Source of the DNA: Pseudomonadota bacterium
Lineage (GTDB): Bacteria > Pseudomonadota > Gammaproteobacteria > Burkholderiales > Thiobacillaceae
Length of the DNA: 64,000 nucleotides
Reading direction: 5' to 3'
Assembly (NCBI GenBank): GCA_021836225.1
Contig: JAKBJA010000172.1
Coordinates: 1-64,000 of the forward strand
In this document: positions 1 to 64,000 of the stretch, piece after piece
How the letters are laid out: each line of letters opens with the position of its first letter
How positions within the stretch are numbered: the first letter of the stretch is position 1
The notes under the pieces: generated by a model
What the model saw: only the letters and a program-made list of their open reading frames with translations
Told to the model about the DNA's origin: nothing
Database searches by the model: none
Made by a program: the position numbers and the translations under genes

Positions 1-192
1 TTTGCGCAAACCATGGTCGAGCTGGTGCAGCGCCATGCACCCGATTTCAAGGCCGAAACGGTCGAGATGCGCGTATCCAGCAGCGGCAACTACCTCTCGG
101 TGACCTGCGTGGTGCGCGCCACTTCCAAGGCTCAACTCGATGCGCTGTACCGCGAGATCACCGCGCATCCGTGGGTGAAGATGGCGCTGTGA
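1..192 (+). CDS. ybeD: YbeD/DUF493 family protein, 3' part only
   Basis: The open frame enters from the left edge and gives the last 63 residues of a small protein ending in HPWVKMAL, which resembles the C-terminal half of the YbeD (DUF493) family: a short ferredoxin-like fold with the alternating pattern NYLSVTCVVRATSKAQLDALYREI. In Proteobacteria this gene usually sits directly before lipB. Here its TGA (190-192) overlaps the GTG start of lipB, so the two are probably translationally coupled. The biochemical role of the family is not settled; a link to lipoate metabolism is suggested mainly by gene order. The N-terminus is outside the window. Confidence 0.85.
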   Translation, partial: FAQTMVELVQRHAPDFKAETVEMRVSSSGNYLSVTCVVRATSKAQLDALYREITAHPWVKMAL

Positions 193-806
193 GTGTAGAA
201 GAGACGTTGGTCCGGCATCTGGGGCGGGTCGAGTATGCGCCGACCTGGCGGGCAATGCAGGACTTCACCGCGCGACGTGAACCCGACACACCGGACGAGT
301 TGTGGCTGCTGGAACACCCGCCGGTCTACACCCAGGGGCAGGCCGGCCGCGCCGAGCACCTGATCACCGCCACCGTCATTCCCGTCGTGCCGATCGACCG
401 CGGCGGCCAGATCACCTATCACGGGCCGGGTCAGGTCGTGGCCTATGTGCTGGTCGACCTGCGCCGGCGCGGCTACGGCATCCGCGAGCTGGTGACGCGC
501 ATGGAGCAGGCGGTGATCGACCTGCTGGCTGCCCACGGCGTGGTCGCCACGCGGCTGGCCGGTGCGCCCGGCGTGTACGTCGACGGCGCCAAGATCGCTG
601 CGCTTGGCCTGCGCGTCAAGCACGGCTGCACCTATCATGGCCTGGCCTTCAACGTCGACATGGACCTGACGCCGTTTGCCGCCATCAACCCCTGCGGCTA
701 CGCCGGCATGCGGGTCACCCAATGCCGTGATCTCGGCGCAAAGCTGAGCCTGCCGCAGGCGGAGCAGGCGCTCACTCAGCGCTTGCTGGCTGCGATCTAT
801 TCTTGA
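189..806 (+). CDS. lipB: Octanoyl-[acyl-carrier-protein]:protein N-octanoyltransferase LipB
   Basis: LipB moves an octanoyl group from acyl carrier protein to lysines of lipoyl domains in the cytoplasm, the first step of de novo protein lipoylation. The 205-residue product has the family landmarks: RGGQITYHGPGQ (about 71-82), GAKIAALGLRV carrying Lys135, and NPCGYAGM carrying Cys169, at the same numbers as the catalytic Lys/Cys pair of the E. coli enzyme. I chose the GTG at 189 because it overlaps the preceding stop (GTGA) and gives a normal N-terminus; an in-frame GTG at 171 would add six residues inside the upstream gene. lipA, the next enzyme of the pathway, lies 2.6 kb downstream, separated by four unrelated genes, so the usual lipBA pair has been interrupted. 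Confidence 0.97.
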   Translation: MSVEETLVRHLGRVEYAPTWRAMQDFTARREPDTPDELWLLEHPPVYTQGQAGRAEHLITATVIPVVPIDRGGQITYHGPGQVVAYVLVDLRRRGYGIRELVTRMEQAVIDLLAAHGVVATRLAGAPGVYVDGAKIAALGLRVKHGCTYHGLAFNVDMDLTPFAAINPCGYAGMRVTQCRDLGAKLSLPQAEQALTQRLLAAIYS

Positions 807-855
807 CTGGGTTAGTCTGGCATTAGTATTCTCGCAACTTCTAATGGAGTTATTC

Positions 856-1971
856 ATGAACCTCGACACCCTGCCGACCGACCCCAAACTCTTGATGCGC
901 TCGATCATCCAGCGCATCGCCACCGGGCCGGACCTGTCCAAGGACATCAGCCGCGTCGAGGCACATCTGGGCACCAAGGCCATCATCGACAACGTCATCG
1001 ACCCGGTGCAGGTGGGCATTTACTTCATCGCCCTGCGCATGAAGCGGGAGACCATGGACGAGAACCGCGGCGTGCTCGATGCGGTGCTGGAAACCACCCG
1101 GCGCGTCACCGCCGAGGTCGACGAGGTGGTCGACATCGGCGATCCCTACGACGGCTACAACCGCTGCCTGCCGGCCGCACCTTTCCTCGGCCCGCTGCTG
1201 GCCGAGTTCGGCGTGCATGGGGTCAGCCACGGCCTCGACAAGGTCGGACCCAAATACGGCGTGACCGCGCGCCACGTGCTGGAAGCCGCCGGCGTGCCAG
1301 TGAATCTGACGCCGACGGAAGCTGCTGCGCGGCTGGCCGATCCGGCAATCGGCTGGACCTACGTCGACCAGGCGCAGTCCAACCCCGGCATGCACAACCT
1401 CATCCCGCTGCGTGCGCAGATGATCAAGCGCCAGGTGCTGACCACGGTCGAAGTCCTGTCCAAGCCGATTCAGGGCCGCAAGAAAACCCATTTCATCACC
1501 GGCTACGTGCACAAGCCCTATCCACCGGTGTACGCCGACCTTGCACGCGAAGCCGGATTCGACACCGCCTGCATCGTGCGCGGCGTCGAGGGCGGGGTGA
1601 TTCCCTCCCTGCGCCAGACCGGCAAGTACTTCCACTACCACGACCGCGGCGCGGAAGTCGAAGCAGCGATCGATCCGCTCGCCTTGGGCATCAGCCAGCC
1701 GGTGCGCGCGGTGCCGCTGCCCGGCGCGGTCGCCACCGAAGCGGGCGAAGACGAGATCGTCGCCGCCATCGACATCAAGGCGACCGCACGCGCCGCCGCC
1801 GAAGCCGGCATCCTGGCGCTCAAGGGCGACCGCGGCGCCACCTACGATTCGCTGGTGCTGGCGGGTTCCGTCATCCTGCACCACGTCGGCAAGGCCGCCA
1901 GCGTGGCCGATGCGGCGGCACAAATCCGCGCCGTGCTGGATTCCGGCAGGGCCGTTGCACGGGTCAAATGA
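856..1971 (+). CDS. Divergent anthranilate phosphoribosyltransferase-fold protein
   Basis: A 371-residue protein with the layout of the glycosyltransferase family 3 / TrpD fold: a helical N-terminal part (KDISRVEAHLGTKAIIDNVI), then a segment equivalent to the phosphate-binding and VLEAAGVPV region (about 90-150). The canonical TrpD loop GTGGD is replaced by DIGDPYDGYN (about 93-102), and the region normally reading KHGNR..SGSADVLEALG is HGLDKVGPKYGVTARHVLEAAG. It is therefore unlikely to be the tryptophan-pathway enzyme. The ATG at 856 is preferred over an ATG at 844 because GGAG (846-849) lies six bases before it. Its stop overlaps the start of the next gene, a Rieske protein, so the two are coupled and may act together. 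The substrate is unknown. Confidence 0.6.
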   Translation: MNLDTLPTDPKLLMRSIIQRIATGPDLSKDISRVEAHLGTKAIIDNVIDPVQVGIYFIALRMKRETMDENRGVLDAVLETTRRVTAEVDEVVDIGDPYDGYNRCLPAAPFLGPLLAEFGVHGVSHGLDKVGPKYGVTARHVLEAAGVPVNLTPTEAAARLADPAIGWTYVDQAQSNPGMHNLIPLRAQMIKRQVLTTVEVLSKPIQGRKKTHFITGYVHKPYPPVYADLAREAGFDTACIVRGVEGGVIPSLRQTGKYFHYHDRGAEVEAAIDPLALGISQPVRAVPLPGAVATEAGEDEIVAAIDIKATARAAAEAGILALKGDRGATYDSLVLAGSVILHHVGKAASVADAAAQIRAVLDSGRAVARVK

Positions 1972-2279
1972 TGAGCGAATACGTTGCCATCGCCGCCGCC
2001 GACGAACTCAAGCCGGCGCAGATGAAGCGCGTCGTCGTCGATGGCAAGCGGCTGCTGCTGTGCAATTCCAACGGCACGCATTACGTGGTCGACGAAATGT
2101 GCAGCCACGAGGACTACTCGCTGTATCTGGGCTGCATCAAGGACGGCAAGATCAAGTGCTCGCTGCACGGCAGCTACTTCGACCTCACCACCGGCCAGCC
2201 GACCTGTGACCCCGCCGACGAGCCGATCAAAACCTACCCGGTGAAAGTCGAAGCCGGCCAGGTCTGGGTCAAGGCCTGA
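1968..2279 (+). CDS. Small Rieske-type [2Fe-2S] ferredoxin
   Basis: A 103-residue soluble Rieske domain without a signal peptide or membrane anchor, so probably a cytoplasmic electron carrier. The two cluster-binding boxes are C-S-H at 45-47 and C-S-L-H-G at 64-68, giving the ligand set C45, H47, C64, H67. Sixteen residues separate H47 from C64, which fits dioxygenase-type Rieske ferredoxins. The start ATG overlaps the upstream stop (ATGA); a second ATG follows immediately at 1971. No oxygenase or reductase gene is adjacent, so its partner is not obvious; the coupled upstream TrpD-fold protein is the only candidate by position. The stop codon directly abuts the stop of the oppositely oriented TlpA-like gene. 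Confidence 0.9.
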   Translation: MMSEYVAIAAADELKPAQMKRVVVDGKRLLLCNSNGTHYVVDEMCSHEDYSLYLGCIKDGKIKCSLHGSYFDLTTGQPTCDPADEPIKTYPVKVEAGQVWVKA

Positions 2280-2825
2280 TCATTCCCTGAGCAATCCCCG
2301 GATCGCCTGGACGAGCTCCGGGTGATCGAACTCGCGCCCGCCGATGGCGCTGCCGACAATGCGCCCCTGCTTGTCGACCAGGAAGGTGGTCGGCAGCCCC
2401 GCCACTTTCCATGCCTGCATGACGTGGCTGCGGGTGTCGAGCAGGATGGGGAAGGTGGGCGGGGTGTCGAACTGGGCGTTGAAGGCGCTGATGGTGTCGG
2501 CATTCTCGCCCACGTCCACCGCCAGCACGCTGAAGGCCTCGCCCTGGAGCGCCTGCGACAGGCGTTCCATCGACGGCATTTCGCGGCGACACGGCGGACA
2601 CCAGGTTGCCCAGAAGTTGATCAGCACCACACGGCCCTTGAGCTGGGCAAGATCGTGGGCGGTACCGTCGAGGTCTTTCAGTTTGAGCGCCGGTGCAGGT
2701 TTGGGCGCCTGCTTCGTGAGACTGTGTGACAGGGGCGGAAGATCGGCTGCATGAACCGCGGATGACACGCCGAACACGCAACACGCGGCCAGCGCAGCGC
2801 CTGATACGAGTTCACGAATCTTCAT
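2280..2825 (-). CDS. TlpA-family thiol:disulfide oxidoreductase (periplasmic)
   Basis: A 181-residue thioredoxin-fold protein. The N-terminus (KIRELVSGAALAACCVFGV..AVHA) is a Sec signal peptide, probably cleaved after AVHA near residue 26. The catalytic motif is WCPPC (Cys76, Cys79) in the context LINFWATWCPPCRREMP, typical of the TlpA/ResA group that keeps periplasmic thiols reduced, for example during cytochrome c assembly. A later segment, AGLPTTFLVDKQGRIVG, supplies the cis-proline loop. Its first 14 bases overlap the end of an upstream secreted protein gene, so both probably form a two-gene minus-strand operon. No cytochrome gene is near, and its client is not evident. Confidence 0.92.
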   Translation of the reverse strand: MKIRELVSGAALAACCVFGVSSAVHAADLPPLSHSLTKQAPKPAPALKLKDLDGTAHDLAQLKGRVVLINFWATWCPPCRREMPSMERLSQALQGEAFSVLAVDVGENADTISAFNAQFDTPPTFPILLDTRSHVMQAWKVAGLPTTFLVDKQGRIVGSAIGGREFDHPELVQAIRGLLRE

Positions 2826-3396
2826 CTGCGCACCTCACCTGTTCGAGTTTCCCGGTATGGATCCTGCCGCCGGCGTTCATGCCCTTCAGGGTACGCCAGA
2901 CGAAGTGCAGGTCGAACTGGCCACCGCGCGGCACGCTGTAGCTCGTCATGCCCTGGTTCCAGTCGCCCGGCGCATACGTCTGGGTGGCGGGGATTTGCGC
3001 CCAGTTGAACGCGATGCGGGCAGTCTCGCTCACACCAAGGCGCTTCCACAGGTGCTCCCATTCGGTCTTGCTGCGGATGGCGCGCGGCGGCTGGCCGGCC
3101 ACTTCGTAGCGCCAGTCGGCCAGCCGGTGCTGGATCGCCGTGTCGCTGATATTGCGCACCACCGTCATGAAGACGCATTCGCCGGTGTAGCGTTCCGCCG
3201 CCTCGGGCGAAAAGCCGCGTGCCAGATAGAAGGCACGTGCCTGGTCCGGACTGATCTGGGTCAGCCGCACCTGGATGCCGGCGGTTTCGGTTTGCCAGGT
3301 GACGAGTCCGGTCTCCGCATCCGTGCTGGAATCGGTGCCGGCATGGGCCGCGGCACTCCACACTACTGTCAGCAGGGTCAGGGTCAGACGTCGCAT
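2812..3396 (-). CDS. Secreted protein of unknown function
   Basis: I do not recognise this 194-residue protein. It has a clear Sec signal peptide (RRLTLTLLTVVWSAAAHA, cleavage about residue 19) and no further hydrophobic helix, so it should be a soluble periplasmic or exported protein. The mature part has two cysteines, one in the middle (TGECVFMTVV) and one near the C-terminus (EQVRCADEDS), which could pair as a disulfide. A run of beta-strand-like segments (FMTVVRNISD, GGQFDLHFVW) suggests a beta-sandwich. It overlaps the downstream TlpA-like gene by 14 bases, so a thiol-redox relationship with that protein is possible but only inferred. The start is 38 bases from the divergent lipA gene. 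Confidence 0.75.
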   Translation of the reverse strand: MRRLTLTLLTVVWSAAAHAGTDSSTDAETGLVTWQTETAGIQVRLTQISPDQARAFYLARGFSPEAAERYTGECVFMTVVRNISDTAIQHRLADWRYEVAGQPPRAIRSKTEWEHLWKRLGVSETARIAFNWAQIPATQTYAPGDWNQGMTSYSVPRGGQFDLHFVWRTLKGMNAGGRIHTGKLEQVRCADEDS

Positions 3397-3434
3397 AGGA
3401 TAAAATTCGCATTCAACGTTGTTCCGAGCAGATT

Positions 3435-4370
3435 ATGGCAGACCCCATCCAGCACAAAGGCGCCGCGAAAACCGCACGCATCCCGATCAAGATCGTACCG
3501 CAGCCGCGCATGCGCCTGCCGTCGTGGATCCGGGCCAAATCCCCCAACGTGCCGAACGTGGCGCGCTTGAAGGGCATCCTGCGCGAAGCCAGGCTGCACA
3601 CCGTGTGCGAGGAGGCCTCGTGCCCCAACCTGGGTGAATGCTTTGGTCACGGCACCGCAACCTTCATGATCCTGGGCGACCTGTGCACGCGGCGCTGCCC
3701 GTTCTGCGACGTCGGCCACGGCACGCCGCTGCCGCCGGACCCCGACGAGCCACGCCACCTGGCCGAGACGATCGCGCTGATGGCGCTGAAATACGTGGTG
3801 ATCACCAGCGTCGACCGCGACGATCTGCGCGACGGCGGCGCCGAGCATTTTGCGAAGTGCATCGCGGCGGTGCGCGAAGCCTCGCCTGCCACCCGCATCG
3901 AAATCCTCACTCCGGATTTTCGCGGCAGGCTGGAGAAAGCGCTGGACATGCTCGACACCGCGCCGCCCGACGTGATGAACCACAACCTGGAAACCGTGCC
4001 GCGCCTGTACAAGGCGGCGCGCCCCGGCGCCGATTACGCGCACTCGCTGAAATTGCTGAGGGATTTCAAGACGCGTCATCCGGGCATCCCGACCAAGTCG
4101 GGCCTGATGCTGGGGCTGGGGGAAACCGACGAGGAAATCCTCGAGGTGATGCGCGACCTGCGCGCGCATGACGTCGACATGCTGACACTGGGCCAGTATC
4201 TGCAACCGTCGCAGCACCATCTGCCGGTGCTGCGCTTCGTCACCCCCGAACGCTTCGCCCAGTTCGAGCAGGAAGCGCTGGCGATGGGTTTCAAGCACGC
4301 CGCCTGCGGGCCGATGGTCCGGTCGAGCTATCACGCCGACCAGCAGGCGGCGGGCGTAGGCGAAGACTAG
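3435..4370 (+). CDS. lipA: Lipoyl synthase LipA (radical SAM)
   Basis: LipA inserts two sulfur atoms into protein-bound octanoyl groups, completing lipoate formation after LipB. The 311-residue product shows both iron-sulfur sites: the auxiliary-cluster cysteines C58, C63 and C69 ([12 protein letters not shown]) and the radical-SAM triad C84, C88, C91 (CTRRCPFC). The C-terminal segment VRSSYHAD holds the RSSY serine that ligates the auxiliary cluster in characterised lipoyl synthases. Length and motif order are normal. The gene is divergent from the secreted-protein gene at 2812-3396 with only 38 bases between them. Its TAG stop shares the palindrome CTAG with the TAG of the convergent PEP-CTERM gene, leaving no room for a separate terminator between them. 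Confidence 0.98.
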
Positions 4371-5242
4371 GCGCCGCTCACCGGGGCGGCCGTGCGACGG
4401 CCTGCCCAAACCAGTCCCATCAATCCCAGCAGAATTAATCCCAAGGTCGAAGGCTCGGGCACCGCAGCGATGGTGCTGGGACCGCCACTTTGCAGCGGTG
4501 CCGTGTCGTCCAGCGTGTCAGGCGGCACGCCTTCGGAAATGACCTGGGGCTTCGCATCCGTCGCGGGCGGGACGTCGTCCGTCAGTGTCGGCGGTTGGCC
4601 CGCCGACGGGAGTGCAGGATTCCCCGGTATGGGCGCTGTGCCCGGGGTGCCGGCCTGGCTTGGCGGAGCCGGGCCATCCTGGGCGGCGGGCAGCTGCGGA
4701 TTGCCTGCCGTGGCCGGAGGCTGCTTGGCCGGTGCGGGCGAAGCAGGAATGGCAATGCCAGGGGGCGTGCCGGGTGTGGGCTTGGCCGCTGGCTCCGACC
4801 CGGCCGGGCGCGGATATGCGATGCCCGGCACCCGTCCGGGGCTGCCGCTGCCATGCGTGGCGGACGGCACACCGAACAAGTCGGACGGCATGTGGCTCGG
4901 GCCGTCTGCGCCTTGATTGCCGGGTATTCCGTCGCCGGCATCCGCGAGCATGATGGGAAGGGTTGCGCCATCCAAGTCGATATGCGTGATTTCACCGCTT
5001 GCATGGGGGCGGGGGGCCGAGGTGGCGGCAACGCTCGGCGGAGGATTGCCGTGCGTGACTGGCAATACAGTGTTGGGCGCGGGCGTGTGGTCAAGCTGGG
5101 TGGCTATGCCGCCAATCACCATTGCCGCCACAACGGAACTGGCAATGATTTTTCCCGCCGGGCTGAGCAGCGAGGCGATACCCACGGCGAGCAGGCCTAA
5201 CCGGCGTGTGCGCTTGTGGTATGTGCGGTGTCTGGTTTTCAT
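4367..5242 (-). CDS. Proline-rich PEP-CTERM sorting-domain protein
   Basis: A 291-residue exported protein ending in a classic exosortase recognition signal: the PEP-S box at about 262-265, a 16-residue hydrophobic helix ([15 protein letters not shown]) and Arg-Arg, then eight more residues. The N-terminus is strongly basic ([13 protein letters not shown]) followed by two hydrophobic stretches, consistent with a long signal peptide or anchor. The mature part (about 55-255) is low-complexity, dominated by Pro, Ala, Gly and Thr, with no recognisable domain; such regions in PEP-CTERM proteins often serve as extended, possibly glycosylated, surface segments. The ATG at 5242 is chosen because it starts the basic signal region and lies about 30 bases downstream of the predicted start site of a sigma-54 promoter. 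It is the only PEP-CTERM protein I find in the window and a likely XrtA substrate. Confidence 0.9.
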
Positions 5243-5282
5243 GATGGGCGCTGGAAGCGGGTAGACTCGACACGGTCTTGCC

Positions 5283-5298
5283 TGCAATTCGCGTTCCA
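5283..5298 (-). promoter_or_regulatory. Sigma-54 (RpoN) promoter of the PEP-CTERM protein gene
   Basis: Read on the minus strand the site is TGGAACGCGAATTGCA, against the consensus TGGCACG-N4-TTGCW: the -24 GG and -12 GC are both present with exact spacing, and only one of the twelve conserved positions differs. Transcription would start near 5272 and reach the ATG at 5242 after about 30 bases. Together with the sigma-54 promoter at 8525-8541 this points to RpoN-dependent co-regulation of the sorted protein and the EPS/exosortase operon. Confidence 0.75.
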
Positions 5299-5319
5299 GC
5301 TGTATGGGCTGCGGCAATC

Positions 5320-5341
5320 TGTGCAAGCATGTGCATGCACA
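5320..5341. promoter_or_regulatory. Inverted repeat upstream of the sigma-54 promoter, possible activator site
   Basis: The arms TGTGCA (5320-5325) and TGCACA (5336-5341) enclose a 10-base spacer that contains most of a second inverted repeat, GCATG-TG-CATGC (5327-5338). It sits about 50-70 bases upstream of the predicted start site. Sigma-54 promoters need an enhancer-binding activator, so this is a candidate site, but the assignment rests only on symmetry and position. The rest of 5243-5418 shows no other feature. Confidence 0.3.
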
Positions 5342-5418
5342 GGCCTGTCAGGTTGCAGGGTGACCGGCCGGGCGTCCGGAACTCGACGCTCTGGGCGAGC
5401 GATCAACTGTAACCGGGC

Positions 5419-6204
5419 TTATTTCAGCAGCCGTTTGCGCGTCAGTGCCAGCGCGATGATGTAGCCCAGACTGCCGTAAATCAGCAGCGCGATCACATGC
5501 AGCGCGATGTTGTCGGGCACGTTGCCGACGACCAGCGGCCGCGCGAGGTTAATGGCGTGGGTGAGCGGTAGCCAGGCCGAGATACTCTGCACCGCAGCCG
5601 GCAACTGCGACACCGGAAAGAACACGCCGCACAGCAGCACCATCGGCGTGATCACCAGGGTGAAGTAGTAGAGGAAAAAGTCGTAGCTCGGCGACACCGC
5701 GTTCATCACCAGCCCCAAACCGCCGAAACAGAAGCCGACCAGCGCCACCACCGGGATGATCCACAGCGTCATCCAGAAGTTGCCGTACAGGCCCAGCCCC
5801 CAGATCACCGCCAGGATCGCCAGCCCGGACAGCAGGCTCTTCGCCACCGCCCAGCTCAGTTCGCCCAGCATCACGTCGTCGAGCGTGAGCGGCGCATTCA
5901 TGATGGCGTCCCAGGTGCGCTGCACGTGCATGCGCGAGAAGCTCGAGTACAGCACCTCGAAGGTGGCGGCGTTCATCGTGCTGTAGGCCACCGTTCCGGC
6001 GGCGAGAAAGGTGAGGTAGGGCATGCCGGCGACGTCGGGCAGCAGGCTGCCGAGACCGTAGCCAAGGCCCAGCATGTACAGCATCGGGTCGGCCAGGTTG
6101 CCGAGAATGGACGGAATGGCGAGCTTCTTCCACACGAGGTAGTTGCGCTGCCACACCGGGATGAAGCGCCAGGACAGACGGGGCAGGCGCAGATGCTTAA
6201 TCAC
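5419..6204 (-). CDS. ABC-2 type exporter permease (NodJ-like)
   Basis: A 261-residue inner-membrane permease with about six hydrophobic segments and the ABC-2 signature region ([20 protein letters not shown] near 41-60; [30 protein letters not shown] toward the C-terminus). The overall pattern is closest to NodJ-type permeases of polysaccharide or lipo-oligosaccharide exporters, although in non-rhizobial bacteria such pairs are widespread and their substrates are usually unknown. The start overlaps the end of the ATPase gene by eight bases. It is the last gene of the five-gene minus-strand operon beginning at 8403. A link to the neighbouring EPS locus is possible, but that locus has its own Wza/GNVR export machinery. 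Confidence 0.9.
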
Positions 6205-7102
6205 GCAAGTCCCTCCCGGTCAGCTTGAGGAACACGTCTTCCAGGTTCGACGGCCGGTGCACGTAGCGCAGCGCGGTCGTGTGACTCAGCGCATCGATGA
6301 CGCGGTCGGCGTCGTGGGTGTAGCAGAAGAGCGTCTCGCCGACGGTCTCGGAGCGCTGGCAGACCTGCCCCGCATGCTCGCGCGTCCAGGCGTCCAGCCC
6401 TTCGCCATACACCTCGACCACCGCCGGTTCGATGTGCGACTCGATCAGTGCGCGCGGCGCGCCTTCGGCGACGATGGCGCCATGGTCAAGAATGGCGAGG
6501 CGGTCGGTGAGGCGCTCGGCCTCGTCCATGAAGTGGGTGGTGAGCACGATGGTCTTGCCGGCGTTGATCAGCCGCCGCAGCCCTTGCCAGATCAGGTGGC
6601 GCGCCTGCGGGTCGAGGCCGGTGGTGGGCTCGTCCAGAAACAGGATCTCCGGGTCGTGCACCAGCGCGCGTGCCAGCGTGAGGCGTCGTTTCATGCCGCC
6701 GGACAGCTGGGCGATCTGCGCGTCGGCCTTGCCGGCGAGCCCGGCGAATTCCAGCAGTTCCGGCACGCGCGCGGCGATGGCGGCCTTGTCCATGCCGAAA
6801 TAGCGGCCGTAGGCGAACAGGTTTTCGCGCACCGAAAAATCCGGGTCGAGGTTGTCCATCTGAGGCACCACCCCGACCTTCATGCGGGCCTCGCGGGCGT
6901 GTTGCGGTACCGCGATGCCGGCCAGTTCGATCGTGCCGGCATCGGGTTCGATCAGTCCCAGCAGCAATCTGAGCGTGGTGGTCTTGCCCGCACCGTTGGG
7001 GCCCAGAAGGCCGAAGCACTCGCCGCGCCGCACGTGCAGATCAAGGCCGCGCACCACCTCGGTGTTGCCGTATTTTTTTGTCAGGCCGCGCACGTTCAGC
7101 AC
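6197..7102 (-). CDS. ABC exporter ATP-binding protein (NodI-like)
   Basis: A 301-residue nucleotide-binding subunit for the adjacent permease. It has Walker A GPNGAGKT (about 34-41), the signature LSGGMKRR, Walker [13 protein letters not shown] and the switch histidine in [12 protein letters not shown], followed by a roughly 70-residue C-terminal extension typical of DrrA/NodI ATPases. The start is set at the GTG at 7102 because GGAGG lies seven bases before it; a longer reading from 7207 would run 35 residues into the hydrolase gene without conserved sequence. It overlaps the hydrolase stop by seven bases and the permease start by eight, so the three are tightly coupled. Confidence 0.92.
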
Positions 7103-7698
7103 GGGCAGGCCTCCAGAAATGCCTGTTTCAGTTCCTTCAGCTTGCCGTGGAAGAAATGGCCCGCCTCGGGGATTTCTTTGACCGTCAGCTGCTGCTGCTC
7201 GGCCCACAGCCGGATCGCGGCAGGCGGGATGAGCTCGTCGGCATCACCATAGATCACCACGGTGTCCTCGGGAACCGGATCGAATTCGTACATGGTCACC
7301 GCCGGCGCGACCAGGATCAGGCGCTTGGCGTGCAGTTCCTGGCGCAGGCGGTGCTGCACGAAGGCGCCGAAGGAAAAGCCGGCCAGCGCCCACGGCAGAC
7401 CGGGGTAGCTCGCCTCGACGAAGCGGGCGACCGCCAGCAGATCGTCCGTTTCGCCCATCCCGGCGTCGAATTCGCCGTCGCTCATGCCGACGCCGCGGAA
7501 ATTGGGTCGCACGCTGACCCAGCCGGCCTCGTTGGCCGCCTTGGCCAGCGTCGTCACCACCTTGTTGTCGAGGCTGCCGCCGTGCAGCGGATGCGGGTGT
7601 GCCACCAGCAAGAGGCCGCGGCGATCGGTCTCGGGATCGTCGATCACGGTTTCCAGCTTGCCTGCCGGAACCGGGATGCGCAGCTTGTAGCGTTTCAT
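7096..7698 (-). CDS. Alpha/beta hydrolase (COG2945-like)
   Basis: A 200-residue single-domain serine hydrolase. The nucleophile elbow is AGFSFGAF (Ser109), the acid is likely Asp154 in [10 protein letters not shown], and the histidine is His181 in EAGHFFHG, giving a complete triad. HPHPLHGG near the N-terminus forms the oxyanion-hole strand. Small hydrolases of this kind have no established substrate. The ATG at 7698 matches the usual family N-terminus ([13 protein letters not shown]); an in-frame GTG at 7725 overlapping the ferredoxin stop (GTGA) would add nine residues and is also plausible. It lies between a ferredoxin and an ABC exporter in an overlapping operon. Confidence 0.88.
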
Positions 7699-7721
7699 CC
7701 TGGCCGCTTCGATCGGCCGCT

Positions 7722-8039
7722 TCACTTCAGCTGCAGGCGCTCGACGATACGCCCCTGCTTCAGATGGACCTCGAAAATCTCGTCGATGTCAGCCTCGTCC
7801 ACGTAGGTGTACCAGACGCCTTCCGGGTAGACGACCACCACGGGACCCTCGTCGCAACGGTCGAGGCAGCCGGCGCTGTTGATGCGGGATTTGCCTTCGC
7901 CGTTCAGGTTGGCATGCTTGACCTTCTTCTTCAGATAGTCGCGCATGGTCTGGCCGCCGGCGGCGCCGCAGCATTTGGCGCCGTCTTCGCGCTGGTTGGT
8001 GCAGAAAAAGACGTGGTGCTTGTAATACGGGTCAGTCAT
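7722..8039 (-). CDS. Thioredoxin-like [2Fe-2S] ferredoxin
   Basis: A 105-residue protein of the thioredoxin-fold ferredoxin family, related to the NuoE cluster domain and to Shethna/Azotobacter ferredoxin I type proteins. It starts HHVFFCTNQREDGAKCCG and contains SAGCLDRCDEGPVVVVYPEG, so the ligands are Cys13, Cys23 or Cys24, Cys58 and Cys62. The C-terminal part (YTYVDEADIDEIFEVHL) is the usual thioredoxin-like ending. The start overlaps the MazG stop by eight bases and the end touches the hydrolase gene. Its redox partner is not identifiable from context. Confidence 0.92.
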   Translation of the reverse strand: MTDPYYKHHVFFCTNQREDGAKCCGAAGGQTMRDYLKKKVKHANLNGEGKSRINSAGCLDRCDEGPVVVVYPEGVWYTYVDEADIDEIFEVHLKQGRIVERLQLK

Positions 8040-8403
8040 TCGAAAAATCCGAGTATTTGAGAGCGTTGCCGTGAGCCTTGTCCACCGGGTATTTTCGCGC
8101 ATTGATCGCGAGTTTGTCGGCGGCGGCGTCGAGCAGGTCGATGCCCAGCAGGTCGGCAAGCCTAGTCAGGTAGATCAGCACGTCGGCAATTTCCTGGCGC
8201 ACGGCTTCATGCTGCGCGGCACTCAGGTTCTGGCTTTGCTCCGGAGTAAGCCACTGGAAAGGTTCCAGCAGTTCCGCCGCCTCCACGCTCAAGGCCATGA
8301 CCAGGTTCTTGGGAGTGTGGTAGCGTTCCCATGCGCGCGCCTGCGCGAATTCGCGAATGCGTAGACGCAGGGTGTCAAGGTTGTCGATTTCATGATGACT
8401 CAT
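8032..8403 (-). CDS. MazG-like nucleotide pyrophosphohydrolase
   Basis: A 123-residue all-alpha NTP pyrophosphohydrolase of the MazG/dCTPase (XTP3-transactivated protein A) group, which removes pyrophosphate from non-canonical or excess nucleoside triphosphates. The metal-binding helices are visible as EAAELLEPFQW (Glu41, Glu44) and EIADVLIYLTRLAD (Glu71, Asp74), the ExxE/ExxD arrangement of the family. Starts at 8403 and 8412 are both possible; no good ribosome-binding site distinguishes them. It is the first gene of the minus-strand operon and is divergent from the EPS operon. Confidence 0.9.
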   Translation of the reverse strand: MSHHEIDNLDTLRLRIREFAQARAWERYHTPKNLVMALSVEAAELLEPFQWLTPEQSQNLSAAQHEAVRQEIADVLIYLTRLADLLGIDLLDAAADKLAINARKYPVDKAHGNALKYSDFSND

Positions 8404-8437
8404 GGGTGGCATGATACCGCGGCAAGCGACAGGCTTA

Positions 8438-8461
8438 CGACACCCGTGTCGGGTTACCGAC
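8438..8461. promoter_or_regulatory. Overlapping inverted repeats upstream of the EPS operon
   Basis: Two interlocking inverted repeats occur here: CGACAC-CC-GTGTCG (8438-8451) and GTCGG-GTTA-CCGAC (8448-8461). They lie about 90-115 bases upstream of the predicted start of the sigma-54 promoter, which is where enhancer-binding activators usually bind; alternatively they could serve the divergent mazG operon. The rest of 8404-8624 contains the promoter and the leader of the export operon and no gene. Confidence 0.35.
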
Positions 8462-8524
8462 GTCCCAGGCGGCGTTCGGCGTGCGCAGGCCATGGTTGAA
8501 CAAGGCCGTCCGGGAGTTTAAGGT

Positions 8525-8541
8525 TTGGCCTGAGGCTTGCT
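8525..8541 (+). promoter_or_regulatory. Sigma-54 (RpoN) promoter of the EPS/exosortase operon
   Basis: TTGGCCTGAGGCTTGCT matches the sigma-54 consensus TTGGCACG-N4-TTGCW: -24 GG at 8527-8528, -12 GC at 8539-8540, correct spacing, and a perfect -12 element. Transcription would begin near 8552, giving a leader of about 73 bases before the ATG at 8625. A sigma-70-like CATAAT (8583-8588) lies downstream but has no convincing -35 box. In betaproteobacterial XrtA/PEP-CTERM systems the PrsK/PrsR two-component pair is associated with RpoN-dependent control, so PrsR is the natural candidate activator; neither prsK nor prsR lies in the window. Confidence 0.75.
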
Positions 8542-8624
8542 TGTAGTCGTTGATGGCAAGATTGTTTTTTAATTCGCTCTGGCATAATGCTGGCGAATTA
8601 ACTGAATATAAAGGGAGGGTGGAC

Positions 8625-9248
8625 ATGTTTACGATGAAGAAGCATATCGTGCGTGCTGGCGTGGTGCTGGCCGTTGCTGCCATGGCAGGCTGTTCAATCA
8701 CGCCGAGCTATCCGCCCGCCCCCGAGCGCACCGGGCAGTTCGACTGGAATTATCTGATCGGCCCGGGCGACTCGGTCCAGGTCTTCGTCTGGCGCAATCC
8801 CGAGGTGTCGGGCAGCTTCCCGATCCGCCCCGACGGCAAGATGACCATGAACCTGATCGAGGATATGCAGGCGTCCGGTAAGACGCCCACCCAGTTGGCG
8901 CGCGACATCGAAAAGGCGCTGGCCAAATATATCCAGGAACCGATCGTCACCGTGATCATGGGCGGCGGCATCGGTCCGTTCGACCAGCAGATCCGCGTGA
9001 TCGGCGAGGCGGCCAAACCGCAGGCGCTGAGCTTCCGCGAGAAAATGAGCCTGATCGACCTGATGATCGCGGTCGGCGGCATCACCGATTTTGCCGCGGG
9101 CAACAAGGCCTACATCCTGCGCACCGTGGACGGCAAGCAGGAACGCCTCGGCGTGCGCCTGGAAGACCTGTTGAAGGATGGCGACATTTCCGCCAACGTC
9201 GACATGAAGCCGGGCGACGTGCTGGTGGTGCCTGAAACCCTGTTCTAA
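8625..9248 (+). CDS. Wza-type polysaccharide export lipoprotein (XrtA system)
   Basis: A 207-residue outer-membrane lipoprotein of the polysaccharide-export (Poly_export) family, matching the XrtA-associated group. The signal peptide ends in the lipobox AMAGC (Cys23). The Poly_export domain runs from YLIGPGDSVQVFVW (about 49) through PIRPDGKMTMNLIEDMQASG, followed by one SLBB-like domain (IRVIGEAAKPQALSF..MSLIDLMIAVGGIT). It is shorter than E. coli Wza, as usual for this subgroup, which is thought to form a periplasmic secretin-like channel part. The ATG at 8625 has a strong ribosome-binding site (GGGAGG). As first gene after the sigma-54 promoter it heads the EPS operon. Confidence 0.94.
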   Translation: MFTMKKHIVRAGVVLAVAAMAGCSITPSYPPAPERTGQFDWNYLIGPGDSVQVFVWRNPEVSGSFPIRPDGKMTMNLIEDMQASGKTPTQLARDIEKALAKYIQEPIVTVIMGGGIGPFDQQIRVIGEAAKPQALSFREKMSLIDLMIAVGGITDFAAGNKAYILRTVDGKQERLGVRLEDLLKDGDISANVDMKPGDVLVVPETLF

Positions 9249-9256
9249 CTGTGTCT

Positions 9257-9274
9257 GCGCCGCTTTTGCGGCGC
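9257..9274 (+). other. Intra-operon GC-rich hairpin
   Basis: GCGCCGC-TTTT-GCGGCGC is a perfect 7-bp stem with a four-base loop, located eight bases after the export lipoprotein stop. There is no following T-run, so it is not a typical intrinsic terminator. It could slow 3' decay of the first cistron, raising its expression relative to the rest of the operon, or act as an attenuator; neither can be decided from sequence. Confidence 0.5.
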
Positions 9275-9322
9275 TTGTGCCCACGCCGCAGGCTGTCGGG
9301 TGCTCTTTGATGGAACGTACGC

Positions 9323-10858
9323 ATGGATCAAGTGCTGCAGCAAATTCTGGGGTATGCCAAGGCCGCCTGGCGGCGCCGCTGGTGGGGCGTAGTGGTGGCC
9401 TGGCTGGTATGCATCGTCGGCTGGACCTGGGTGATGATGCTTCCCGACCGCTACCAGGCGTCGGCGCGCGTCTATGTGGACACGCAAACCCTCTTGAGGC
9501 CGCTGCTCGTTGGACTGGCGGCCCAGCCTGATGTACAGCAGCAGATCAAAATGATGACGCGCCAACTGGTCAGCCGCCCGACGCTGGAAAAGGTCGCGCG
9601 CATGACCGATCTGGACGTGAAGGTCAAAACGCCGGAGCAGACCGAGGCCATGCTGGACAGTCTGGCGAGCAAGATAACGATTGCCGACGGCGGTCGCGAA
9701 AATCTCTACACCATCAGCTACCAGGATGCCAATGGCGAGCTTGCCAAGAAAGTCGTGCAGTCGCTGCTGACCATTTTTGTGGAAACCAGCCTCGGCAAGA
9801 CCCGCCAGGATATTTCCAGTTCGGCGCGATTCATCGAAGAGCAGTTGCAGCAATATCAACAGAAGCTGACCGACGCCGAAAACGCCCTCACCGAATTCAA
9901 GCGTAAGCACATCGGCATGATGCCGGGGCAGGGAAAGGATTATTACGCCAAGCTGGCTGAGACTTCGGCGCTGCTGCGTCAGGCGCAGCTGGACCAGCAG
10001 GAAGCGGTCAACCGCCGCAACCAGCTCAAGCGCCAACTGGCCGACGAAGAACCGGAACTGACGGCTGCGGCTGCTGCGGTGTCGACCCACAGTGAGATCG
10101 ATGCCCGTATCCAGGCGCTGGAAAAGCAGATGGATCAACTGCGCCTGCAATACACCGACCTGCATCCGGATATCCAGTCGACCAAGCGTTTGATCGAGCG
10201 GCTGGAAGCGCAGAAGAAAGTCGATCTGACGGAGCGCAAGGCCGACCCCGCGGGTGCCCGGATCCAGAATCCGGTCTATCAGCAACTCACCATCGCCATC
10301 GCCGAAGCAGATGCGACGGTCTCCTCGCTGGGCGCGCGCGTGGCCGAATATCAGCGCCGCTATGGCGAGCTGCGCAATGCCTCCAACATGATTCCGCAGG
10401 TTGAGCAGGAATACACCCAGCTGATGCGCGACTACGGCGTCTATCGGCAGAACTACGATGCCCTCCTGAAACGGCGCGAGTCGGTCACGATGTCCGGCGA
10501 GGTCGAGAGCAAGACCGACACGGTCGACTTCCGCGTCATCGATCCGCCTTTCGTGCCGAGCCAGGCGGCATGGCCGAACCGTCCCCTGTTCCTGTCGTTG
10601 GTAACGCTGGGTGGCCTGCTGGCCGGCGTGGCAGTGGCCTTCCTCCTGAGCCAGTTGCGCCGCACCGTAACCGACCGCCGCGTCCTGCGCGAGCTGACCG
10701 GCCTGCCGCTGCTGGGCGCGGTGTCGCGGGTGGAAACTGAAGAATCCCGCCGCCGCAAGCGCAAGGGCCTGCTGACCTATCTGGCCACCTTGGGCAGCCT
10801 GATTGCGGCCTATGGCGCAGTGATGATCCTGCAGCTGGTCGTGTCGCGCGCAGGCTAG
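9323..10858 (+). CDS. Chain-length determinant protein, GNVR/Wzz type (XrtA system)
   Basis: A 511-residue inner-membrane polysaccharide co-polymerase. One membrane helix lies near the N-terminus (about 19-40, WWGVVVAWLVCIVGWTWVMM). A long periplasmic coiled-coil region (about 160-370) rich in Gln, Glu and Lys follows, then the proline-rich box VPSQAAWPNRPLFLSL before a second helix (about 420-440) and a third at the C-terminus. This three-helix arrangement and length fit the XrtA-associated chain-length family rather than short Wzz proteins. It regulates polymer length and couples to the separate tyrosine kinase encoded next. The start lies 74 bases after the export lipoprotein, past a hairpin. 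Confidence 0.94.
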   Translation: MDQVLQQILGYAKAAWRRRWWGVVVAWLVCIVGWTWVMMLPDRYQASARVYVDTQTLLRPLLVGLAAQPDVQQQIKMMTRQLVSRPTLEKVARMTDLDVKVKTPEQTEAMLDSLASKITIADGGRENLYTISYQDANGELAKKVVQSLLTIFVETSLGKTRQDISSSARFIEEQLQQYQQKLTDAENALTEFKRKHIGMMPGQGKDYYAKLAETSALLRQAQLDQQEAVNRRNQLKRQLADEEPELTAAAAAVSTHSEIDARIQALEKQMDQLRLQYTDLHPDIQSTKRLIERLEAQKKVDLTERKADPAGARIQNPVYQQLTIAIAEADATVSSLGARVAEYQRRYGELRNASNMIPQVEQEYTQLMRDYGVYRQNYDALLKRRESVTMSGEVESKTDTVDFRVIDPPFVPSQAAWPNRPLFLSLVTLGGLLAGVAVAFLLSQLRRTVTDRRVLRELTGLPLLGAVSRVETEESRRRKRKGLLTYLATLGSLIAAYGAVMILQLVVSRAG

Positions 10859-10866
10859 GAGAAACC

Positions 10867-11808
10867 ATGAGCATTATTGAAAAAGCAGCTGGCAAGATTG
10901 GCGCAGGCGCATCCCGGCCGGCCTCCCCTGGCGGTGAAAACGACCCCGGCCACGACACCAGCCTGATCGAAAATGCGCTCAACAAGCAGCGCAGCAGTCA
11001 CGCCGCACCCTTTGTCGCGACCCCGGTCGAACCGATGTTCAGCGAACCGGACACCATCGCGATGGAGGGCGGCAGCCAGGTTCAATCCATCAACCTGGCG
11101 CGCCTGCACCGCATGGGCGTGGTGGCGCCGGATGCCGAGAAGAGCCAGATCGCCGAAGAGTTCCGCATCATCAAGCGTCCGTTGATTGCCAATGCTTTCG
11201 GCCAGGGCGCTGCGCGGGTGAAGAACGGCAACCTCATCATGGTCACCAGTTCGCTGCCGGGTGAAGGAAAGAGCTTCTGCGCCATCAACCTCGCCATTTC
11301 GATGGCGATGGAAATGGATCGCACCGTGCTGCTGATCGACGCCGACGTCGCCAAGCCGCGCATCCCCGAGTATCTCGGCATCCACGCCGACAAGGGCCTG
11401 CTCGACGTGCTCCAGGACAAGGACCTGAAGCTGTCCGACGTGTTGATCCGCACCGATATCGCAAAGCTGACGGTGCTGCCCGCCGGCCGCACCTACAAGC
11501 GGGCAACCGAACTGCTGGCGAGCGCCGCCATGACCCGCTTGGTCGAGGACATCGGCAACCGCTACCCGGATCGCATCATCCTGTTCGATTCGCCGCCCTT
11601 GCTGGCGACCAGCGAATCGAGCGTGCTGGCCACCCACATGGGGCAGATCGTCATGGTGGTGGAAGCCGAAAAAACCTCGCAGGAGGCCGTACGCGAAGCT
11701 TTGAGCCACATCCAGTCCTGCGAAGTAGTGGGCATGCTGCTGAACAAGACCACGCCGACCCCGGGTGCAGATTACTACTATGGTTACTATGGCAGTTACG
11801 GCAAGTAA
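10867..11808 (+). CDS. Tyrosine autokinase for EPS assembly (BY-kinase, XrtA system)
   Basis: A 313-residue cytoplasmic bacterial tyrosine kinase that partners with the chain-length protein. Motifs: Walker A SSLPGEGKS (about 128-136), Walker A' VLLIDADVAKPR (about 154-165) and Walker B IILFDSPP. The C-terminal tail has the expected tyrosine cluster (DYYYGYYGSYGK, six Tyr), the autophosphorylation target. The N-terminal about 110 residues are linker-like with AEEFRIIK before the catalytic core, as in CapB/Wzc kinase domains. It starts eight bases after the previous gene, and its end overlaps the next gene. Confidence 0.95.
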   Translation: MSIIEKAAGKIGAGASRPASPGGENDPGHDTSLIENALNKQRSSHAAPFVATPVEPMFSEPDTIAMEGGSQVQSINLARLHRMGVVAPDAEKSQIAEEFRIIKRPLIANAFGQGAARVKNGNLIMVTSSLPGEGKSFCAINLAISMAMEMDRTVLLIDADVAKPRIPEYLGIHADKGLLDVLQDKDLKLSDVLIRTDIAKLTVLPAGRTYKRATELLASAAMTRLVEDIGNRYPDRIILFDSPPLLATSESSVLATHMGQIVMVVEAEKTSQEAVREALSHIQSCEVVGMLLNKTTPTPGADYYYGYYGSYGK

Positions 11809-13381
11809 GCTTCGCCCGCGCAGCGTCAAAATGGCGCCGCACAGCCGCGCTCCCTGGGCCGGCGCTTCGTTTGTAGTCATGGCAGCGGCCTTCGCAATGC
11901 CAGCGCACGCCCTTGACTGGCGTGTTGAACCCAGCGTTGGCGCGTCGGCAACCTATACCGACAATGCCAATCAGAGCGCAACCAATCCTGAGGATGCGCT
12001 GATCTTGAGCGTGACGCCGAGCGTCAGCCTGCGCTCCGAAGGTTCGAGACGGGTGCGGGCTAGCCTGCGTTACGGCTTGAGGGGGGTGGCGCGTTTTGGT
12101 GAAGATCAAAGCACCGACCTCAATCACAATCTGGGTGCTGCCGGCAATGCCGAGCTGATCGAGGATTTTCTGTTCATCGACGGCAGCGCACGAATCTCGC
12201 AGGAACTGATTTCACTGTTCGGCTCGCCAGCCGACGCCGATATCAACGACAGCAACCGTGCCACCGTCGGCACCTACTCGATCAGCCCCTATATCCAGAA
12301 ACGCCTCGGTAGCTTTGCCAATGCGCGGGCGCGCTACACCACCAGCGGCGCGATTTTCGAGAACGACACCGCGGCCGACTCCAGCGTGAATTCCTTTTCG
12401 GCAGGGCTGACCAGCGGTTCCCGTTTCAACGATCTCAGCTGGGGACTCAATTACTCCCTGCGCAAGGCGGAAAACCGCAAAGCAGCCATCAGCGCCGCCA
12501 ATGCCGACACCACCTTCGAGAGCGCCAGCGCCACCCTTGGCTATGCGCTGACCCGGAAATTCCGGGTGTTTGGCACGGTGGGCGAGGACTGGAACGATTA
12601 CCCCAGCACCACAGACATCGACGGCTCGTCCTACAGTGTCGGCTTCGGCTGGGCGCCCACCCGTCGAACCAGCGTCGAGGCCTCGGTCGGCGAGCGTTAC
12701 TTCGGTAACACGTTCAGTTTTTCCGGCAACCACCGTACCCGCCTGTCACGATGGACGGTGCGTTATTCGGAGGACGTCAGCGATATCACCCAACAGTTTC
12801 TGGAGCAGAGCAGCCGACTTTTCTGGGTGTGCAACGGTCTGCTCATAGAGTCCCAGACCGATCCGGGTGGCTGTGTTGGACCGATTTCGGCGGGAGAACT
12901 GGCGCTCTTTTTCAGCAACTACGGCGTTTCTGCGACCGATCTGGTTGCCGCAGGCTTGCTCAACATTTCAACTGCCAACGGCGTTTTCATTATCAAGAGC
13001 TTAAAGATGGGCGTGTCGTGGGATGTCGGCCGGTTGGGCTTCGGGCTGTCGGCGCAAGACACCAAACGCCTTTATCAACTGTTCGGCGACGCGGAGGATC
13101 ACGTCCAGGGTGTGACCGGTTCTGTCAGCTATCGAATGTCGCCCAGGACCACCGCCAACGGCAGTCTGTCGCTCACCCGCAACAGTGCAGATGCGTCGCT
13201 TTCGCCCAGCGGCATAGCCCGGGAGGACGACCTTCTCAATCTCAGCCTCGGCCTCAACCACCGCTTTGCCGACAAGCTTAGCGGTGCACTAATTTTCCGC
13301 CATATCCGGCGTGATTCAAACGCGGCGGATGCCGACTACGACGAAAACAGGATTACCGCCTCGGTCAACATGCGCTTCTGA
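11789..13381 (+). CDS. Outer-membrane beta-barrel protein of the XrtA/EPS system (EpsL-like)
   Basis: A protein of about 530 residues with a signal peptide (WAGASFVVMAAAFAMPAHA) followed by DWRVEPSVGASATYTDNANQS, typical of the PEP-CTERM-associated beta-barrel family found in EPS clusters. The mature protein alternates short polar and aromatic strands (YGLRGVARFGED, RKFRVFGTVGEDW, LSRWTVRYSEDVS) and ends in ITASVNMRF with a terminal Phe, the outer-membrane assembly signal. It is expected to form the outer-membrane exit pore or an anchoring barrel for the polysaccharide. The start is uncertain: ATG at 11780, 11789 (inside the kinase gene, probably coupled) or 11831 (just after it) are all in frame, and none has a clear ribosome-binding site. 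Confidence 0.88.
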   Translation: MAVTASKLRPRSVKMAPHSRAPWAGASFVVMAAAFAMPAHALDWRVEPSVGASATYTDNANQSATNPEDALILSVTPSVSLRSEGSRRVRASLRYGLRGVARFGEDQSTDLNHNLGAAGNAELIEDFLFIDGSARISQELISLFGSPADADINDSNRATVGTYSISPYIQKRLGSFANARARYTTSGAIFENDTAADSSVNSFSAGLTSGSRFNDLSWGLNYSLRKAENRKAAISAANADTTFESASATLGYALTRKFRVFGTVGEDWNDYPSTTDIDGSSYSVGFGWAPTRRTSVEASVGERYFGNTFSFSGNHRTRLSRWTVRYSEDVSDITQQFLEQSSRLFWVCNGLLIESQTDPGGCVGPISAGELALFFSNYGVSATDLVAAGLLNISTANGVFIIKSLKMGVSWDVGRLGFGLSAQDTKRLYQLFGDAEDHVQGVTGSVSYRMSPRTTANGSLSLTRNSADASLSPSGIAREDDLLNLSLGLNHRFADKLSGALIFRHIRRDSNAADADYDENRITASVNMRF

Positions 13382-13462
13382 CCACGCTTCCGGCATGGCA
13401 CAGCCGTTGCTTCGCATTCTGTGCGCACACGGTCTGTGCTCCACTCAGACAACGGATTGTTC

Positions 13463-14497
13463 ATGTACGAAGACTATTACCGCTTTAGTGCCAAGCCGTT
13501 CCAGCTTAATCCAGACCCGCGTTTCTTCTACGGTTCCAAGGGGCATCGGCGGGCAATGGCGTATCTGGATTACGGCCTCTCGCTCGGCGAGGGGTTCATC
13601 GTCATCACGGGAGAAGTCGGTGCGGGCAAGACCACGCTGGTGCGCAATCTTTTTCGCCAGCTCGATTCGCATAGCCTGGTTGCCGCGCAGCTTGTGTCGA
13701 CCCAACTGGATGCTGAAGACACCCTGCGCAGCGTCGCCGCTTCGTTCGGGCTCGAGCATGAAGGCCTGACCAAGTCGGCCCTGCTGAAAAATCTTGAAGA
13801 TTTTCTGTCGGCGGCTGCCCGCCAGGGCAAACGCACGCTGCTGGTGGTGGACGAGGCGCAGAACCTGACACCGCGCGCAGTGGAGGAACTACGCATGCTG
13901 TCCAACTTCCAGAACAACGAACGTTCGCTGATCCAGACCTTCCTGTTGGGGCAGCCCGAATTTCGCGGCATCCTGCAAAGTCCCGACATGCAGCAACTGC
14001 GCCAGCGCGTGGTGGCTTCCTACCATCTGGGGCCGCTCGATGCGGACGAGACGCGCGGCTACATCGAGCACCGTCTGCGCACCGTCGGCTGGCAGGGGAT
14101 GCCGAGTTTCGACGACGATGCCTTTGCTACGCTGCACCGCTTTACCGGCGGTATTCCGCGCCGACTCAACACCACCTGCGACCGTCTGCTGCTGTTCGGT
14201 TTTCTGGAGGAAAAGACCCACTTCGGCGAGGCCGAGGTCAACGAGGTGATTGACGACCTGAAGAACGAGGTGGCGCACCAGGACTTTCATGGGGCCACCG
14301 GCGTCAACAATCACGCGTCGGCGGGCAGTGTGCTGCACAACGAGGATACCGTGCGGCTTGCGCAGCGCATCGATCAGGTGGAGCGCTCGGTCAACCGCAT
14401 CCTGCCCATCGTGCGCAAGATTCTCTATACCGTGAGCGAGCGTAATGCGGCAACAGGTGAAGAAAGTGGCTCGCCGGACAGCGGCGCCCCGCATTAA
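13463..14497 (+). CDS. XrtA-associated AAA ATPase (ExeA-like)
   Basis: A 344-residue AAA+ ATPase of the type found next to exosortase A genes, related to the general-secretion ATPase ExeA. It begins MYEDYYRFSAKPFQLNPDPRFFY, a hallmark of the family, with Walker A GEVGAGKTT (about 50-58), Walker B TLLVVDEAQNL (Asp130, Glu131) and a sensor region FLLGQPEFR. A C-terminal stretch after residue 290 is variable and may be a linker. The ATG at 13463 is chosen because it begins the conserved N-terminus; an upstream in-frame codon at 13421 adds 14 unconserved residues. It probably powers assembly of an envelope complex in EPS export; its exact role is not established. Confidence 0.94.
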   Translation: MYEDYYRFSAKPFQLNPDPRFFYGSKGHRRAMAYLDYGLSLGEGFIVITGEVGAGKTTLVRNLFRQLDSHSLVAAQLVSTQLDAEDTLRSVAASFGLEHEGLTKSALLKNLEDFLSAAARQGKRTLLVVDEAQNLTPRAVEELRMLSNFQNNERSLIQTFLLGQPEFRGILQSPDMQQLRQRVVASYHLGPLDADETRGYIEHRLRTVGWQGMPSFDDDAFATLHRFTGGIPRRLNTTCDRLLLFGFLEEKTHFGEAEVNEVIDDLKNEVAHQDFHGATGVNNHASAGSVLHNEDTVRLAQRIDQVERSVNRILPIVRKILYTVSERNAATGEESGSPDSGAPH

Positions 14498-14506
14498 GGC
14501 TTCACC

Positions 14507-15610
14507 ATGACCCAGGTTTTATGCGTCGCAGGTGCGCGTCCCAACTTCATGAAAATCGCCCCGGTAATGGCGGCATTCGCCGAAACCGGGATCGCCGCGC
14601 AGTTGCTGCATACCGGCCAGCATTACGACGCGGCGATGAGCGACAGCTTCTTCGCCGACCTCGGCATTCCGCCCCCCGATCATCATCTTGAAGTGGGTTC
14701 CGGCAGCCATGCGGTGCAGACCGCCGAAGTGATGAAGCGCTTCGAGCCGGTGCTCGAAAGCGTGCAGCCGCAGGCCGTGCTGGTGGTGGGTGACGTCAAC
14801 TCGACCATCGCCTGCGCGCTGGTCGCCGCCAAACGCGGCGTGCGAGTGATCCACGTCGAGGCCGGGTTGCGCAGCTACGATCGCGGTATGCCGGAGGAAA
14901 TCAACCGCGTTCTCACCGACCAGATTTCCGACCTGCTGTTCACCACCGAGAAAAGCGCACTTGCCAACCTCCAGCGCGAAGGGATCGACCCCGCGCGCGT
15001 CGAATTCGTCGGCAACGTGATGATCGACACGCTCTATCGCAACCTTGAACGCGCCGTTCCGGCCAGCCGGACCCTCGGCACCACGCTGCCGCAGTACGCT
15101 GTACTGACGCTGCACCGGCCGTCCAACGTCGATGACCATGACACGCTGGCTGCGCTGCTCGACGTCGTCGGCGAAATCAATCGCACCCTGCCGGTGGTGC
15201 TGCCGCTGCATCCGCGCACCCGCGGCAACATCGAAAAATTCGGTTTCACCGCCAAGCTTGACGGTCTCCATATTCTGCCGCCGGTGGGCTACCTGGACAT
15301 GCTCGGCCTGATGCGCGACGCCAAGCTGGTGCTCACCGACTCCGGCGGCATCCAGGAAGAGACCACTGCGCTCGGCGTGCCCTGCCTCACCCTGCGGGAC
15401 AACACGGAGCGGCCGATCACCCTCTTCGAAGGCACCAACACCCTGGTCGGCCCCGATCCCGATGCGATCCGGGCCGCATTCAACGACGTCATGGCAAGCG
15501 GCGGCAAGACCGGGCGTATTCCGGAATACTGGGACGGCCGCGCGGCGCTGCGCATTGCGCACACCCTGCAGGGCTGGCTGCCGCTGCAGAAAGGCAGGAG
15601 GGCGACATAA
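14507..15610 (+). CDS. wecB: UDP-N-acetylglucosamine 2-epimerase (non-hydrolysing)
   Basis: A 367-residue cytoplasmic enzyme that interconverts UDP-GlcNAc and UDP-ManNAc, providing a ManNAc-type precursor. Family motifs are present: GARPNFMKIAPV at the N-terminus, VVGDVNSTIACALVA, HVEAGLRSYDRGMPEEINR, LHPRTRGNI and DSGGIQEETTALGVPCLTLRDNTERP. It begins nine bases after the ATPase and its stop directly abuts the ATG of the deacetylase. A second, sequence-divergent copy lies at 53087-54223; this one is in the conserved XrtA core order and probably serves the core repeat unit. Confidence 0.95.
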   Translation: MTQVLCVAGARPNFMKIAPVMAAFAETGIAAQLLHTGQHYDAAMSDSFFADLGIPPPDHHLEVGSGSHAVQTAEVMKRFEPVLESVQPQAVLVVGDVNSTIACALVAAKRGVRVIHVEAGLRSYDRGMPEEINRVLTDQISDLLFTTEKSALANLQREGIDPARVEFVGNVMIDTLYRNLERAVPASRTLGTTLPQYAVLTLHRPSNVDDHDTLAALLDVVGEINRTLPVVLPLHPRTRGNIEKFGFTAKLDGLHILPPVGYLDMLGLMRDAKLVLTDSGGIQEETTALGVPCLTLRDNTERPITLFEGTNTLVGPDPDAIRAAFNDVMASGGKTGRIPEYWDGRAALRIAHTLQGWLPLQKGRRAT

Positions 15611-16453
15611 ATGGCGCCAATCAAAAATGCCATGTCGGTCGATGTCGAGGACTACTTCCAGGTGTCGGCGTTCGCGCCGCATATCCGGCGCGAGGACTGG
15701 GACAGCCTGCCGTGCCGGGTCGAGCGCAACGTCGACGTCATTCTCGGTTTGCTCGACGAGGCTGATGCCAAGGCTACTTTCTTCACCCTCGGCTGGATCG
15801 CCGAGCGCTATCCTCAGGTGGTGCGCCGCATCGTCGACAACGGCCACGAGCTCGCCAGCCACGGCTACGGCCACCAGCGCGCCAGCGACCTGACGCCCGA
15901 GCAATTCCGCGACGACATCACCCGCGCCAAGCGCATTCTCGAAGACCTTGGCGGGGTCGTCGTGCGCGGCTACCGCGCGCCGAGTTTCTCCATCAACCGG
16001 AAAAACTGGTGGGCAGTCGAGGAGCTGGAAAATGCGGGCTATGTGTATAGCTCGAGCGTGTATCCGGTCAAACATGACCATTACGGCATGCCCGATGCAC
16101 CGCGTTTTCCGCACCGGCCCAACGGCGAGGCCGGCATCCTCGAACTGCCGCCGACCACCGTCCCGCTGCTGGGCCGCAATCTGCCCGCAGCGGGGGGCGG
16201 CTGGTTCCGGCTGCTGCCGTACGAGGTGTCGCGCTGGATGCTGCGACGGGTGAACGCACAAGACCGGGCGCCCTGCATGTTCTATTTCCACCCCTGGGAA
16301 GTCGACCATGAGCAGCCGCGCCAGTGCGGAATTTCTGCCAAGACGCGCTTTCGCCATTACGTCAATTTGCAACGTATGCCGGGCAGACTGCGCCAATTGC
16401 TGAACGACTTCGAATGGGACCGCGTCGACCGCGTGTTCCTAGCCGAACATTGA
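15611..16453 (+). CDS. XrtA-system polysaccharide deacetylase (NodB domain)
   Basis: A 280-residue NodB-homology deacetylase, expected to remove N-acetyl groups from the growing or secreted polysaccharide. The first catalytic motif is SVDVEDYFQV (Asp11 base, Asp14 metal), the metal histidines are His84 and His88 in SHGYGHQRAS, and the third motif is RGYRAPSFSI. There is no signal peptide, as is usual for the exosortase-linked group, which implies action on a lipid-linked or nucleotide-linked intermediate inside the cell. The ATG follows the wecB stop with no gap; an alternative ATG at 15632 would start directly at the catalytic strand. Confidence 0.94.
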   Translation: MAPIKNAMSVDVEDYFQVSAFAPHIRREDWDSLPCRVERNVDVILGLLDEADAKATFFTLGWIAERYPQVVRRIVDNGHELASHGYGHQRASDLTPEQFRDDITRAKRILEDLGGVVVRGYRAPSFSINRKNWWAVEELENAGYVYSSSVYPVKHDHYGMPDAPRFPHRPNGEAGILELPPTTVPLLGRNLPAAGGGWFRLLPYEVSRWMLRRVNAQDRAPCMFYFHPWEVDHEQPRQCGISAKTRFRHYVNLQRMPGRLRQLLNDFEWDRVDRVFLAEH

Positions 16454-16455
16454 AT

Positions 16456-17523
16456 ATGCAGTCCGAACCCCTTGCCGTGACTGATGCCGCGACGGCTGAA
16501 GTGACAGTGCGCGCACTGGAAGTGAAAGACCGTACGCGCTGGGACGCCTATGTGAACGCACACCCGGATGCGACCTTTTTCCACCGCGCCGGCTGGCAGC
16601 GGGTGATCGAGGATGCCTTCGGCCACCCCACCCATTTCCTGCTCGCCGAGCGTGGCAGCGAGGTGGTGGGCGTGCTGCCGCTGGCCGAAATCAACAGCCG
16701 TCTGTTCGGCCACAGCCTCGGCTCGCTGCCGTTCTGCGCCTACGGTGGCATCCTCGCCGATCATGATGCGGCCTACCGCGCGCTTGACGAGGCGGCGCAG
16801 ACGCTGGCGCAGCGACTCAAGGTCGGCGCGCTCGAATACCGCAACCAGATCGCGCAGCACGCCCACTGGCCGACCAAGGATCTCTACGTCACCTTCAAGA
16901 AAGCCATCGACCCCGAGATCGAGGCCAACATGAATGCCATCCCGCGCAAGCAGCGGGCAATGGTGCGCAAAGGCATCAAGGCCGGACTGATTGGTGAGAT
17001 CGACGCTGACACCACACGCTTCTTCCGGGCCTACTCGGCGAGCGTGCACCGCCTCGGCACCCCGGTGTTCTCCCGCAAGTTTTTCCGTCTGCTGAAAGAG
17101 CAATTCGGCGACGACTGCGAGTTGCTCACCATCACCCTCGACGGCAAGGTGATCTCCAGCGTGATGTCGTTCTATTTCCGCGACGAGGTGCTGCCGTATT
17201 ACGGCGGCGGCGTCGCCGAGGCGCGCGCGGTGGCGGGCAATGACTTCATGTATTGGGACCTGATGCGGCGCGCCTGCGAACGCGGACTGAAGGTGTTCGA
17301 CTTCGGACGCAGCAAGCGCGGCACCGGCTCCTTCGATTTCAAGAAAAACTGGGGCTTCGAGCCGACCCCGCTGTACTACGAATATTTTCTGGTGACGGAC
17401 CGCGAGGTGCCGGAGATCAATCCGCTCAACCCCAAATACCGCCTGTTCATCCAGGCCTGGAAGAAAATGCCGCTGGCGCTCGCCAACGTCATCGGGCCGC
17501 ATATCGTCAAAAACCTGGGGTAG
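16456..17523 (+). CDS. FemAB-like acyl/aminoacyl transferase (XrtA system)
   Basis: A 355-residue double-GNAT protein of the FemAB group that accompanies exosortase A genes. Visible features are the N-terminal WDAYVNAHPDATFFHRAGWQ, the middle RKQRAMVRKGIKAG and the C-terminal RGTGSFDFKKNWGFEP, all characteristic. FemAB relatives transfer amino acids from aminoacyl-tRNA to peptidoglycan; in EPS clusters a transfer to an amino sugar or protein is likely but unproven. It would fit downstream of a deacetylase that frees an amino group. The ATG at 16456 follows the deacetylase stop by two bases and matches the usual start; a longer upstream reading has no conserved sequence. Confidence 0.92.
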   Translation: MQSEPLAVTDAATAEVTVRALEVKDRTRWDAYVNAHPDATFFHRAGWQRVIEDAFGHPTHFLLAERGSEVVGVLPLAEINSRLFGHSLGSLPFCAYGGILADHDAAYRALDEAAQTLAQRLKVGALEYRNQIAQHAHWPTKDLYVTFKKAIDPEIEANMNAIPRKQRAMVRKGIKAGLIGEIDADTTRFFRAYSASVHRLGTPVFSRKFFRLLKEQFGDDCELLTITLDGKVISSVMSFYFRDEVLPYYGGGVAEARAVAGNDFMYWDLMRRACERGLKVFDFGRSKRGTGSFDFKKNWGFEPTPLYYEYFLVTDREVPEINPLNPKYRLFIQAWKKMPLALANVIGPHIVKNLG

Positions 17524-17525
17524 GC

Positions 17526-18746
17526 GTGGACGGGCTGCTGTTTCTTGCGCATCGCATCCCGTTCCCGCCCAACAAGGGCGACAAGATCCGTTCGTTTCAT
17601 CTGCTGCGGCATCTGAGCACGCGCTATGAAATCCACCTCGGCGCCTTCGTCGATGATCCTGAAGACTGGCAATACGAGGCGGCGCTGAAGCCGTATTGCG
17701 CGTCGATCAAGCTGCTGCCTTTGCATCCGCGCCGCGCCAAGCTGGCCAGCCTGACCGGCCTGCTGACTGGCGAGGCGTTGACCTTGCCCTATTACCGCAG
17801 CCGCGAACTCAGGCGCTGGGCGCAGGGCCTGGCGGAAAACGGGACCGTGTCGCGCGGCTTGGCATTTTCCTCGGCGATGGCGCAATTCATGCCGGCGGAT
17901 CTGGCGCGCCGCGTGCTCGACATGGTCGACGTCGACTCCGAGAAATGGACGCAGTATGCGGCGACGCAGCGCTGGCCGCTGTCCTGGGTCTATGCGCGAG
18001 AAGGCCGCCGACTGGCTGAATGGGAGGCGCGGGTGGCGCAGGCGTTCGATGCCACCCTGCTGGTCTCCGAACACGAGGCGGCGCTGCTGCAGCAGCGCGT
18101 GCCGCGGGCGCGCCATCGCATTGGCGCATTCGAGAATGGGGTCGACGCCGCGTACTTCTCGCCGGCGCGCGACTACCCGAATCCCTATCCGGCCGGGGTG
18201 CAGGGGGTCGTGTTCACCGGCGCGATGGACTACTGGCCGAACATCGATGCCGTCACCTGGTTCGCCGAACGGATTTTCCCCGCCGTGCGCGATGCGGCGC
18301 CGGACGCACAGTTCACCATCGTCGGCAGTCGGCCCGCTGAAGCAGTCCTCGCCCTGGCGCGCCAGCCCGGCGTGGTGGTGAGCGGCAGCGTGCCCGACGT
18401 GCGGCCCTGGATCGCCCACGCCGCCTGCGCGGTGGCCCCCCTGCGCATCGCGCGTGGCGTGCAGAACAAGGTGCTCGAAGCGATGGCGATGGCGCGTCCG
18501 GTCATTGCCAGCCCCCAGGCGGCCGAGGGCATCCGCGCTGAAGCCGGACGCGACTACATCCTGGCGCGGGGCGAAGCCGACTTCGCACACGCCGTACTGG
18601 CCCAGTTGAAGGCCGCCGTGGCCGCCGCGCAGGCGCGCCAGTGCATCCTGGACAATTACGACTGGTCCCGCAATCTGAGCATGATCGACCCGCTGTTCGA
18701 CGCAACGTCGGTCGCCACCCCCTATCTGGAGACTTGCCCCGCATGA
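17526..18746 (+). CDS. GT4 glycosyltransferase, XrtA-associated (TIGR03087-like)
   Basis: A 406-residue retaining glycosyltransferase of the exosortase-linked family that begins LLFLAHRIPFPPNKGDKIRSFHLLRHL. The donor-binding half holds GVVFTGAMDYWPNIDAV and the family 4 signature PLRIARGVQNKVLEAMAMARPV, in which the Glu of KVLEAMA is the conserved EX7E-type residue. It should add one sugar to the lipid-linked EPS repeat at the inner face of the membrane. The start is the GTG at 17526, two bases after the FemAB stop; its TGA overlaps the exosortase ATG (ATGA). Confidence 0.93.
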   Translation: MDGLLFLAHRIPFPPNKGDKIRSFHLLRHLSTRYEIHLGAFVDDPEDWQYEAALKPYCASIKLLPLHPRRAKLASLTGLLTGEALTLPYYRSRELRRWAQGLAENGTVSRGLAFSSAMAQFMPADLARRVLDMVDVDSEKWTQYAATQRWPLSWVYAREGRRLAEWEARVAQAFDATLLVSEHEAALLQQRVPRARHRIGAFENGVDAAYFSPARDYPNPYPAGVQGVVFTGAMDYWPNIDAVTWFAERIFPAVRDAAPDAQFTIVGSRPAEAVLALARQPGVVVSGSVPDVRPWIAHAACAVAPLRIARGVQNKVLEAMAMARPVIASPQAAEGIRAEAGRDYILARGEADFAHAVLAQLKAAVAAAQARQCILDNYDWSRNLSMIDPLFDATSVATPYLETCPA

Positions 18747-20290
18747 GTGCCTTGCCCGATTCGCTTCCCGCCGTTCCGCGTGCCGCCTGGCTATTGCCGG
18801 GTGCCCTGACCGTCGGCGTCCTGCTGATCCTTGTCGGCATGTTCTGGCCGACCTTCTACTCGATGGCCGAAGTATGGGAGCGTTCGGAAACCTTTACCCA
18901 TGGCTATCTCATTTTCCCCATCAGCGCCTGGCTGATCTGGCGCCAGCGCGATCAACTGGCACAGGTGCAGCCGCGCGCCGACCTGCGCGGACTACTCCTG
19001 CTGGCTGGCGCCGGTGCCTGCTGGCTGCTGGCCGATGCGGGCAGTGTCAATGTCGTCGCGCAGTATGCGTTCATCGCCATGCTGATTGCCGCGGTGTGGA
19101 CACTGCTCGGCTGGGCCTTTGTGTGGGCGGCATTCTTTCCGCTGATGTTCCTGTTTTTCGCGGTGCCGGTGGGCGAATTCCTGATCCAGCCGCTGATGGG
19201 CGTGACCGCTGATTTCACGGTGGCGATGCTGCAGGCAACCGGCATCCCGGTGTACCGTGAAGGCACGTTCTTCAGCATTCCCAGCGGCGACTGGTCGGTG
19301 GTCGAGGGCTGCTCCGGACTGCGCTATCTGATCGCCTCGGTCACCCTCGGCGTACTGTACGCCTACCTCACCTACCGCTCGTGGAAACGGCGCCTGCTGT
19401 TTTCGATCGCCGCCGTCATCGTGCCGGTGTTCGCCAACAGCGGGCGCGCCTACATGATCGTGATGATCGCCCACCTGTCCGACATGAAGCTGGCGCTCGG
19501 CGTCGACCACTACATCTACGGCTGGGTATTCTTCGGCATCGTGATGCTGCTGCTGTTCTGGATCGGGAGCTTCTGGCGCGAGGACGACCAGCCCGCATCC
19601 GTGAATGAAAAACCGCTTGCGCCGGCTGCCGGCACGGGGCCTGCACGTCCGATTCTGCCGATGGCCCTGGCCGCGCTGGTGATCGCAGGCCTGGGGCCAA
19701 CCTATGCCGCCTGGCTCAATGCCCGTCCGCTGCCGGCCATGCCCGAATTGCAGGTGGCGGCGCAGGGCGGCTGGCAGCCCGCCGAGCCCTTCACGAGTTG
19801 GGTGCCGCATTGGGTCGGCGCCGACCGCCAGCTGCGCCAGCCGTATGCGCAGGCCGGGCGCACGGTGCTGCTGGAACTCAATTACTACGTCACCCAGCGC
19901 CAGGACGCCGAACTCATCAACTCGCAGAATTTCATGATCCGGCAGAAGGATCCGGCGTGGTCGAACGTCGGCGAGCGCATCGTCACGGTGGACATCGGCG
20001 GCGAATCGCGGCAGGTGCGGCAGGCCAGGATACGCGGCAGCGACGGCCAGCGTCTGCTGGTCTGGCAGTGGAACCTGGTCAATCAGCGTCCCGTGGTGAA
20101 CGACCAGGCCGCCAAGCTGATCCTCGCGCTCGACCGGGTACGCCTGCAACGCGACGACGGCCTGTCGGTGCTGATCGCCACGCCTTACGAGGATGCGGAA
20201 ATTGAAGCTGCGGCGGCAACGCTGGCGCGGTTTGCCGCCGACATGGAGCCGGCGATTGGACGAACGCTCGACCTGGTTGACGGGCAGTGA
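18743..20290 (+). CDS. xrtA: Exosortase A fused to an EpsI domain
   Basis: Exosortase A is an integral-membrane transpeptidase-like enzyme that recognises and cuts PEP-CTERM signals, probably attaching the proteins to an envelope acceptor. The 515-residue protein has eight or so membrane helices in residues 15-280 with the catalytic triad visible: Cys190 in VVEGCSGLRY, Arg235 in ANSGRAYMIV and His256 in GVDHYIYGW. After a linker and one more helix (about 303-322) comes an EpsI-like (DUF3485) periplasmic domain to the C-terminus (WLNARPLPAMPELQ..QNFMIRQKDP..VRQARIRGSDGQR), so epsI is fused rather than separate. The start overlaps the glycosyltransferase stop and the end overlaps the next GTG (GTGA). 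Confidence 0.97.
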   Translation: MSALPDSLPAVPRAAWLLPGALTVGVLLILVGMFWPTFYSMAEVWERSETFTHGYLIFPISAWLIWRQRDQLAQVQPRADLRGLLLLAGAGACWLLADAGSVNVVAQYAFIAMLIAAVWTLLGWAFVWAAFFPLMFLFFAVPVGEFLIQPLMGVTADFTVAMLQATGIPVYREGTFFSIPSGDWSVVEGCSGLRYLIASVTLGVLYAYLTYRSWKRRLLFSIAAVIVPVFANSGRAYMIVMIAHLSDMKLALGVDHYIYGWVFFGIVMLLLFWIGSFWREDDQPASVNEKPLAPAAGTGPARPILPMALAALVIAGLGPTYAAWLNARPLPAMPELQVAAQGGWQPAEPFTSWVPHWVGADRQLRQPYAQAGRTVLLELNYYVTQRQDAELINSQNFMIRQKDPAWSNVGERIVTVDIGGESRQVRQARIRGSDGQRLLVWQWNLVNQRPVVNDQAAKLILALDRVRLQRDDGLSVLIATPYEDAEIEAAAATLARFAADMEPAIGRTLDLVDGQ

Positions 20291-21411
20291 CCGCACATAT
20301 CGTGCATGTCGTCCACCGCTTCGATACGGGCGGGATGGAAAACGGCATGGTCAACCTGTTCAACACCCTGTCGCCGGAACGCTACCGGCACACTGTGGTG
20401 GCGCTCACCGACTTCAGCGACTTTCGCCACCGCATCACCGCGCAGCGGGTCGATTTTCATGCGCTGCATCGCGCGCCGGGCCACGGCCTCGGCTGGACGG
20501 TTCGCTTGTGGAAGCTGCTGCGCCAGCTCAAACCCGATCTGGTGCACACCCGCAACCTCGCCGCGCTGGAAGCGCAGTTCGTTGCCGCGGCCGCCGGCAT
20601 TCGCGCCACGGTGCATGGCGAGCATGGGCGTGACGTGTTCGACCTGTATGGCCGCAACTGGAAATACAACCTGCTGCGCCGTGTCGCCCGTCCATTCGTG
20701 TCGAACTACGTCGCCGTGAGCCAGGACCTCGAGACCTGGCTGCGCCTGGCCATCCGCGTGCCGCCGCGCAAGCTACACCATATCTACAATGGCGTCGACA
20801 GCGTGAAATTCCACCCGCGTACGGGCCCGCGGCCGGACTTCGCCCACCCCGAGAGCATCGTGTTCGGCTCGGTCGGACGCATGGTCGCGGTCAAGGATTA
20901 CCCCACGCTCACCGCCGCCTTCATCCAGCTGATGCGCCAGCAGCCCGATCGATCCGAGCGCGCGCGGCTGGTCATCGTCGGCGACGGCCCGGCACGCGCG
21001 ACCTGCCTTGATCTGCTGCAGGGGGCCGGCCTGGCGCACCTGGCCTGGCTGCCGGGCGAGCGCCACGATATCCCGGACATCATGCAGATGCTCGATGTGT
21101 TCGTGCTGCCCTCCAAAAACGAGGGGATCTCCAATACCATCCTGGAAGCGCTGGCGAGCGGCCTGCCGGTGGTCGCCACCGCGGTGGGCGGCAACGTCGA
21201 GCTGGTGGAAGACGGCGTCAACGGCACGCTGGTGCAGCCGGGCGACGTCGCGGGCATGGCACAAGCCTTGCTGGGTTATCTGGACTCGCCGGCACGCATC
21301 GCCGAGCAGGGGGCGAACGCGCGCCAGCACGCCGAGCAGCGCTTCAGCGTTCCGGTCATGGCCGAGGCCTACGCCACCGTGTACGACCAGACGCTGGGAC
21401 GCTGGCGCTGA
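20287..21411 (+). CDS. GT4 glycosyltransferase, XrtA-associated (TIGR03088-like)
   Basis: A 374-residue family 4 glycosyltransferase with the exosortase-group opening IVHVVHRFDTGGMENGMVNL. The acceptor half includes DLVHTRNLAALEAQFVAAAAG; the donor half has GSVGRMVAVKDYPTLTAAF and the EX7E motif within NEGISNTILEALASGLPVV. It begins at a GTG overlapping the xrtA stop by four bases, so translation is coupled. With the neighbouring glycosyltransferases it builds the core repeat unit of the EPS; sugar specificity cannot be read from sequence. Confidence 0.93.
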   Translation: MTAHIVHVVHRFDTGGMENGMVNLFNTLSPERYRHTVVALTDFSDFRHRITAQRVDFHALHRAPGHGLGWTVRLWKLLRQLKPDLVHTRNLAALEAQFVAAAAGIRATVHGEHGRDVFDLYGRNWKYNLLRRVARPFVSNYVAVSQDLETWLRLAIRVPPRKLHHIYNGVDSVKFHPRTGPRPDFAHPESIVFGSVGRMVAVKDYPTLTAAFIQLMRQQPDRSERARLVIVGDGPARATCLDLLQGAGLAHLAWLPGERHDIPDIMQMLDVFVLPSKNEGISNTILEALASGLPVVATAVGGNVELVEDGVNGTLVQPGDVAGMAQALLGYLDSPARIAEQGANARQHAEQRFSVPVMAEAYATVYDQTLGRWR

Positions 21412-21463
21412 GGCGCCGTCAGGCAGCCCGAAAAATCGACAGACAAGGGACGGGATAACAAGA

Positions 21464-23383
21464 ATGTGCGGCATCACCGGAATTTTCGATACCAGCGGCG
21501 TGAACGAGATTTCGCGCGAGCTGCTGCATCGCATGAACGAAACCCAGTTCCATCGCGGTCCCGACGAAGGCGGTCTGCACCTGGAGCCTGGCGTGGGGCT
21601 GGGGCACCGACGGCTGTCGATCATCGACCTGTCGACCGGCCAGCAGCCGCTATTCAACGAGGACGGCTCGGTCGTCGTCGTGTTCAACGGCGAAATCTAC
21701 AACTTCCAGGAGCTGGTGCCCGAACTCGAGGCGCTCGGCCACACTTTCCGCACCCATTCGGACACCGAAGTGATCGTCCACGCCTGGGAGGCCTGGGGCG
21801 AGGCCTGCGTAGCGCGCTTTCGCGGCATGTTCGCGTTCGCGCTGTGGGACCGCGCGCAGGAAACCCTGTTCGTGGTGCGCGACCGTTTCGGCGTCAAGCC
21901 GCTGTACTACGCCTTCCTCGACAGCGGCGAATTCATTTTCGGTTCCGAGCTGAAGTCGCTGATGGCGCATCCTGGCCTGGCGCGCGAAATCGATCCGCTG
22001 GCGGTCGAAGAGTACTTCGCCTTCGGCTACGTGCCCGAGCCGCGCACCATTTTCAAGCGCGCCTACAAACTACCGCCGGGGTTCACCCTCACCCTCAGGC
22101 GGGGCGGGGCGCGCGCGCTGCCGAAGCAGTACTGGGACATGCCCTTCACCCCGGTCGCCGTGAAGGACGAGGCCAGCGCCATGGACGAATTGGTCGAGCG
22201 CATGAAGGAGTCGGTCCGCCTGCGCATGATCGCCGACGTGCCGCTCGGCGCCTTCCTGTCGGGCGGCGTCGATTCCAGCGCGGTGGTGGCCATGATGGCG
22301 ACGCAGTCGGCCACCCCGGTGAACACCTGTTCGATCGGGTTCGACGATCCCGCGTACAACGAGGTCGAATTCGCCCAGCAGGTGGCCGACCGCTATCACA
22401 CGCAGCATCACGTCGAAACGGTCGCCTCCAACGATTTCGGCCTGGTCGACAAGCTCGCCCAGGTGTACGACGAACCGTATGCCGACTCGTCCGCGCTGCC
22501 GACCTATCGCGTGTGCGAGCTGGCACGAAAACACGTCAAGGTCGCGCTGTCGGGCGACGGCGGCGACGAGCATTTCGCCGGCTACCGCCGCTACCGCTGG
22601 TTCCGCTACGAGGAGCGCATGCGATCGGTGATACCCCTGATGCTCCGCCGGCCGTTGTTCGGCGCGCTCGGCAGGCTGTATCCCAAGGCCGACTGGGCGC
22701 CGAAAGTGTTTCGTGCCAAGACCACCTTCGAGGCGCTGGCGCGCGACACCGTCGAAGGCTATTTCCACGGCGTCTCGCTGCTGTCCGACGCGCAAAGAAA
22801 GCAGCTGTTCTCGCCCTCGTTCAAGCGCGAACTGCAGGGCTACCAGGCGGTGGAAGTGCTGCGCCGCCACGCCGCCGTGGCGCCCACCGGCGATCCGCTG
22901 TCGCTGGTGCAGTATCTCGACATGAAAACCTATCTGGTCGGCGACATCCTGACCAAGGTCGACCGCGCCAGCATGGCGCATGCGCTCGAAGTGCGCGAGC
23001 CTTTGCTCGACCACGAACTGATGGGCTGGGTGTCCGGCCTGCCGGTCGATCTCAAGCTGCGCGGCACCGAAGGCAAGTACCTGCTGAAGAAATCGATGGA
23101 ACCCTATCTGCCGCACGACGTGCTGTACCGCAAGAAAATGGGTTTTGCGGTGCCGCTGGCCGCGTGGTTCCGCGGCCCGCTGGCCGCCACCATCCGCAGC
23201 GTGGTGCTGGGCGAACGGCTGGCCGCCACCGGCCTGTTCAACCACGAGTTCCTGCGCGAAGTGGTCGAGGCTCACCAGTCCGGCCGCCGCGACTACTCGG
23301 TGATCCTGTGGACGGTACTGATGTTCGACGCTTTCCTCAGCCAGGTGCTGGGGATGGATGAAACGGAGCGGCAAGCCGCATGA
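21464..23383 (+). CDS. XrtA-system amidotransferase, asparagine synthase type
   Basis: A 639-residue protein with both asparagine-synthetase domains intact. The N-terminal glutaminase begins MCGITGIFD with nucleophile Cys2, and keeps RGPDEGG, HRRLSIIDLS and FNGEIYNFQEL. The C-terminal ATP-pyrophosphatase domain has the P-loop SGGVDSS at 266-272 and GDGGDEHFAGYRRY. It belongs to the class found in exosortase A clusters, where it probably amidates a carboxyl group on a sugar or protein rather than making free asparagine. The ATG at 21464 is 52 bases after the glycosyltransferase and has AAGGGA upstream; its end overlaps the next ATG. Compare the paralogue at 34463-36289, which has lost the glutaminase residues. 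Confidence 0.94.
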   Translation: MCGITGIFDTSGVNEISRELLHRMNETQFHRGPDEGGLHLEPGVGLGHRRLSIIDLSTGQQPLFNEDGSVVVVFNGEIYNFQELVPELEALGHTFRTHSDTEVIVHAWEAWGEACVARFRGMFAFALWDRAQETLFVVRDRFGVKPLYYAFLDSGEFIFGSELKSLMAHPGLAREIDPLAVEEYFAFGYVPEPRTIFKRAYKLPPGFTLTLRRGGARALPKQYWDMPFTPVAVKDEASAMDELVERMKESVRLRMIADVPLGAFLSGGVDSSAVVAMMATQSATPVNTCSIGFDDPAYNEVEFAQQVADRYHTQHHVETVASNDFGLVDKLAQVYDEPYADSSALPTYRVCELARKHVKVALSGDGGDEHFAGYRRYRWFRYEERMRSVIPLMLRRPLFGALGRLYPKADWAPKVFRAKTTFEALARDTVEGYFHGVSLLSDAQRKQLFSPSFKRELQGYQAVEVLRRHAAVAPTGDPLSLVQYLDMKTYLVGDILTKVDRASMAHALEVREPLLDHELMGWVSGLPVDLKLRGTEGKYLLKKSMEPYLPHDVLYRKKMGFAVPLAAWFRGPLAATIRSVVLGERLAATGLFNHEFLREVVEAHQSGRRDYSVILWTVLMFDAFLSQVLGMDETERQAA

Positions 23384-24606
23384 AAATCCTGCACGTCTTC
23401 GACCACACCCTGCCTCTGCATTCCGGCTACACCTTCCGCAGCGCGGCGATCCTGCGCAACCAGCGGAAGATGGGCTGGGACACCTACCATCTGTCGGGCC
23501 CCAAGCAGATCGATTGCGATGTGATGGAAGAGGATGCAGACGGCCTGCATTTCTATCGCACCCCCAAGCCGACCGGCCTGCTCGCCAAGCTCCCCGGTGG
23601 CGACCCCTTCGCCGTGATGGGCGCAATCGAAAAGCGTCTTCTGGGCCTGGCCAGGGAACTGCAGCCCGACGTCATCCACGCCCATTCGCCGGTGCTCGAC
23701 GGGGTGCCTGCGATCCGCGTCGGCCGCAAGCTGGGTATTCCGGTCGTCTATGAAATCCGCGCCTTCTGGGAAGACGCCGCGGTCGACCATGGCAGCACCA
23801 AAGAAGACAGCCTGCGCTACAGGCTCACCCGTGCGCTGGAAACCTGGGCGGTGAAAAATGCGGACGCCGTCACCGTCATCTGCGAAGGCCTGCGTAACGA
23901 CCTCGTCGCGCGCGGCATTCCGCCCGGCAAGATCACCGTCATACCCAACGCGGTCGACATCGAAAAATTCGACATGGGCGGCAAGCCGGACGCCGAGCTG
24001 AAACTCAGGCTCGGCCTCGGCAACAGCCGCGTGCTCGGCTTCATCGGCTCGTTCTATGCCTACGAAGGGCTCGACCTGCTGATCACCGCACTGCCGTCCA
24101 TCCTCAAGCAGATGCCCGATGTGAAAGTACTGCTGGTCGGCGGCGGGCCGCAGGATGCGGCGCTGAAGCAACAGGTGATGGCGCTCGATCTGAAGGATCG
24201 CGTGGTGTTCACCGGGCGCGTGCCGCACGCCGAAGTCAACCGTTACTACGACCTGGTCGACGTGCTGGTATACGCGCGCCATCCGATGCGCCTGACCGAA
24301 CTGGTCACCCCGCTGAAGCCGCTGGAGGCGATGGCGCAGGGACGGCTGATGGTGGCGTCCGACGTCGGCGGCCACAAGGAACTGATCCAGGACGGCAAGA
24401 CCGGCGTGCTGTTCCATGCCGGCAATGCGGGCGACCTCGCCAGCAAGGTGGTCGCGCTCTTGAAGTACGAGCAGGGCTGGGACAGCATGAAGCGTAACGG
24501 CCGCCAGTTCGTCGAAACCGAGCGCAACTGGGCCGTCAGCGTGGCACGCTACCGCAGCGTGTACGGCAGCCTCGTCAAACCCGGGATGGAGGCCGCGCTT
24601 GGCTGA
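23380..24606 (+). CDS. GT4 glycosyltransferase, exosortase A-associated (TIGR04063-like)
   Basis: A 408-residue family 4 glycosyltransferase opening with MKILHVFDHTLPLHSGYTFR, the signature of a group restricted to exosortase A loci. The donor domain contains LGFIGSFYAYEGLDLLI and the motif ELVTPLKPLEAMAQGRLMVASDVGG, where Glu of PLEAMA is the conserved second Glu. It is coupled to the amidotransferase by an ATGA overlap. It marks the end of the conserved XrtA core; the downstream genes are more variable decoration and polymerisation functions. Confidence 0.93.
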   Translation: MKILHVFDHTLPLHSGYTFRSAAILRNQRKMGWDTYHLSGPKQIDCDVMEEDADGLHFYRTPKPTGLLAKLPGGDPFAVMGAIEKRLLGLARELQPDVIHAHSPVLDGVPAIRVGRKLGIPVVYEIRAFWEDAAVDHGSTKEDSLRYRLTRALETWAVKNADAVTVICEGLRNDLVARGIPPGKITVIPNAVDIEKFDMGGKPDAELKLRLGLGNSRVLGFIGSFYAYEGLDLLITALPSILKQMPDVKVLLVGGGPQDAALKQQVMALDLKDRVVFTGRVPHAEVNRYYDLVDVLVYARHPMRLTELVTPLKPLEAMAQGRLMVASDVGGHKELIQDGKTGVLFHAGNAGDLASKVVALLKYEQGWDSMKRNGRQFVETERNWAVSVARYRSVYGSLVKPGMEAALG

Positions 24607-25861
24607 GGACAGCACCGCTCAATCGGGCCGCATCGATCTGGTCGTGTTCAGCTCGCTCTTCCCCAGTTCGGCGCGCCCCGGTGCCGGGCTGTTTATCCGC
24701 GAACGCATGTTCCGGGTCGCACAGCACCGGCCGTTAGCCGTCGTCTCGCCGCAACCCTGGTTTCCCGGCCAGTCGCTCATTCGCCTGCTGCGTCCCGGCT
24801 ACCGTCCGCAAGCGCCGGCGCTGGAAATCCAGCAGGGGATCCGGGTATATCACCCGCGTTTCCTGTCGGTGCCTGGCCTGCTGCGCCAGTTCGACGGCTG
24901 GTCGATGGCACTGGCAAGTTTCGGCCTGATGCGGCGGCTGAAGTGGCAGGGCGCGCAGCTGATCGACGCCCACTTCGCCTATCCCGACGGCGAAGCCGCA
25001 ACGAGGCTGGGGCGCTGGCTGGGCTTGCCAGTGACCATCACCCTGCGCGGCACCGAAGTGCCGCACAGCAAGAATCCCGTGCTGCGCCCGCGTCTGGCGC
25101 GCGTGCTCAAAGACGCCGCACGGGTGTTTTCCGTGTCCGCTTCGCTGCGACGGCTGGCGATCGAACTCGGCGCTGCCGCGCAAAACACCGAAGTCGTCGG
25201 TAACGGCGTCGACATCAAGCGTTTTCATCCGGTCGACCGCGCCGCCGCGCGCCAAAAATACGGCCTGCCGCTGGATGCAAAAATTCTTGTCTCGGTCGGT
25301 GCGCTGGTCGAACGCAAGGGCATGCATCGCGTCATCGAGGCCATGCCGGCGCTGCTTGAGCGCCACCCCGATCTGCACTACCTCATCGTCGGCGGCGCCA
25401 GCCCCGAGGGCGACAACCGCGCTGAACTTGACGCCCTGGTGGCGCGCCTGGGGCTGGATGGATACGTGCATTTTCTCGGCACACTGCCGCCGGACGAGCT
25501 CAAATGGCCGCTGTCGGCATCCGACGTCTTCGTGCTCGCCACCCGCAACGAAGGCTGGGCCAACGTGTTTCTCGAAGCCATGGCCTGCGGCCTGCCGGTG
25601 ATCTCGACCGATGTCGGCGGCAACGCCGAAGTGGTGTGCCGCGATGAACTCGGCAGCATCGTGCCGTTCGGTGATGCCGCTGCCCTGCAGCAAGCGCTGG
25701 ATGGCGCGCTCGGCAAGGACTGGGACCGTTCCGCGATCCTTGACTACGCCCAGGACAACCAGTGGGAAAAGCGCGTCGCGCAGCTGTTGCGGGCGTTTTC
25801 CCCTCTGCTTGCTCATGGACCTTCAACAGATCAGTCTGCCCCGACAGCAGTCGAACGATGA
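24599..25861 (+). CDS. GT4 glycosyltransferase
   Basis: A 420-residue family 4 glycosyltransferase. FSSLFPSSARPGAGLFIRER opens the acceptor half, DAHFAYPDGEAA and LRGTEVPHSKNP line the cleft, and the donor half has SVGALVERKGMHRVIEAMP with the EX7E motif NEGWANVFLEAMACGLPVI. The TTG at 24599 is taken as the start because it overlaps the upstream stop and precedes the conserved N-terminus; no ATG is available nearby. The last twenty or so residues after LLRAFSPLL are unconserved. Coupled to the following sulfotransferase by ATGA. Confidence 0.9.
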   Translation: MAEDSTAQSGRIDLVVFSSLFPSSARPGAGLFIRERMFRVAQHRPLAVVSPQPWFPGQSLIRLLRPGYRPQAPALEIQQGIRVYHPRFLSVPGLLRQFDGWSMALASFGLMRRLKWQGAQLIDAHFAYPDGEAATRLGRWLGLPVTITLRGTEVPHSKNPVLRPRLARVLKDAARVFSVSASLRRLAIELGAAAQNTEVVGNGVDIKRFHPVDRAAARQKYGLPLDAKILVSVGALVERKGMHRVIEAMPALLERHPDLHYLIVGGASPEGDNRAELDALVARLGLDGYVHFLGTLPPDELKWPLSASDVFVLATRNEGWANVFLEAMACGLPVISTDVGGNAEVVCRDELGSIVPFGDAAALQQALDGALGKDWDRSAILDYAQDNQWEKRVAQLLRAFSPLLAHGPSTDQSAPTAVER

Positions 25862-26700
25862 GTGCAAGCAAACCCGCCACCGGCCATGACGCTCGCAACC
25901 TGCTAGTCCGCATCCGACATGCCTTGTGGCGGCACGCCAAGGCACTTCGCCAGCGCGTGTTGCCAAGTCCGGTTGAGCGGCACGTGTTCGTCGCCGGCAT
26001 GCAGCGTTCGGGTACCAATCTCCTGATGGACGTACTGGATGCCAGTGCGAAAACCCAGGTGTTTCATGAGACCGATCCGCGCGCGTTCGAACACTATGAA
26101 ATGCGCGATCTGGTGGTGATTCGGCAGCTTGCCGGGCAGTGTCCTGCACCGGTTTTCGTCATCAAGGCATTATGCGAACTCGACCGTATCAAGTCCTTGA
26201 TGGATATCTTTACCCCTGCAAAAACCCTGTGGGTCGTTCGTGACTGGCGCGATAGCGTCAACTCGGCTATCAAATCCTTTGGCAACTTCGTACCGCAGTG
26301 GAAACGACTTGCAGACGGCGACGCGAAGGACTGGCGCGGGCGCGGCATGTCGCCCGCTATCCGTGAATTGCTTGCTGCGTTGTATCACCCTGACGCCAGC
26401 GAAGCAGAAGGCGCGGCCATCATGTGGTTCTATCGTAATTCGCTGTTCTTTGAGCAGCAGCTGGCCGCGGACGCACGAGTCCGTGTCGTATTTTACGAAG
26501 ATCTGGTGCAGCACCCCATGCGCGAAGTGGCTGCGGTATACGATTTTCTCGGCCTGGCCGGCTTCAATGCCGCAACTGCCGGCCGCATCCACTCAAGATC
26601 GGTGAAGCATCGCAGCCCACCTGACATATCCCATTCTGTGACAAGCCTGTGCGACGAACTGCTGGCGCGCTTTGTCGCGCTGAAGCGGAGCCAAACGTGA
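25858..26700 (+). CDS. Sulfotransferase-family protein (copy 1)
   Basis: A 280-residue protein with the PAPS-dependent sulfotransferase fold. The 5'-phosphosulfate loop is VAGMQRSGTNLLMDVL (about 43-58), and the 3'-phosphate region is TLWVVRDWRDSVNSAI. The C-terminal VVFYEDLVQHPMREVAAVYDFLGL is also typical. It should transfer sulfate from PAPS to a hydroxyl or amine of the EPS or its precursors. Start ATG overlaps the glycosyltransferase stop and its TGA overlaps the next GTG, so it is in the middle of a coupled chain. Three other sulfotransferase-like genes in the window are quite different in sequence. Confidence 0.85.
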   Translation: MSASKPATGHDARNLLVRIRHALWRHAKALRQRVLPSPVERHVFVAGMQRSGTNLLMDVLDASAKTQVFHETDPRAFEHYEMRDLVVIRQLAGQCPAPVFVIKALCELDRIKSLMDIFTPAKTLWVVRDWRDSVNSAIKSFGNFVPQWKRLADGDAKDWRGRGMSPAIRELLAALYHPDASEAEGAAIMWFYRNSLFFEQQLAADARVRVVFYEDLVQHPMREVAAVYDFLGLAGFNAATAGRIHSRSVKHRSPPDISHSVTSLCDELLARFVALKRSQT

Positions 26701-28082
26701 GCGTCCCCGCTTGGTTCGCCCGCAGCGTTTACCGCGCACAGGAGGCGGCGATGCATCGCCCCACCTTTGCGATGCTGGCTGAGATCGACCGCACGCAATG
26801 GCTGTCACGCGGAGGCGTCGAAGCGTATCAGGCGCAGCGCCTCAGCAGGCTGCTGGCCTGTGCGCTGGCGCACAGCCCCTGGCACGCGGATCGGCTGCGC
26901 GTTGCCGGGCTGGAGGACGCCGTCGAGGCCGGTGCGGTTGCCCTGGCCGACCTGCAGCGTCTGCCGACGATGAACAAGCGTGATGCCCGCGACAACGTCG
27001 AACAACTGGTGTGGCGCGGCGTGCCTGGTGGCGTGTTCCAGTACACGACCGGCGGTTCCAGCGGCGAGCCGCTGATCTTCTATTTCGGCCGCACGCGCCA
27101 GGCCTCGGATGCGGCGGGTCGCATGCGCGCACGGCGCTGGTGGGGCGTGCAGCCGGGCGAACGCGAGGCCTATCTGTGGGGCGCACCGGTGGAGCTCAAC
27201 AAAACAGACCGCATCAAGACCCTGCGTGACCGGCTGGTCAACCAGCTGGTGCTGAACGCCTTCGCCATGTCGCCCGAGCGCATGGATGAATATCTGGAGG
27301 CCCTGCAGGCATGGCAGCCGAAGTGCCTGTACGGCTACGCCTCCAGCATTGCCCTGCTGGCGGCTCATGCCGAGGCGCGGCAGCGCAAACTCAGTCTGCC
27401 GCAGCTGCGCGTGGTATGCACGACCGGCGAGCCGCTGTATCCGCACCAGCGCGAACTCATCGCTCGGGTATTCGGCGTACCGGTGGCGAACGAATTCGGC
27501 AGCCGCGAAATCGGCTTTACCGCGCACGAGGCGCCAGGCGGGCAGATGCTGCTGATGAGCGAAAGCCATATCGTCGAAGTGCTGGACCAGGCCGGACGGC
27601 CAGTAGCCCCGGGCGAGGCAGGCGAGGCCGTGATCACCGGCCTGACTTCAGAGGCCCAGCCCTTTATCCGTTATCGAACCGGTGATGTGCTGCGGCTTTC
27701 CAGCGAACCGGCCGCCGGAGGGCAGGGCCTGCATGTCATCGCCGAGGTGACCGGACGCCAGACCGACTTCATCGTCGCCGCAGATGGTCGCGTCATGCAT
27801 GCGCTGGCGGTGATTTATGTATTGCGCGCGGTGCCGGGTATCGCGCAGTTCAAGTGCATCCAGCATGCGCTGGATCGCATGGAAGTGCAGATCGTGCCGG
27901 CCGCCGACTGGAACGAGGCCGCGCGCAATGCTGTGGTGGCGGGCTTGCGGGCACGCCTGGGCGAAGCGCTCAGCGTGGAATTGCGCATGCTGGACGATAT
28001 CCCCCCCGAAGCCTCCGGCAAGCATCGCTACGTGGTCAGCCACGTTCCGCTTGCCGAGAGCCTGAAGCAGGCTGCGGCATGA
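26697..28082 (+). CDS. CapK/PaaK-like adenylate-forming enzyme
   Basis: A 461-residue member of the phenylacetate-CoA ligase (PaaK) superfamily as found in capsule and EPS loci (CapK). The AMP-binding loop is YTTGGSSGEPLIFYF (about 115-129); a second region is VCTTGEPLYPHQRELI and the Asp-containing strand FIRYRTGDVLRL. The C-terminal part retains TGRQTDFIVAADGRV. Context argues against phenylacetate catabolism: it sits between a sulfotransferase and an EPS toroid protein. It more likely activates an acid for attachment to the polysaccharide, but its substrate is unknown. Start is the GTG overlapping the previous stop (GTGA). Confidence 0.88.
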   Translation: MSVPAWFARSVYRAQEAAMHRPTFAMLAEIDRTQWLSRGGVEAYQAQRLSRLLACALAHSPWHADRLRVAGLEDAVEAGAVALADLQRLPTMNKRDARDNVEQLVWRGVPGGVFQYTTGGSSGEPLIFYFGRTRQASDAAGRMRARRWWGVQPGEREAYLWGAPVELNKTDRIKTLRDRLVNQLVLNAFAMSPERMDEYLEALQAWQPKCLYGYASSIALLAAHAEARQRKLSLPQLRVVCTTGEPLYPHQRELIARVFGVPVANEFGSREIGFTAHEAPGGQMLLMSESHIVEVLDQAGRPVAPGEAGEAVITGLTSEAQPFIRYRTGDVLRLSSEPAAGGQGLHVIAEVTGRQTDFIVAADGRVMHALAVIYVLRAVPGIAQFKCIQHALDRMEVQIVPAADWNEAARNAVVAGLRARLGEALSVELRMLDDIPPEASGKHRYVVSHVPLAESLKQAAA

Positions 28083-28106
28083 ACTCGAATTGAACCGAAC
28101 CTGATC

Positions 28107-29321
28107 ATGAAACCTTCTTCACTCATCCAGCTTCCCCTCCGCTACAAACCCTGGCAGGGACGCAACCTGCGTCTGGTGATGCAGGACATCGCCGGAACCG
28201 CACAGCAGCCGGAACACGACCACCGCACCCATTTGCGCGGCGCCATCGACTGGCTGAGCCGCGCGCAGGATGTGCGCAAGCACAAGCCCGACGCGGGCGG
28301 GGTCGCTGCGGGCTGGAGTTTCGAGGACGGCTGGCTGCCCAGCTATCCCGAGACCACCGGCTACATCATTGAGACCTTCATTGCCGCTGCGCAATACCTC
28401 GACCGACCCGAACTGATCGACCGCGCCGGGAAAATGATCGACTGGGAGCTCTCGCTGCAAACCGCTGAAGGCGCTTTCCCCGGGCATTTCGGTGAGGCGG
28501 GCAGTCATCCTGTGATTTTCAACCAGGGCCAGATCATGCATGGCCTTGTGGCGGGCTATGCCTCGCTCAATCGCCAGGATTGCCTTGAGGCAGGCGTACG
28601 CGCCGGTCACTGGCTGCTGGCGCAGCAGGATGAGGACGGCTGCTATCGCAAGTTCGAGCACAACGGCGTGCCACACGTCTACAACACCCGCGCCATATGG
28701 GCGCTGGCCGCCATGGGGGTGGTGGCGAACGAACCCGGCTTCCTGGTGGCGGCGCGGCGCAATCTCGACTGGGCGCTGAGCCAGCAGACCCCCAGCGGCT
28801 GGTTCGCCACCAATGCCTTCGTGCCGGGGCGGCATCCCTTCACCCACACCATTGCCTATGCGATTCGTGGCTTCATTGAAGTCGCCGTTCTGCTGGGCGA
28901 GGAGCGCTATCTGCAGGCAGCCGAAAAGGCGGCCCGCGGCCTGATGGCAAAACAGCGCAGCGATGGCTGGCTCGCCGGAACCTACGACGACGGCTGGACC
29001 CCCACGGCGAGCTACGCCTGCGTCACTGGCGTCGCGCAGATGGCCCTGTGCTGGTTGCGTCTGGCGCAGATCAGCGACGACAAGGACTACCGGGACGCCG
29101 CCTGGCGCGCGATTGCCTATGTCAAGCACACGCAGCGTCTGGAAGACGACGACCACGTCGTGCGTGGCGCCATTCCCGGGTCGGCGCCGATCTGGGGTGC
29201 CTATTCACGTTTTGAATTTCCCAACTGGGCGGCCAAGTTCTTCGCCGATGCGCTGATCATGGACATGGCCAATGTAGCGGTGCCGCCGGTCCCGGCCGGC
29301 GCCAAAGGGCTACCGCGATGA
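28107..29321 (+). CDS. Alpha/alpha-toroid protein, possible glycan epimerase or lyase-like (copy A)
   Basis: A 404-residue protein composed of repeated helical hairpins that look like an (alpha/alpha)6 barrel: SYPETTGYIIETFIAAAQYL, AEGAFPGHFGEAGSHPVIFNQGQIMHG, YNTRAIWALAAMG, GWFATNAFVPG and ASYACVTGVAQMALCWLRL each sit at a helix turn. The fold is shared by squalene-cyclase-like proteins, D-glucuronyl C5-epimerases and several polysaccharide-acting enzymes. There is no signal peptide or membrane helix. The closest relative in the window is the shorter protein at 54216-55136, which has the same YPE-x-TGY motif. By context a role on an EPS intermediate is likely. It starts 24 bases after the CapK-like gene and overlaps the next gene by ATGA. 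Confidence 0.7.
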   Translation: MKPSSLIQLPLRYKPWQGRNLRLVMQDIAGTAQQPEHDHRTHLRGAIDWLSRAQDVRKHKPDAGGVAAGWSFEDGWLPSYPETTGYIIETFIAAAQYLDRPELIDRAGKMIDWELSLQTAEGAFPGHFGEAGSHPVIFNQGQIMHGLVAGYASLNRQDCLEAGVRAGHWLLAQQDEDGCYRKFEHNGVPHVYNTRAIWALAAMGVVANEPGFLVAARRNLDWALSQQTPSGWFATNAFVPGRHPFTHTIAYAIRGFIEVAVLLGEERYLQAAEKAARGLMAKQRSDGWLAGTYDDGWTPTASYACVTGVAQMALCWLRLAQISDDKDYRDAAWRAIAYVKHTQRLEDDDHVVRGAIPGSAPIWGAYSRFEFPNWAAKFFADALIMDMANVAVPPVPAGAKGLPR

Positions 29322-30148
29322 GCCGGCTGCGGCTGATGATCCTGTGCGGGCGCAGCGCCCGCCACCTGCACGTCGCCAACACCCTGTGCCGTGCGGGCGA
29401 GGCGCTGGCCATCGTGCAGGAAACCGGCGGCGAATGGAACCTGAAGAAAACCCTGAAAAAGCTGCGCCCCGACAATCTCTTCCGCAAGGTCTGGCGCTGG
29501 CTGCGTGATCGTCGCCGCTACACCGGCAATCCCGAGGCGAAATTCTTTTTTCCGGATGGCGAGCCGCGGCTCGACCATCCCGAACTGGTGCGCGAAGTCC
29601 CGCACGTCAACCATCCTGATGTGGTGAAGCTGGCGCGTGACCTTCAGCCCGACCTGATCTGCGTGTTCGGCACCTCGCTTATCCGCGGCGACCTACTGAA
29701 GGAAGGCCGCCTCGGCATCATCAACCTGCATGGCGGGCTGTCGCCCGAATATCGCGGCGCCGACTGCACCTTCTGGGCGCTCTACAATGGCGAACCGGAG
29801 AAAGTCGGCTGCACCCTGCACTACATCGATGCCGGCATCGACACCGGCCGCCTGGTCGCGCACATTAGTCCGGAAGTGCGCGAGGGCGACAGCGAATTGG
29901 TGTTGTTCTGGCGTGCGGTGCAGGATGGCGCCGAGGTCTATGCTGAAGCCGTTGCACGGCTTGCCAAGGGCGAACAGCTTGGCTCAAAGCAACCGGGCAA
30001 GGGCCGTCTGTATCAGGTCAAGGATCGTGGCCTGCGCCATGAACGGGCATTGGATACCCGGTTGGCTTCAGGCATGCTGGCAGGCGTGGCCTTGCCCCGC
30101 AGAGTCAGCTGGTTTACGAGTGTGACAGCACAGGAACAGAACACATGA
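29318..30148 (+). CDS. Formyltransferase-family protein (predicted sugar or lipid-linked N-formyltransferase)
   Basis: A 276-residue protein with the formyl-transferase catalytic segment: GIINLHGGLSPEYRGADCTFWALYNGE carries the HxG-type His, and YIDAGIDTGRLV the catalytic Asp. This is the part shared by methionyl-tRNA formyltransferase, ArnA and sugar N-formyltransferases such as WbtJ. The usual N-terminal GARP-like loop is replaced by LMILCGRSARHLHVANTL. Given its place among EPS genes and downstream of a possible deacetylase, it may formylate an amino sugar using 10-formyl-tetrahydrofolate. The C-terminal 50 residues are variable. It overlaps both neighbours by four bases. Confidence 0.85.
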   Translation: MSRLRLMILCGRSARHLHVANTLCRAGEALAIVQETGGEWNLKKTLKKLRPDNLFRKVWRWLRDRRRYTGNPEAKFFFPDGEPRLDHPELVREVPHVNHPDVVKLARDLQPDLICVFGTSLIRGDLLKEGRLGIINLHGGLSPEYRGADCTFWALYNGEPEKVGCTLHYIDAGIDTGRLVAHISPEVREGDSELVLFWRAVQDGAEVYAEAVARLAKGEQLGSKQPGKGRLYQVKDRGLRHERALDTRLASGMLAGVALPRRVSWFTSVTAQEQNT

Positions 30149-31467
30149 GAGACATACTGGTTACCGCGATTGTCTTCGGCGCTCTGCCCTTCATTTTCAA
30201 GCGGCCCTGGATCGGCATCATGCTGTGGTGCTGGCTCGGCTACATGAACCCGCACCGTCAGACTTGGGGCTTCGCCTACGATTTCCCGTTCGCATTCATC
30301 ACTGCCATCGTCACCATCACCGCCTTCGTGTTCTCGCGAGAGAAGAAGGAAATGGTCTGGACACGCGAAACCATACTGTTGCTGATGTTCATCGGCTGGA
30401 TGTTGATCACCACTTTTTTTGCATTTTATTCTGACTTGGCATGGCTGCAATGGAACAAGGTCTGGAAAATCCAGCTCATGGTTTTTCTCACGGCCATCAT
30501 CATCAAGGAACGCCAGCATCTGCACTGGATGATCTGGATCATCGCCTTGTCCCTGGGTTATTACGGGGTCAAGGGCGGCATATTCACCATCATGCATGGC
30601 GGGCAGTTCAAGGTTCAAGGCCCGGCCGGCACCTTTTTCGGTGGAAACAACGAAATGGCGCTGGTGCTGGTGATGCTTATTCCCCTGATCCGGTATCTGC
30701 ATCTCCAAGCGACTCAGCAATGGGTTCGCTTCGGATTGGCCTCAGCGATGGTGTTGTCAGGCGTTGCTGCCATCGGCAGCCAGTCACGCGGCGGGCTGGT
30801 GGCAATGGCTGCCATGGGATTGTTTTTGTGGTTCAAGAGCCGTCACAAGCTCGTCATGACCATCTACATGGCAGTTGCGGTTGCAATCATGGCTTCGGTG
30901 ATGCCACAGGCATGGTATGACCGCATGAATACGATCAAGACCTATGAGCAGGACGACTCGGCCCTGGGCCGCATCAACGCTTGGCACACCGCGTTCAACG
31001 TAGCGAAGGACCGGATCACAGGCGGCGGATACGAGATGTTCCGGGCGCCGACCTTCCGCCAGTATGCCCCCGAGCCATTCCGGGTGCACGATGTGCACAG
31101 CATCTACTTCGAGGTAATGGGCGAGCACGGCTTCATCGGATTCGGCATGTTCATCCTGCTTGCCGTGTTCGCTTGGCTGCGTGCCAACCAGGTGATTCGA
31201 GAATGCAAGAGCGACCCCGAGCGAAAATGGGCGGCTGACTTGGCGGCGATGATCCAGGTCAGCTTGGTCGGTTACGGGGCCGGGGGCGCATTCCTCGGAC
31301 TGGCTTACTTCGATCTGACCTACCATTTGATGATCATGCTTGTGCTGGCGGCAAAGTTTTCCGGCGTGCTGGATAAGACTATCCATCGTAAGGAAAAGGT
31401 TGCGAATGAGCCGTACATGCATCCTTCGGCACGTTGGGTCAAACCGCCCGCGTGGGAACGTAAGTAG
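30145..31467 (+). CDS. O-antigen ligase/polymerase (Wzy-like, exosortase A-associated)
   Basis: A 440-residue inner-membrane protein with about ten hydrophobic segments and a large periplasmic loop (about 270-340, containing RINAWHTAFNVAKDRITGGGYEMF). The pattern and SQSRGGLVAMAAM segment match the Wzy_C / RfaL superfamily, in particular the PEP-CTERM-associated putative O-antigen polymerase group. It would polymerise or ligate the EPS repeat on the periplasmic face. The start overlaps the formyltransferase stop; 116 bases with no recognisable feature separate it from the MBOAT gene. Base composition becomes less GC-rich from here to 34430. Confidence 0.9.
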   Translation: MRDILVTAIVFGALPFIFKRPWIGIMLWCWLGYMNPHRQTWGFAYDFPFAFITAIVTITAFVFSREKKEMVWTRETILLLMFIGWMLITTFFAFYSDLAWLQWNKVWKIQLMVFLTAIIIKERQHLHWMIWIIALSLGYYGVKGGIFTIMHGGQFKVQGPAGTFFGGNNEMALVLVMLIPLIRYLHLQATQQWVRFGLASAMVLSGVAAIGSQSRGGLVAMAAMGLFLWFKSRHKLVMTIYMAVAVAIMASVMPQAWYDRMNTIKTYEQDDSALGRINAWHTAFNVAKDRITGGGYEMFRAPTFRQYAPEPFRVHDVHSIYFEVMGEHGFIGFGMFILLAVFAWLRANQVIRECKSDPERKWAADLAAMIQVSLVGYGAGGAFLGLAYFDLTYHLMIMLVLAAKFSGVLDKTIHRKEKVANEPYMHPSARWVKPPAWERK

Positions 31468-31583
31468 GCGGTTTCATTGTTTGCATGAATTGGACATGTT
31501 CGCCTGCACGAATCATGGGCCCCAAGCCGTGCATCCTGGCTCCGGGTTTATGAAATCCTTGCGCCGGAAATAACGCTGAAGTC

Positions 31584-33170
31584 ATGCTGTTCAATTCATA
31601 CGCGTTTCTATTTTTCTACTTTCCGTTCACCTTCGCGGCATTCTTCGCCATCGGCCGTTATAGCCGTTCCCTAGCCGCGCTCTGGTTGTTCGCGGCATCC
31701 CTGTTCTTTTATGGCTGGTGGAATCCCGCTTACGTCAGCCTGCTAATCGGCTCCATTCTGTTCAATTTTGCGATGGGCTCGGCCATTTCACGGGAGCATC
31801 ATCGCGGCAGACTGACCTGGGCGAAGGGATTGCTGATTGCAGCCATCAGCGGTGATCTTGCACTCCTTGCCTATTACAAGTATGCAAATTTCTTCCTGAT
31901 CAACACAAATCAGTTGTTGGGCACGACCTGGCAACTTGAAGAAGTCCTCCTGCCACTTGGCATTTCTTTCTTCACCTTCACCCAGGTCGCATTTTTGGTT
32001 GATGCATACCGGGGCGAGGTGAAGGAACGTAACTTCATCCATTACGGGCTCTTTGTCACCTACTTCCCGCATCTCATCGCGGGGCCGGTGCTGCATCACA
32101 AGGAAATGATGCCGCAGTTCGCGCAGGCGCAGACCTACCGCATGCACTGGGACCATGTTTCCGTCGGTCTGACCATCTTCGTCATTGGCCTTTTCAAGAA
32201 GACAGTCCTTGCAGATGGCGTCGCGCAATACTCGACTCCCGTATTTGATGCTGCCGCGCTTGGGCAGCCCCTGACATTTTTTGAGGCGTGGGGCGGCGCA
32301 CTGGCCTATACGTTCCAACTCTATTTTGATTTCTCAGGTTATTCCGACATGGCAATCGGGCTTTCGCGCTTGTTCGGAGTCAAGTTGCCGCTTAATTTCC
32401 ACTCGCCATACAAGGCAACCAGCATTATCGAGTTCTGGCGCCGCTGGCATATGACGCTGTCACGCTTCCTGCGTGATTACCTGTATTTCGCCTTGGGTGG
32501 CAACCGCAAAGGCGTTGTTCGTCGATACACCAACCTGATGGTCACCATGTTGCTTGGCGGACTTTGGCATGGAGCAGGCTGGACTTTCCTTGTCTGGGGA
32601 GGCTTGCACGGCTTCTATCTGTGCATTAACCACGCGTGGAGCCATTTTGTAAACCGGCTCTTGCCCACACCCTGGATGCCCCCAGGCCTTGGGAAACTGC
32701 TCGCCTGGTTGGCGACATTTTTGGCGGTAGTGGTCGGCTGGGTGTTTTTCCGTGCAAGCAGCTTCGACGCGGCGCTGGAAATGCTGCAGGGAATGGCAGG
32801 CATGAACGGCATCGCTGTGCCGAACGCGATTGCGGCCAAACTGGGTGGAACATGGCCGTTGCTTGCTGAACTGGGTTTCACGCGCTATCTGGGCGGCGGC
32901 AGCCAGTTCATTTTTACCTGGCTTTGGATTGCCCTCCTGCTGACAGTGGTGGTGGCAATGCCGAACACGCAACAAGTCATGCATCGATTCGAGCCCGTGA
33001 TTCACATGCACCAGGCAGACGGTAAGAGCGAACTCAGTCTTATGAGGCGGCTCCACCTGGCACTGAGCTGGAATCCAAGCGTCAGTTGGGCAGTTGCTAC
33101 CGGGGTAATTGCAGCTTTAGGCGTTTTCGCCATGAGCAGAATCTCCGAATTTCTGTATTTCCAGTTCTGA
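31584..33170 (+). CDS. MBOAT-family O-acyltransferase (AlgI-like)
   Basis: A 528-residue multi-spanning O-acyltransferase that moves acetyl or other acyl groups across the inner membrane to the polysaccharide. Family motifs are AGPVLHHKEMMPQF (about 166-179), FDFSGYSDMAIGLSRLFG, and the two histidine boxes EFWRRWHMTLSRFLRDY (His289) and GLWHGAGWTFLVWGGLHG (His329, the conserved catalytic His). The N-terminus MLFNSYAFLFFYFPFTF is also typical. The start is preceded by a 116-base gap after the ligase gene, which may carry a promoter, though I see none of good quality. The next gene, three bases away, is the likely periplasmic partner. Confidence 0.95.
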   Translation: MLFNSYAFLFFYFPFTFAAFFAIGRYSRSLAALWLFAASLFFYGWWNPAYVSLLIGSILFNFAMGSAISREHHRGRLTWAKGLLIAAISGDLALLAYYKYANFFLINTNQLLGTTWQLEEVLLPLGISFFTFTQVAFLVDAYRGEVKERNFIHYGLFVTYFPHLIAGPVLHHKEMMPQFAQAQTYRMHWDHVSVGLTIFVIGLFKKTVLADGVAQYSTPVFDAAALGQPLTFFEAWGGALAYTFQLYFDFSGYSDMAIGLSRLFGVKLPLNFHSPYKATSIIEFWRRWHMTLSRFLRDYLYFALGGNRKGVVRRYTNLMVTMLLGGLWHGAGWTFLVWGGLHGFYLCINHAWSHFVNRLLPTPWMPPGLGKLLAWLATFLAVVVGWVFFRASSFDAALEMLQGMAGMNGIAVPNAIAAKLGGTWPLLAELGFTRYLGGGSQFIFTWLWIALLLTVVVAMPNTQQVMHRFEPVIHMHQADGKSELSLMRRLHLALSWNPSVSWAVATGVIAALGVFAMSRISEFLYFQF

Positions 33171-33173
33171 GCC

Positions 33174-34430
33174 ATGAGCCGCGCAAACCCGCACAAACGT
33201 TTTTTAGCGCTTCTTGCGGCAACATTTCTGCTCGCCAGCCTGGTTGCTGCGGGATTCAATTACCTGGTCGACCCATACGGACTATTCGGTACCCCTCGCA
33301 TCGCCAGGTTAAATGAACTCAAGCCAGCGTCCTCCGAGAGAGTTCGCGTGATCAAGCCCTACATGGCATCGCGAGCCAGGCCGAAAGTGGTCATCGGCGG
33401 CAACTCCCGGCCTGAGATTGGGTTGAATCCACAAGGCGCATGTTGGGAGACGGCAGACCGGCCTGTGTTCAATGCAGGCATTCCAGGCTCCGACGTGTTC
33501 ATGCAAACACGTTACGTCCAGCATGCGGTTGAAAGCGGTAATGCAAGGCGCGTCCTCTTCGGCGTCGACTTTCTCGACTTTGTCGTCGATGCTTCAAAGC
33601 CAATGGGCAAGGTCAACTGGGATCGCCTTGGAAAGACTTTTGAGGGCAGGCTCGACTCAGGACGGGAAGATGGATTCGGTGCAGCCCTGAATATGCAAGT
33701 GGCCGAGGATGTTTTGAGCGGGCTTTTCTCGCTGGTGGCTCTCGGAGATTCATTCGTGACGGTTGCCTCGCAGCGGGACGCAAATTCGGCTACGCGCCGC
33801 GAGGATGGCTTCAACCCCGCGCTCGACTATCGCCCGATCATTCGCAACGAGGGGCAGGCCGTACTTTTCAGGCAAAAAAACCTTGAGGTCAGAAAACGCC
33901 TGCAGCAAAACGAAATCGGTATTCTGAATGTGCACGGCCAACTCGCCATGCCTCTGCAGGCTTTGCGGCGCTTCCTTGACTGGGCGAACGCCCATGATGT
34001 TGAGGTGGTGCTGTTTATCAATCCGTACCACACTGATTACCTGATACAGATCGAGATGGCTGGGAAGTGGCCCCTATTCGAGGAATGGAAGCGGCAGTTG
34101 GCATACATCGCTGCGGAGTATGACGTCCCGCTTTGGGATTTCAATACCGTCAATCGCTTCTCGACCGAACCTCCGCCGTTGCCCGGTGACAGACGTTCAG
34201 AACTCGAATGGTTCTGGGAGCCGGCACACTACCGCGCCGAACTCGGCGACCTGATGCTTGCCGCCATGCTCGATAGGCAATGCGGGAAAAGTCGCGAGTC
34301 GGGAGGGTTTGGTGTCAAGCTCGATCCGGCATCCATGCCGCACCATCTGGATCAACTCAGGACGAAGCTGAACCGATTCATTTTGGAAAATCCACAGGTG
34401 GTCAAGCGGCTACGCAATGGCGCGCCCTGA
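33174..34430 (+). CDS. Membrane-anchored SGNH-like partner of the MBOAT acyltransferase (AlgJ/AlgX-like)
   Basis: A 418-residue protein with one N-terminal membrane anchor (FLALLAATFLLASLVAAGF, about 10-28), followed by a periplasmic SGNH/GDSL-like domain. The nucleophile block appears as VVIGGNSRPEIG with Ser78, and a late block EWFWEPAHYRAELGDLML provides the candidate catalytic Asp/His region. The pairing of an MBOAT with such a protein is the usual arrangement for acetylation of alginate, cellulose and other exopolysaccharides. I do not see a carbohydrate-binding module. It is the last plus-strand gene of this operon; only 32 bases separate it from the convergent asparagine-synthase paralogue. 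Confidence 0.8.
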   Translation: MSRANPHKRFLALLAATFLLASLVAAGFNYLVDPYGLFGTPRIARLNELKPASSERVRVIKPYMASRARPKVVIGGNSRPEIGLNPQGACWETADRPVFNAGIPGSDVFMQTRYVQHAVESGNARRVLFGVDFLDFVVDASKPMGKVNWDRLGKTFEGRLDSGREDGFGAALNMQVAEDVLSGLFSLVALGDSFVTVASQRDANSATRREDGFNPALDYRPIIRNEGQAVLFRQKNLEVRKRLQQNEIGILNVHGQLAMPLQALRRFLDWANAHDVEVVLFINPYHTDYLIQIEMAGKWPLFEEWKRQLAYIAAEYDVPLWDFNTVNRFSTEPPPLPGDRRSELEWFWEPAHYRAELGDLMLAAMLDRQCGKSRESGGFGVKLDPASMPHHLDQLRTKLNRFILENPQVVKRLRNGAP

Positions 34431-34462
34431 TCGTGGCCATATGGGGATTAGAAGACGGGGGC

Positions 34463-36289
34463 TCAATGACCGTTCTCCTGCAGCCAGCGCTCCAGCATCA
34501 TGGTCACCCAGATCATTACCCCGTAATAGCTGGCGTGCGGTCCACGCTGCATGGCTAGCATGTGGTCGAGATACGCCGGCAGGATCCAGCCGCGCTGCTT
34601 GAAGTCGGCCAGACTGTCGCCGACGAGTTCACCGAGCGGGGCGTATTGCGTGCTCCACACACCGAACGGCAGGCCGAATCCATGCTTGCTCTTGTTGATG
34701 ATCTTTTCCGGCAGCAGGTCGGCGAGCGCCTGCTTGAAGAACCAGCGCAGCTTTTGTCCTCGCACCTTGTAATCGACGGGCAGGTGATTGGCGAAAGTGA
34801 CAATTCGGTCGTCAAGCAGGGGGTAATGTACTTCGATGCCCGCTGCCTCGGTCATGGTGCCGACCTTGCGCAGGTCGTTGTCGGCCAGGGTGAACTTCAG
34901 GTCCAGGTGCATCATGCGATTGATGTAATGGTCCGATGCGGTGCGCTCGTAGACTTCAGTGAGGGCGGCATCTGCCGACAAAGGATCGACGACCTTGATG
35001 AAATCCGCGGAAAAAATATGATTGAGCGGAGTGCGGTGCAGGAAGTTGTAACTTTCCAGTCGCAGCGGAAGGCCGACCCTGGCTTGTGCAACATAGCTCT
35101 TCAGCTTGGATAGCGGGAACCGGTCCGATAGCCCCGGCAGCTTGGTAATTGGCTCGATCAGCCCGTGCCGCAGCAGGGCGGGAACATGGGCGTAGGCCTC
35201 GAACAGACGCTGTTTGGCATAGCGCGCGTTGCCGCCGAAGATTTCATCGCCGCCGTCGCCAGCGAACATCCGTTCGAAGCCGGCTTCGCGCGCGGCCCTG
35301 GCGCAAAAATAGGTTGGCACCGCAGATTCGTTGCCGAAAGGCTCGTCGTATACGCGCGCGATGACGGGGATTGCGGTCACGATATCGGCAGGCTTCAGGT
35401 AATACTCATGGCTGTTGCTGCCATACCGCTCGGCCGCGCAACGCGCATATTCCATCTCGTCGAAGCCGTCGGCGTCGAAGCCAATGGAAAAAGTGTCGAC
35501 CGGTGCGCCGCGCGCGGTAGTGAGGGCGCCTACCACGGTCGAACTGTCCGTTCCTCCGGAGAGAAATGCCGCAGTGCCTGGCGCATCGGCATCGCGCACC
35601 ACCTGGTCCAGGACGCTGCGAAAATCGCGGCGGTGGCTATCGAAGCCGGCATCGACCGGCGTGTAATCGGCCTGCCAGTAAAAACCGGTGCTGATTTGGC
35701 CGTTTTTCAGCGTAAGGTATTGTCCGGGCAGGAGCTTGTGCACGCCCTGATACAGGCTGCGCGGCGCGGGGATGGCGTGGAAGTACAGATAGTCATAGAT
35801 TGCCTGCGGGTCGATGGTGCGACCGATGGCCGGGTGGGCCGCCACGCTTTGCGCACTGCTGCCAAACACCAATTGGCCGCCATGCTTGGCATAGCACAGG
35901 CGCTCGGCGCCTGTGCGGTCAAGCGCCATGAAAGCTTTCTTCTTGATCGGTTCCAGTACGGCAAACGCGAAATTGCCCTGCATCAGGGTCGGCAGTTTTT
36001 CTCCAAAACGCACCCAGCCGTGCGCCACCGCCACGGCTGGGCTCCGGTCGCGAGCGATGAACGCCAGCTCGTCGTCCACAAAGCGCGGGCGGCCATGCAA
36101 CGCGGCCGCCAGCCCGTTTTCTACGTGAATCTGGGCCTTGCCGAAACGCGAGCATCCCGCCACCCCAAGCATCTGGCTGCTATGTTCGTGCAGCAGCCCC
36201 TCCGGCGACAGGCGGGCAGCGCCCCCCATGTGCCGGATCAAGTCCTGATGTGCGCCGTTGTCGCCCAGCCAGCCAAAAATGCCATCCAT
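34463..36289 (-). CDS. Asparagine synthase-related protein with a degenerate glutaminase domain
   Basis: A 608-residue two-domain protein of the asparagine synthetase B fold. The ATP-pyrophosphatase domain is intact: SGGTDSS at 244-250, MFAGDGGDEIFGGNARY, and EAAGIEVHYPLLDDRIV. The N-terminal domain is not. It begins MDGIFGWLG with Asp instead of the nucleophile Cys2, has RLSPEG where active enzymes have RGPD, and lacks the NGEIYN glutamine-binding strand. It should therefore not hydrolyse glutamine and may use free ammonia, another amine, or join two substrates like beta-lactam synthetase. ATG at 36289 is the only sensible start and fixes the Asp2 call. It lies alone on the minus strand between two plus-strand blocks. 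Confidence 0.9.
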   Translation of the reverse strand: MDGIFGWLGDNGAHQDLIRHMGGAARLSPEGLLHEHSSQMLGVAGCSRFGKAQIHVENGLAAALHGRPRFVDDELAFIARDRSPAVAVAHGWVRFGEKLPTLMQGNFAFAVLEPIKKKAFMALDRTGAERLCYAKHGGQLVFGSSAQSVAAHPAIGRTIDPQAIYDYLYFHAIPAPRSLYQGVHKLLPGQYLTLKNGQISTGFYWQADYTPVDAGFDSHRRDFRSVLDQVVRDADAPGTAAFLSGGTDSSTVVGALTTARGAPVDTFSIGFDADGFDEMEYARCAAERYGSNSHEYYLKPADIVTAIPVIARVYDEPFGNESAVPTYFCARAAREAGFERMFAGDGGDEIFGGNARYAKQRLFEAYAHVPALLRHGLIEPITKLPGLSDRFPLSKLKSYVAQARVGLPLRLESYNFLHRTPLNHIFSADFIKVVDPLSADAALTEVYERTASDHYINRMMHLDLKFTLADNDLRKVGTMTEAAGIEVHYPLLDDRIVTFANHLPVDYKVRGQKLRWFFKQALADLLPEKIINKSKHGFGLPFGVWSTQYAPLGELVGDSLADFKQRGWILPAYLDHMLAMQRGPHASYYGVMIWVTMMLERWLQENGH

Positions 36290-36350
36290 GGTGTCGTGTG
36301 TCAGAGTGATGCGGGATAATCAAGGCTCGATATTAACGGGCTTGCCGGTT

Positions 36351-36366
36351 TGGCACGAATCCTGTT
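36351..36366 (+). promoter_or_regulatory. Weak sigma-54-like element before the sulfotransferase gene
   Basis: TGGCACGAATCCTGTT has a perfect -24 element (TGGCACG) with correct spacing to a degenerate -12 element (CTGTT instead of TTGCW, missing the C of GC). If used, transcription would start near 36378, which would exclude the TTG at 36350 as the start codon and favour the TTG at 36413. The lost -12 GC makes this uncertain. Confidence 0.3.
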
Positions 36367-36412
36367 TATTGAATCCGCTAACATTTGCCATATTGTCAGA
36401 AAGCCAAGTCAG

Positions 36413-37330
36413 TTGAGTGAATTCCTGGTCAAAGTAAGAAAAACCCTTGCCTGGCACGCGCGGCGCTTTCAACGCGGCGTGCGCAGTGCGCGTTGGGCGC
36501 TCACTCGCCCGTCGGCGCAGCGTCCGATCATCGTGGTTGGCTGTTCGCGTGCCGGCACCACGCTGGTCTATAAGACGCTGTCCGAATCTGACGAGATCGG
36601 CAGCCTGCAGCGTGAAACCCACGATTACTGGACGGCCCTGCATCCGCTAGCCGACAAGCACTGGGACACCCATGCATTGGTCGCTGGCGATGCCAGCGAC
36701 CGCGAGCGCGACATCGTAAGCCGCTATTTTTACAGCTGGACCGGACAGCATCGCTGGGTCGACAAGAACAACCAGAATGGCCTGTGCGTGCCTTATCTGC
36801 AGGCGCTGTTTTCCGGCGCCGTGTTCGTCTTCGTCAAGCGGAGTCCGGGCGACAACCTCAATTCGCTGATCGAGGGCTGGCGCAAGCCCGACGAATTCGC
36901 CACCTGGTCGAACGACCTGCCGGCGACGGTGGCGGTAGAGAACGGGCAACTCCATCAGTGGTGCTTCTTCCTCGCCGAGGGATGGCGCAATTATCTGGAC
37001 GCGCCGGTCGAGGACGTCGCCGCGTTTCAATACAACGCCATCAACCAGGCCATCCTCGACGCAAAGGCGGTCGTCCCGCCCGGGCAATGGGTCGAGGTGT
37101 TCTACGAGGATTTCCTGCGCGATCCAGTCGTCACCTTTCGCCGGGTGTTCGAAGGCTGTGGCCTGAGCTTCGATTCGCGCCTGCAGGCGCACTGCGCCGA
37201 GGTGCTCGATATCCCCTACAACGCCTTCTCCGAAATCCGCCTGGACAAATGGAAGGACGGCCGCAACCGGGACAAGATCGAACGCGTGCTGCCGCAGGTG
37301 GCCGACGTGGCCGCCAGGATGGGATATTGA
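36413..37330 (+). CDS. Sulfotransferase-family protein (copy 2)
   Basis: A protein of about 305 residues with the sulfotransferase fold. The phosphosulfate loop is IIVVGCSRAGTTLVYKTL (about 39-56), the 3'-phosphate segment is FVFVKRSPGDNLNSLIEGWRKP, and EVFYEDFLRDPVVTFRRVFEGCGL is the usual C-terminal block. It has a central insertion with an ENGQLHQWCFFLAEGWRNY helix absent from copy 1. The start is uncertain: there is no ATG; TTG at 36350, TTG at 36413 and GTG at 36479 are in frame, and a sigma-54-like element overlaps the first. The stop overlaps the next ATG (TGATG). Confidence 0.82.
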   Translation: MSEFLVKVRKTLAWHARRFQRGVRSARWALTRPSAQRPIIVVGCSRAGTTLVYKTLSESDEIGSLQRETHDYWTALHPLADKHWDTHALVAGDASDRERDIVSRYFYSWTGQHRWVDKNNQNGLCVPYLQALFSGAVFVFVKRSPGDNLNSLIEGWRKPDEFATWSNDLPATVAVENGQLHQWCFFLAEGWRNYLDAPVEDVAAFQYNAINQAILDAKAVVPPGQWVEVFYEDFLRDPVVTFRRVFEGCGLSFDSRLQAHCAEVLDIPYNAFSEIRLDKWKDGRNRDKIERVLPQVADVAARMGY

Positions 37331-38523
37331 TGACGGTGTTGGCGCTTGCTTTCGCGATGCCGCTGGTATTGTGGGCGGGCGTGTTGCTGGCCTTTGCCGG
37401 CCCGCTGATTGCGCGCTGGCGCGAGCCGGTCCTGAAATGTCCCGTGCTCATTATCGAAAGCGACGACTGGGGCGCCGGCCCGGGGCAGCAGGCCGACGCG
37501 TTGCGCCGCCTGTCCGGATTGCTGCAGCGCCTGCGCGACCGCAGCGGCCGGCCGGCGGTGATGACGCTGGGCGTGGTGCTGGAGATTCCGGACGGCGAGC
37601 GGATCGCCGCTGCTGGCGGCACCGAATACCATGCCATGCGCCTGGCCGACGCCCCCTTCGATGCCGTACGCACCGCCCTGACCGACGGGATCGAGGCCGG
37701 CGTATTTGCCCCGCAACTGCATGGCCAGTGTCACTATTGGCCAGCGGCGCTGCTGGCTGCAGCTCGAACGGATCCCGATGTGCGCGACTGGCTCACCTCA
37801 CCCGAACCCGCATCGACTGAAGCCCTGCCTTCCCCTCTGCAAAGCCGCTGGGTCGATGCATCCAGCCTGCCGTCGCGCCCGCTTGATCCGGCCGACATCC
37901 ATCAATCCGCAGCCTGTGAGGCGGCCGACTATGCCGCGATATTCGGCCAAGCGCCGGCAGCGGCGGTGGCAACGACTTTTGTCTGGAACGACGCGGTCGA
38001 AGCCGCCTGGGCAACAGCCGGCGTCGACGTCATCATCACGCCCGGGCGTCGCGCCACCTGCCGCAATGCCGTGGGCCAGCCCGCCTGCGTGGATGCAACG
38101 ATGCTGACGGGTGAGCGTTCACTCGCGGGGCAAACTTATCTTGTGCGCGACGTGTACTTCGAGCCCGCGTTGGGTCACGCCTCGCAGCGCCTGGTGGAAG
38201 GCCTGCTCGCGCGCACCCGGCAGGGCCGCGCCTGCCTGACGGAGACCCATCGCTTCAATTTTCTGCAGGCGCCAGACGCCAGCCTGGCAACCCTTGAAGC
38301 CGGTTTGAACGCAGTCCTTGCAACTTGCCCGAATGTGCGTTTTCTGTCCCCACTTGAACTTGCACACGCGATCCGGGCGCGCAACCCGGACTGGATCGAA
38401 ACCCGGCTGCTGCCGCGTCTTGTCGCCTGGCGCGCCCGCCTGGACGAGCTCCCGCGGTTTCGCCGGATGGCACGACTCACGGGCCTGGCGCTGCCACTAG
38501 CCTTGCTGGGGCGGTCAGCATGA
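37330..38523 (+). CDS. Membrane-anchored polysaccharide deacetylase-like protein
   Basis: A 397-residue protein starting with a hydrophobic segment (ALAFAMPLVLWAGVLLAFAG) and then a domain with scattered deacetylase-like blocks: LIIESDDWGAGPG (Asp45, Asp46, as in the metal-binding strand of the NodB/glycoside hydrolase 38-57 superfamily), QLHGQCHYWP (two His) and CLTETHRFNF. The blocks are spaced more widely than in NodB proteins, so family membership is probable but distant. It is not the same type as the two canonical deacetylases in the window. The ATG overlaps the sulfotransferase stop, and its own stop overlaps the next GT2, so a sulfotransferase, deacetylase-like protein and GT2 form a coupled trio. 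Confidence 0.65.
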   Translation: MTVLALAFAMPLVLWAGVLLAFAGPLIARWREPVLKCPVLIIESDDWGAGPGQQADALRRLSGLLQRLRDRSGRPAVMTLGVVLEIPDGERIAAAGGTEYHAMRLADAPFDAVRTALTDGIEAGVFAPQLHGQCHYWPAALLAAARTDPDVRDWLTSPEPASTEALPSPLQSRWVDASSLPSRPLDPADIHQSAACEAADYAAIFGQAPAAAVATTFVWNDAVEAAWATAGVDVIITPGRRATCRNAVGQPACVDATMLTGERSLAGQTYLVRDVYFEPALGHASQRLVEGLLARTRQGRACLTETHRFNFLQAPDASLATLEAGLNAVLATCPNVRFLSPLELAHAIRARNPDWIETRLLPRLVAWRARLDELPRFRRMARLTGLALPLALLGRSA

Positions 38524-39449
38524 GTCCGCGCTTCTCGGTCATCATTCCTGCATTCAACGCTGCGGGCACGCTGGCGCGCGCAATCGACTCCGTGCGTGCG
38601 CAAAGCTGCACGGCGCACGAAATCATCGTGATCGACGACGGCTCGACCGATTCCACGGCCGAAGTTGCACGCCAGTTCGGCGACGCGGTGCGGCTGATCC
38701 AGCAGAACAATAGCGGCGTCTCGGTTGCCCGCAACGCGGGTGCGGCTGCGGCTAACGGCGAGTGGCTGGCATTTCTGGATGCCGACGACTGGTACGCCCC
38801 GGACCGGCTGAAGCTGCACGCAGAATGGATAGCGGACGATCCAGGGCTGGACTTTTTGACGGGTGACTACGAGTACCGCGACGATGCCGGCAGCCTGCTC
38901 GGAACCTCGATGGCGCAGCATGAGTCTGGCCGCGTGATGCTGGCCAAGGCCGCCGGCGCAACGCGGGTGGTGATGGAGACGCCGTCCGAGTTGGCCGCGT
39001 TCGTCGCCGACCATTTCGGCGACACGCATACCCTCTCGGTGCCGCGCGCTCGTTTTGTCGAACTGGGCGGCTACCCCACCGGCTTCAAGGTGTGCGAGGA
39101 CGTGCATTTCCTCACCCGCCTGGTGGCTAAAAGCCGCCGCATCGGCGTGGTGTGCCAAAGCCTCGGCATCTATGTGATCCACGCTGGCAGCGCCACGCGG
39201 CGCAATCCGGTGGCCGCGCAGCGCGAGAACGTACGCACGCTGATCGACCTGGCGCGGCTGGCGGAAAATTTCCCGGCGCCGGTCAGCCGCGGCGTGGCCG
39301 CACGGATGCAGAGCGCCCGCTACAACCTTGGCTGCGCGTTGAGCAAAAACGGCCAGCGCATTGCTGCAGTCAAGGCCGTATTGCCCACGCTGGCGGCGCG
39401 CCCAGGCTGGCGCAGCCTGCGCGATGTATTGTCGATGCTGAAAGGATGA
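38520..39449 (+). CDS. GT2 glycosyltransferase
   Basis: A 309-residue GT-A glycosyltransferase of family 2. SVIIPAFNAAGTLARAIDSV and EIIVIDDGSTDSTAE form the nucleotide-binding half, and WLAFLDADDWYAPDRL holds the DxD metal motif. The remainder (FKVCEDVHFLTRLVAKS) carries the ED of the catalytic base region. No membrane helices are seen. The start overlaps the upstream stop (ATGA); the next gene begins five bases after its end. Confidence 0.93.
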   Translation: MSPRFSVIIPAFNAAGTLARAIDSVRAQSCTAHEIIVIDDGSTDSTAEVARQFGDAVRLIQQNNSGVSVARNAGAAAANGEWLAFLDADDWYAPDRLKLHAEWIADDPGLDFLTGDYEYRDDAGSLLGTSMAQHESGRVMLAKAAGATRVVMETPSELAAFVADHFGDTHTLSVPRARFVELGGYPTGFKVCEDVHFLTRLVAKSRRIGVVCQSLGIYVIHAGSATRRNPVAAQRENVRTLIDLARLAENFPAPVSRGVAARMQSARYNLGCALSKNGQRIAAVKAVLPTLAARPGWRSLRDVLSMLKG

Positions 39450-39453
39450 ATGC

Positions 39454-40617
39454 GTGAACCGCCTGTTGGTGCTGACGGAATTGTTCCTTCCTACCAAGGG
39501 CGGCACGGCCGTGTGGGCGGCCGAAGTCTACAAGCGCCTCGGCGGCAAGGAAATTCACATTGTCACCGCCGACGTGCCGGGTGCGGATACGGTCGACGCT
39601 GTTCATCCCAATACCATTCATCGTCTTAGTCTCAAGCGCGTGGCCTGGCTGCGTCCTGAATCTTTGGTGATGTATGCACGCTTCTTCTTCAAGGCATTGT
39701 GGCTGTCGGTCACGCATCGCTTCGACGCCATCCATGCCTTTCGCGCCCTTCCAGAGGGATTCGTTGCTTGGCTGGTCGCGCGCCTGACCTTACGTCCAGT
39801 CGTGATCTACGCCCACGGTGAGGAGTTGACCACGTGGGGGCGTGGAGGAAAATACAAGGCGATGCGCTTTGCCTTGCGCCACGCTGACCGGGTCATCGCG
39901 AATAGCGAGCACACGCGCGACACGCTGCTGAAAATGGACGTCGACGAGGCGGACATCACCATTATTTACCCTGGGGTTGATGTGTCGGTCTTCAGACCAG
40001 GGCTGGACGTAAGCGGACTACGTGAAGGCCTGGGTATCCGCCCCGACGACAAACTGGTGTTCTCGGTCGGCCGCCTGTCGCGCCGCAAGGGCTTCGATCA
40101 GATGATCCGCGCCGTGGCGCAATTACACGCCGAAGGCTTCCCGCTACGTTACGTCATCGCGGGTATCGGTGAAGACGCCGATTACCTCGATGGCCTGATC
40201 GCGGAACATAATGTCCAAGGCATCGTCCACAGGATAGGTCCGGTAAGTGAGGCCGACCTGCCGCGCTGGATGAATGCCTGCGACGTGTTTGCCATGCCCA
40301 ACCGCGAAATCGACGGTGACAATGAGGGATTCGGCATGGTGTTTATCGAGGCCAGCGCCTGTGGTAAACCTGTCCTTGCGGGTGATGCTGGCGGTACCGC
40401 GGCTGCAGTGCATAATGACTTAACTGGTCTACGCGTTGATGGCAACTCGGTCAAGGCAGTGGCAAATGCGCTGGTTCGATTGCTTTCTGGTAAGGACGAA
40501 GTTGTGGAAATGGGACAGTGCGGCTGGAAACGCGTACAGACTGAATTTGCATGGGAAAAGGTAGCGGACAAGACTCATGCTTTATCCTTGAATATGAAAA
40601 GGAGCGACAAAAAATGA
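39454..40617 (+). CDS. GT4 glycosyltransferase
   Basis: A 387-residue family 4 glycosyltransferase with LTELFLPTKGGTAVWAAEVYKRL at the N-terminus, VIYAHGEELTTWGRGG in the acceptor cleft, FSVGRLSRRKGFDQMI at the start of the donor domain and NEGFGMVFIEASACGKPVL as the EX7E motif. It is similar to mannosyltransferases of the PimB group, but specificity is unknown. The GTG at 39454 is preceded by AAAGGATGA and lies five bases after the GT2 stop. Its TGA overlaps the ATG of the secreted TPR-like gene. Confidence 0.93.
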   Translation: MNRLLVLTELFLPTKGGTAVWAAEVYKRLGGKEIHIVTADVPGADTVDAVHPNTIHRLSLKRVAWLRPESLVMYARFFFKALWLSVTHRFDAIHAFRALPEGFVAWLVARLTLRPVVIYAHGEELTTWGRGGKYKAMRFALRHADRVIANSEHTRDTLLKMDVDEADITIIYPGVDVSVFRPGLDVSGLREGLGIRPDDKLVFSVGRLSRRKGFDQMIRAVAQLHAEGFPLRYVIAGIGEDADYLDGLIAEHNVQGIVHRIGPVSEADLPRWMNACDVFAMPNREIDGDNEGFGMVFIEASACGKPVLAGDAGGTAAAVHNDLTGLRVDGNSVKAVANALVRLLSGKDEVVEMGQCGWKRVQTEFAWEKVADKTHALSLNMKRSDKK

Positions 40618-41375
40618 GGGCATTCTGGTTAAGTGCGTTGCTGCTGATATCCATGCCGAGTTGGGCCATCCTTCCCTTCACGGCCACGCCAGCAGAGCAG
40701 GCCATGTGCAAAGCCCGCGTTTATTCCCGACTGGATCACAGCGATCGTAAGAATGCGGTACACATGCACCATTATTGTGATGGCTTGCGTTTTATTGACC
40801 GCGCCTACGCGTCAATGAAGAATAAGCGTGAGATGGGATATTACTTGGGGAAATCGATCGCGGGTTTTGACTACGTTTTAAGTGCCACCCAGGAGGACTA
40901 TGCAATGCGCGGCGAAGTCCATGTGGGCAAGGCGCGCGCCCTGAAATTGATGGGCAGAAATGCGGAAGCCGCGGCGGAGTACCACAAGGCTTTGCGTTAT
41001 AAATTTGATTCCCCCGATGTCTTTATTGCGGTTGCTGATTTTTACAAAGAGTCGGGCAACAAGACAAAGGCCCTGGAGACGGTGACCGAGGGACTTAAAA
41101 TCAACCCCCAATCCAATGGTCTCAAACGTCGCTACACGGAGTTAGGGGGGAAGTTGCCCTATCCTGAAGCAGTCGATAAAAACACTCTCGCCAAGGAATC
41201 CAAGGTCGAGGATAAGCCAGATGACAAGATTGGGGATGAACAATCCCCCAAGGAGGCGGAGAGCGAAGTTGCCAAGGCCGATAAGCCGACAACCCAATCT
41301 GAGGTAGCCCCCCAGCTCGATCCGCCCAAAATCGGCTCACCGAAAAATCCCTACTGCCGCTTCTGTCCGGATTGA
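40614..41375 (+). CDS. Secreted TPR-like protein of unknown function
   Basis: A 253-residue exported protein. A Sec signal peptide (RAFWLSALLLISMPSWA, cleavage near 18) is followed by helical hairpins resembling tetratricopeptide repeats: GEVHVGKARALKLMGRNAEAAAEYHKAL, PDVFIAVADFYKESGNKTKALETVTEGLKINP. After about residue 180 the chain is charged and low-complexity (Lys, Glu, Asp, Pro), ending PYCRFCPD with a C-x-x-C pair. It probably is a periplasmic scaffold that binds a partner of the EPS assembly. ATG at 40614 has AAGGAG upstream and overlaps the previous stop. It is the last plus-strand gene; a convergent GT4 begins 90 bases on, with no obvious terminator between them. Confidence 0.75.
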   Translation: MRAFWLSALLLISMPSWAILPFTATPAEQAMCKARVYSRLDHSDRKNAVHMHHYCDGLRFIDRAYASMKNKREMGYYLGKSIAGFDYVLSATQEDYAMRGEVHVGKARALKLMGRNAEAAAEYHKALRYKFDSPDVFIAVADFYKESGNKTKALETVTEGLKINPQSNGLKRRYTELGGKLPYPEAVDKNTLAKESKVEDKPDDKIGDEQSPKEAESEVAKADKPTTQSEVAPQLDPPKIGSPKNPYCRFCPD

Positions 41376-41465
41376 ATCGTCGTTGACTGAATCGCCATAC
41401 ATGGAATCTGAATCTGCACCGTGTGTTACTGACGATAAGGTGCAAGGCAATTATGCAGCGATGCC

Positions 41466-42563
41466 TTATTGATTTGCGCAGCTTAGCAACAACGCCTCAA
41501 ACTCACGCACAGGGTAGGTAGTAAACGACTGCTCCACCATGGCTCGACCTGCCTCTCCCATTGTTTCGCGCAGTGACGGGTTGGCAATCAATGCGTGAAC
41601 CCGGGTGGCCAGGGACTCGACATCTCCAGACTCGACCAGATAGCCGTTTACCCCATCTTCGATGACTTCAGGGATGCCACCCACCCTCGTGGCAACGACC
41701 GGTTTGCGGCAGGCGCCGGCTTCCAGGTTGATGAGTCCGAGCGGTTCCTGCCAGCGCGACGGAACAACAATAATGTCCGCGGTATGGTAGACGTTTTCCA
41801 CGTCTTTGCGGTAACCGATATAGCGGATGCGTATATCACCACCCGCCAGTTGCTCAAGGTCAGTGGGGCTATAGCTACCGGGGAATTTTTTCGGATCGCG
41901 ACATTCCCCAGCGATCAAAAAACGTGCGTTCGGCGCATCGATGGCGCGAGCCATCTTGATGAAATCGGCTACGCCCTTGATTTCGCGGATTTGCCCGAGA
42001 AAAGCGATCACGATGTCGGTTTCGGTGAGGCCCAGTTCGCTGCGCAGGCTATGGCCTGCATCAAAGCGTGCAAGGCTGATCGGGTTGTAAATTACCGGCT
42101 TGGCCAGACCCGGGGGGCCAGACTGTTCAGCCGTATAGCGCGATACCGCGATCGCTGCGCGGCACCAGCGCATTGCCGGCGACGGGCTGTGATTGATGAC
42201 GTGGTAATGCGCGAGGATGGGAATGCCGGCGAGCTTTGCAGCGAGTAACTCAGCCGGCCGCCAGAAGTTCGAGCCGTTGACATGGATTACTTCAACCCGC
42301 TCCTTACGGAAAAACCGCCATGCCTTCCAGAGGGCTCTCAAATAAACGAGAGGGGATCCAGGTTCGGTAAAGGGTGACCAGACTTCAAAGCGCAACCCGT
42401 GCGCATTCAATTCGGGTTCGATCGGGCCCCTGCAAGGCAGTACCAGAACAGGATCTAATCGGGTGGTGTCGAGTTGCCACAGATTGGTGTAAAGCACGCG
42501 ACTCGCGCCACCCCAGTCGCCGCAACTGTTGGTGATGAAGCAGACTACGGGTTTCTTGTTCAT
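41466..42563 (-). CDS. GT4 glycosyltransferase
   Basis: A 365-residue family 4 glycosyltransferase. The N-terminal half has CGDWGGASRVLYTNLWQL and DVIHVNGSNFWRP-like segments; the donor half has IAFLGQIREIKGVADFIKMA and the EX7E region QEPLGLINLEAGACRKPVVATRVGG. It is separated from the next gene upstream by 176 bases, so it may have its own promoter; GATAAT on the minus strand about 10 bases before the ATG resembles a -10 element but has no -35 partner. Sugar specificity is unknown. Confidence 0.92.
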   Translation of the reverse strand: MNKKPVVCFITNSCGDWGGASRVLYTNLWQLDTTRLDPVLVLPCRGPIEPELNAHGLRFEVWSPFTEPGSPLVYLRALWKAWRFFRKERVEVIHVNGSNFWRPAELLAAKLAGIPILAHYHVINHSPSPAMRWCRAAIAVSRYTAEQSGPPGLAKPVIYNPISLARFDAGHSLRSELGLTETDIVIAFLGQIREIKGVADFIKMARAIDAPNARFLIAGECRDPKKFPGSYSPTDLEQLAGGDIRIRYIGYRKDVENVYHTADIIVVPSRWQEPLGLINLEAGACRKPVVATRVGGIPEVIEDGVNGYLVESGDVESLATRVHALIANPSLRETMGEAGRAMVEQSFTTYPVREFEALLLSCANQ

Positions 42564-42739
42564 GGACTCGTATTATCTAGTAAATGTGATTTGCCACCGT
42601 CTTGCGAGATTTTCGTCTCATCCGTAAATCTCCGGCTGCCGCAACTGGCCATGAACATTTATTGTCGCTGCGCTTAATTTCTGTGCAGGTTTTCATGAGG
42701 GTCTTCAGATCACCATTGGCTAAATGCGCCCGGGTCGGA
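42564..42739. other. Intergenic region, 176 bases, no gene seen
   Basis: It separates the GT4 at 41466 from the FkbM methyltransferase gene at 42740, both on the minus strand. It is AT-richer than the flanking core genes. I find no sigma-54 site, stable hairpin or open frame with coding character. A minus-strand promoter for the GT4 is likely but only a lone GATAAT near 42571-42576 can be pointed to. Confidence 0.4.
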
Positions 42740-43477
42740 TTAGTTTTTTACCATCACACAATCGAATTCGATTAGGCGAAGAGAGCGATCCTTGGTGACG
42801 GGAAACATGTCGGAAAGAACGAAGCCACGGTCATTCAGGCTTGTTAACATGGTCGTAAAAGGAGGCATGCCCTGATAGAGAGGTACGACCGACCCCTCGA
42901 ACTGCAAGCCGACGAATTGATCTAAGGATTGCTTGGCACCACGGACGACTTCGAGATCGTAACCCTGCGTATCCATCTTGAGATATGGCTGTTTGGCCGG
43001 GAGAGCTTGAAGAAGGCCAGGCAGTTGGCGGTCGACCGTATCGACAGCAACTTCAATTTCTTTCAGCGTCTCACGCTTCTGAGAAGCATGAGCGCTTTCT
43101 GAAAAATCCGGCTTGTGAAAGGAGCTCAGTGTGCTTGCGACAGAAACATTGAACATTGCGGTACCATGATTGGCGCCTAGTGCCATTTGAAACACTCGCC
43201 AGCGGGTGTCGTCCTGGCTGCGTTCAAGTAGCTTTTCATAGGCCTCGGGAACTGGCTCGTAGCTGGCGATCCAGCCTTTGTACCCGACGTGCAGACGAAG
43301 GAAGTCTCGGTACTGTCCGACGTTAGCGCCCACATCCATGACAAGGTCGACTTCGTATAAATCAAACAAATGACGAAGATGCTCCGCTGCTTCGTAGTGC
43401 TGTAGTCGCCACGTAGGCATTACTGTGAAGCCCATTTTTTCGGCGGCTTTGCTTGCCAGGTTATTCAGTCTGCTCAT
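42740..43477 (-). CDS. FkbM-family methyltransferase
   Basis: A 245-residue SAM-dependent O-methyltransferase. The SAM motif is DLVMDVGANVGQYRDFLRL, followed by ASYEPVPEAYEKLLE and the family-specific YLKMDTQGYDLEVVRGAKQ. FkbM-type enzymes methylate hydroxyls of sugars or polyketides, so a methyl ether on the polysaccharide is likely. The start is placed at the ATG at 43477, which overlaps the upstream GT4 stop (ATGA) and has GAGGG nine bases before it; an ATG at 43486 directly after that GAGGG is less favourable. The composition is more AT-rich than the XrtA core. Confidence 0.93.
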   Translation of the reverse strand: MSRLNNLASKAAEKMGFTVMPTWRLQHYEAAEHLRHLFDLYEVDLVMDVGANVGQYRDFLRLHVGYKGWIASYEPVPEAYEKLLERSQDDTRWRVFQMALGANHGTAMFNVSVASTLSSFHKPDFSESAHASQKRETLKEIEVAVDTVDRQLPGLLQALPAKQPYLKMDTQGYDLEVVRGAKQSLDQFVGLQFEGSVVPLYQGMPPFTTMLTSLNDRGFVLSDMFPVTKDRSLRLIEFDCVMVKN

Positions 43478-44700
43478 GTTTTGCATCCCTCAATTGGGGT
43501 TGGTGCGGAAAAGCTGCGTTTATTGGAAGCATGTTCGCTTAGGGCCTTGGCCCAGATCCGCTCCATGTTGCCCATGTGCGCATCGAGGGAGAATTCGTGC
43601 TCAACCCGCTGCCTGCCAGCACGTCCCATCGTGGTTTTCAAGGATTCATCCTTTGCCAAACGGATGATGTGCTGGACTATGCTGTCCACATCACCTGGTT
43701 CGTAGAGGAATCCGGTCGTTCCGTGAACGAGGATTTCAGCAGCACCGTTTGAACGCGCGGCAACTACGGGCAATCCTGCCGCCATGCCCTCGATCATGGC
43801 AAGCCCGAACGGTTCGACATCCGCTGCATGGATCAGCATGTCCGCGGTCGCCAATTGTTCCATTACCTTTTCATGCTGAACAATTCCTTTCAGGCGAATA
43901 CGGTCAGCGAGGTTGAGGTGCATTACTTGCGACTCCAGGTCTTTTCGGAGTGGGCCGTCTCCAAAGATTGTCAGATTGCACTCAAATCCACTTTCACGCA
44001 GTTTGGCCACCGCCTTCACAATGTCGTCCACCCGCTTTTCTGGAGAGAGTCTGCCAATTGTCACGAGCTCCAAGGTGGAGCCGGGCTGTTTGCTTGTTCG
44101 CTGCAGTGGACCATTGATGGGCAGCCCATTCCAGACCCGATGCAGCTTCCGGTCAGAGCCGGTAAGGTCAATCCACGTCTGTCGCTCACTTTCGCTCACG
44201 ACTACGATCGCGTCGGCGTTTTCCTGTGTGTATCGCAAAAATTCAACGGGGGTGTCGGCGACTGCGCCATGTGCGGTCACTACACAAGGCAGGCCGAGGA
44301 GTCTGGCGAGTGGAATGCCTACGTCGATTGCCCAATTGATGAAATGTACTTGTACAAGGTCCACTTGCCGGATCTCCGGCATCGAGATCAGTTTGCAGAA
44401 AAAGCTCTTGCGACGTTCTGCGAGCATGCGGCCATAAAGGGCTTTATTCGCAGCGCGCGCGACGGCCGGCGTGAATCTTCGCAGGTCTGGTCGCCATGGC
44501 GTGGTTGTCCGGTAATTTGCATAAATCGCGGTGTGTTCGTCCAGTCCGAGTTGTTTGGCCAGCTGATGGCCGGAGTCGTTGCCAGTGTTTGCCGCGAGGA
44601 CAGCAGTCTGATGCCCGAGGGCATGCGCGCCGACCATTTGCCAAAGGACGAAGGTGTGGGTGCCGACCGGAAAGCTGCCAACGACGTGAAGTTGTTTCAT
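43474..44700 (-). CDS. GT4 glycosyltransferase
   Basis: A 408-residue family 4 glycosyltransferase: HVVGSFPVGTHTFVLWQMVGAH opens the acceptor half, VTAHGAVADTPVEFLRYTQEN lines the cleft, and VTIGRLSPEKRVDDIVKAVAKL plus EPFGLAMIEGMAAGLPVVAARSNG form the donor site. It is coupled to the FkbM gene by a four-base overlap, so a sugar addition followed by methylation is plausible. The upstream 235 bases are non-coding. Confidence 0.92.
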   Translation of the reverse strand: MKQLHVVGSFPVGTHTFVLWQMVGAHALGHQTAVLAANTGNDSGHQLAKQLGLDEHTAIYANYRTTTPWRPDLRRFTPAVARAANKALYGRMLAERRKSFFCKLISMPEIRQVDLVQVHFINWAIDVGIPLARLLGLPCVVTAHGAVADTPVEFLRYTQENADAIVVVSESERQTWIDLTGSDRKLHRVWNGLPINGPLQRTSKQPGSTLELVTIGRLSPEKRVDDIVKAVAKLRESGFECNLTIFGDGPLRKDLESQVMHLNLADRIRLKGIVQHEKVMEQLATADMLIHAADVEPFGLAMIEGMAAGLPVVAARSNGAAEILVHGTTGFLYEPGDVDSIVQHIIRLAKDESLKTTMGRAGRQRVEHEFSLDAHMGNMERIWAKALSEHASNKRSFSAPTPIEGCKT

Positions 44701-44935
44701 GACGCGACATCATCTCCATTTGTGATTTGGAATGGGCATATCGGAAAGTCGGCCCGGCCCCAATTACGTGGCGCCCAAGGACGCCTAGTTTCACGACAAA
44801 GCACACAAAATAGCATTTTGGATATTACCTACAAAGGCGATATTGGGTATTGACTGCCCAGGTCCGTCGCCTGGAAGCGAGTCGTCGGCATAGTGCATTG
44901 AGTGTGAGCCAAATAGATTTACATGGAGACCACGG
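44701..44935. other. Intergenic region, 235 bases, no gene seen
   Basis: This AT-richer stretch lies between the end of the large fusion gene and the start of the GT4 at 43474. It contains a short imperfect stem (CCAGG-TCCGTCG-CCTGG, about 44859-44875) without a T-run, which is weak as a terminator. No coding-like frame or recognised promoter is visible; a promoter for the downstream GT4-FkbM pair probably lies here. Confidence 0.4.
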
Positions 44936-47900
44936 TCAATTCTCCGTATCGCGATTATGTCTGATCCATCTGTACAGACTCTCCCACAGCGTGGCGGCAA
45001 TATCGGCATGCTGGTCAATCAGGTTCTTAATGCACATCGGATCCTCCACAACGTCGAAGAGCTGAAGCAGATGACCCTGGCTGAGGGGTTGATAGACGAG
45101 TTTCCAACGGCCTCGCCTGATCATGCGGTCCTTGGCAGCGAAGATGGTTTCGCAGTATTCGGGTTTGATGGCGAGCGTTCCGCTGCCACGATTCGGAACC
45201 TCGATCAGTTCAAGCAGGTTAGGATAGCGCAGATGTGTTTCCGGCAGCCCCGGAATATCGGCTATCCAGATGCCAGTCTCGTTGAACGCATCGAGCTCCG
45301 GGCAGGCACGGTCTGGCCCCATGCAATTGACAAGCGACACGCCGTCCATATTGCTGGTTGTGGGATGGCCGCATAATTCCAGAAGCGTCGGGGCCAGATC
45401 GATCGTGCGAACGACATCGTCGATCTTCCCTCTGGCAGGCAGGCTCGGGTCGCGGATCACCAAAGGGATGCGCGGGCTGGCTTCGCCGACAGCCGAATTG
45501 CCCTGGCCCCAGGTGTCGTGCTCGAAAAACTCCATGCCGTGGTCCGAATAGACGACGACGATCGTGTTATCAGCCAGCCCGCAGGCTTCAAGGTGTGCCA
45601 GCATTTTGCCCACTTCATCGTCAAATTCCGCCACACATCCGTCATACAGATCGATGATCTGGTCGAGATCGAATTCCGCCTTGGGGGCGCCCTGGCGTCG
45701 GATGATGTCGAACGGGTCGGTCAGGCGTGCCATGGCGAACTTGGATTCACCCTTATAGGCTGGATCGGCAAAACGTGTGTACCAAGGCCATTCCGATGCA
45801 AACGGCGGGTGGGTGGTGGAATAGAACACGTTGAGAAAAAACGGTTGCGGGCTTTCTGCCAGGCGCGACACCAGCCGCCGCGCGCGCTTGCCCAAAGGCT
45901 GCGTCAGCGGCACCCCGCCCAGGTAGTACAGCTCGGGCAGCATCAGTCGTCCCAGCCGGTTGTGGGTGAACAGTGACAGGTACAGGCGCAGGTCCTTTGG
46001 ACCCTGGCGAATCAGGTATTTCAGGTTCCACTGGTCTTCCGGCAGGTCGGTGTAATCAAAGCCGAAGGAAAACTTGCCCATGTCGCCACCGCACCAGTCC
46101 GAGAGCGCGGCTGTGCGATAGCCCGCCTGTTTCAGCAGGGTGGGCAGGGCGTCGACTTTCAGGCGCGTATCCTCGTCGGGAACAAAGTTGTCGCGGATGC
46201 CATGGGTGTGCGGCCAAGTGCCCGTCAGCATCGAGATCAGGCTGGGGGCGGTACGCGCGCACGGAACATAGCAGTTGGAAAACAGGGTGCCGGCCGCGGC
46301 TAGCGCATCGATGTTCGGGGTCAGCGCGCGGCGATAGCCCAGTGCGCCCAGGCGGTCGGCGCGCAGCGTATCGGAGCCGATCATCAGGATGTTGGGCGGC
46401 GCATCTTCTGCGCGCGTCGGCTGTTTGCGCGGTGCGCGTGCCTTCGGCTGCCAGCCCGTCCAGGTGATCGTTCCCGCAAAGAACAGCATTGCTGCCCACA
46501 GCGCCATCAGGTCGCCGATACGGCCTTCCCTTGACAATTGCCAACTGGCGGCTGCGAGCAGCAGTCCGACCAGACCCATGGCGCCCGCCTGCAGGACCGT
46601 GATGAAAGCCGGGCTCATCCACTGCCACAGCCGGTACAGTCGGCTCATGCGGTAATGCATCGATGCCACCAGCAGGCCAGGATTGAAGCGCAGCTTGCGG
46701 ATAAATTGCAGTGAGAACGCGCCCAGCACGCCCAGGATTGCGGCAATGAAGGCCAAGCCCGCCGACCACGTTGCGCCGAGCACTGTGTTGAGCATGAAGT
46801 ACAGCAATACCCCCGCGCCGCCGGTGAACAGCATCAGCGCGAACGCCCAGGCGGTCAGGCGTGCCAGTGCAAACAGGGTGTAGCGCCGGTAATGGGTGAG
46901 CACTTCATCGCGCATGCGCGGCCCGGTTTGTGAAAAATCGAGCAGCGATTTAGCGAGTAGCGCTGCCGACCCCAGGCCCGCCACCCCCATCGCGGGCAGG
47001 ATGCCGGCCCAGCGCGCATCGCCGGCAGCGAGCCAGGCGATGAGGCCGCAGGCACCGGTAAGCAACGCCAGGGCTTCGACGCCCAGCACGCCGCGATCGG
47101 GGGGTAGTTGCAGTTGCTTTCTGCGATTGGTAGGAAGGGAGTCAGGGGCATCGAGGTCGTCAACCGAGGCCACCCCCATATAGTCGGTTTGACGGGTCAT
47201 GTAGGACGGGTCGGACAGGCGATCCCAACGTCCACGCAAAAAGCCATATAGGTTGACGACGCGTACGAACTCCATCACCGCAAGGACGCGCAGGCGCATC
47301 CTCCAGCCCTTGTCGGCAGTGGTTTTGCTGGCCTGTGTCCACAAGTGCCGATAAACGTGCCAGGCGGCCACTGCGAGTGCAGCGGCCAGCAAGGGCACAA
47401 ACCACACGCTCCCCAAAAGCAGCAGCAGAAACAGACCGTGCACCTGAAGATTGGTGAGGTAACCGGAAGTGCCGATGCCCACTCGCGAATTGCCGCGAGA
47501 AAAATTGATTCTCTGCCTGGCCAGCGCACGCCAGGTTTCGCGGGGGCGCCAGCGCACGATGGCGTCGCGGCAGAACACGAAGCGCATCCCCAGTTGCCGC
47601 ATGCGGATGTTGAACAGCGTGTCTTCCGCGGCATACAGCCATTCCGGGTAGCCCCCGGCTTTTTCCCAGGCGAGCTTGGTGAATGCGACCGAACGGCTTG
47701 AGGGGTAGAAGCGCGCGGTTTCGGTCTGGTCGCGATTCGGCTGGAAAGTGGCGTACACCACTGCTTCTTCGAAGGGAGTGTGCGTTTCGAAACTGAAATT
47801 GCCTGCAACCACGTCTGGTTTGCAGTCGGCTTCAAAGCAGCGCTCGATCTGTTTCAGCCAATCCGGATCCACACGGCAACCCGCATCGGTGATAGCGAGA

Positions 47901-48151
47901 TGGGTACCGGTTGCAGCAGCAATACCGAGGTTGCGACCTTCAGCAATATTACATGGCTGCGAGATCATGCGGAGGACACCACGTTCCGCGTAATCTTCGA
48001 GGATTTCAACGGTGCCGTCGGTGCTGGCGCCATCGACGATCACGATCTCGTCAGGCTTGCGGTTCTGCGACAACAGGGATTCGACAAAATCACGTATCGT
48101 GCCAGCTTCGTTGCGGACAGTGGCGATGATTGCGAAGCTGGGTTTTGTCAT
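44936..48151 (-). CDS. GT2 glycosyltransferase fused to a membrane region and an alkaline-phosphatase-superfamily (sulfatase-like) domain
   Basis: A continuous 1071-residue frame with three parts. Residues 1-235 are a GT2 domain (FAIIATVRNEAGTIRDFVES, DEIVIVDGASTDGT, AITDAGCRVDPDW, YAAEDTLFNIRMR). Residues about 238-560 hold seven or more hydrophobic segments with a cytoplasmic-looking loop around 305-350. Residues about 585-1071 are a sulfatase-like domain (ILMIGSDTLRADRLG with metal Asp594; VVVYSDHGMEFFEHDTWGQG). The position that is Cys or Ser in true sulfatases is Thr634 in RTAPSLISMLTG, and the following Arg is missing, so formylglycine chemistry is unlikely; Thr is used by phosphotransferases and phosphodiesterases of this superfamily. 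A membrane-embedded enzyme that makes or modifies a phospho-decorated glycan is the best guess. Confidence 0.85.
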   Translation of the reverse strand: MTKPSFAIIATVRNEAGTIRDFVESLLSQNRKPDEIVIVDGASTDGTVEILEDYAERGVLRMISQPCNIAEGRNLGIAAATGTHLAITDAGCRVDPDWLKQIERCFEADCKPDVVAGNFSFETHTPFEEAVVYATFQPNRDQTETARFYPSSRSVAFTKLAWEKAGGYPEWLYAAEDTLFNIRMRQLGMRFVFCRDAIVRWRPRETWRALARQRINFSRGNSRVGIGTSGYLTNLQVHGLFLLLLLGSVWFVPLLAAALAVAAWHVYRHLWTQASKTTADKGWRMRLRVLAVMEFVRVVNLYGFLRGRWDRLSDPSYMTRQTDYMGVASVDDLDAPDSLPTNRRKQLQLPPDRGVLGVEALALLTGACGLIAWLAAGDARWAGILPAMGVAGLGSAALLAKSLLDFSQTGPRMRDEVLTHYRRYTLFALARLTAWAFALMLFTGGAGVLLYFMLNTVLGATWSAGLAFIAAILGVLGAFSLQFIRKLRFNPGLLVASMHYRMSRLYRLWQWMSPAFITVLQAGAMGLVGLLLAAASWQLSREGRIGDLMALWAAMLFFAGTITWTGWQPKARAPRKQPTRAEDAPPNILMIGSDTLRADRLGALGYRRALTPNIDALAAAGTLFSNCYVPCARTAPSLISMLTGTWPHTHGIRDNFVPDEDTRLKVDALPTLLKQAGYRTAALSDWCGGDMGKFSFGFDYTDLPEDQWNLKYLIRQGPKDLRLYLSLFTHNRLGRLMLPELYYLGGVPLTQPLGKRARRLVSRLAESPQPFFLNVFYSTTHPPFASEWPWYTRFADPAYKGESKFAMARLTDPFDIIRRQGAPKAEFDLDQIIDLYDGCVAEFDDEVGKMLAHLEACGLADNTIVVVYSDHGMEFFEHDTWGQGNSAVGEASPRIPLVIRDPSLPARGKIDDVVRTIDLAPTLLELCGHPTTSNMDGVSLVNCMGPDRACPELDAFNETGIWIADIPGLPETHLRYPNLLELIEVPNRGSGTLAIKPEYCETIFAAKDRMIRRGRWKLVYQPLSQGHLLQLFDVVEDPMCIKNLIDQHADIAATLWESLYRWIRHNRDTEN

Positions 48152-48272
48152 GTATGTGTTCTAAATAAACGCCACAAACAACATCACGGAAGACACAGTG
48201 CTGTTGATAGGAAACACCGATGTCCCCCTTCATTAGCGATACTCTACATATAAGATGAATATTGCCCTGCCG

Positions 48273-49184
48273 CTAACCCGCTATCCAGCCGCCCACGTAG
48301 CCGACAAAGTAGGCAGCGTTCATTTCCTTGCGGAGTGATTTGTTCGCCCCTGAGCGCAGGCGCTCTTGCGCCGCCGTCTTTAGGGCGCGCAGCAATTGCG
48401 CAAATAGATACTTGGGAGGAAATCGACTCTTCGTTCCCCGATTTCGTCTCCCTTCCATTTTTCCCTGGCGAAAATGCAGATCGAGAAAGTAGCTGCGATT
48501 CAACTTGGCTGCCTGGATGCGGTGGTATATCACCGCATCAGGCGTCCACCACACACTAAACCCCGTGGACAACAGACGCCGATAAAAGTCGACTTCCTCT
48601 CCGCCGGTGTTGTCGGTACCCTTGCGGCCAAGCATTGGATCGAAATTCCCCGTGCGATCAATTACAGCCTTACGAAATCCGAAGTTGCCGCCATAAAATG
48701 AAGTGCTGTGCTCGGTAAGTTGCGTAATTTCATGGTATCGATCCACGTCGCCCAGAAAGCCCAGCAGGTCATCCTGTAACCAGGCAGGGCGGGCATCCTC
48801 GAACATGACTCGGATGCGACTTCCGAAAGCATCGGGTGCTTTTGACTCAATTAGACGCTCGTAGGCACAGAGCCAGTCCTCGTCTGGCGTTTCATCATCG
48901 TCTATGAAAATGATGTATTCCCCGCGTGCTTCCCTGATAGCTCGATTGCGCGCATTCGATAGGCCCAATTCTTCTTCCCGCACCACACGTATCCGCCAGC
49001 CGTCCGGCCACGGGTGGTGTGCGAGCAGTTCGTGGGTGCCATCGCTGCAGCCGTTGTCGATGATTAGCAGCTCCCATGCAGCCTTTGGCATGGAAAGCGC
49101 GCGCAAGTCTTTCAATGTTCGGACCAGGCGGTCTGCATGGTTGTGCGTGCAGAGCGCGACTGTGTAGGCAAATGTGTCGGTCAT
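48273..49184 (-). CDS. GT2 glycosyltransferase
   Basis: A 303-residue family 2 glycosyltransferase. TVALCTHNHADRLVRTLKDL and ELLIIDNGCSDGTHELL form the donor-binding region; YIIFIDDDETPDEDWL has the metal-binding DDD; GGEEVDFYRRLLSTGF is the conserved ED region. Its start overlaps the deacetylase stop by four bases (ATGA). The 121 bases between it and the fusion gene downstream have no clear feature. The composition is AT-richer than the XrtA core. Confidence 0.92.
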   Translation of the reverse strand: MTDTFAYTVALCTHNHADRLVRTLKDLRALSMPKAAWELLIIDNGCSDGTHELLAHHPWPDGWRIRVVREEELGLSNARNRAIREARGEYIIFIDDDETPDEDWLCAYERLIESKAPDAFGSRIRVMFEDARPAWLQDDLLGFLGDVDRYHEITQLTEHSTSFYGGNFGFRKAVIDRTGNFDPMLGRKGTDNTGGEEVDFYRRLLSTGFSVWWTPDAVIYHRIQAAKLNRSYFLDLHFRQGKMEGRRNRGTKSRFPPKYLFAQLLRALKTAAQERLRSGANKSLRKEMNAAYFVGYVGGWIAG

Positions 49185-49975
49185 GAGCTTATTGCGCGAA
49201 AACGACTTGCCACGCGGCTTAAGTAATATCTGGCCACACTTCCCAGTCGTCCGTCATTCGTGCCAAGTCGCATCTTGCGCAGAAGCATTGCCGGCGTGTC
49301 TGCGCCGAAAACATCCAGTCGTCGAATGCGGTAGCGATTAACGTCGCGGCGGTTGAATCCCGGCTGGGTTGAAAAAGCGGCGCGATAGCCCACGGAACTA
49401 GTCGCGTGTTCCACACGGTTATCCAGATGTCCGAAGGGGTAAGCCAGGTACTCGCCGTCAAAGGCAAACGATTTTTGCAGCGTCGTGCGTGATCGGGACA
49501 ACTCTTCCACCAAAACGGAATCGTCCAGTGTGGGGAGGCTGGGATGCGTGCAGGTGTGTGAATGAAAACTGATTCCGCGTCCAGCCATGTCGCGAATCTC
49601 GTCGGCGTCGAGTAAAGGATAGGTCCTGCCGTCCGGATTGACTGGCTGGGTCCACTCGTCCTGCTTGCCAATCAGATCGGTCACCAGGAACACGGTGGCG
49701 GGCCATCCATGCTGCTCAAGAACCGGCAAGGCGTAGTCGCGTACCCCGCGGAAACCGTCATCGAAGGTGATCACGAAACTCTTTTCAGAGAGATCCATTT
49801 TTCCCTCGACCCAGTCAATGAACTCCCCTATTCCAACCGCGTTCATACCGCAGTTGGCCAGGGCTTGCATGTGTGCCGCGAACTGCTTGGGAGATATGCA
49901 ATATTTTTGTTCCCACGCATTGTTGGCGGTGCCAACGCGGTGATACATCAATACAACGATTTTGTCGGTAGGCAT
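49181..49975 (-). CDS. Polysaccharide deacetylase (NodB domain)
   Basis: A 264-residue deacetylase of the NodB superfamily. VVLMYHRVGTANN at the N-terminus, VITFDDGFRGVRDYALPVL (catalytic Asp pair) and FHSHTCTHPSLPTL (metal His pair) are all present, followed by LAYPFGHLDNRVEHA. It lacks a signal peptide, so it probably acts on a cytoplasmic intermediate. The ATG at 49975 is preceded by AAGG; a TTG at 50002 would add nine residues. It is distinct from the XrtA deacetylase at 15611. Confidence 0.93.
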   Translation of the reverse strand: MPTDKIVVLMYHRVGTANNAWEQKYCISPKQFAAHMQALANCGMNAVGIGEFIDWVEGKMDLSEKSFVITFDDGFRGVRDYALPVLEQHGWPATVFLVTDLIGKQDEWTQPVNPDGRTYPLLDADEIRDMAGRGISFHSHTCTHPSLPTLDDSVLVEELSRSRTTLQKSFAFDGEYLAYPFGHLDNRVEHATSSVGYRAAFSTQPGFNRRDVNRYRIRRLDVFGADTPAMLLRKMRLGTNDGRLGSVARYYLSRVASRFRAISS

Positions 49976-50078
49976 AAGGTCAGCCTTAACAAGCCGTTTC
50001 AATCAAGCCGCGATACGGAACCACAACAAACGGTGCGAGGGCTGCTTTGATCATTGCGGGCATCAAGAATGTGGATTT

Positions 50079-51008
50079 TCACTCGTAATTCAGTTGGTGT
50101 GCTATGGGTGACACGGCACGCCGCAGCAACCATCGTTCCAGCTTGCTTACATAGGCCTGCTCACCCCCCCGCTCCGAACTGCCGACTTTGGTCTTGAGGA
50201 GGGAGTGGTCTATCGAGATGCTTAGATGCTTTTCTATCGTCTCGAGCGGCATGTTGCCTGCAACAAGATCCTCGTAACGCACCATAAGCGCATTGAGTCC
50301 CTCTGCATCCCTTATGAAACTTTCAACCAGATTTCGCCAGTGTTTTCCAAAATTCGTTGGCGTAAACATGGGCCTGTCCGGAAATGTGTCGTACCACTCG
50401 CGGCCATAGCGGCAATAGGATCGATAAGCATCAAGCGGGTTGCGGTAGAGAAACACGAAACGAGCTTTTGGATAGAGCCACTGCAGGTAGGCGCAATGAT
50501 CAGTATTCAGGCGGACCTCCTTGATGCCCCAGCGATCTGCTCCCGCACGGCGCGCTGGTTCGGCGAACATCGTATCGAAAAGCGCACGCTGCCCCCTGCG
50601 CCAGTCTTCAAGGGAAGGAAACAAATTGGCGATCCACTCTCCGGATAACTGATTTGGTGGCGTGCCTTCGTAGAAATAGGCCTGCGGCGGCCAGCCGGGT
50701 CGGAATGCCCGCATGCTGTCTGACAGCGCTTGGATCAAGCCACACTCGTCATAGGGCTCACCCCAGATGAGCACCCGGGAATCGGACATGATGAGCCGTT
50801 GCAGCAGGGTGGAGCCTGAGCGCCAGCCGGCGGAAAGCAGAAATATCGGCTCCTCGTTATCATCGGCAACCCTGGGCGGACACCTCGCCTGGAGCACCCT
50901 GACGCCTGTAGAAACGCTTGGCCTGTGCTGGAGTGCCCGCTGATGGGCTGACCTGGCCTTTGCGGTACCGCGAAGGGCCGCTGACAAGTATTCCAGAATG
51001 TTCGTCAC
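50079..51008 (-). CDS. Sulfotransferase-family protein (copy 3)
   Basis: A protein of about 309 residues with sulfotransferase motifs: IFLLSAGWRSGSTLLQRLI (PAPS loop), FVFLYRNPLDAYRSYCRYG (3'-phosphate site) and NALMVRYEDLVAGNMPLETIEKHL. It has an insert around SGEWIANLFPSLEDWRRGQRALFDTMF. The start is taken as the GTG at 51008, one base after the upstream GT2 stop with GGGAGG about twelve bases before it; a longer reading from 51074 lies inside the GT2 gene. It is not closely similar to the other sulfotransferase-like proteins in the window. Confidence 0.83.
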   Translation of the reverse strand: MTNILEYLSAALRGTAKARSAHQRALQHRPSVSTGVRVLQARCPPRVADDNEEPIFLLSAGWRSGSTLLQRLIMSDSRVLIWGEPYDECGLIQALSDSMRAFRPGWPPQAYFYEGTPPNQLSGEWIANLFPSLEDWRRGQRALFDTMFAEPARRAGADRWGIKEVRLNTDHCAYLQWLYPKARFVFLYRNPLDAYRSYCRYGREWYDTFPDRPMFTPTNFGKHWRNLVESFIRDAEGLNALMVRYEDLVAGNMPLETIEKHLSISIDHSLLKTKVGSSERGGEQAYVSKLERWLLRRAVSPIAHQLNYE

Positions 51009-51009
51009 T

Positions 51010-52035
51010 TTACTGGTTGCCTCCCGGCGCCGATTTGAGGAATGCGGGCCGCACGTACTCAACTGTTCCGGCACTCTGCATCAATGCCATCAGGGTCTCC
51101 TTCGCCTCTTTGAAATCCGTCTGGCCGGCGCGATAACGCGTTAAAAGGGCTGTCACCTCAGGGCTGAGCCGAGCCATGAGGTACTGTCGGCAATAGTCAT
51201 GATGGGCTTTCGTGAGGCGATAGGAGATGCTGTGGACCAGCTTTCCGCTCCATCTGAGCAAGAGGTTATTGATGCCATCAACATTCTGGAGAAGCAGAGC
51301 AACCACCGCATTGACTGCATCCTCCTCATTGATAAAGCCGTTCTTGTAACGGACCAGTACATCGGATGCCTTGACTTCACAGTACCGCGAGCAGAAGAGC
51401 GCGTCGTCATGTCGCCGAAAGTAGTAGAGCGGCTCGGGAATGTGACACGATTTGAAACGTTCCGCGATACGCATGAAATAGTCGTAGTCTTCGACCAGAA
51501 ACAAATCGGGATCGTAGTCGCCGACAGTATCGTAGGCCTCGCGGGTATAGAGAAAGCAGGCGCCAATGTGATTGCTTTTCTCCAATTGCAATTGGCCTGG
51601 GAGCTTTTCATGGCGTTTTTCCAGCGCATTCCCCGCGGCGTCGATATCTGCAAAAAGGTAATAGTCCGCGTAGACAAAGTCGCAGTCGCCCTGTTGCAGA
51701 CGAGCGACCATTTTCTCAATGGCCGTTTCGGCGAAGAGGTTGTCGTCTGATGTCCAGGTGAGGTAGTCGCCGCGAGCGAGTGAGAAGCCCTTGTTGAGTG
51801 CACGGGGCAATTTCAGGTTGGGCGCATTGCGTACATAGCGAATGCGGGCGTCGCTGAAGGACTCGACAATCTCCGGCGTATTGTCGGGCGAGTTGTCATC
51901 GACGATGATCAACTCCAGATTCGTGTAGGTCTGGCACAGGATGCTTCGAATCGCGTTCGGCAGTACCTGTGCCCGCTTGTAGGTGGGAAGCACGATACTT
52001 ACCAGGGGTTGGCTTGCGCGTGGCGTGCTATTCAT
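51010..52035 (-). CDS. GT2 glycosyltransferase
   Basis: A 341-residue family 2 glycosyltransferase. VSIVLPTYKRAQVLPNAIRSIL, LELIIVDDNSPDNTPEIVESF and YLTWTSDDNLFAETAI show the nucleotide-binding and metal-binding elements; FLVEDYDYFMRIAERF is the ED block. The C-terminal 100 residues are helical and unassigned. The downstream sulfotransferase starts one base after its stop, so both form one unit. Upstream are 256 non-coding bases. Confidence 0.92.
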   Translation of the reverse strand: MNSTPRASQPLVSIVLPTYKRAQVLPNAIRSILCQTYTNLELIIVDDNSPDNTPEIVESFSDARIRYVRNAPNLKLPRALNKGFSLARGDYLTWTSDDNLFAETAIEKMVARLQQGDCDFVYADYYLFADIDAAGNALEKRHEKLPGQLQLEKSNHIGACFLYTREAYDTVGDYDPDLFLVEDYDYFMRIAERFKSCHIPEPLYYFRRHDDALFCSRYCEVKASDVLVRYKNGFINEEDAVNAVVALLLQNVDGINNLLLRWSGKLVHSISYRLTKAHHDYCRQYLMARLSPEVTALLTRYRAGQTDFKEAKETLMALMQSAGTVEYVRPAFLKSAPGGNQ

Positions 52036-52291
52036 TTTCTCAAGAGCGTCCGGCTGCGCTGTTGGCAGGACAAATTGACTAATGCTTCAATTTTTCGAGT
52101 GTGCAAAAGAGGGGTGCGTACGAGCCCGGCCAGCGCAATTGAGGGGATGTGAATCATAAAGGTGCCGTAACACGATCTGTCATCGCTATCGATTATGACG
52201 AACCTGCGCATGCTTATTTTTCGCTCGAAAAAAGATGATTCCGCATAGCCATCATTGGCAAAGTATTGGCCGCATCCAGAACAGTAAATGA
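52036..52291. other. Intergenic region, 256 bases, with an AT-rich inverted repeat
   Basis: This is the longest gap in the window. It lies between the GT2 start and the end of the next sulfotransferase gene. TTTTTCG-CT-CGAAAAA (52217-52232) is a perfect inverted repeat about 60 bases downstream of that gene; its A/T stem and two-base loop do not make a standard terminator but could take part in one. CATAAT on the minus strand (52193-52198) may be a -10 box for the GT2, without a convincing -35. No coding frame is seen. Confidence 0.4.
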
Positions 52292-53047
52292 TTAGTCGGC
52301 CCGAAAAAGCTGGGTGTACAAGCTAATGTCTGGCGCACAGAGCTCGGCGATTCTCGACATTACGGAATCCGAAAGGCGAGCGTCCTTTCTGCCCTCGGGA
52401 GTTCGATTCAAGTACTTAATGTCCAGCTTGTGCTGAAACTTCTCTTCAAATTTTCTGGCGAAGTCGGGCAGATCATCTAGCCTGCCTAGAATCGAAAACC
52501 TTTTATATCGACCCAGGGCAATTTTGATTAACTCCTCTGAGTCGATACTGCTTTTTTTCAAATCCTCAGTAATTTCATCGACAAAAGCTCTACCGAAGGA
52601 TTTTGCCTGTTTTGTTTCGATGAACTCTTCGATCGGCATCTCTATTTTTTTCTGGAGCGCATTATAACGATAATGTGAGAGCCACCGGGCAACCGGATCA
52701 CGGAGTACTGTGACAAAGTGCCACTCGTCCTGGTATGCGTCATGCGCGGAATTGCTGTACTGAAAATGCCCAGAGATGCATCTGACGTTTGGCAAGGACA
52801 TCATGTAATTCAAGAGGTCCCGACGAACAAGAGGGTAGTGGGTCGTTTCGACTGTATTCCGCTCGGCAAATCGGGCTGCCTCCTCGTTCAAAATTACAAT
52901 CGAGTTCAAGTCGCGTGCACGCCATGGCTTGTAGCACTTGACGATGGCATTGGATATCGAGGTTCCCCCGCACTTGGCGATATGGAAAAAGAAAATCCTG
53001 TGATTCCTGATCGGTGGGGCGAGCAGGTCTTTCATTCGATCAAACAC
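52292..53047 (-). CDS. Sulfotransferase-family protein (Sulfotransfer_2-like, copy 4)
   Basis: A 251-residue protein with the loop FFFHIAKCGGTSISNAIV (about 18-35), the form of PAPS loop seen in the heparan/chondroitin sulfotransferase group (IPKTGGTS-like). FVTVLRDPVARWLSHYRYN is the 3'-phosphate segment, and FSILGRLDDLPDFARKFEEKF follows. It belongs to a different subfamily from the three other copies. The start may be the GTG at 53047 (AGAGG eight bases upstream) or the ATG at 53035. The gene is noticeably AT-rich, with Lys- and Ile-rich product, suggesting acquisition from another source. Confidence 0.82.
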   Translation of the reverse strand: MFDRMKDLLAPPIRNHRIFFFHIAKCGGTSISNAIVKCYKPWRARDLNSIVILNEEAARFAERNTVETTHYPLVRRDLLNYMMSLPNVRCISGHFQYSNSAHDAYQDEWHFVTVLRDPVARWLSHYRYNALQKKIEMPIEEFIETKQAKSFGRAFVDEITEDLKKSSIDSEELIKIALGRYKRFSILGRLDDLPDFARKFEEKFQHKLDIKYLNRTPEGRKDARLSDSVMSRIAELCAPDISLYTQLFRAD

Positions 53048-53086
53048 GGAACGAGCCTCTTTTTACGTTGAAAATGCCATGCAATT

Positions 53087-54223
53087 TCAGACAGTAGCCG
53101 GGGGGGTATTGATATCCGTCAAAATTCGCGCCACGGTCTTGATGCTGGCCGTGCCATCACCGTAAGGGTTGGCGCGCGTCGCCATCGCCTGATACGCGGC
53201 TGGATCGTCGAGCAGACGACTTGCTTCGCGCACGATGTCGGCGGCATCCATGCCAACGAGCTTCAGGGTGCCTGCCTCCACCCCTTCCTGACGTTCGGTG
53301 ACCTTGCGCAACACCAGTACGGGTTTGCCGAGGCTGGGCGCCTCTTCCTGCAGGCCGCCGGAATCGGTCAGCACCAGGTACGAGCGCTTCATCAACTGCA
53401 CCAGCGGCAGGTATTCGAGCGGGTCGAGCAGCCGTACGTTGGGGATGTCCGCGAGGTATTTGCCGACCACCGCGCGAACATTGGGATTTCTGTGCACCGG
53501 GTAGACGAGTTCGATGTCGTCGGCATATTTTCGCGCGAGCTCGGCCAAGCCCTTGCAGATCGACTCGAAGGGGCCGCCAAAGCTTTCGCGCCGATGCGCG
53601 GTCACAAGCACGACGCGCTTCGTGTCGAATGGAATCGCTTCGAGTGCTGAGCCCGCCATCTCAAATGGACGCGACGAAACATCGAGCAGGGCATCGATCA
53701 CGGTGTTGCCGGTGACCTCGATCGCCGATTCTGCGATGCCTTCATTCAGTAGATGCTGCTTTGCCTTTTCGCTGTGCGCGAAAAAGAGGTCGGCCACAGA
53801 GTCGATAATCTTGCGGTTGGCTTCCTCGGGATAAGGGTGGTGCTTGTCAAAAGTGCGCAGACCGGCTTCGACGTGGCCGATCTTGACGCCGGCATAGAAG
53901 GCAGCCAGCGCCGCTGCCATCGAGGTTGTGGTGTCGCCCTGGACCAGCAGCAGGTCGTACTTCTCTTCTCGCAACATCCTGCCGATTTCCTGCAGCACGC
54001 TGACGGTGATGTGCTCCAGCGTCTGGTTGTCCCGCATCAGGTTCAGGTCGTGGTCAACACGGATTCCGAACAGGTCGATTAGTGGCGCCACCATGTCCTT
54101 GTGCTGCCCGGTCAGGCAGTTGCGGTTGTCGATGAGCCCGGGATGACGTTCAAGTTCGGCGATCAGCGGCGCCATCTTGATCGCTTCCGGTCGGGTGCCG
54201 AATACGGTTAACACCTTAAGCAT
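53087..54223 (-). CDS. wecB: UDP-N-acetylglucosamine 2-epimerase (second copy)
   Basis: A 378-residue non-hydrolysing epimerase that makes UDP-ManNAc. It has VLTVFGTRPEAIKMAPLIAEL, LLVQGDTTTSMAAALAAFYAG, GHVEAGLRTFDKHHPYPEEANR, VYPVHRNPNVR and DSGGLQEEAPSLGKPVLVLRKVTERQEG, matching standard WecB more closely than the XrtA-core copy at 14507. Having two copies implies that ManNAc or a derivative is needed for two products or that one copy uses a modified substrate. It overlaps the preceding toroid-protein gene by eight bases. Confidence 0.95.
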   Translation of the reverse strand: MLKVLTVFGTRPEAIKMAPLIAELERHPGLIDNRNCLTGQHKDMVAPLIDLFGIRVDHDLNLMRDNQTLEHITVSVLQEIGRMLREEKYDLLLVQGDTTTSMAAALAAFYAGVKIGHVEAGLRTFDKHHPYPEEANRKIIDSVADLFFAHSEKAKQHLLNEGIAESAIEVTGNTVIDALLDVSSRPFEMAGSALEAIPFDTKRVVLVTAHRRESFGGPFESICKGLAELARKYADDIELVYPVHRNPNVRAVVGKYLADIPNVRLLDPLEYLPLVQLMKRSYLVLTDSGGLQEEAPSLGKPVLVLRKVTERQEGVEAGTLKLVGMDAADIVREASRLLDDPAAYQAMATRANPYGDGTASIKTVARILTDINTPPATV

Positions 54224-55136
54224 GCTTGCCTTCCGCGCGCATTTTCAACAGGTGCGCGTCGAGGAAATATTTCACTGCCCAGCTGATTTCCGCGCCTGCG
54301 ATGTATTTAGCGCCCTTGCCGTAGCTGCCGTTGAATCCACCGGACTTGTTCTGGATCTTCTCCAGATAGCGCATGGCCTTGTTCGCGAGTTCCTTCCTGC
54401 CCAGCGTGTACCAGACGATCGCATACTGCGCCATCCCGGTCGAGCACACCCAGTCCACATCCGGATAGGCCGGAATGCTGCCGTCACGCCGCTGGCATTT
54501 TTCCACGTCGGCCATGCCCTGCGCGGCAAGTTTCAGCTCGCCCATTTCGCACAATGCCTCCATGGCATAGGCATGAAAATGCGACAGACGGTTGAAGGGC
54601 ACCAGGTCTTCCCGTTGCTTGTAGTGGGCGAGCGCAAAGTTCGCCGCTTCCTCATATTCCTTTACCCCCAGCAGCCTGCCAGCCTCGGCCAGCGGCGGCA
54701 GCGCGTAGGTGTGGATCAGGTCGCTGGCGATATCGGTCCACAGTTCGGTCGAAGGGGTATTGAGGCGGCCGCTGGCATCCATCTGGGTCAGGGTCCAGTC
54801 GCAGGCCCGCCGCAACGCGGATTCAGCGCCCTCTACGTCATTCAGGGCGGCGCATAGCCCACGCATGATCTGCGCGGTATCGAAGGTGTAGGGCACGCCA
54901 TCGGGCGCAGGGAAAGCGCCATCCGGAAGCTGGATCGAGAGCAGCCAGCGGGTGCAGGTGCGCGCCAGTTCCTTCTCGCCCCAGTTGTAAAGGGTGGGAA
55001 TGAAATAACCCGTCACCTCGGGGTACGGTACACGCTGTCTGGTGTGAACGATGATCCCCTGACCCGGCACCATGTTCTGCCTGAACCAGTCCATCGCCCG
55101 TTCGTGGCTTGGTTTTTGTTTTCGCCAGAAAAGCAT
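54216..55136 (-). CDS. Alpha/alpha-toroid protein, possible glycan epimerase or lyase-like (copy B)
   Basis: A 306-residue helical-hairpin protein with the same key motif as copy A: VPYPEVTGYFIPTLYNWGE (about 36-54), then DGAFPAPDGVPYTFDTAQIMRGL and DWVCSTGMAQYAIVWYTLG. It is about 100 residues shorter and lacks a signal peptide. The (alpha/alpha) toroid fold is used by glucuronyl C5-epimerases, lyases and cyclases. It overlaps wecB by eight bases, which ties it to an amino-sugar pathway. AAAGGGA lies before the ATG. The catalytic residues cannot be assigned. Confidence 0.7.
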   Translation of the reverse strand: MLFWRKQKPSHERAMDWFRQNMVPGQGIIVHTRQRVPYPEVTGYFIPTLYNWGEKELARTCTRWLLSIQLPDGAFPAPDGVPYTFDTAQIMRGLCAALNDVEGAESALRRACDWTLTQMDASGRLNTPSTELWTDIASDLIHTYALPPLAEAGRLLGVKEYEEAANFALAHYKQREDLVPFNRLSHFHAYAMEALCEMGELKLAAQGMADVEKCQRRDGSIPAYPDVDWVCSTGMAQYAIVWYTLGRKELANKAMRYLEKIQNKSGGFNGSYGKGAKYIAGAEISWAVKYFLDAHLLKMRAEGKHA

Positions 55137-55197
55137 TTTCTTCGTCCCTTTTATGTGTCCTGATTATTGTTTGGCTTCCGCGCCAAGGCCACCCCTG

Positions 55198-57141
55198 CTA
55201 CTTCGACGGCTCCTTGACTCGCAGAACCTGATTGGGCTTTATCGCTAGCAACTCCTGTGCCACTCCGCTTGGCCACTGCACCGTAATCTTCTCAATCTGT
55301 GCGTTTTTCGCCAAGCCGAAGTGCAGGCGCGAATGATTCTGGCTGCGGTGGTGAACGCCGCCATCCTGCACCCGCACCTGGGTCACCCCGCCTGCGGTTA
55401 CGCGCACGATCGTGCCGATGCCGTCGCGGTTGGTGGCGGTGCCTTCCAGGTCGACCATTATCCAGTGATTGCCATTGCCGACATTGCGGAATAGCTGGTA
55501 GCGCCCATTATCAGACGGCAGGCCGAGGCTGCGGCCCATGCTGCCCCCGCTGGCAGTGAGGATGTCCAGGAACCCGTCGCTGTCGATGTCCGCCGTGGTG
55601 ACCGAATCGCCCACACCGACGAGCCATCCCGATGCGCCGCCGGCATGCCGCACAACTTCGAACTCGCCCCCACCGTTGTTCAGCAGAAGCAGGTTTGCCG
55701 TCTTGCCGGCGTTACCCGAGCCGAGCACGAAGATATCCAGATCCATGTCGTTGTCGAAGTCGCCCGCGACTGCATTCATCGCAGCCATGGGCACTGCATT
55801 CACGCCGCGCTTATCGCCGTCCTCGACGAGTTTGCCGCCGCGATTCATGAACAGCCGCGCGGGCGCGGTTTCGTCCTTTGCACCGTCCGCAAGCGCTTTG
55901 ACGTCTTCGATTGGCGCGGTCGAGTGGATTCGGATCGTGAGATAGCGCGGTTTGGCCTTGCCCCCAAACAATTCGGGCCGGGCGTGGAATTCGATCTGCC
56001 AGTTTTCCGGCTTGGGGCTGCCAATGAGCACGCCCGGGCGGTCGCCGCCGGGCGGGTGGGGCAAGCCACGCGCGGCGTCGGCGGCGAGTTCGAAAACCAG
56101 GCTGGCCGGAGTTTCGGCCTGCTCGCCGATCTTCACATCCGCTGCGACGAGATCACCGGTGTGCTGCCCCGCCAGGGTCACTTTCAGCGCACCATGGGTG
56201 CGGAAACGGAACGCCGTGGGGTCGTTGATGTTTTGTGGGGTGAGCTCGATCTGGGCGGTGAGTTCATTTTCCCCGCCTCGCGCCAGCGCGACACGTCCAC
56301 CGGGATTCTTGCGCACCATGAACAGGTCGATGGCGCCGTCGTTGTCGAAATCACCCGTGACCAGATCCTCGAACGCAGTGTTGGGCAACAGGTCGAGCGT
56401 GCGCGCGGGCGAGGTGGCGGTATCGAACACCTGCACTGGGCGGCCCTTGCCCATCAGGCGGCAAACGACCTCGGGGTAGCGGTCGTCGTTCAAAGCGGTC
56501 AGCACGCAAAATGGCGCCGAACGTGAATTGGGTTTGAGCCGCGACGTGGCATCGGCAAAGCGGCCGTCCTGCTGGGTGAACAGGAAGGGCGGCGTCTGAT
56601 CGTCGAAACGCGCTTCCGCACCCTGAAACAGATCGAGCTTGCCGTCCAGGTCGATGTCCAGCCACAGCGGCATGCGGGTGCGCCCCGGCGGGTTGTCGAC
56701 GCCGAGCAGTGCCGCACGCTCGACCAGCTTGCCGCCTTCATTGACGAACAGACGCTTGGGTTCGACCCCCACACCCTGGATCGCGCCGGTCAGTTGCACC
56801 AGATCAAGCTGCCCATCGTTATTGAAATCGGTCCAGGCTGCGCCGTGCTTGTCGCCGCCAAGATCGTTCGGGCTCATGACATCGGCCGTCACATTGGCAA
56901 AACGGCCTCCGCCCAGGTTGCGGAACAGCATCGCCTGCTTCAGGTGGTTGGTGACATACAGATCGGGCTGGCCGTCGCCGTCGTAGTCGCCCCAGGCCGC
57001 GCCGTGGGTCATGCCCTCGTAGTCGCCCAGCCCGGACTGGACGGTGATGTCCTCGAACACGGTGAGCGATTTTTCGGACGGCGAGCAGCCTGCCAACGCA
57101 GCGGTTAGACAGAGTACGAACAGGCGTGAGTGCACGATCAT
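55198..57141 (-). CDS. VCBS/FG-GAP repeat lipoprotein with ASPIC/UnbV C-terminal domain (CRTAC1-like)
   Basis: A 647-residue lipoprotein. The signal ends in AALAGC with Cys19 as the lipidation site. The body consists of VCBS/FG-GAP repeats with calcium-binding loops: WGDYDGDGQPDLYVTN, WTDFNNDGQLDLVQLTG, DIDLDGKLDLFQG, GDFDNDGAIDLFMVR, GDFDNDMDLDIFVLG and DIDSDGFLDILTASGG, as in integrin-type beta-propellers. The C-terminus (GIGTIVRVTAGGVTQVRVQDGG through EKITVQWPSGVAQELL) is the ASPIC/UnbV domain. Such proteins are usually surface-exposed; a role in anchoring or binding the EPS is likely but unproven. It starts 33 bases after the GT4 gene upstream. Confidence 0.92.
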   Translation of the reverse strand: MIVHSRLFVLCLTAALAGCSPSEKSLTVFEDITVQSGLGDYEGMTHGAAWGDYDGDGQPDLYVTNHLKQAMLFRNLGGGRFANVTADVMSPNDLGGDKHGAAWTDFNNDGQLDLVQLTGAIQGVGVEPKRLFVNEGGKLVERAALLGVDNPPGRTRMPLWLDIDLDGKLDLFQGAEARFDDQTPPFLFTQQDGRFADATSRLKPNSRSAPFCVLTALNDDRYPEVVCRLMGKGRPVQVFDTATSPARTLDLLPNTAFEDLVTGDFDNDGAIDLFMVRKNPGGRVALARGGENELTAQIELTPQNINDPTAFRFRTHGALKVTLAGQHTGDLVAADVKIGEQAETPASLVFELAADAARGLPHPPGGDRPGVLIGSPKPENWQIEFHARPELFGGKAKPRYLTIRIHSTAPIEDVKALADGAKDETAPARLFMNRGGKLVEDGDKRGVNAVPMAAMNAVAGDFDNDMDLDIFVLGSGNAGKTANLLLLNNGGGEFEVVRHAGGASGWLVGVGDSVTTADIDSDGFLDILTASGGSMGRSLGLPSDNGRYQLFRNVGNGNHWIMVDLEGTATNRDGIGTIVRVTAGGVTQVRVQDGGVHHRSQNHSRLHFGLAKNAQIEKITVQWPSGVAQELLAIKPNQVLRVKEPSK

Positions 57142-57174
57142 CGAAGGTTCCTCAACAGCATTGATGGGTTTCGG

Positions 57175-58344
57175 TCAGCCGGCCAGGCGACGGAGCAGGC
57201 GACCAAACAGCGGCCAGTTGCGCGCGCGCTGCTGTGCGGCAAACGCGCCCTGAGCCAGCCAACCCGGGCGTTTGGGCCGGCTGTGCGCAATGGTATACAA
57301 ACGGCGTGCCAGCGCATCTGGTGCAAACGTGTCGGATGCGGCATGGCGGCGGGCGCGCTCCGCAAGGGCGCGATAGTGCACCGCGTCGTTCACCACACCG
57401 TCGATGGCCTTCACCCAGGCGTCCACGTTCAGATAATCGTCGATCAGCAGCCCGCCATCGCCGACCGCCTCGGGCAGTCCGCCGCGCCGGCTTGCGATCA
57501 CCGGAATGCCGCATGACTGCGCTTCCAGCGCGACCATGCCGAAGCCTTCCTCCCAGCGCGAGGGTGCGATCAGCAGACGGGTTTGGCGATACACGCTGCG
57601 CATGTCGGACACCCGATGCGCGAAGCGCACATTGGGCAGTTCCGCCAGGCGCCGGTGCAGCGTATCGAGCGCCGCATCGGCGAGCTTCCACGATTCCTGT
57701 AACAGAAAGTTGACGGCCGGCAGGCGGCGCGCAATTTCCAGGAACGTGTCCAGCCCCTTGACCGGGTGAGGGTTGATCATCGTCACGCTGCCCTCGGGGT
57801 CGCCCGGGGTGTCGAAATACAGTTCGGCGGGTGGGTAGACGACCCCGGCGCGGCGACCGGTGGCGCGCTGCACCTTGTTGGCCAGAAACCCGCTGCTTGC
57901 GATCAGGTGGCAATCGAGCGCAGCGATCGCACGCATCTCCGCCAGGTCAAATTCGGCATCATGCACGTAACACAGGCCGGTCACGCCAAGCCGATGCGCG
58001 GTTTGCAGCACCGGCAACGCGCCTTCCAGTTGCGACCATACGAGATCGGGGCGCGTGCGTTCGATTTCGGCGGCGAGCGTGGGATAGAAGTCGGGCAGCA
58101 GGCGGACGGAATAGCCGCAATCGAGCTCATTGTGGGCCGGGTCGACGGAACGGATGCCGAGCGTGGCGTGATCGGCCGTATCGGGAAAGCGCCATGGACT
58201 GACCGCGTAATCGCGCGAGCCGACCGCTTCGCAGGCCATGTCCGGCATCGCCGCCATGCGCACCAGCAGCATGTGCGCAGCACGCGCTGCGCCGCCGAGG
58301 AAGAACGGATAGGGTGGGCGTTCGCTGGCGTAGAGGATGCGCAT
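57175..58344 (-). CDS. GT4 glycosyltransferase
   Basis: A 389-residue family 4 glycosyltransferase. ILYASERPPYPFFLGGAARAAHM opens it, LVWSQLEGALPVLQTAHRLG lies in the acceptor half, and the donor half has VTMINPHPVKGLDTFLEIAR plus the EX7E motif EEGFGMVALEAQSCGIPVIASRRGG. It lacks membrane segments. It starts one base downstream of the preceding GT4 stop, so the two are probably co-translated. Confidence 0.93.
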   Translation of the reverse strand: MRILYASERPPYPFFLGGAARAAHMLLVRMAAMPDMACEAVGSRDYAVSPWRFPDTADHATLGIRSVDPAHNELDCGYSVRLLPDFYPTLAAEIERTRPDLVWSQLEGALPVLQTAHRLGVTGLCYVHDAEFDLAEMRAIAALDCHLIASSGFLANKVQRATGRRAGVVYPPAELYFDTPGDPEGSVTMINPHPVKGLDTFLEIARRLPAVNFLLQESWKLADAALDTLHRRLAELPNVRFAHRVSDMRSVYRQTRLLIAPSRWEEGFGMVALEAQSCGIPVIASRRGGLPEAVGDGGLLIDDYLNVDAWVKAIDGVVNDAVHYRALAERARRHAASDTFAPDALARRLYTIAHSRPKRPGWLAQGAFAAQQRARNWPLFGRLLRRLAG

Positions 58345-58345
58345 G

Positions 58346-59707
58346 TCAGTCTGCCGTCACGGGTACGGCGATTAAGGCGTCGAGCTCTTGGTAAAGCGTT
58401 CGCGCGAGCTTTGCCCGTTCCCGGCTCGCCAGCCAGGCGGTGCGGGCCTCCGCGCCAACTGTCGGAAAGTTGCGCAGACGCAGTAGCGCCTCGGCGAGGC
58501 CATCGGCATCATCCTCGGCAATCGTCATGCCTGCACCCAGGTTGAGAATTATTTCGCCCATTTCGCCCCCGTTGCCAAACGACAGTATGGGTGTGCCTGC
58601 GGCGATGTATTCATACAGCTTGCCCTGAATATAGCGCGCGAGACCAGGCGGGTTGAGCAGCAGCAAACCGTCGACTTCGCGCATCATGCTGCAGGCATCG
58701 ATCTTGGGAACCGTATCGATCAATTCGATCACGTCGGGATAAGGAAAGGACCGCAGCTTGTCCAGTGCGTCGGGACGTTTGTGGCCGACCATGCGTACCT
58801 TGAGCCGGACTCGCAAGTCAGGACATGTCGCAAGCGCCCTGGCGAGCGTATCGAGAAAAGCGTCGGGCGCGGCCATCGCACCCAGATTGCCGAGGTAGGC
58901 GAGCGTGATCGGCGCAGCGGGATCCTTTTGAACCACAACCGGTGATGCAGCAAAGTCTCCCGGTTCCCATCCGTTGTAAACGACCGCATGTCGATTGTGG
59001 GCCAGTTCGGCAAAGCGGCGTTCGGCATGAGCCAGCTGAGACGGGGTGGTAAAAATCACCAGGTCGGCGCGTGCCAGGCAGCGTGCTTCCCATTCACGAT
59101 TCGCCCCATCGGTGGCGACAAAACGGAACGGCGTCTCGGTCCATTCGTCCCGGTAATCCAGCGCCAGCCGCCAGCCAGTTTTCCTGGCCAGCCACAATCC
59201 AGCGACGAAATTGCAGAACGGGGGGCCGGATGCCAGGATCACGCCCGATTCGTCAGCACTGATTCTTTCTGCGGCGGCTTCATACAATGCCAGCGCATTG
59301 ACGATGCCGCCGTCGATTTTAGGCAGAGGCCAGGGATGGGGGCCTTGGTCAGCGGCAACCCGGTGCACCGGCACGGATTCTGGAAGCAGGTCTGCCAAAT
59401 AGAGTCCGGCATGATTCGGCGTGGATGGGGCGGGCCCGCAGATCACCTCGACCTGCCAGCCGGATGCGGCCGCATGACGTGCAAATGACAGGGGGCGATA
59501 GACCCCGCCGGTGACATGGGGGGGGAATTCCCAGGTAATGAGGATGAGCTTCCTACCCGCAAATTGACCTGGCCTTTTTTCGCCTGAACGACTGCCCGGC
59601 GCGCGTGCATAACGTTTAAAAACAGGAATAGATCGTTTACGCAACATGCGTAAGCGGCTTAACCCACCCCAATACAGGTTGCGCAAAATGGCGATAGCTT
59701 GGGTCAA
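58346..59707 (-). CDS. GT4-like glycosyltransferase
   Basis: A 453-residue glycosyltransferase with a longer N-terminal section. ILITWEFPPHVTGGVYRPLSF, SGWQVEVICGPAPS and VILASGPPFCNFVAGLWLARK are in the acceptor half; ITLAYLGNLGAMAAPDAFLDTL and YIQGKLYEYIAAGTPILSFGNGG form the donor half, with Glu of LYEYIA in the usual place of the second EX7E Glu. This organisation resembles family 4 enzymes of the WbuB/FucT type. The N-terminal 40 residues are basic. It is separated from the GT2 upstream by 51 bases. Confidence 0.88.
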   Translation of the reverse strand: MTQAIAILRNLYWGGLSRLRMLRKRSIPVFKRYARAPGSRSGEKRPGQFAGRKLILITWEFPPHVTGGVYRPLSFARHAAASGWQVEVICGPAPSTPNHAGLYLADLLPESVPVHRVAADQGPHPWPLPKIDGGIVNALALYEAAAERISADESGVILASGPPFCNFVAGLWLARKTGWRLALDYRDEWTETPFRFVATDGANREWEARCLARADLVIFTTPSQLAHAERRFAELAHNRHAVVYNGWEPGDFAASPVVVQKDPAAPITLAYLGNLGAMAAPDAFLDTLARALATCPDLRVRLKVRMVGHKRPDALDKLRSFPYPDVIELIDTVPKIDACSMMREVDGLLLLNPPGLARYIQGKLYEYIAAGTPILSFGNGGEMGEIILNLGAGMTIAEDDADGLAEALLRLRNFPTVGAEARTAWLASRERAKLARTLYQELDALIAVPVTAD

Positions 59708-59758
59708 GCGTGTCAGCTCCGGACTTTTATGTTTTTGGTCGCCATGGCCAGCAGGCTG

Positions 59759-60697
59759 TCATATGTAATGCATTGCACGTCGCATTTCCCGTTTCTTGTG
59801 AAGCCATATCAGTGGAAGAAACCACGTCAGCCAGCCCAGGGTTTGCAGCACAATCCCACGATCATAGGGATAGGCGTTAAATGGATAGATAGTACCGGCA
59901 CGTCCCTCCAGCGCGGCACGTATTTCCCGCAGGATAGCCTTCAACGTGGGCCTTATGCTGTGTTCCCGGTTTTTAAGACGCGACAGGTAATACCCCTTCA
60001 ACCGCAGAAATCGCACTCGGCGGCTGAGCGGTTTGGCGTAAACCGTTCGGATGTGGATGACGGGCGATCTTGGAGTTACAACCAGCCGGAACCCATGTAG
60101 CCGCAGACGCCTGCACAAGTCGATTTCCTCGTAATAGGCAAAGAAGAGGGGGTCGAATCCGCCAACTTGCCGAAGCGCCGCTGAGGAAAGCATCAGGGCC
60201 GCGCCATAAAGTGTTGGGCTCTCGAAGAACGAGGGGAAAGCGGACGCATCGAATCGTTCCTGGTCGCGGCCGTTGGGTTGCAGCACTCCCACTCGAAATC
60301 CCCGGTCGATATCCATGCCATTCCCCTGAAGCTGTATCGAGTTTAGCCCAGCGATATCCGCATCCATGGACATGATTCCTACATAATCACGCAGGCAGTC
60401 TGGCGGCAGGCGCACATCTGGGTTCACAATTAATATGTAGTCCGCGCCATCCTGCAGGGCACGTTGTATTCCCCGGTTGTTCCCGCCGGCATAGCCAAGG
60501 TTCCTGCCCGTCTGCATGAATTCGTACGGAGGGATCGCGTGTGCCAACTGTTTGCCACTGCCATCCGGCGACTGGTTATCTATAACGAGCAGCCGGAAAT
60601 TCGGGTATGTGATGCCTCGAATCGCTTCCACGCAAGCAAGCGTGTCATCGAGCGAACAATAGTTAAGCACAAGTATATAAACGCACGGAAGTTTCAC
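59759..60697 (-). CDS. GT2 glycosyltransferase (rhamnosyltransferase-like)
   Basis: A 312-residue family 2 enzyme of the WbbL/rhamnosyltransferase type. VYILVLNYCSLDDTLACVEA and LLVIDNQSPDGSGKQLAHA form the nucleotide site, GRNLGYAGGNNRGIQRAL is the characteristic glycine-rich element, YILIVNPDVRLPPDC the metal-binding region, and FFAYYEEIDLCRRLRLHGF the EED block. The C-terminus has a hydrophobic stretch (YDRGIVLQTLGWLTWFLPLIWLHKK) that may associate with the membrane. It lies seven bases after the methyltransferase gene. Confidence 0.92.
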   Translation of the reverse strand: MKLPCVYILVLNYCSLDDTLACVEAIRGITYPNFRLLVIDNQSPDGSGKQLAHAIPPYEFMQTGRNLGYAGGNNRGIQRALQDGADYILIVNPDVRLPPDCLRDYVGIMSMDADIAGLNSIQLQGNGMDIDRGFRVGVLQPNGRDQERFDASAFPSFFESPTLYGAALMLSSAALRQVGGFDPLFFAYYEEIDLCRRLRLHGFRLVVTPRSPVIHIRTVYAKPLSRRVRFLRLKGYYLSRLKNREHSIRPTLKAILREIRAALEGRAGTIYPFNAYPYDRGIVLQTLGWLTWFLPLIWLHKKREMRRAMHYI

Positions 60698-60704
60698 TCA
60701 AGAT

Positions 60705-61715
60705 TCACTCTTTCTCAAAGTAGAAAGCTGCCCGACCGCCACGGCCAGCTGAATTGATTTGCTCTGCCTCTTTCTTGAATTCAAGAATCTCGTTTTTAGT
60801 AAAACTGCTATGGTCTGGGTCAACGAAGTGTGATTGCGGGTCTCGCATGGCGATGTTCCGACGATACTGTTCGCTTCCCAAGAACTCCCATGCCTGCGAA
60901 TCAAACACCACCTTCTTGAATGTCAAGCCAGCAGCGTGTGCAACGCGCTTAATGCTGTCATGAGAATGCAAGTAGAAATGCCGAGGGGCGTCCAACTCAA
61001 CCCAGTCAGTTCCATATCGCTCCCAAAGCGCCGAATCAACGAGGGGTATCCGAATTAGGCAAAACCCACCCTTGACGAGGAGCGTGCTGGCCTGTTTTAG
61101 GGTTTTAAGCTGGTCAGGAAGCTGGTCAGGAATGTGTTCGAGAGAGTGGTGAAACATAATGAGGTCACATGGCTCGTCCAGCGCGTCAATCGACCTTTTC
61201 AGAACTGGAATTCCAACGAAAGTGGTGTCACCAGGGATGAATGGGTCGATGCCAAGAAGCCGCCGAAAACCAAGCTGCTTAAAAGCGGCCAACCTGAATG
61301 GGCGGGCTCCGCAGCCTACGTCAACTATGCGTGCATCAAAGCTTGATATCCCGGCGTTTTTAAGCATCGGTCCATACTCATGAATTTCTTCCGGAAGAGG
61401 AACCAAAGGACGAACCAATCGGCTTAGTCTTAGCTTTTTCCCAAAAAGGGCTGCCTCAGTCCTCCAATGAACCAGGGGTGTCATGATTCCGTGTCCCTTT
61501 GGTATGCGATAGTTTGTGCTGAGCGAGTAATAATTCTTTGGATAATGCCTGGCCATATCGGATGGAAAATGATCGATCTGGAGGCAACCGCATTCACGGC
61601 ACATGAAATACGTAAACTCTTCGCGTGTGCCGAACATCATCTCGCGAATTCTGTACTGTTGATGGGGCCCCTGGGCGTTACAGATGCGGCACCGGAGTTC
61701 ACTGGCTGAATTCAT
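60705..61715 (-). CDS. SAM-dependent methyltransferase with N-terminal Cys cluster
   Basis: A 336-residue class I methyltransferase. The N-terminus has four well-spaced cysteines (Cys9, Cys12, Cys39, Cys42) that look like a zinc site, as in the sugar C-methyltransferase group. The SAM-binding glycine motif is DARIVDVGCGARPFRL (about 127-142), then LIMFHHSLEHIPDQ is the post-II block. The N-terminal Cys domain plus methyltransferase core fits methylation of a nucleotide sugar or polysaccharide residue. It contains a 12-base tandem duplication (61107-61130). The upstream 81 bases are non-coding. Confidence 0.87.
   Translation of the reverse strand: MNSASELRCRICNAQGPHQQYRIREMMFGTREEFTYFMCRECGCLQIDHFPSDMARHYPKNYYSLSTNYRIPKGHGIMTPLVHWRTEAALFGKKLRLSRLVRPLVPLPEEIHEYGPMLKNAGISSFDARIVDVGCGARPFRLAAFKQLGFRRLLGIDPFIPGDTTFVGIPVLKRSIDALDEPCDLIMFHHSLEHIPDQLPDQLKTLKQASTLLVKGGFCLIRIPLVDSALWERYGTDWVELDAPRHFYLHSHDSIKRVAHAAGLTFKKVVFDSQAWEFLGSEQYRRNIAMRDPQSHFVDPDHSSFTKNEILEFKKEAEQINSAGRGGRAAFYFEKE
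61107..61130. repeat. Perfect 12-base tandem duplication within the methyltransferase gene
   Basis: The unit AAGCTGGTCAGG occurs twice in a row (61107-61118 and 61119-61130) and encodes PDQL-PDQL on the minus strand. It is in frame, so it inserts four residues next to the post-II motif without breaking the protein. It is probably a recent slippage event. Confidence 0.8.
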
Positions 61716-61796
61716 AATTCCCCATCTCAGTCCTGCCCTTACTGGCGTTATTAGGATTTACGTAAAATTTGTTGTTTGCTTTCAACTCGACTTCTA

Positions 61797-62999
61797 CTAA
61801 TAGCGCAGGCGCCATGCCAAATGCCGCGAATACACATTCCGTATTTGGATCATTAGTCGACGTGTGAGCGGAATCCTGTGTCGGGGTAACTGCCCCAGAT
61901 GCGCCAGGCTTGCATCGAGGATCTGTCCAACAGCAGGAATTGAATAATGTTGCGCGACAAAATCGTAGCCGTTCTTTGCAACGCAGTTATATAAGACAGG
62001 ATCGTTCAGCAAGGAAATTACTTGAGCAGAGAAACTCTCAGGCGTGTCACCAATTAGTAAGTCCCTGCCAGATTCGAGTCCGAAGCCTTCCGCGCCAAAC
62101 GAGGTTGTCACAACCGGTAGACCGTAAGACATGGCTTCACCAACCTTGCCTTTCATGCCGCCACCGTAGCGCAATGGCGCGACCGAAATATAAGCCGCTT
62201 CAAGATATGGTGCAGTTTCTGGTACGTAACCCAGCACCTCAACGTGTTCGCTCGCCAGTTCATGGATGGCTTGTGGCGCATTGCTTCCAATAATCTTCAG
62301 CCGCGCCTCTGGGCAAGCAGCGGTAATGCGGGGCATCACGTCTTTGCAGAAATACAACATTGCGTCGACATTGGGATCGTGATTGAAACCACCAACAAAT
62401 ACCAGCTCGCCATAGCGACGACGATTGGGGTCGGGAAACGCGGGCACGTCGTGGATATTGGGGATAACCTCAATGGGCGTGTTCAGTAATTCGCGTTGGA
62501 GCAGCTTCCTGTCATCCTCGCTTACCGCGATAACCATATCCGCGCTCAAGTATGCAGCGAGTTCGCGAGCCTTTACTTCCTTTGCCTTGGCTTCGTCCCT
62601 CGAATCGCCTGTCAATCTGGCGCGAGCCTCAAGTCGGTTGAAGTGCACATCGACCGAGTCCACCACAACCCGGGCTCGTTGGCAGTGACGCTGCAATTGC
62701 CCTAGATAAACCTGCCGAGCCTGATGGTAAAACTCGAACCAGACAATGTCTGGCTGGTAGTGCTTGATTACATGTGCAAAGCCCACTTTGCCTAACGTAA
62801 TGCCAGCCTCTTCAAGTAGCACAGCGGCCTCATTGGGGTCCTGGACAGTGCCGTCATCGTTTAGTGCACAGAAAACAACTTGGTGCTTGCGTGCCAGCAA
62901 GATAAGTAGTGTGTAAAACCGAAGGTAGCCAGAGGCTATGTCAGGTTGGGGAAAGCGATCTGCGATAATAAGAAAATTGTGCACAACTATAACCTTCAT
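61797..62999 (-). CDS. GT4 glycosyltransferase
   Basis: A 400-residue family 4 glycosyltransferase. KVIVVHNFLIIADRFPQPDIASG is the N-terminus, VVVDSVDVHFNRLEARARL the acceptor region, LVFVGGFNHDPNVDAMLYF the start of the donor domain and LRYGGGMKGKVGEAMSYGLPVVTTSFGAEG the EX7E-type motif. It has the look of glycosyltransferases that add a sugar to mature glycans. The ATG at 62999 starts the conserved sequence; a reading from 63074 adds 25 unconserved residues. It is 112 bases downstream of the last GT2 gene, and the region is AT-rich. Confidence 0.92.
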   Translation of the reverse strand: MKVIVVHNFLIIADRFPQPDIASGYLRFYTLLILLARKHQVVFCALNDDGTVQDPNEAAVLLEEAGITLGKVGFAHVIKHYQPDIVWFEFYHQARQVYLGQLQRHCQRARVVVDSVDVHFNRLEARARLTGDSRDEAKAKEVKARELAAYLSADMVIAVSEDDRKLLQRELLNTPIEVIPNIHDVPAFPDPNRRRYGELVFVGGFNHDPNVDAMLYFCKDVMPRITAACPEARLKIIGSNAPQAIHELASEHVEVLGYVPETAPYLEAAYISVAPLRYGGGMKGKVGEAMSYGLPVVTTSFGAEGFGLESGRDLLIGDTPESFSAQVISLLNDPVLYNCVAKNGYDFVAQHYSIPAVGQILDASLAHLGQLPRHRIPLTRRLMIQIRNVYSRHLAWRLRY

Positions 63000-63111
63000 T
63001 AATTCCGCAAATATCAATGAAGCTTCCTGGCAACGGGGAAACTCATAGGTTGGTCTATATGCCTGGCTCCCCACAGGGCTAGTTCATCACCATAGGCAAC
63101 GCAAATGGGCA

Positions 63112-63981
63112 TCAGTCTTTCACCCAAGGCGGGACGAAGTCGCTCCAATACTCGCCGGGTTTAGCGAACCTTTTTACGATAGGCCTTAGCATTTTAAGAA
63201 GCGGGTTGCTGATGATGGCCTCGTAATTTCTGCGGTACCAGGAGTAACGGGTAATCATTTCATCAAGGGTCTTGCGGACGACGTGTTCGCCGCCATGCCG
63301 GATTATGACGAGAGCACAATCGAGGCGCATCAGATCCTCGAAGGCGGTAGTCTTTGCTTGAGGATGGCTAAGAGCTTCGGATAGAAGAGCATCCGTTGTT
63401 ACAAATTTGACGCCGGCCTTGGCCATGCGCAGCCAGAGATCGAGATCAAGGGCGATATGGATACCTTCGTCTATCTGTCCCGCTACCTCCCATGCCCTCC
63501 GTGTGTATGCACTGGAAGGCTGCAAAAAATTTCCGCCGTTTAGCCATGTATAGAGGGTCGCCAGCGTAATCTCCGGCGTGGGCGAAATGTGAAGCACCTC
63601 CTTGCCTGTTTGATCGATAATGCGGCCTTCCCCCACCACCATTCCGGCCTCAGGGTGTGCAGCGAATAGCTCATGCATCTGCTGAAGGGCGCCGGGCAGA
63701 TACCAGTCATCCGAGTTTAGCCAAGTCAGATAATCACCGGTCGCTTTTGTCATGCCCTTGTTGATGGCGTGGCTCTGCCCCCGATCCGGCTCGCTTACCC
63801 AATAGGTCAAATGGCGCTCATGTTTTTTGATGATCTCTACCGTGTTGTCCTTGCTGCCACCATCGATGATGATGAACTCAAGATTCGGATAGCCTTGAGA
63901 TAACACCGAATCGATAGTCTTTTCGATGAATTGGCCCTGGTTGTATGTCGGGGTCACGACGGTGAACTTGGGTGAGGTCAT
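63112..63981 (-). CDS. GT2 glycosyltransferase
   Basis: A 289-residue family 2 glycosyltransferase. FTVVTPTYNQGQFIEKTIDSVL, LEFIIIDGGSKDNTVEIIKKH and YLTWLNSDDWYLPGALQQ hold the donor and metal site; EPDRGQSHAINKGM precedes the metal site. The ATG at 63981 is within 20 bases of the window edge, so the promoter and upstream gene are not visible. It is the first gene seen of the minus-strand glycosyltransferase block. Confidence 0.92.
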   Translation of the reverse strand: MTSPKFTVVTPTYNQGQFIEKTIDSVLSQGYPNLEFIIIDGGSKDNTVEIIKKHERHLTYWVSEPDRGQSHAINKGMTKATGDYLTWLNSDDWYLPGALQQMHELFAAHPEAGMVVGEGRIIDQTGKEVLHISPTPEITLATLYTWLNGGNFLQPSSAYTRRAWEVAGQIDEGIHIALDLDLWLRMAKAGVKFVTTDALLSEALSHPQAKTTAFEDLMRLDCALVIIRHGGEHVVRKTLDEMITRYSWYRRNYEAIISNPLLKMLRPIVKRFAKPGEYWSDFVPPWVKD

Positions 63982-64000
63982 GGGCTAGGTGCCGTCCTGG

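Follow-up and report, generated by a model that had tools for sequence, protein, structure and literature searches.

What does a protein do that carries a GT2 glycosyltransferase, a membrane region and an alkaline phosphatase (AP) superfamily domain on one chain, and on which face of the membrane does its C-terminal domain act? The question is raised by a gene in the window, the 64,000-nucleotide stretch of DNA that we analyzed as a whole. The first-pass annotation had read the gene as one uninterrupted polypeptide of three parts, and this reading stands: the frame is intact over 1071 residues (P0001), Pfam recognizes the glycosyltransferase (GT) and AP parts, and eight helices are predicted, six in the core and two closing the GT part. 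The strand had not been given. The gene lies on the minus strand, and frame 1 of the plus strand contains several stops across the same interval. Its parts are as follows.

44936..48151, minus strand: fusion protein P0001 of GT2, membrane and AP-superfamily parts, 1071 aa (ORF reading, Pfam)
47462..48151, minus strand: class A GT2 domain, residues 1-230 (Pfam PF00535; stand-alone homologues in loci L071, 73% identical, and L073, 74%)
47321..47470, minus strand: helix pair closing the GT part, residues 228-277 (AF2 helices 228-247 and 253-277; hydropathy)
47107..47152, minus strand: linker, with the breakpoint relative to class B at codon 349 (47107) (low pLDDT at 334-345; blastn)
46454..47095, minus strand: six-helix membrane module, residues 353-566 (AF2 pLDDT 92, pTM 0.85)
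44939..46396, minus strand: sulfatase-fold (AP superfamily) domain, residues 586-1071 (Pfam, sequence and structure matches)

Residues 8-125 match Glycos_transf_2 (PF00535, E 5e-22), and the acidic motifs of this family are kept: in an alignment of P0001 with its relatives (A1, see below), D89 and E176 are each found in 118 of 121 rows, the others having gaps, and D177 in 117. Judged by its sequence, the N-terminal part is thus a GT2 glycosyltransferase domain with conserved acidic motifs. It resembles the EpsD-like GT2 proteins of exopolysaccharide loci (NF041875, E 4e-19), yet scores 69 bits against a cut-off of 370, and differs from them in being fused to an AP core. At the other end, residues 586-928 match Sulfatase (E 5e-47), and Pfam and structure matches together assign the sulfatase fold to residues 586-1071. 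The membrane module between them has no Pfam match above the cut-off.

Of 7998 candidates scored in a protein search with P0001, 1397 qualified as relatives at E<=1e-3, and the best 120 of these, which were listed, are mostly about 1000-1100 aa long; a second search, started from an unfused relative, yielded 1882 out of 7993, again with the best 120 listed. Alignment A1 contains all 120 listed P0001 matches, and alignment A2 the listed matches of the second search with part of them omitted. Among GTDB genomes, relatives were encoded in 125 of 129 matching stretches, from which we kept 80 loci, with hosts including Thiobacillus, other Hydrogenophilales, Nitrotoga, Sulfuriferula, Aromatoleum, Thauera and Chromatiaceae. 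A fused ORF of at least 1000 aa is present in 65 of these, joining the module to the GT2 of P0001 (GT2-A, class A) in 5 and to another GT2 (GT2-B, class B) in 60. The GT2 domains of the two classes are about 22-28% identical over aligned columns. The remaining 15 loci lack a GT part, but six of them (L013, L041, L045, L047, L054, L067) are cut by the contig end; unfused ORF starts are uncertain in L062, L064, L072, L075 and L078. The 230 unique proteins of A1 and A2 comprise 66 of class A, 65 of class B, 87 unfused ones and 6 more that are unfused but C-terminally extended; three of unclear class and three without the motif pattern were set aside, so that 224 entered the tree. The same domain order therefore recurs in other genomes, and homologues are not regularly split into two genes: the fusion of GT2, membrane and AP-superfamily parts is genuine and widespread, and a frameshift artefact is excluded.

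The active site of the AP domain is placed by the motif 'CARTAPSLISMLTG', which sets a threonine at residue 634. We assign the following residues.

46250..46252, minus strand: Thr634, presumed nucleophile (invariant; aligned to YejM Thr302)
46370..46372, minus strand: Asp594, presumed metal ligand (invariant; aligned to YejM Asp268)
45809..45811, minus strand: His781, presumed second-site ligand (118 of 118 rows in A2; aligned to the His of 'GTH' in E. coli EptC)
45539..45544, minus strand: Asp870-His871, presumed metal ligands (invariant; aligned to 'SDHG' of EptC)
45518..45520, minus strand: His878, presumed second-site ligand (116 of 118 rows in A2; aligned to an EptC His)

Thr634 is invariant in A1 (121/121 rows) and A2 (118/118), and all 230 unique proteins, P0001 included, have Thr at this position (228 by the motif pattern, the remaining two read by eye). 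In hhalign comparisons, D594 and T634 fall on D268 and T302 of E. coli YejM (E 5.7e-8), and H781, D870-H871 and H878 fall on a His, the Asp-His pair and a His of EptC (E 1.1e-9); in the EptC alignment D594 and T634 are each one column off its Glu and Thr. Residue 634 is thus aligned inside the active site, and the proposed kinship of its Thr with that of phosphoglycerol and phosphoethanolamine transferases is borne out. An acidic residue before the Thr and Asp-His after it (D594, D870, H871) are invariant. By sequence, P0001 therefore appears to share the Thr nucleophile and the acidic...Thr...Asp-His pattern with EptA/EptC/MCR, LtaS and YejM/LapC, and as in these proteins membrane helices precede the catalytic domain. 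Passages of PMC7576196 name T300, E255, D475 and H476 for LtaS and T280, E240, H383, H453 and H465 for EptA, and a passage of PMC12658134 describes the PEtN-Thr mechanism as running in two steps. In the AF2 model of P0001, the active-site loops 598-603, 632-634, 781-793 and 872-885 have pLDDT below 50.

The Cys/Ser-x-Pro-x-Arg box of type I sulfatases is absent from P0001, which has T-A-P-S-L instead; as far as its sequence tells, the protein is without a formylglycine motif, and the expectation that it forms no formylglycine agrees with the Thr found throughout the family. In type I sulfatases, the Lys and His of a 'GKWH' motif after the nucleophile form the sulfate-binding pair. This pair is also absent, the aligned region of P0001 being SDWCGGD. 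Compared with sulfatases, the Arg of CxPxR is replaced by Leu638, the second metal Asp by Thr595 and the Lys/His pair by Asp685/Cys687; Asp685 is found in 118 of 118 rows of A2, where position 687 is mostly Ala. S1 sulfatases and phosphonate monoester hydrolases (e.g. 6hhm, 7p24, 4upi, 2vqr) are nevertheless the closest proteins by sequence. No EptA or LtaS chain is among the best 60 matches shown for P0001, and the NCBIfam arylsulfatase model (E 1e-38) scores far better than those for LtaS, YejM and CptA (3e-6 to 1e-5). Since P0001 is nearest to S1 sulfatases, its Thr chemistry was probably reached on the sulfatase branch and not as an offshoot of EptA. Apart from the lost box and sulfate-binding pair, P0001 differs from S1 sulfatases and phosphonate monoester hydrolases in being membrane-bound, predicted cytoplasmic and fused to a GT.

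For the AP domain, the most likely role is that of a cytoplasm-facing Thr-nucleophile phosphotransferase (or phosphodiesterase) whose substrate would be the lipid-linked repeat unit that the fused GT also acts on. Phospho- rather than sulfo-chemistry is very probable here; action on the product of the partner GT is favored less firmly, and transfer only slightly over hydrolysis. As a tentative reading of the whole, P0001 would belong to an XrtA-type exopolysaccharide pathway and work from the inner membrane as a bifunctional enzyme: both of its active sites would be cytoplasmic, and the AP domain would transfer a phospho-group. The GT2 part would add a sugar to a lipid-linked repeat unit and the six-helix module would anchor the protein, with K401-S402, T409-G410-P411, P491, A496-S497, Y500 and W509, which are conserved and lie at or in predicted cytoplasmic loops, possibly meeting the catalytic domain. 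Asp594, Asp870 and His871 would hold a metal and His781 and His878 probably a second; Thr634, as the nucleophile, would form a phospho-threonine intermediate, from which the phospho-group would pass to the sugar or lipid-linked glycan from the partner GT. Its donor is a guess, perhaps the head group of an inner-leaflet phospholipid. If this is true, a widespread and conserved family at the cytoplasmic face would make phospho-decoration of polysaccharides possible before export.

A possible but less probable reading retains the cytoplasmic topology and takes the AP domain for a metal-dependent phosphodiesterase or phosphatase, which would trim a phosphorylated lipid-linked sugar, or proofread it, ahead of export. 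The nearest solved relatives, S1 sulfatases and phosphonate monoester hydrolases, do hydrolyse, and YejM, with the same Thr, has a Mg-dependent phosphatase activity according to a passage of PMC7576196; however, building partners (GT2, and PF04464 in some relatives) in a biosynthetic locus fit addition better. That the AP domain is catalytically dead and serves as a scaffold tying GTs to the membrane appears very unlikely: YejM was once proposed to be a non-metalloenzyme (as mentioned in PMC7576196), but in the present family the Thr, Asp and His ligands vary little or not at all while the GT partner changes.

Both readings that place the AP domain inside depart from what is known of related enzymes. 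Passages of PMC7576196 and PMC12658134 locate the characterised membrane-bound Thr-type phosphotransferases at the outer face of the inner membrane and describe, for the EptA/EptC/MCR, LtaS and YejM/LapC group, five helices and a catalytic domain outside, whereas that of P0001 is predicted inside. P0001 further differs from this group by its attached GT domains and by a membrane module without a clear PDB match. In searches with this module alone against the PDB, we found no clear fold match and, among the listed matches, no EptA/LtaS/YejM-type protein. Over 421 residues the whole P0001 model can be aligned with full-length PbgA (6xlp), but at an rmsd of 22.8, and the whole-protein Foldseek and VIA lists consist mostly of sulfatase-domain matches.

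Mean K+R is 3.9 for the TM4-5 loop, 5.4 for TM6-7 and 4.1 after TM8, and 0.8, 0.1 and 1.3 for the other loops. To assign sides over the whole set, we counted K+R per loop, alternating loops backwards from the catalytic domain with a preset helix number (six in fused, five in unfused proteins), over 223 rows, i.e. the 224 of the tree minus one unfused row that was too short. K+R is higher on the side of the catalytic domain in 222 of the 223 rows (A 66/66, P0001 included; B 65/65; unfused 85/86; C-terminally extended 6/6), and leaving out the loop that adjoins the catalytic domain changes only the unfused count (A 66/66, B 65/65, unfused 83/86, extended 6/6). By the same count, our two controls came out with the C-terminus outside, by modest margins (E. 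coli YejM 7 vs 12, EptC 4 vs 9). The predicted cytoplasmic loops are conserved, with mean entropies of 1.29 and 1.28 bits compared to 2.84, 2.35 and 2.63 outside, and the predicted cytoplasmic linker 567-585 is variable (2.43 bits). The helix count is even in class B fusions, whose GT part has no hydrophobic segment (hydropathy; L018, L035). Five helices, N-out/C-in, fit the five unfused and two C-terminally extended rows shown; the unfused proteins of L071 and L073 have an apparent sixth helix, so the five-helix unfused form is not universal.

A PF04464 domain (CDP-glycerol glycerophosphotransferase-like), absent from P0001, follows the AP domain in six listed relatives (P0163, P0165, P0167, P0172, P0174 and P0180, by precomputed Pfam) and in L035; a Pfam rerun recovered it in P0163 (E 5e-16) and L035 (E 8e-12). 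The L035 protein, from Candidatus Nitrotoga sp. 1052, combines GT2-B, module, AP domain and PF04464 in one frame of 1454 aa. Between the AP and PF04464 domains, none of the seven proteins has a segment with mean hydropathy above 1.6. As the matches in P0163 and L035 span only part of the profile, any use of CDP-glycerol is no more than putative.

Because of the charge distribution, the even helix count and the C-terminal PF04464 relatives, we consider it highly probable that the AP domain and the GT both lie on the cytoplasmic side, as a prediction and not an experimental result. The topology prediction thus contradicts the earlier expectation of domains on opposite sides, and of the two-step mechanism across both faces that had been proposed, the cytoplasmic GT is retained and the periplasmic AP domain is not, on the weight of evidence. 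An AP domain that modifies the exported product from the periplasm has precedent in YejM, EptA, MCR-1 and LtaS, whose catalytic domains are periplasmic or extracellular in passages of PMC7576196 and PMC12658134, and the class A helix count is slightly ambiguous, but the positive-inside rule in nearly all rows with both controls correct, the PF04464 fusions and the even class B helix count make it very improbable.

AF2 helix 283-313 is a possible ninth membrane segment in class A. If it spans the membrane, the class A GT would end up on the opposite side, with no consequence for class B and unfused proteins.

The surroundings of the gene contain the following features.

8550..16453, plus strand: XrtA/PEP-CTERM exopolysaccharide genes for export, chain length, TIGR03016 protein, ATPase and deacetylase (TIGR03027, 03007, 03016, 03015 and 03006 above cut-off)
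30145..31467, plus strand: putative O-glycosylation ligase, exosortase A system-associated (TIGR03097 above cut-off)
48273..49184, minus strand: neighbouring GT2, cluster C3, in 46 of 77 loci and on the same strand in 45 of the 46 (neighbourhood table)
49181..50002, minus strand: polysaccharide deacetylase (PF01522)
50079..51074, minus strand: sulfotransferase family protein (PF13469)
52292..53047, minus strand: sulfotransferase family protein (PF03567)

Six XrtA-specific NCBIfam models score above cut-off in the window and identify the locus as an XrtA/PEP-CTERM exopolysaccharide cluster; neighbours of the P0001 gene encode GT2, GT4, deacetylase, FkbM methyltransferase and sulfotransferase proteins. 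In the neighbourhood table (77 loci: 76 of the 80 fetched and the window), three sulfotransferase-like clusters, of which one representative each was Pfam-tested, have a gene in 49 loci, counted over fusion-family loci only, and within five genes in 31; it lies just upstream in L064, L069, L071, L073 and L078. Although these genes and the closeness to S1 sulfatases would suit a sulfatase or sulfate-group enzyme without formylglycine that edits sulfate placed by sulfotransferases of the same locus, such a role is very improbable given the replacement of Cys/Ser by Thr, the CxPxR Arg by Leu638, the second metal Asp by Thr595 and Lys/His by Asp685/Cys687.

The core from residue 349 on is common to classes A and B, with an N-terminal part of two kinds. 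On the 224-row core tree, the four states need 15 changes (least possible 3, shuffled mean 107), an estimate, as FastTree gave long-branch warnings. For 12 of the 66 class A proteins, P0001 included, the closest core from either class belongs to class B, by a margin under one percent in several; that of P0001 is 92.8% identical to class B P0067 and 91.9% to class A P0002. At the DNA level, blastn matches to the class B loci L006, L007, L010 and L011 begin at codon 349 (47107), with 85-89% identity over the core; compared with the class A locus L001, codons 1-1023 match at 88%. Downstream genes located between 34 and 42 kb give separate matches in L007, L010 and L011, the comparison with L006 being limited by its contig end. 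Upstream, L006, L007 and L010 have no match of at least 150 bases within 9 kb, and L011 matches at 63% across the adjacent GT2 and deacetylase genes. The onset of the match at codon 349 indicates that the GT part was most likely swapped by recombination in the linker and that, in three of the four class B loci, the upstream flank of the locus most likely went with it. Through GT exchange at one linker within one frame, an exopolysaccharide locus can vary its product with the core fixed. A broader and rather doubtful view would make the family an inside-out counterpart of EptA/LtaS, in which a module without known match presents a Thr phosphotransferase to the inner leaflet, where it would add phospho-substituents to lipid-linked repeats in the cytoplasm, and recombination at a fixed linker exchanges GT and glycerophosphotransferase-like domains, so retuning the polymer.

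An unfused ORF clear of the contig end is present in nine loci, and in eight of these the same stretch encodes a stand-alone GT2-A (two) or GT2-B-like protein (six). In L071 and L073 it lies about 4.8 kb away and is 73-74% identical to the P0001 GT part; in L062, L064, L069, L075, L078 and L079 it shares 53-58% identity with the class B domain. The ninth, L072, on a 7.4-kb contig, shows neither. The stand-alone GT2 genes near unfused ORFs show that the fusion partners are genes of the same locus.

Conservation of the neighbouring genes was counted by gene cluster across 77 loci, comprising 76 fetched loci and the window. The TPR protein's cluster is present in 54 of these, where its gene and the fusion gene always lie on opposite strands, and genes of three sulfotransferase-like clusters, with one representative per cluster tested against Pfam, are present in 49. 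The window genes described here are:

34463-36289, asparagine-synthase-like protein, TIGR03108 match below cut-off
40551-41375, TPR protein, no NCBIfam match
50079-51074, sulfotransferase-family gene near the fusion gene
52292-53047, sulfotransferase-family gene near the fusion gene, Pfam family different from that of 50079-51074

The asparagine-synthase-like protein scores 298 bits against the XrtA amidotransferase model TIGR03108, far below its cut-off of 817.

Among relatives of the fusion protein, Candidatus Nitrotoga sp. 1052 (L035:10907-15271) encodes a class B GT2 domain, the membrane module, the AP domain and a PF04464 domain in a single 1454-aa frame. Two Thiobacillus-like proteins carry the source labels 'Thermoplasmatota archaeon' (P0111, 81% identity across 68% of the query) and a 'Rhizobium sp.' MAG (L028, 77% identity); their source contigs are possibly mis-binned.
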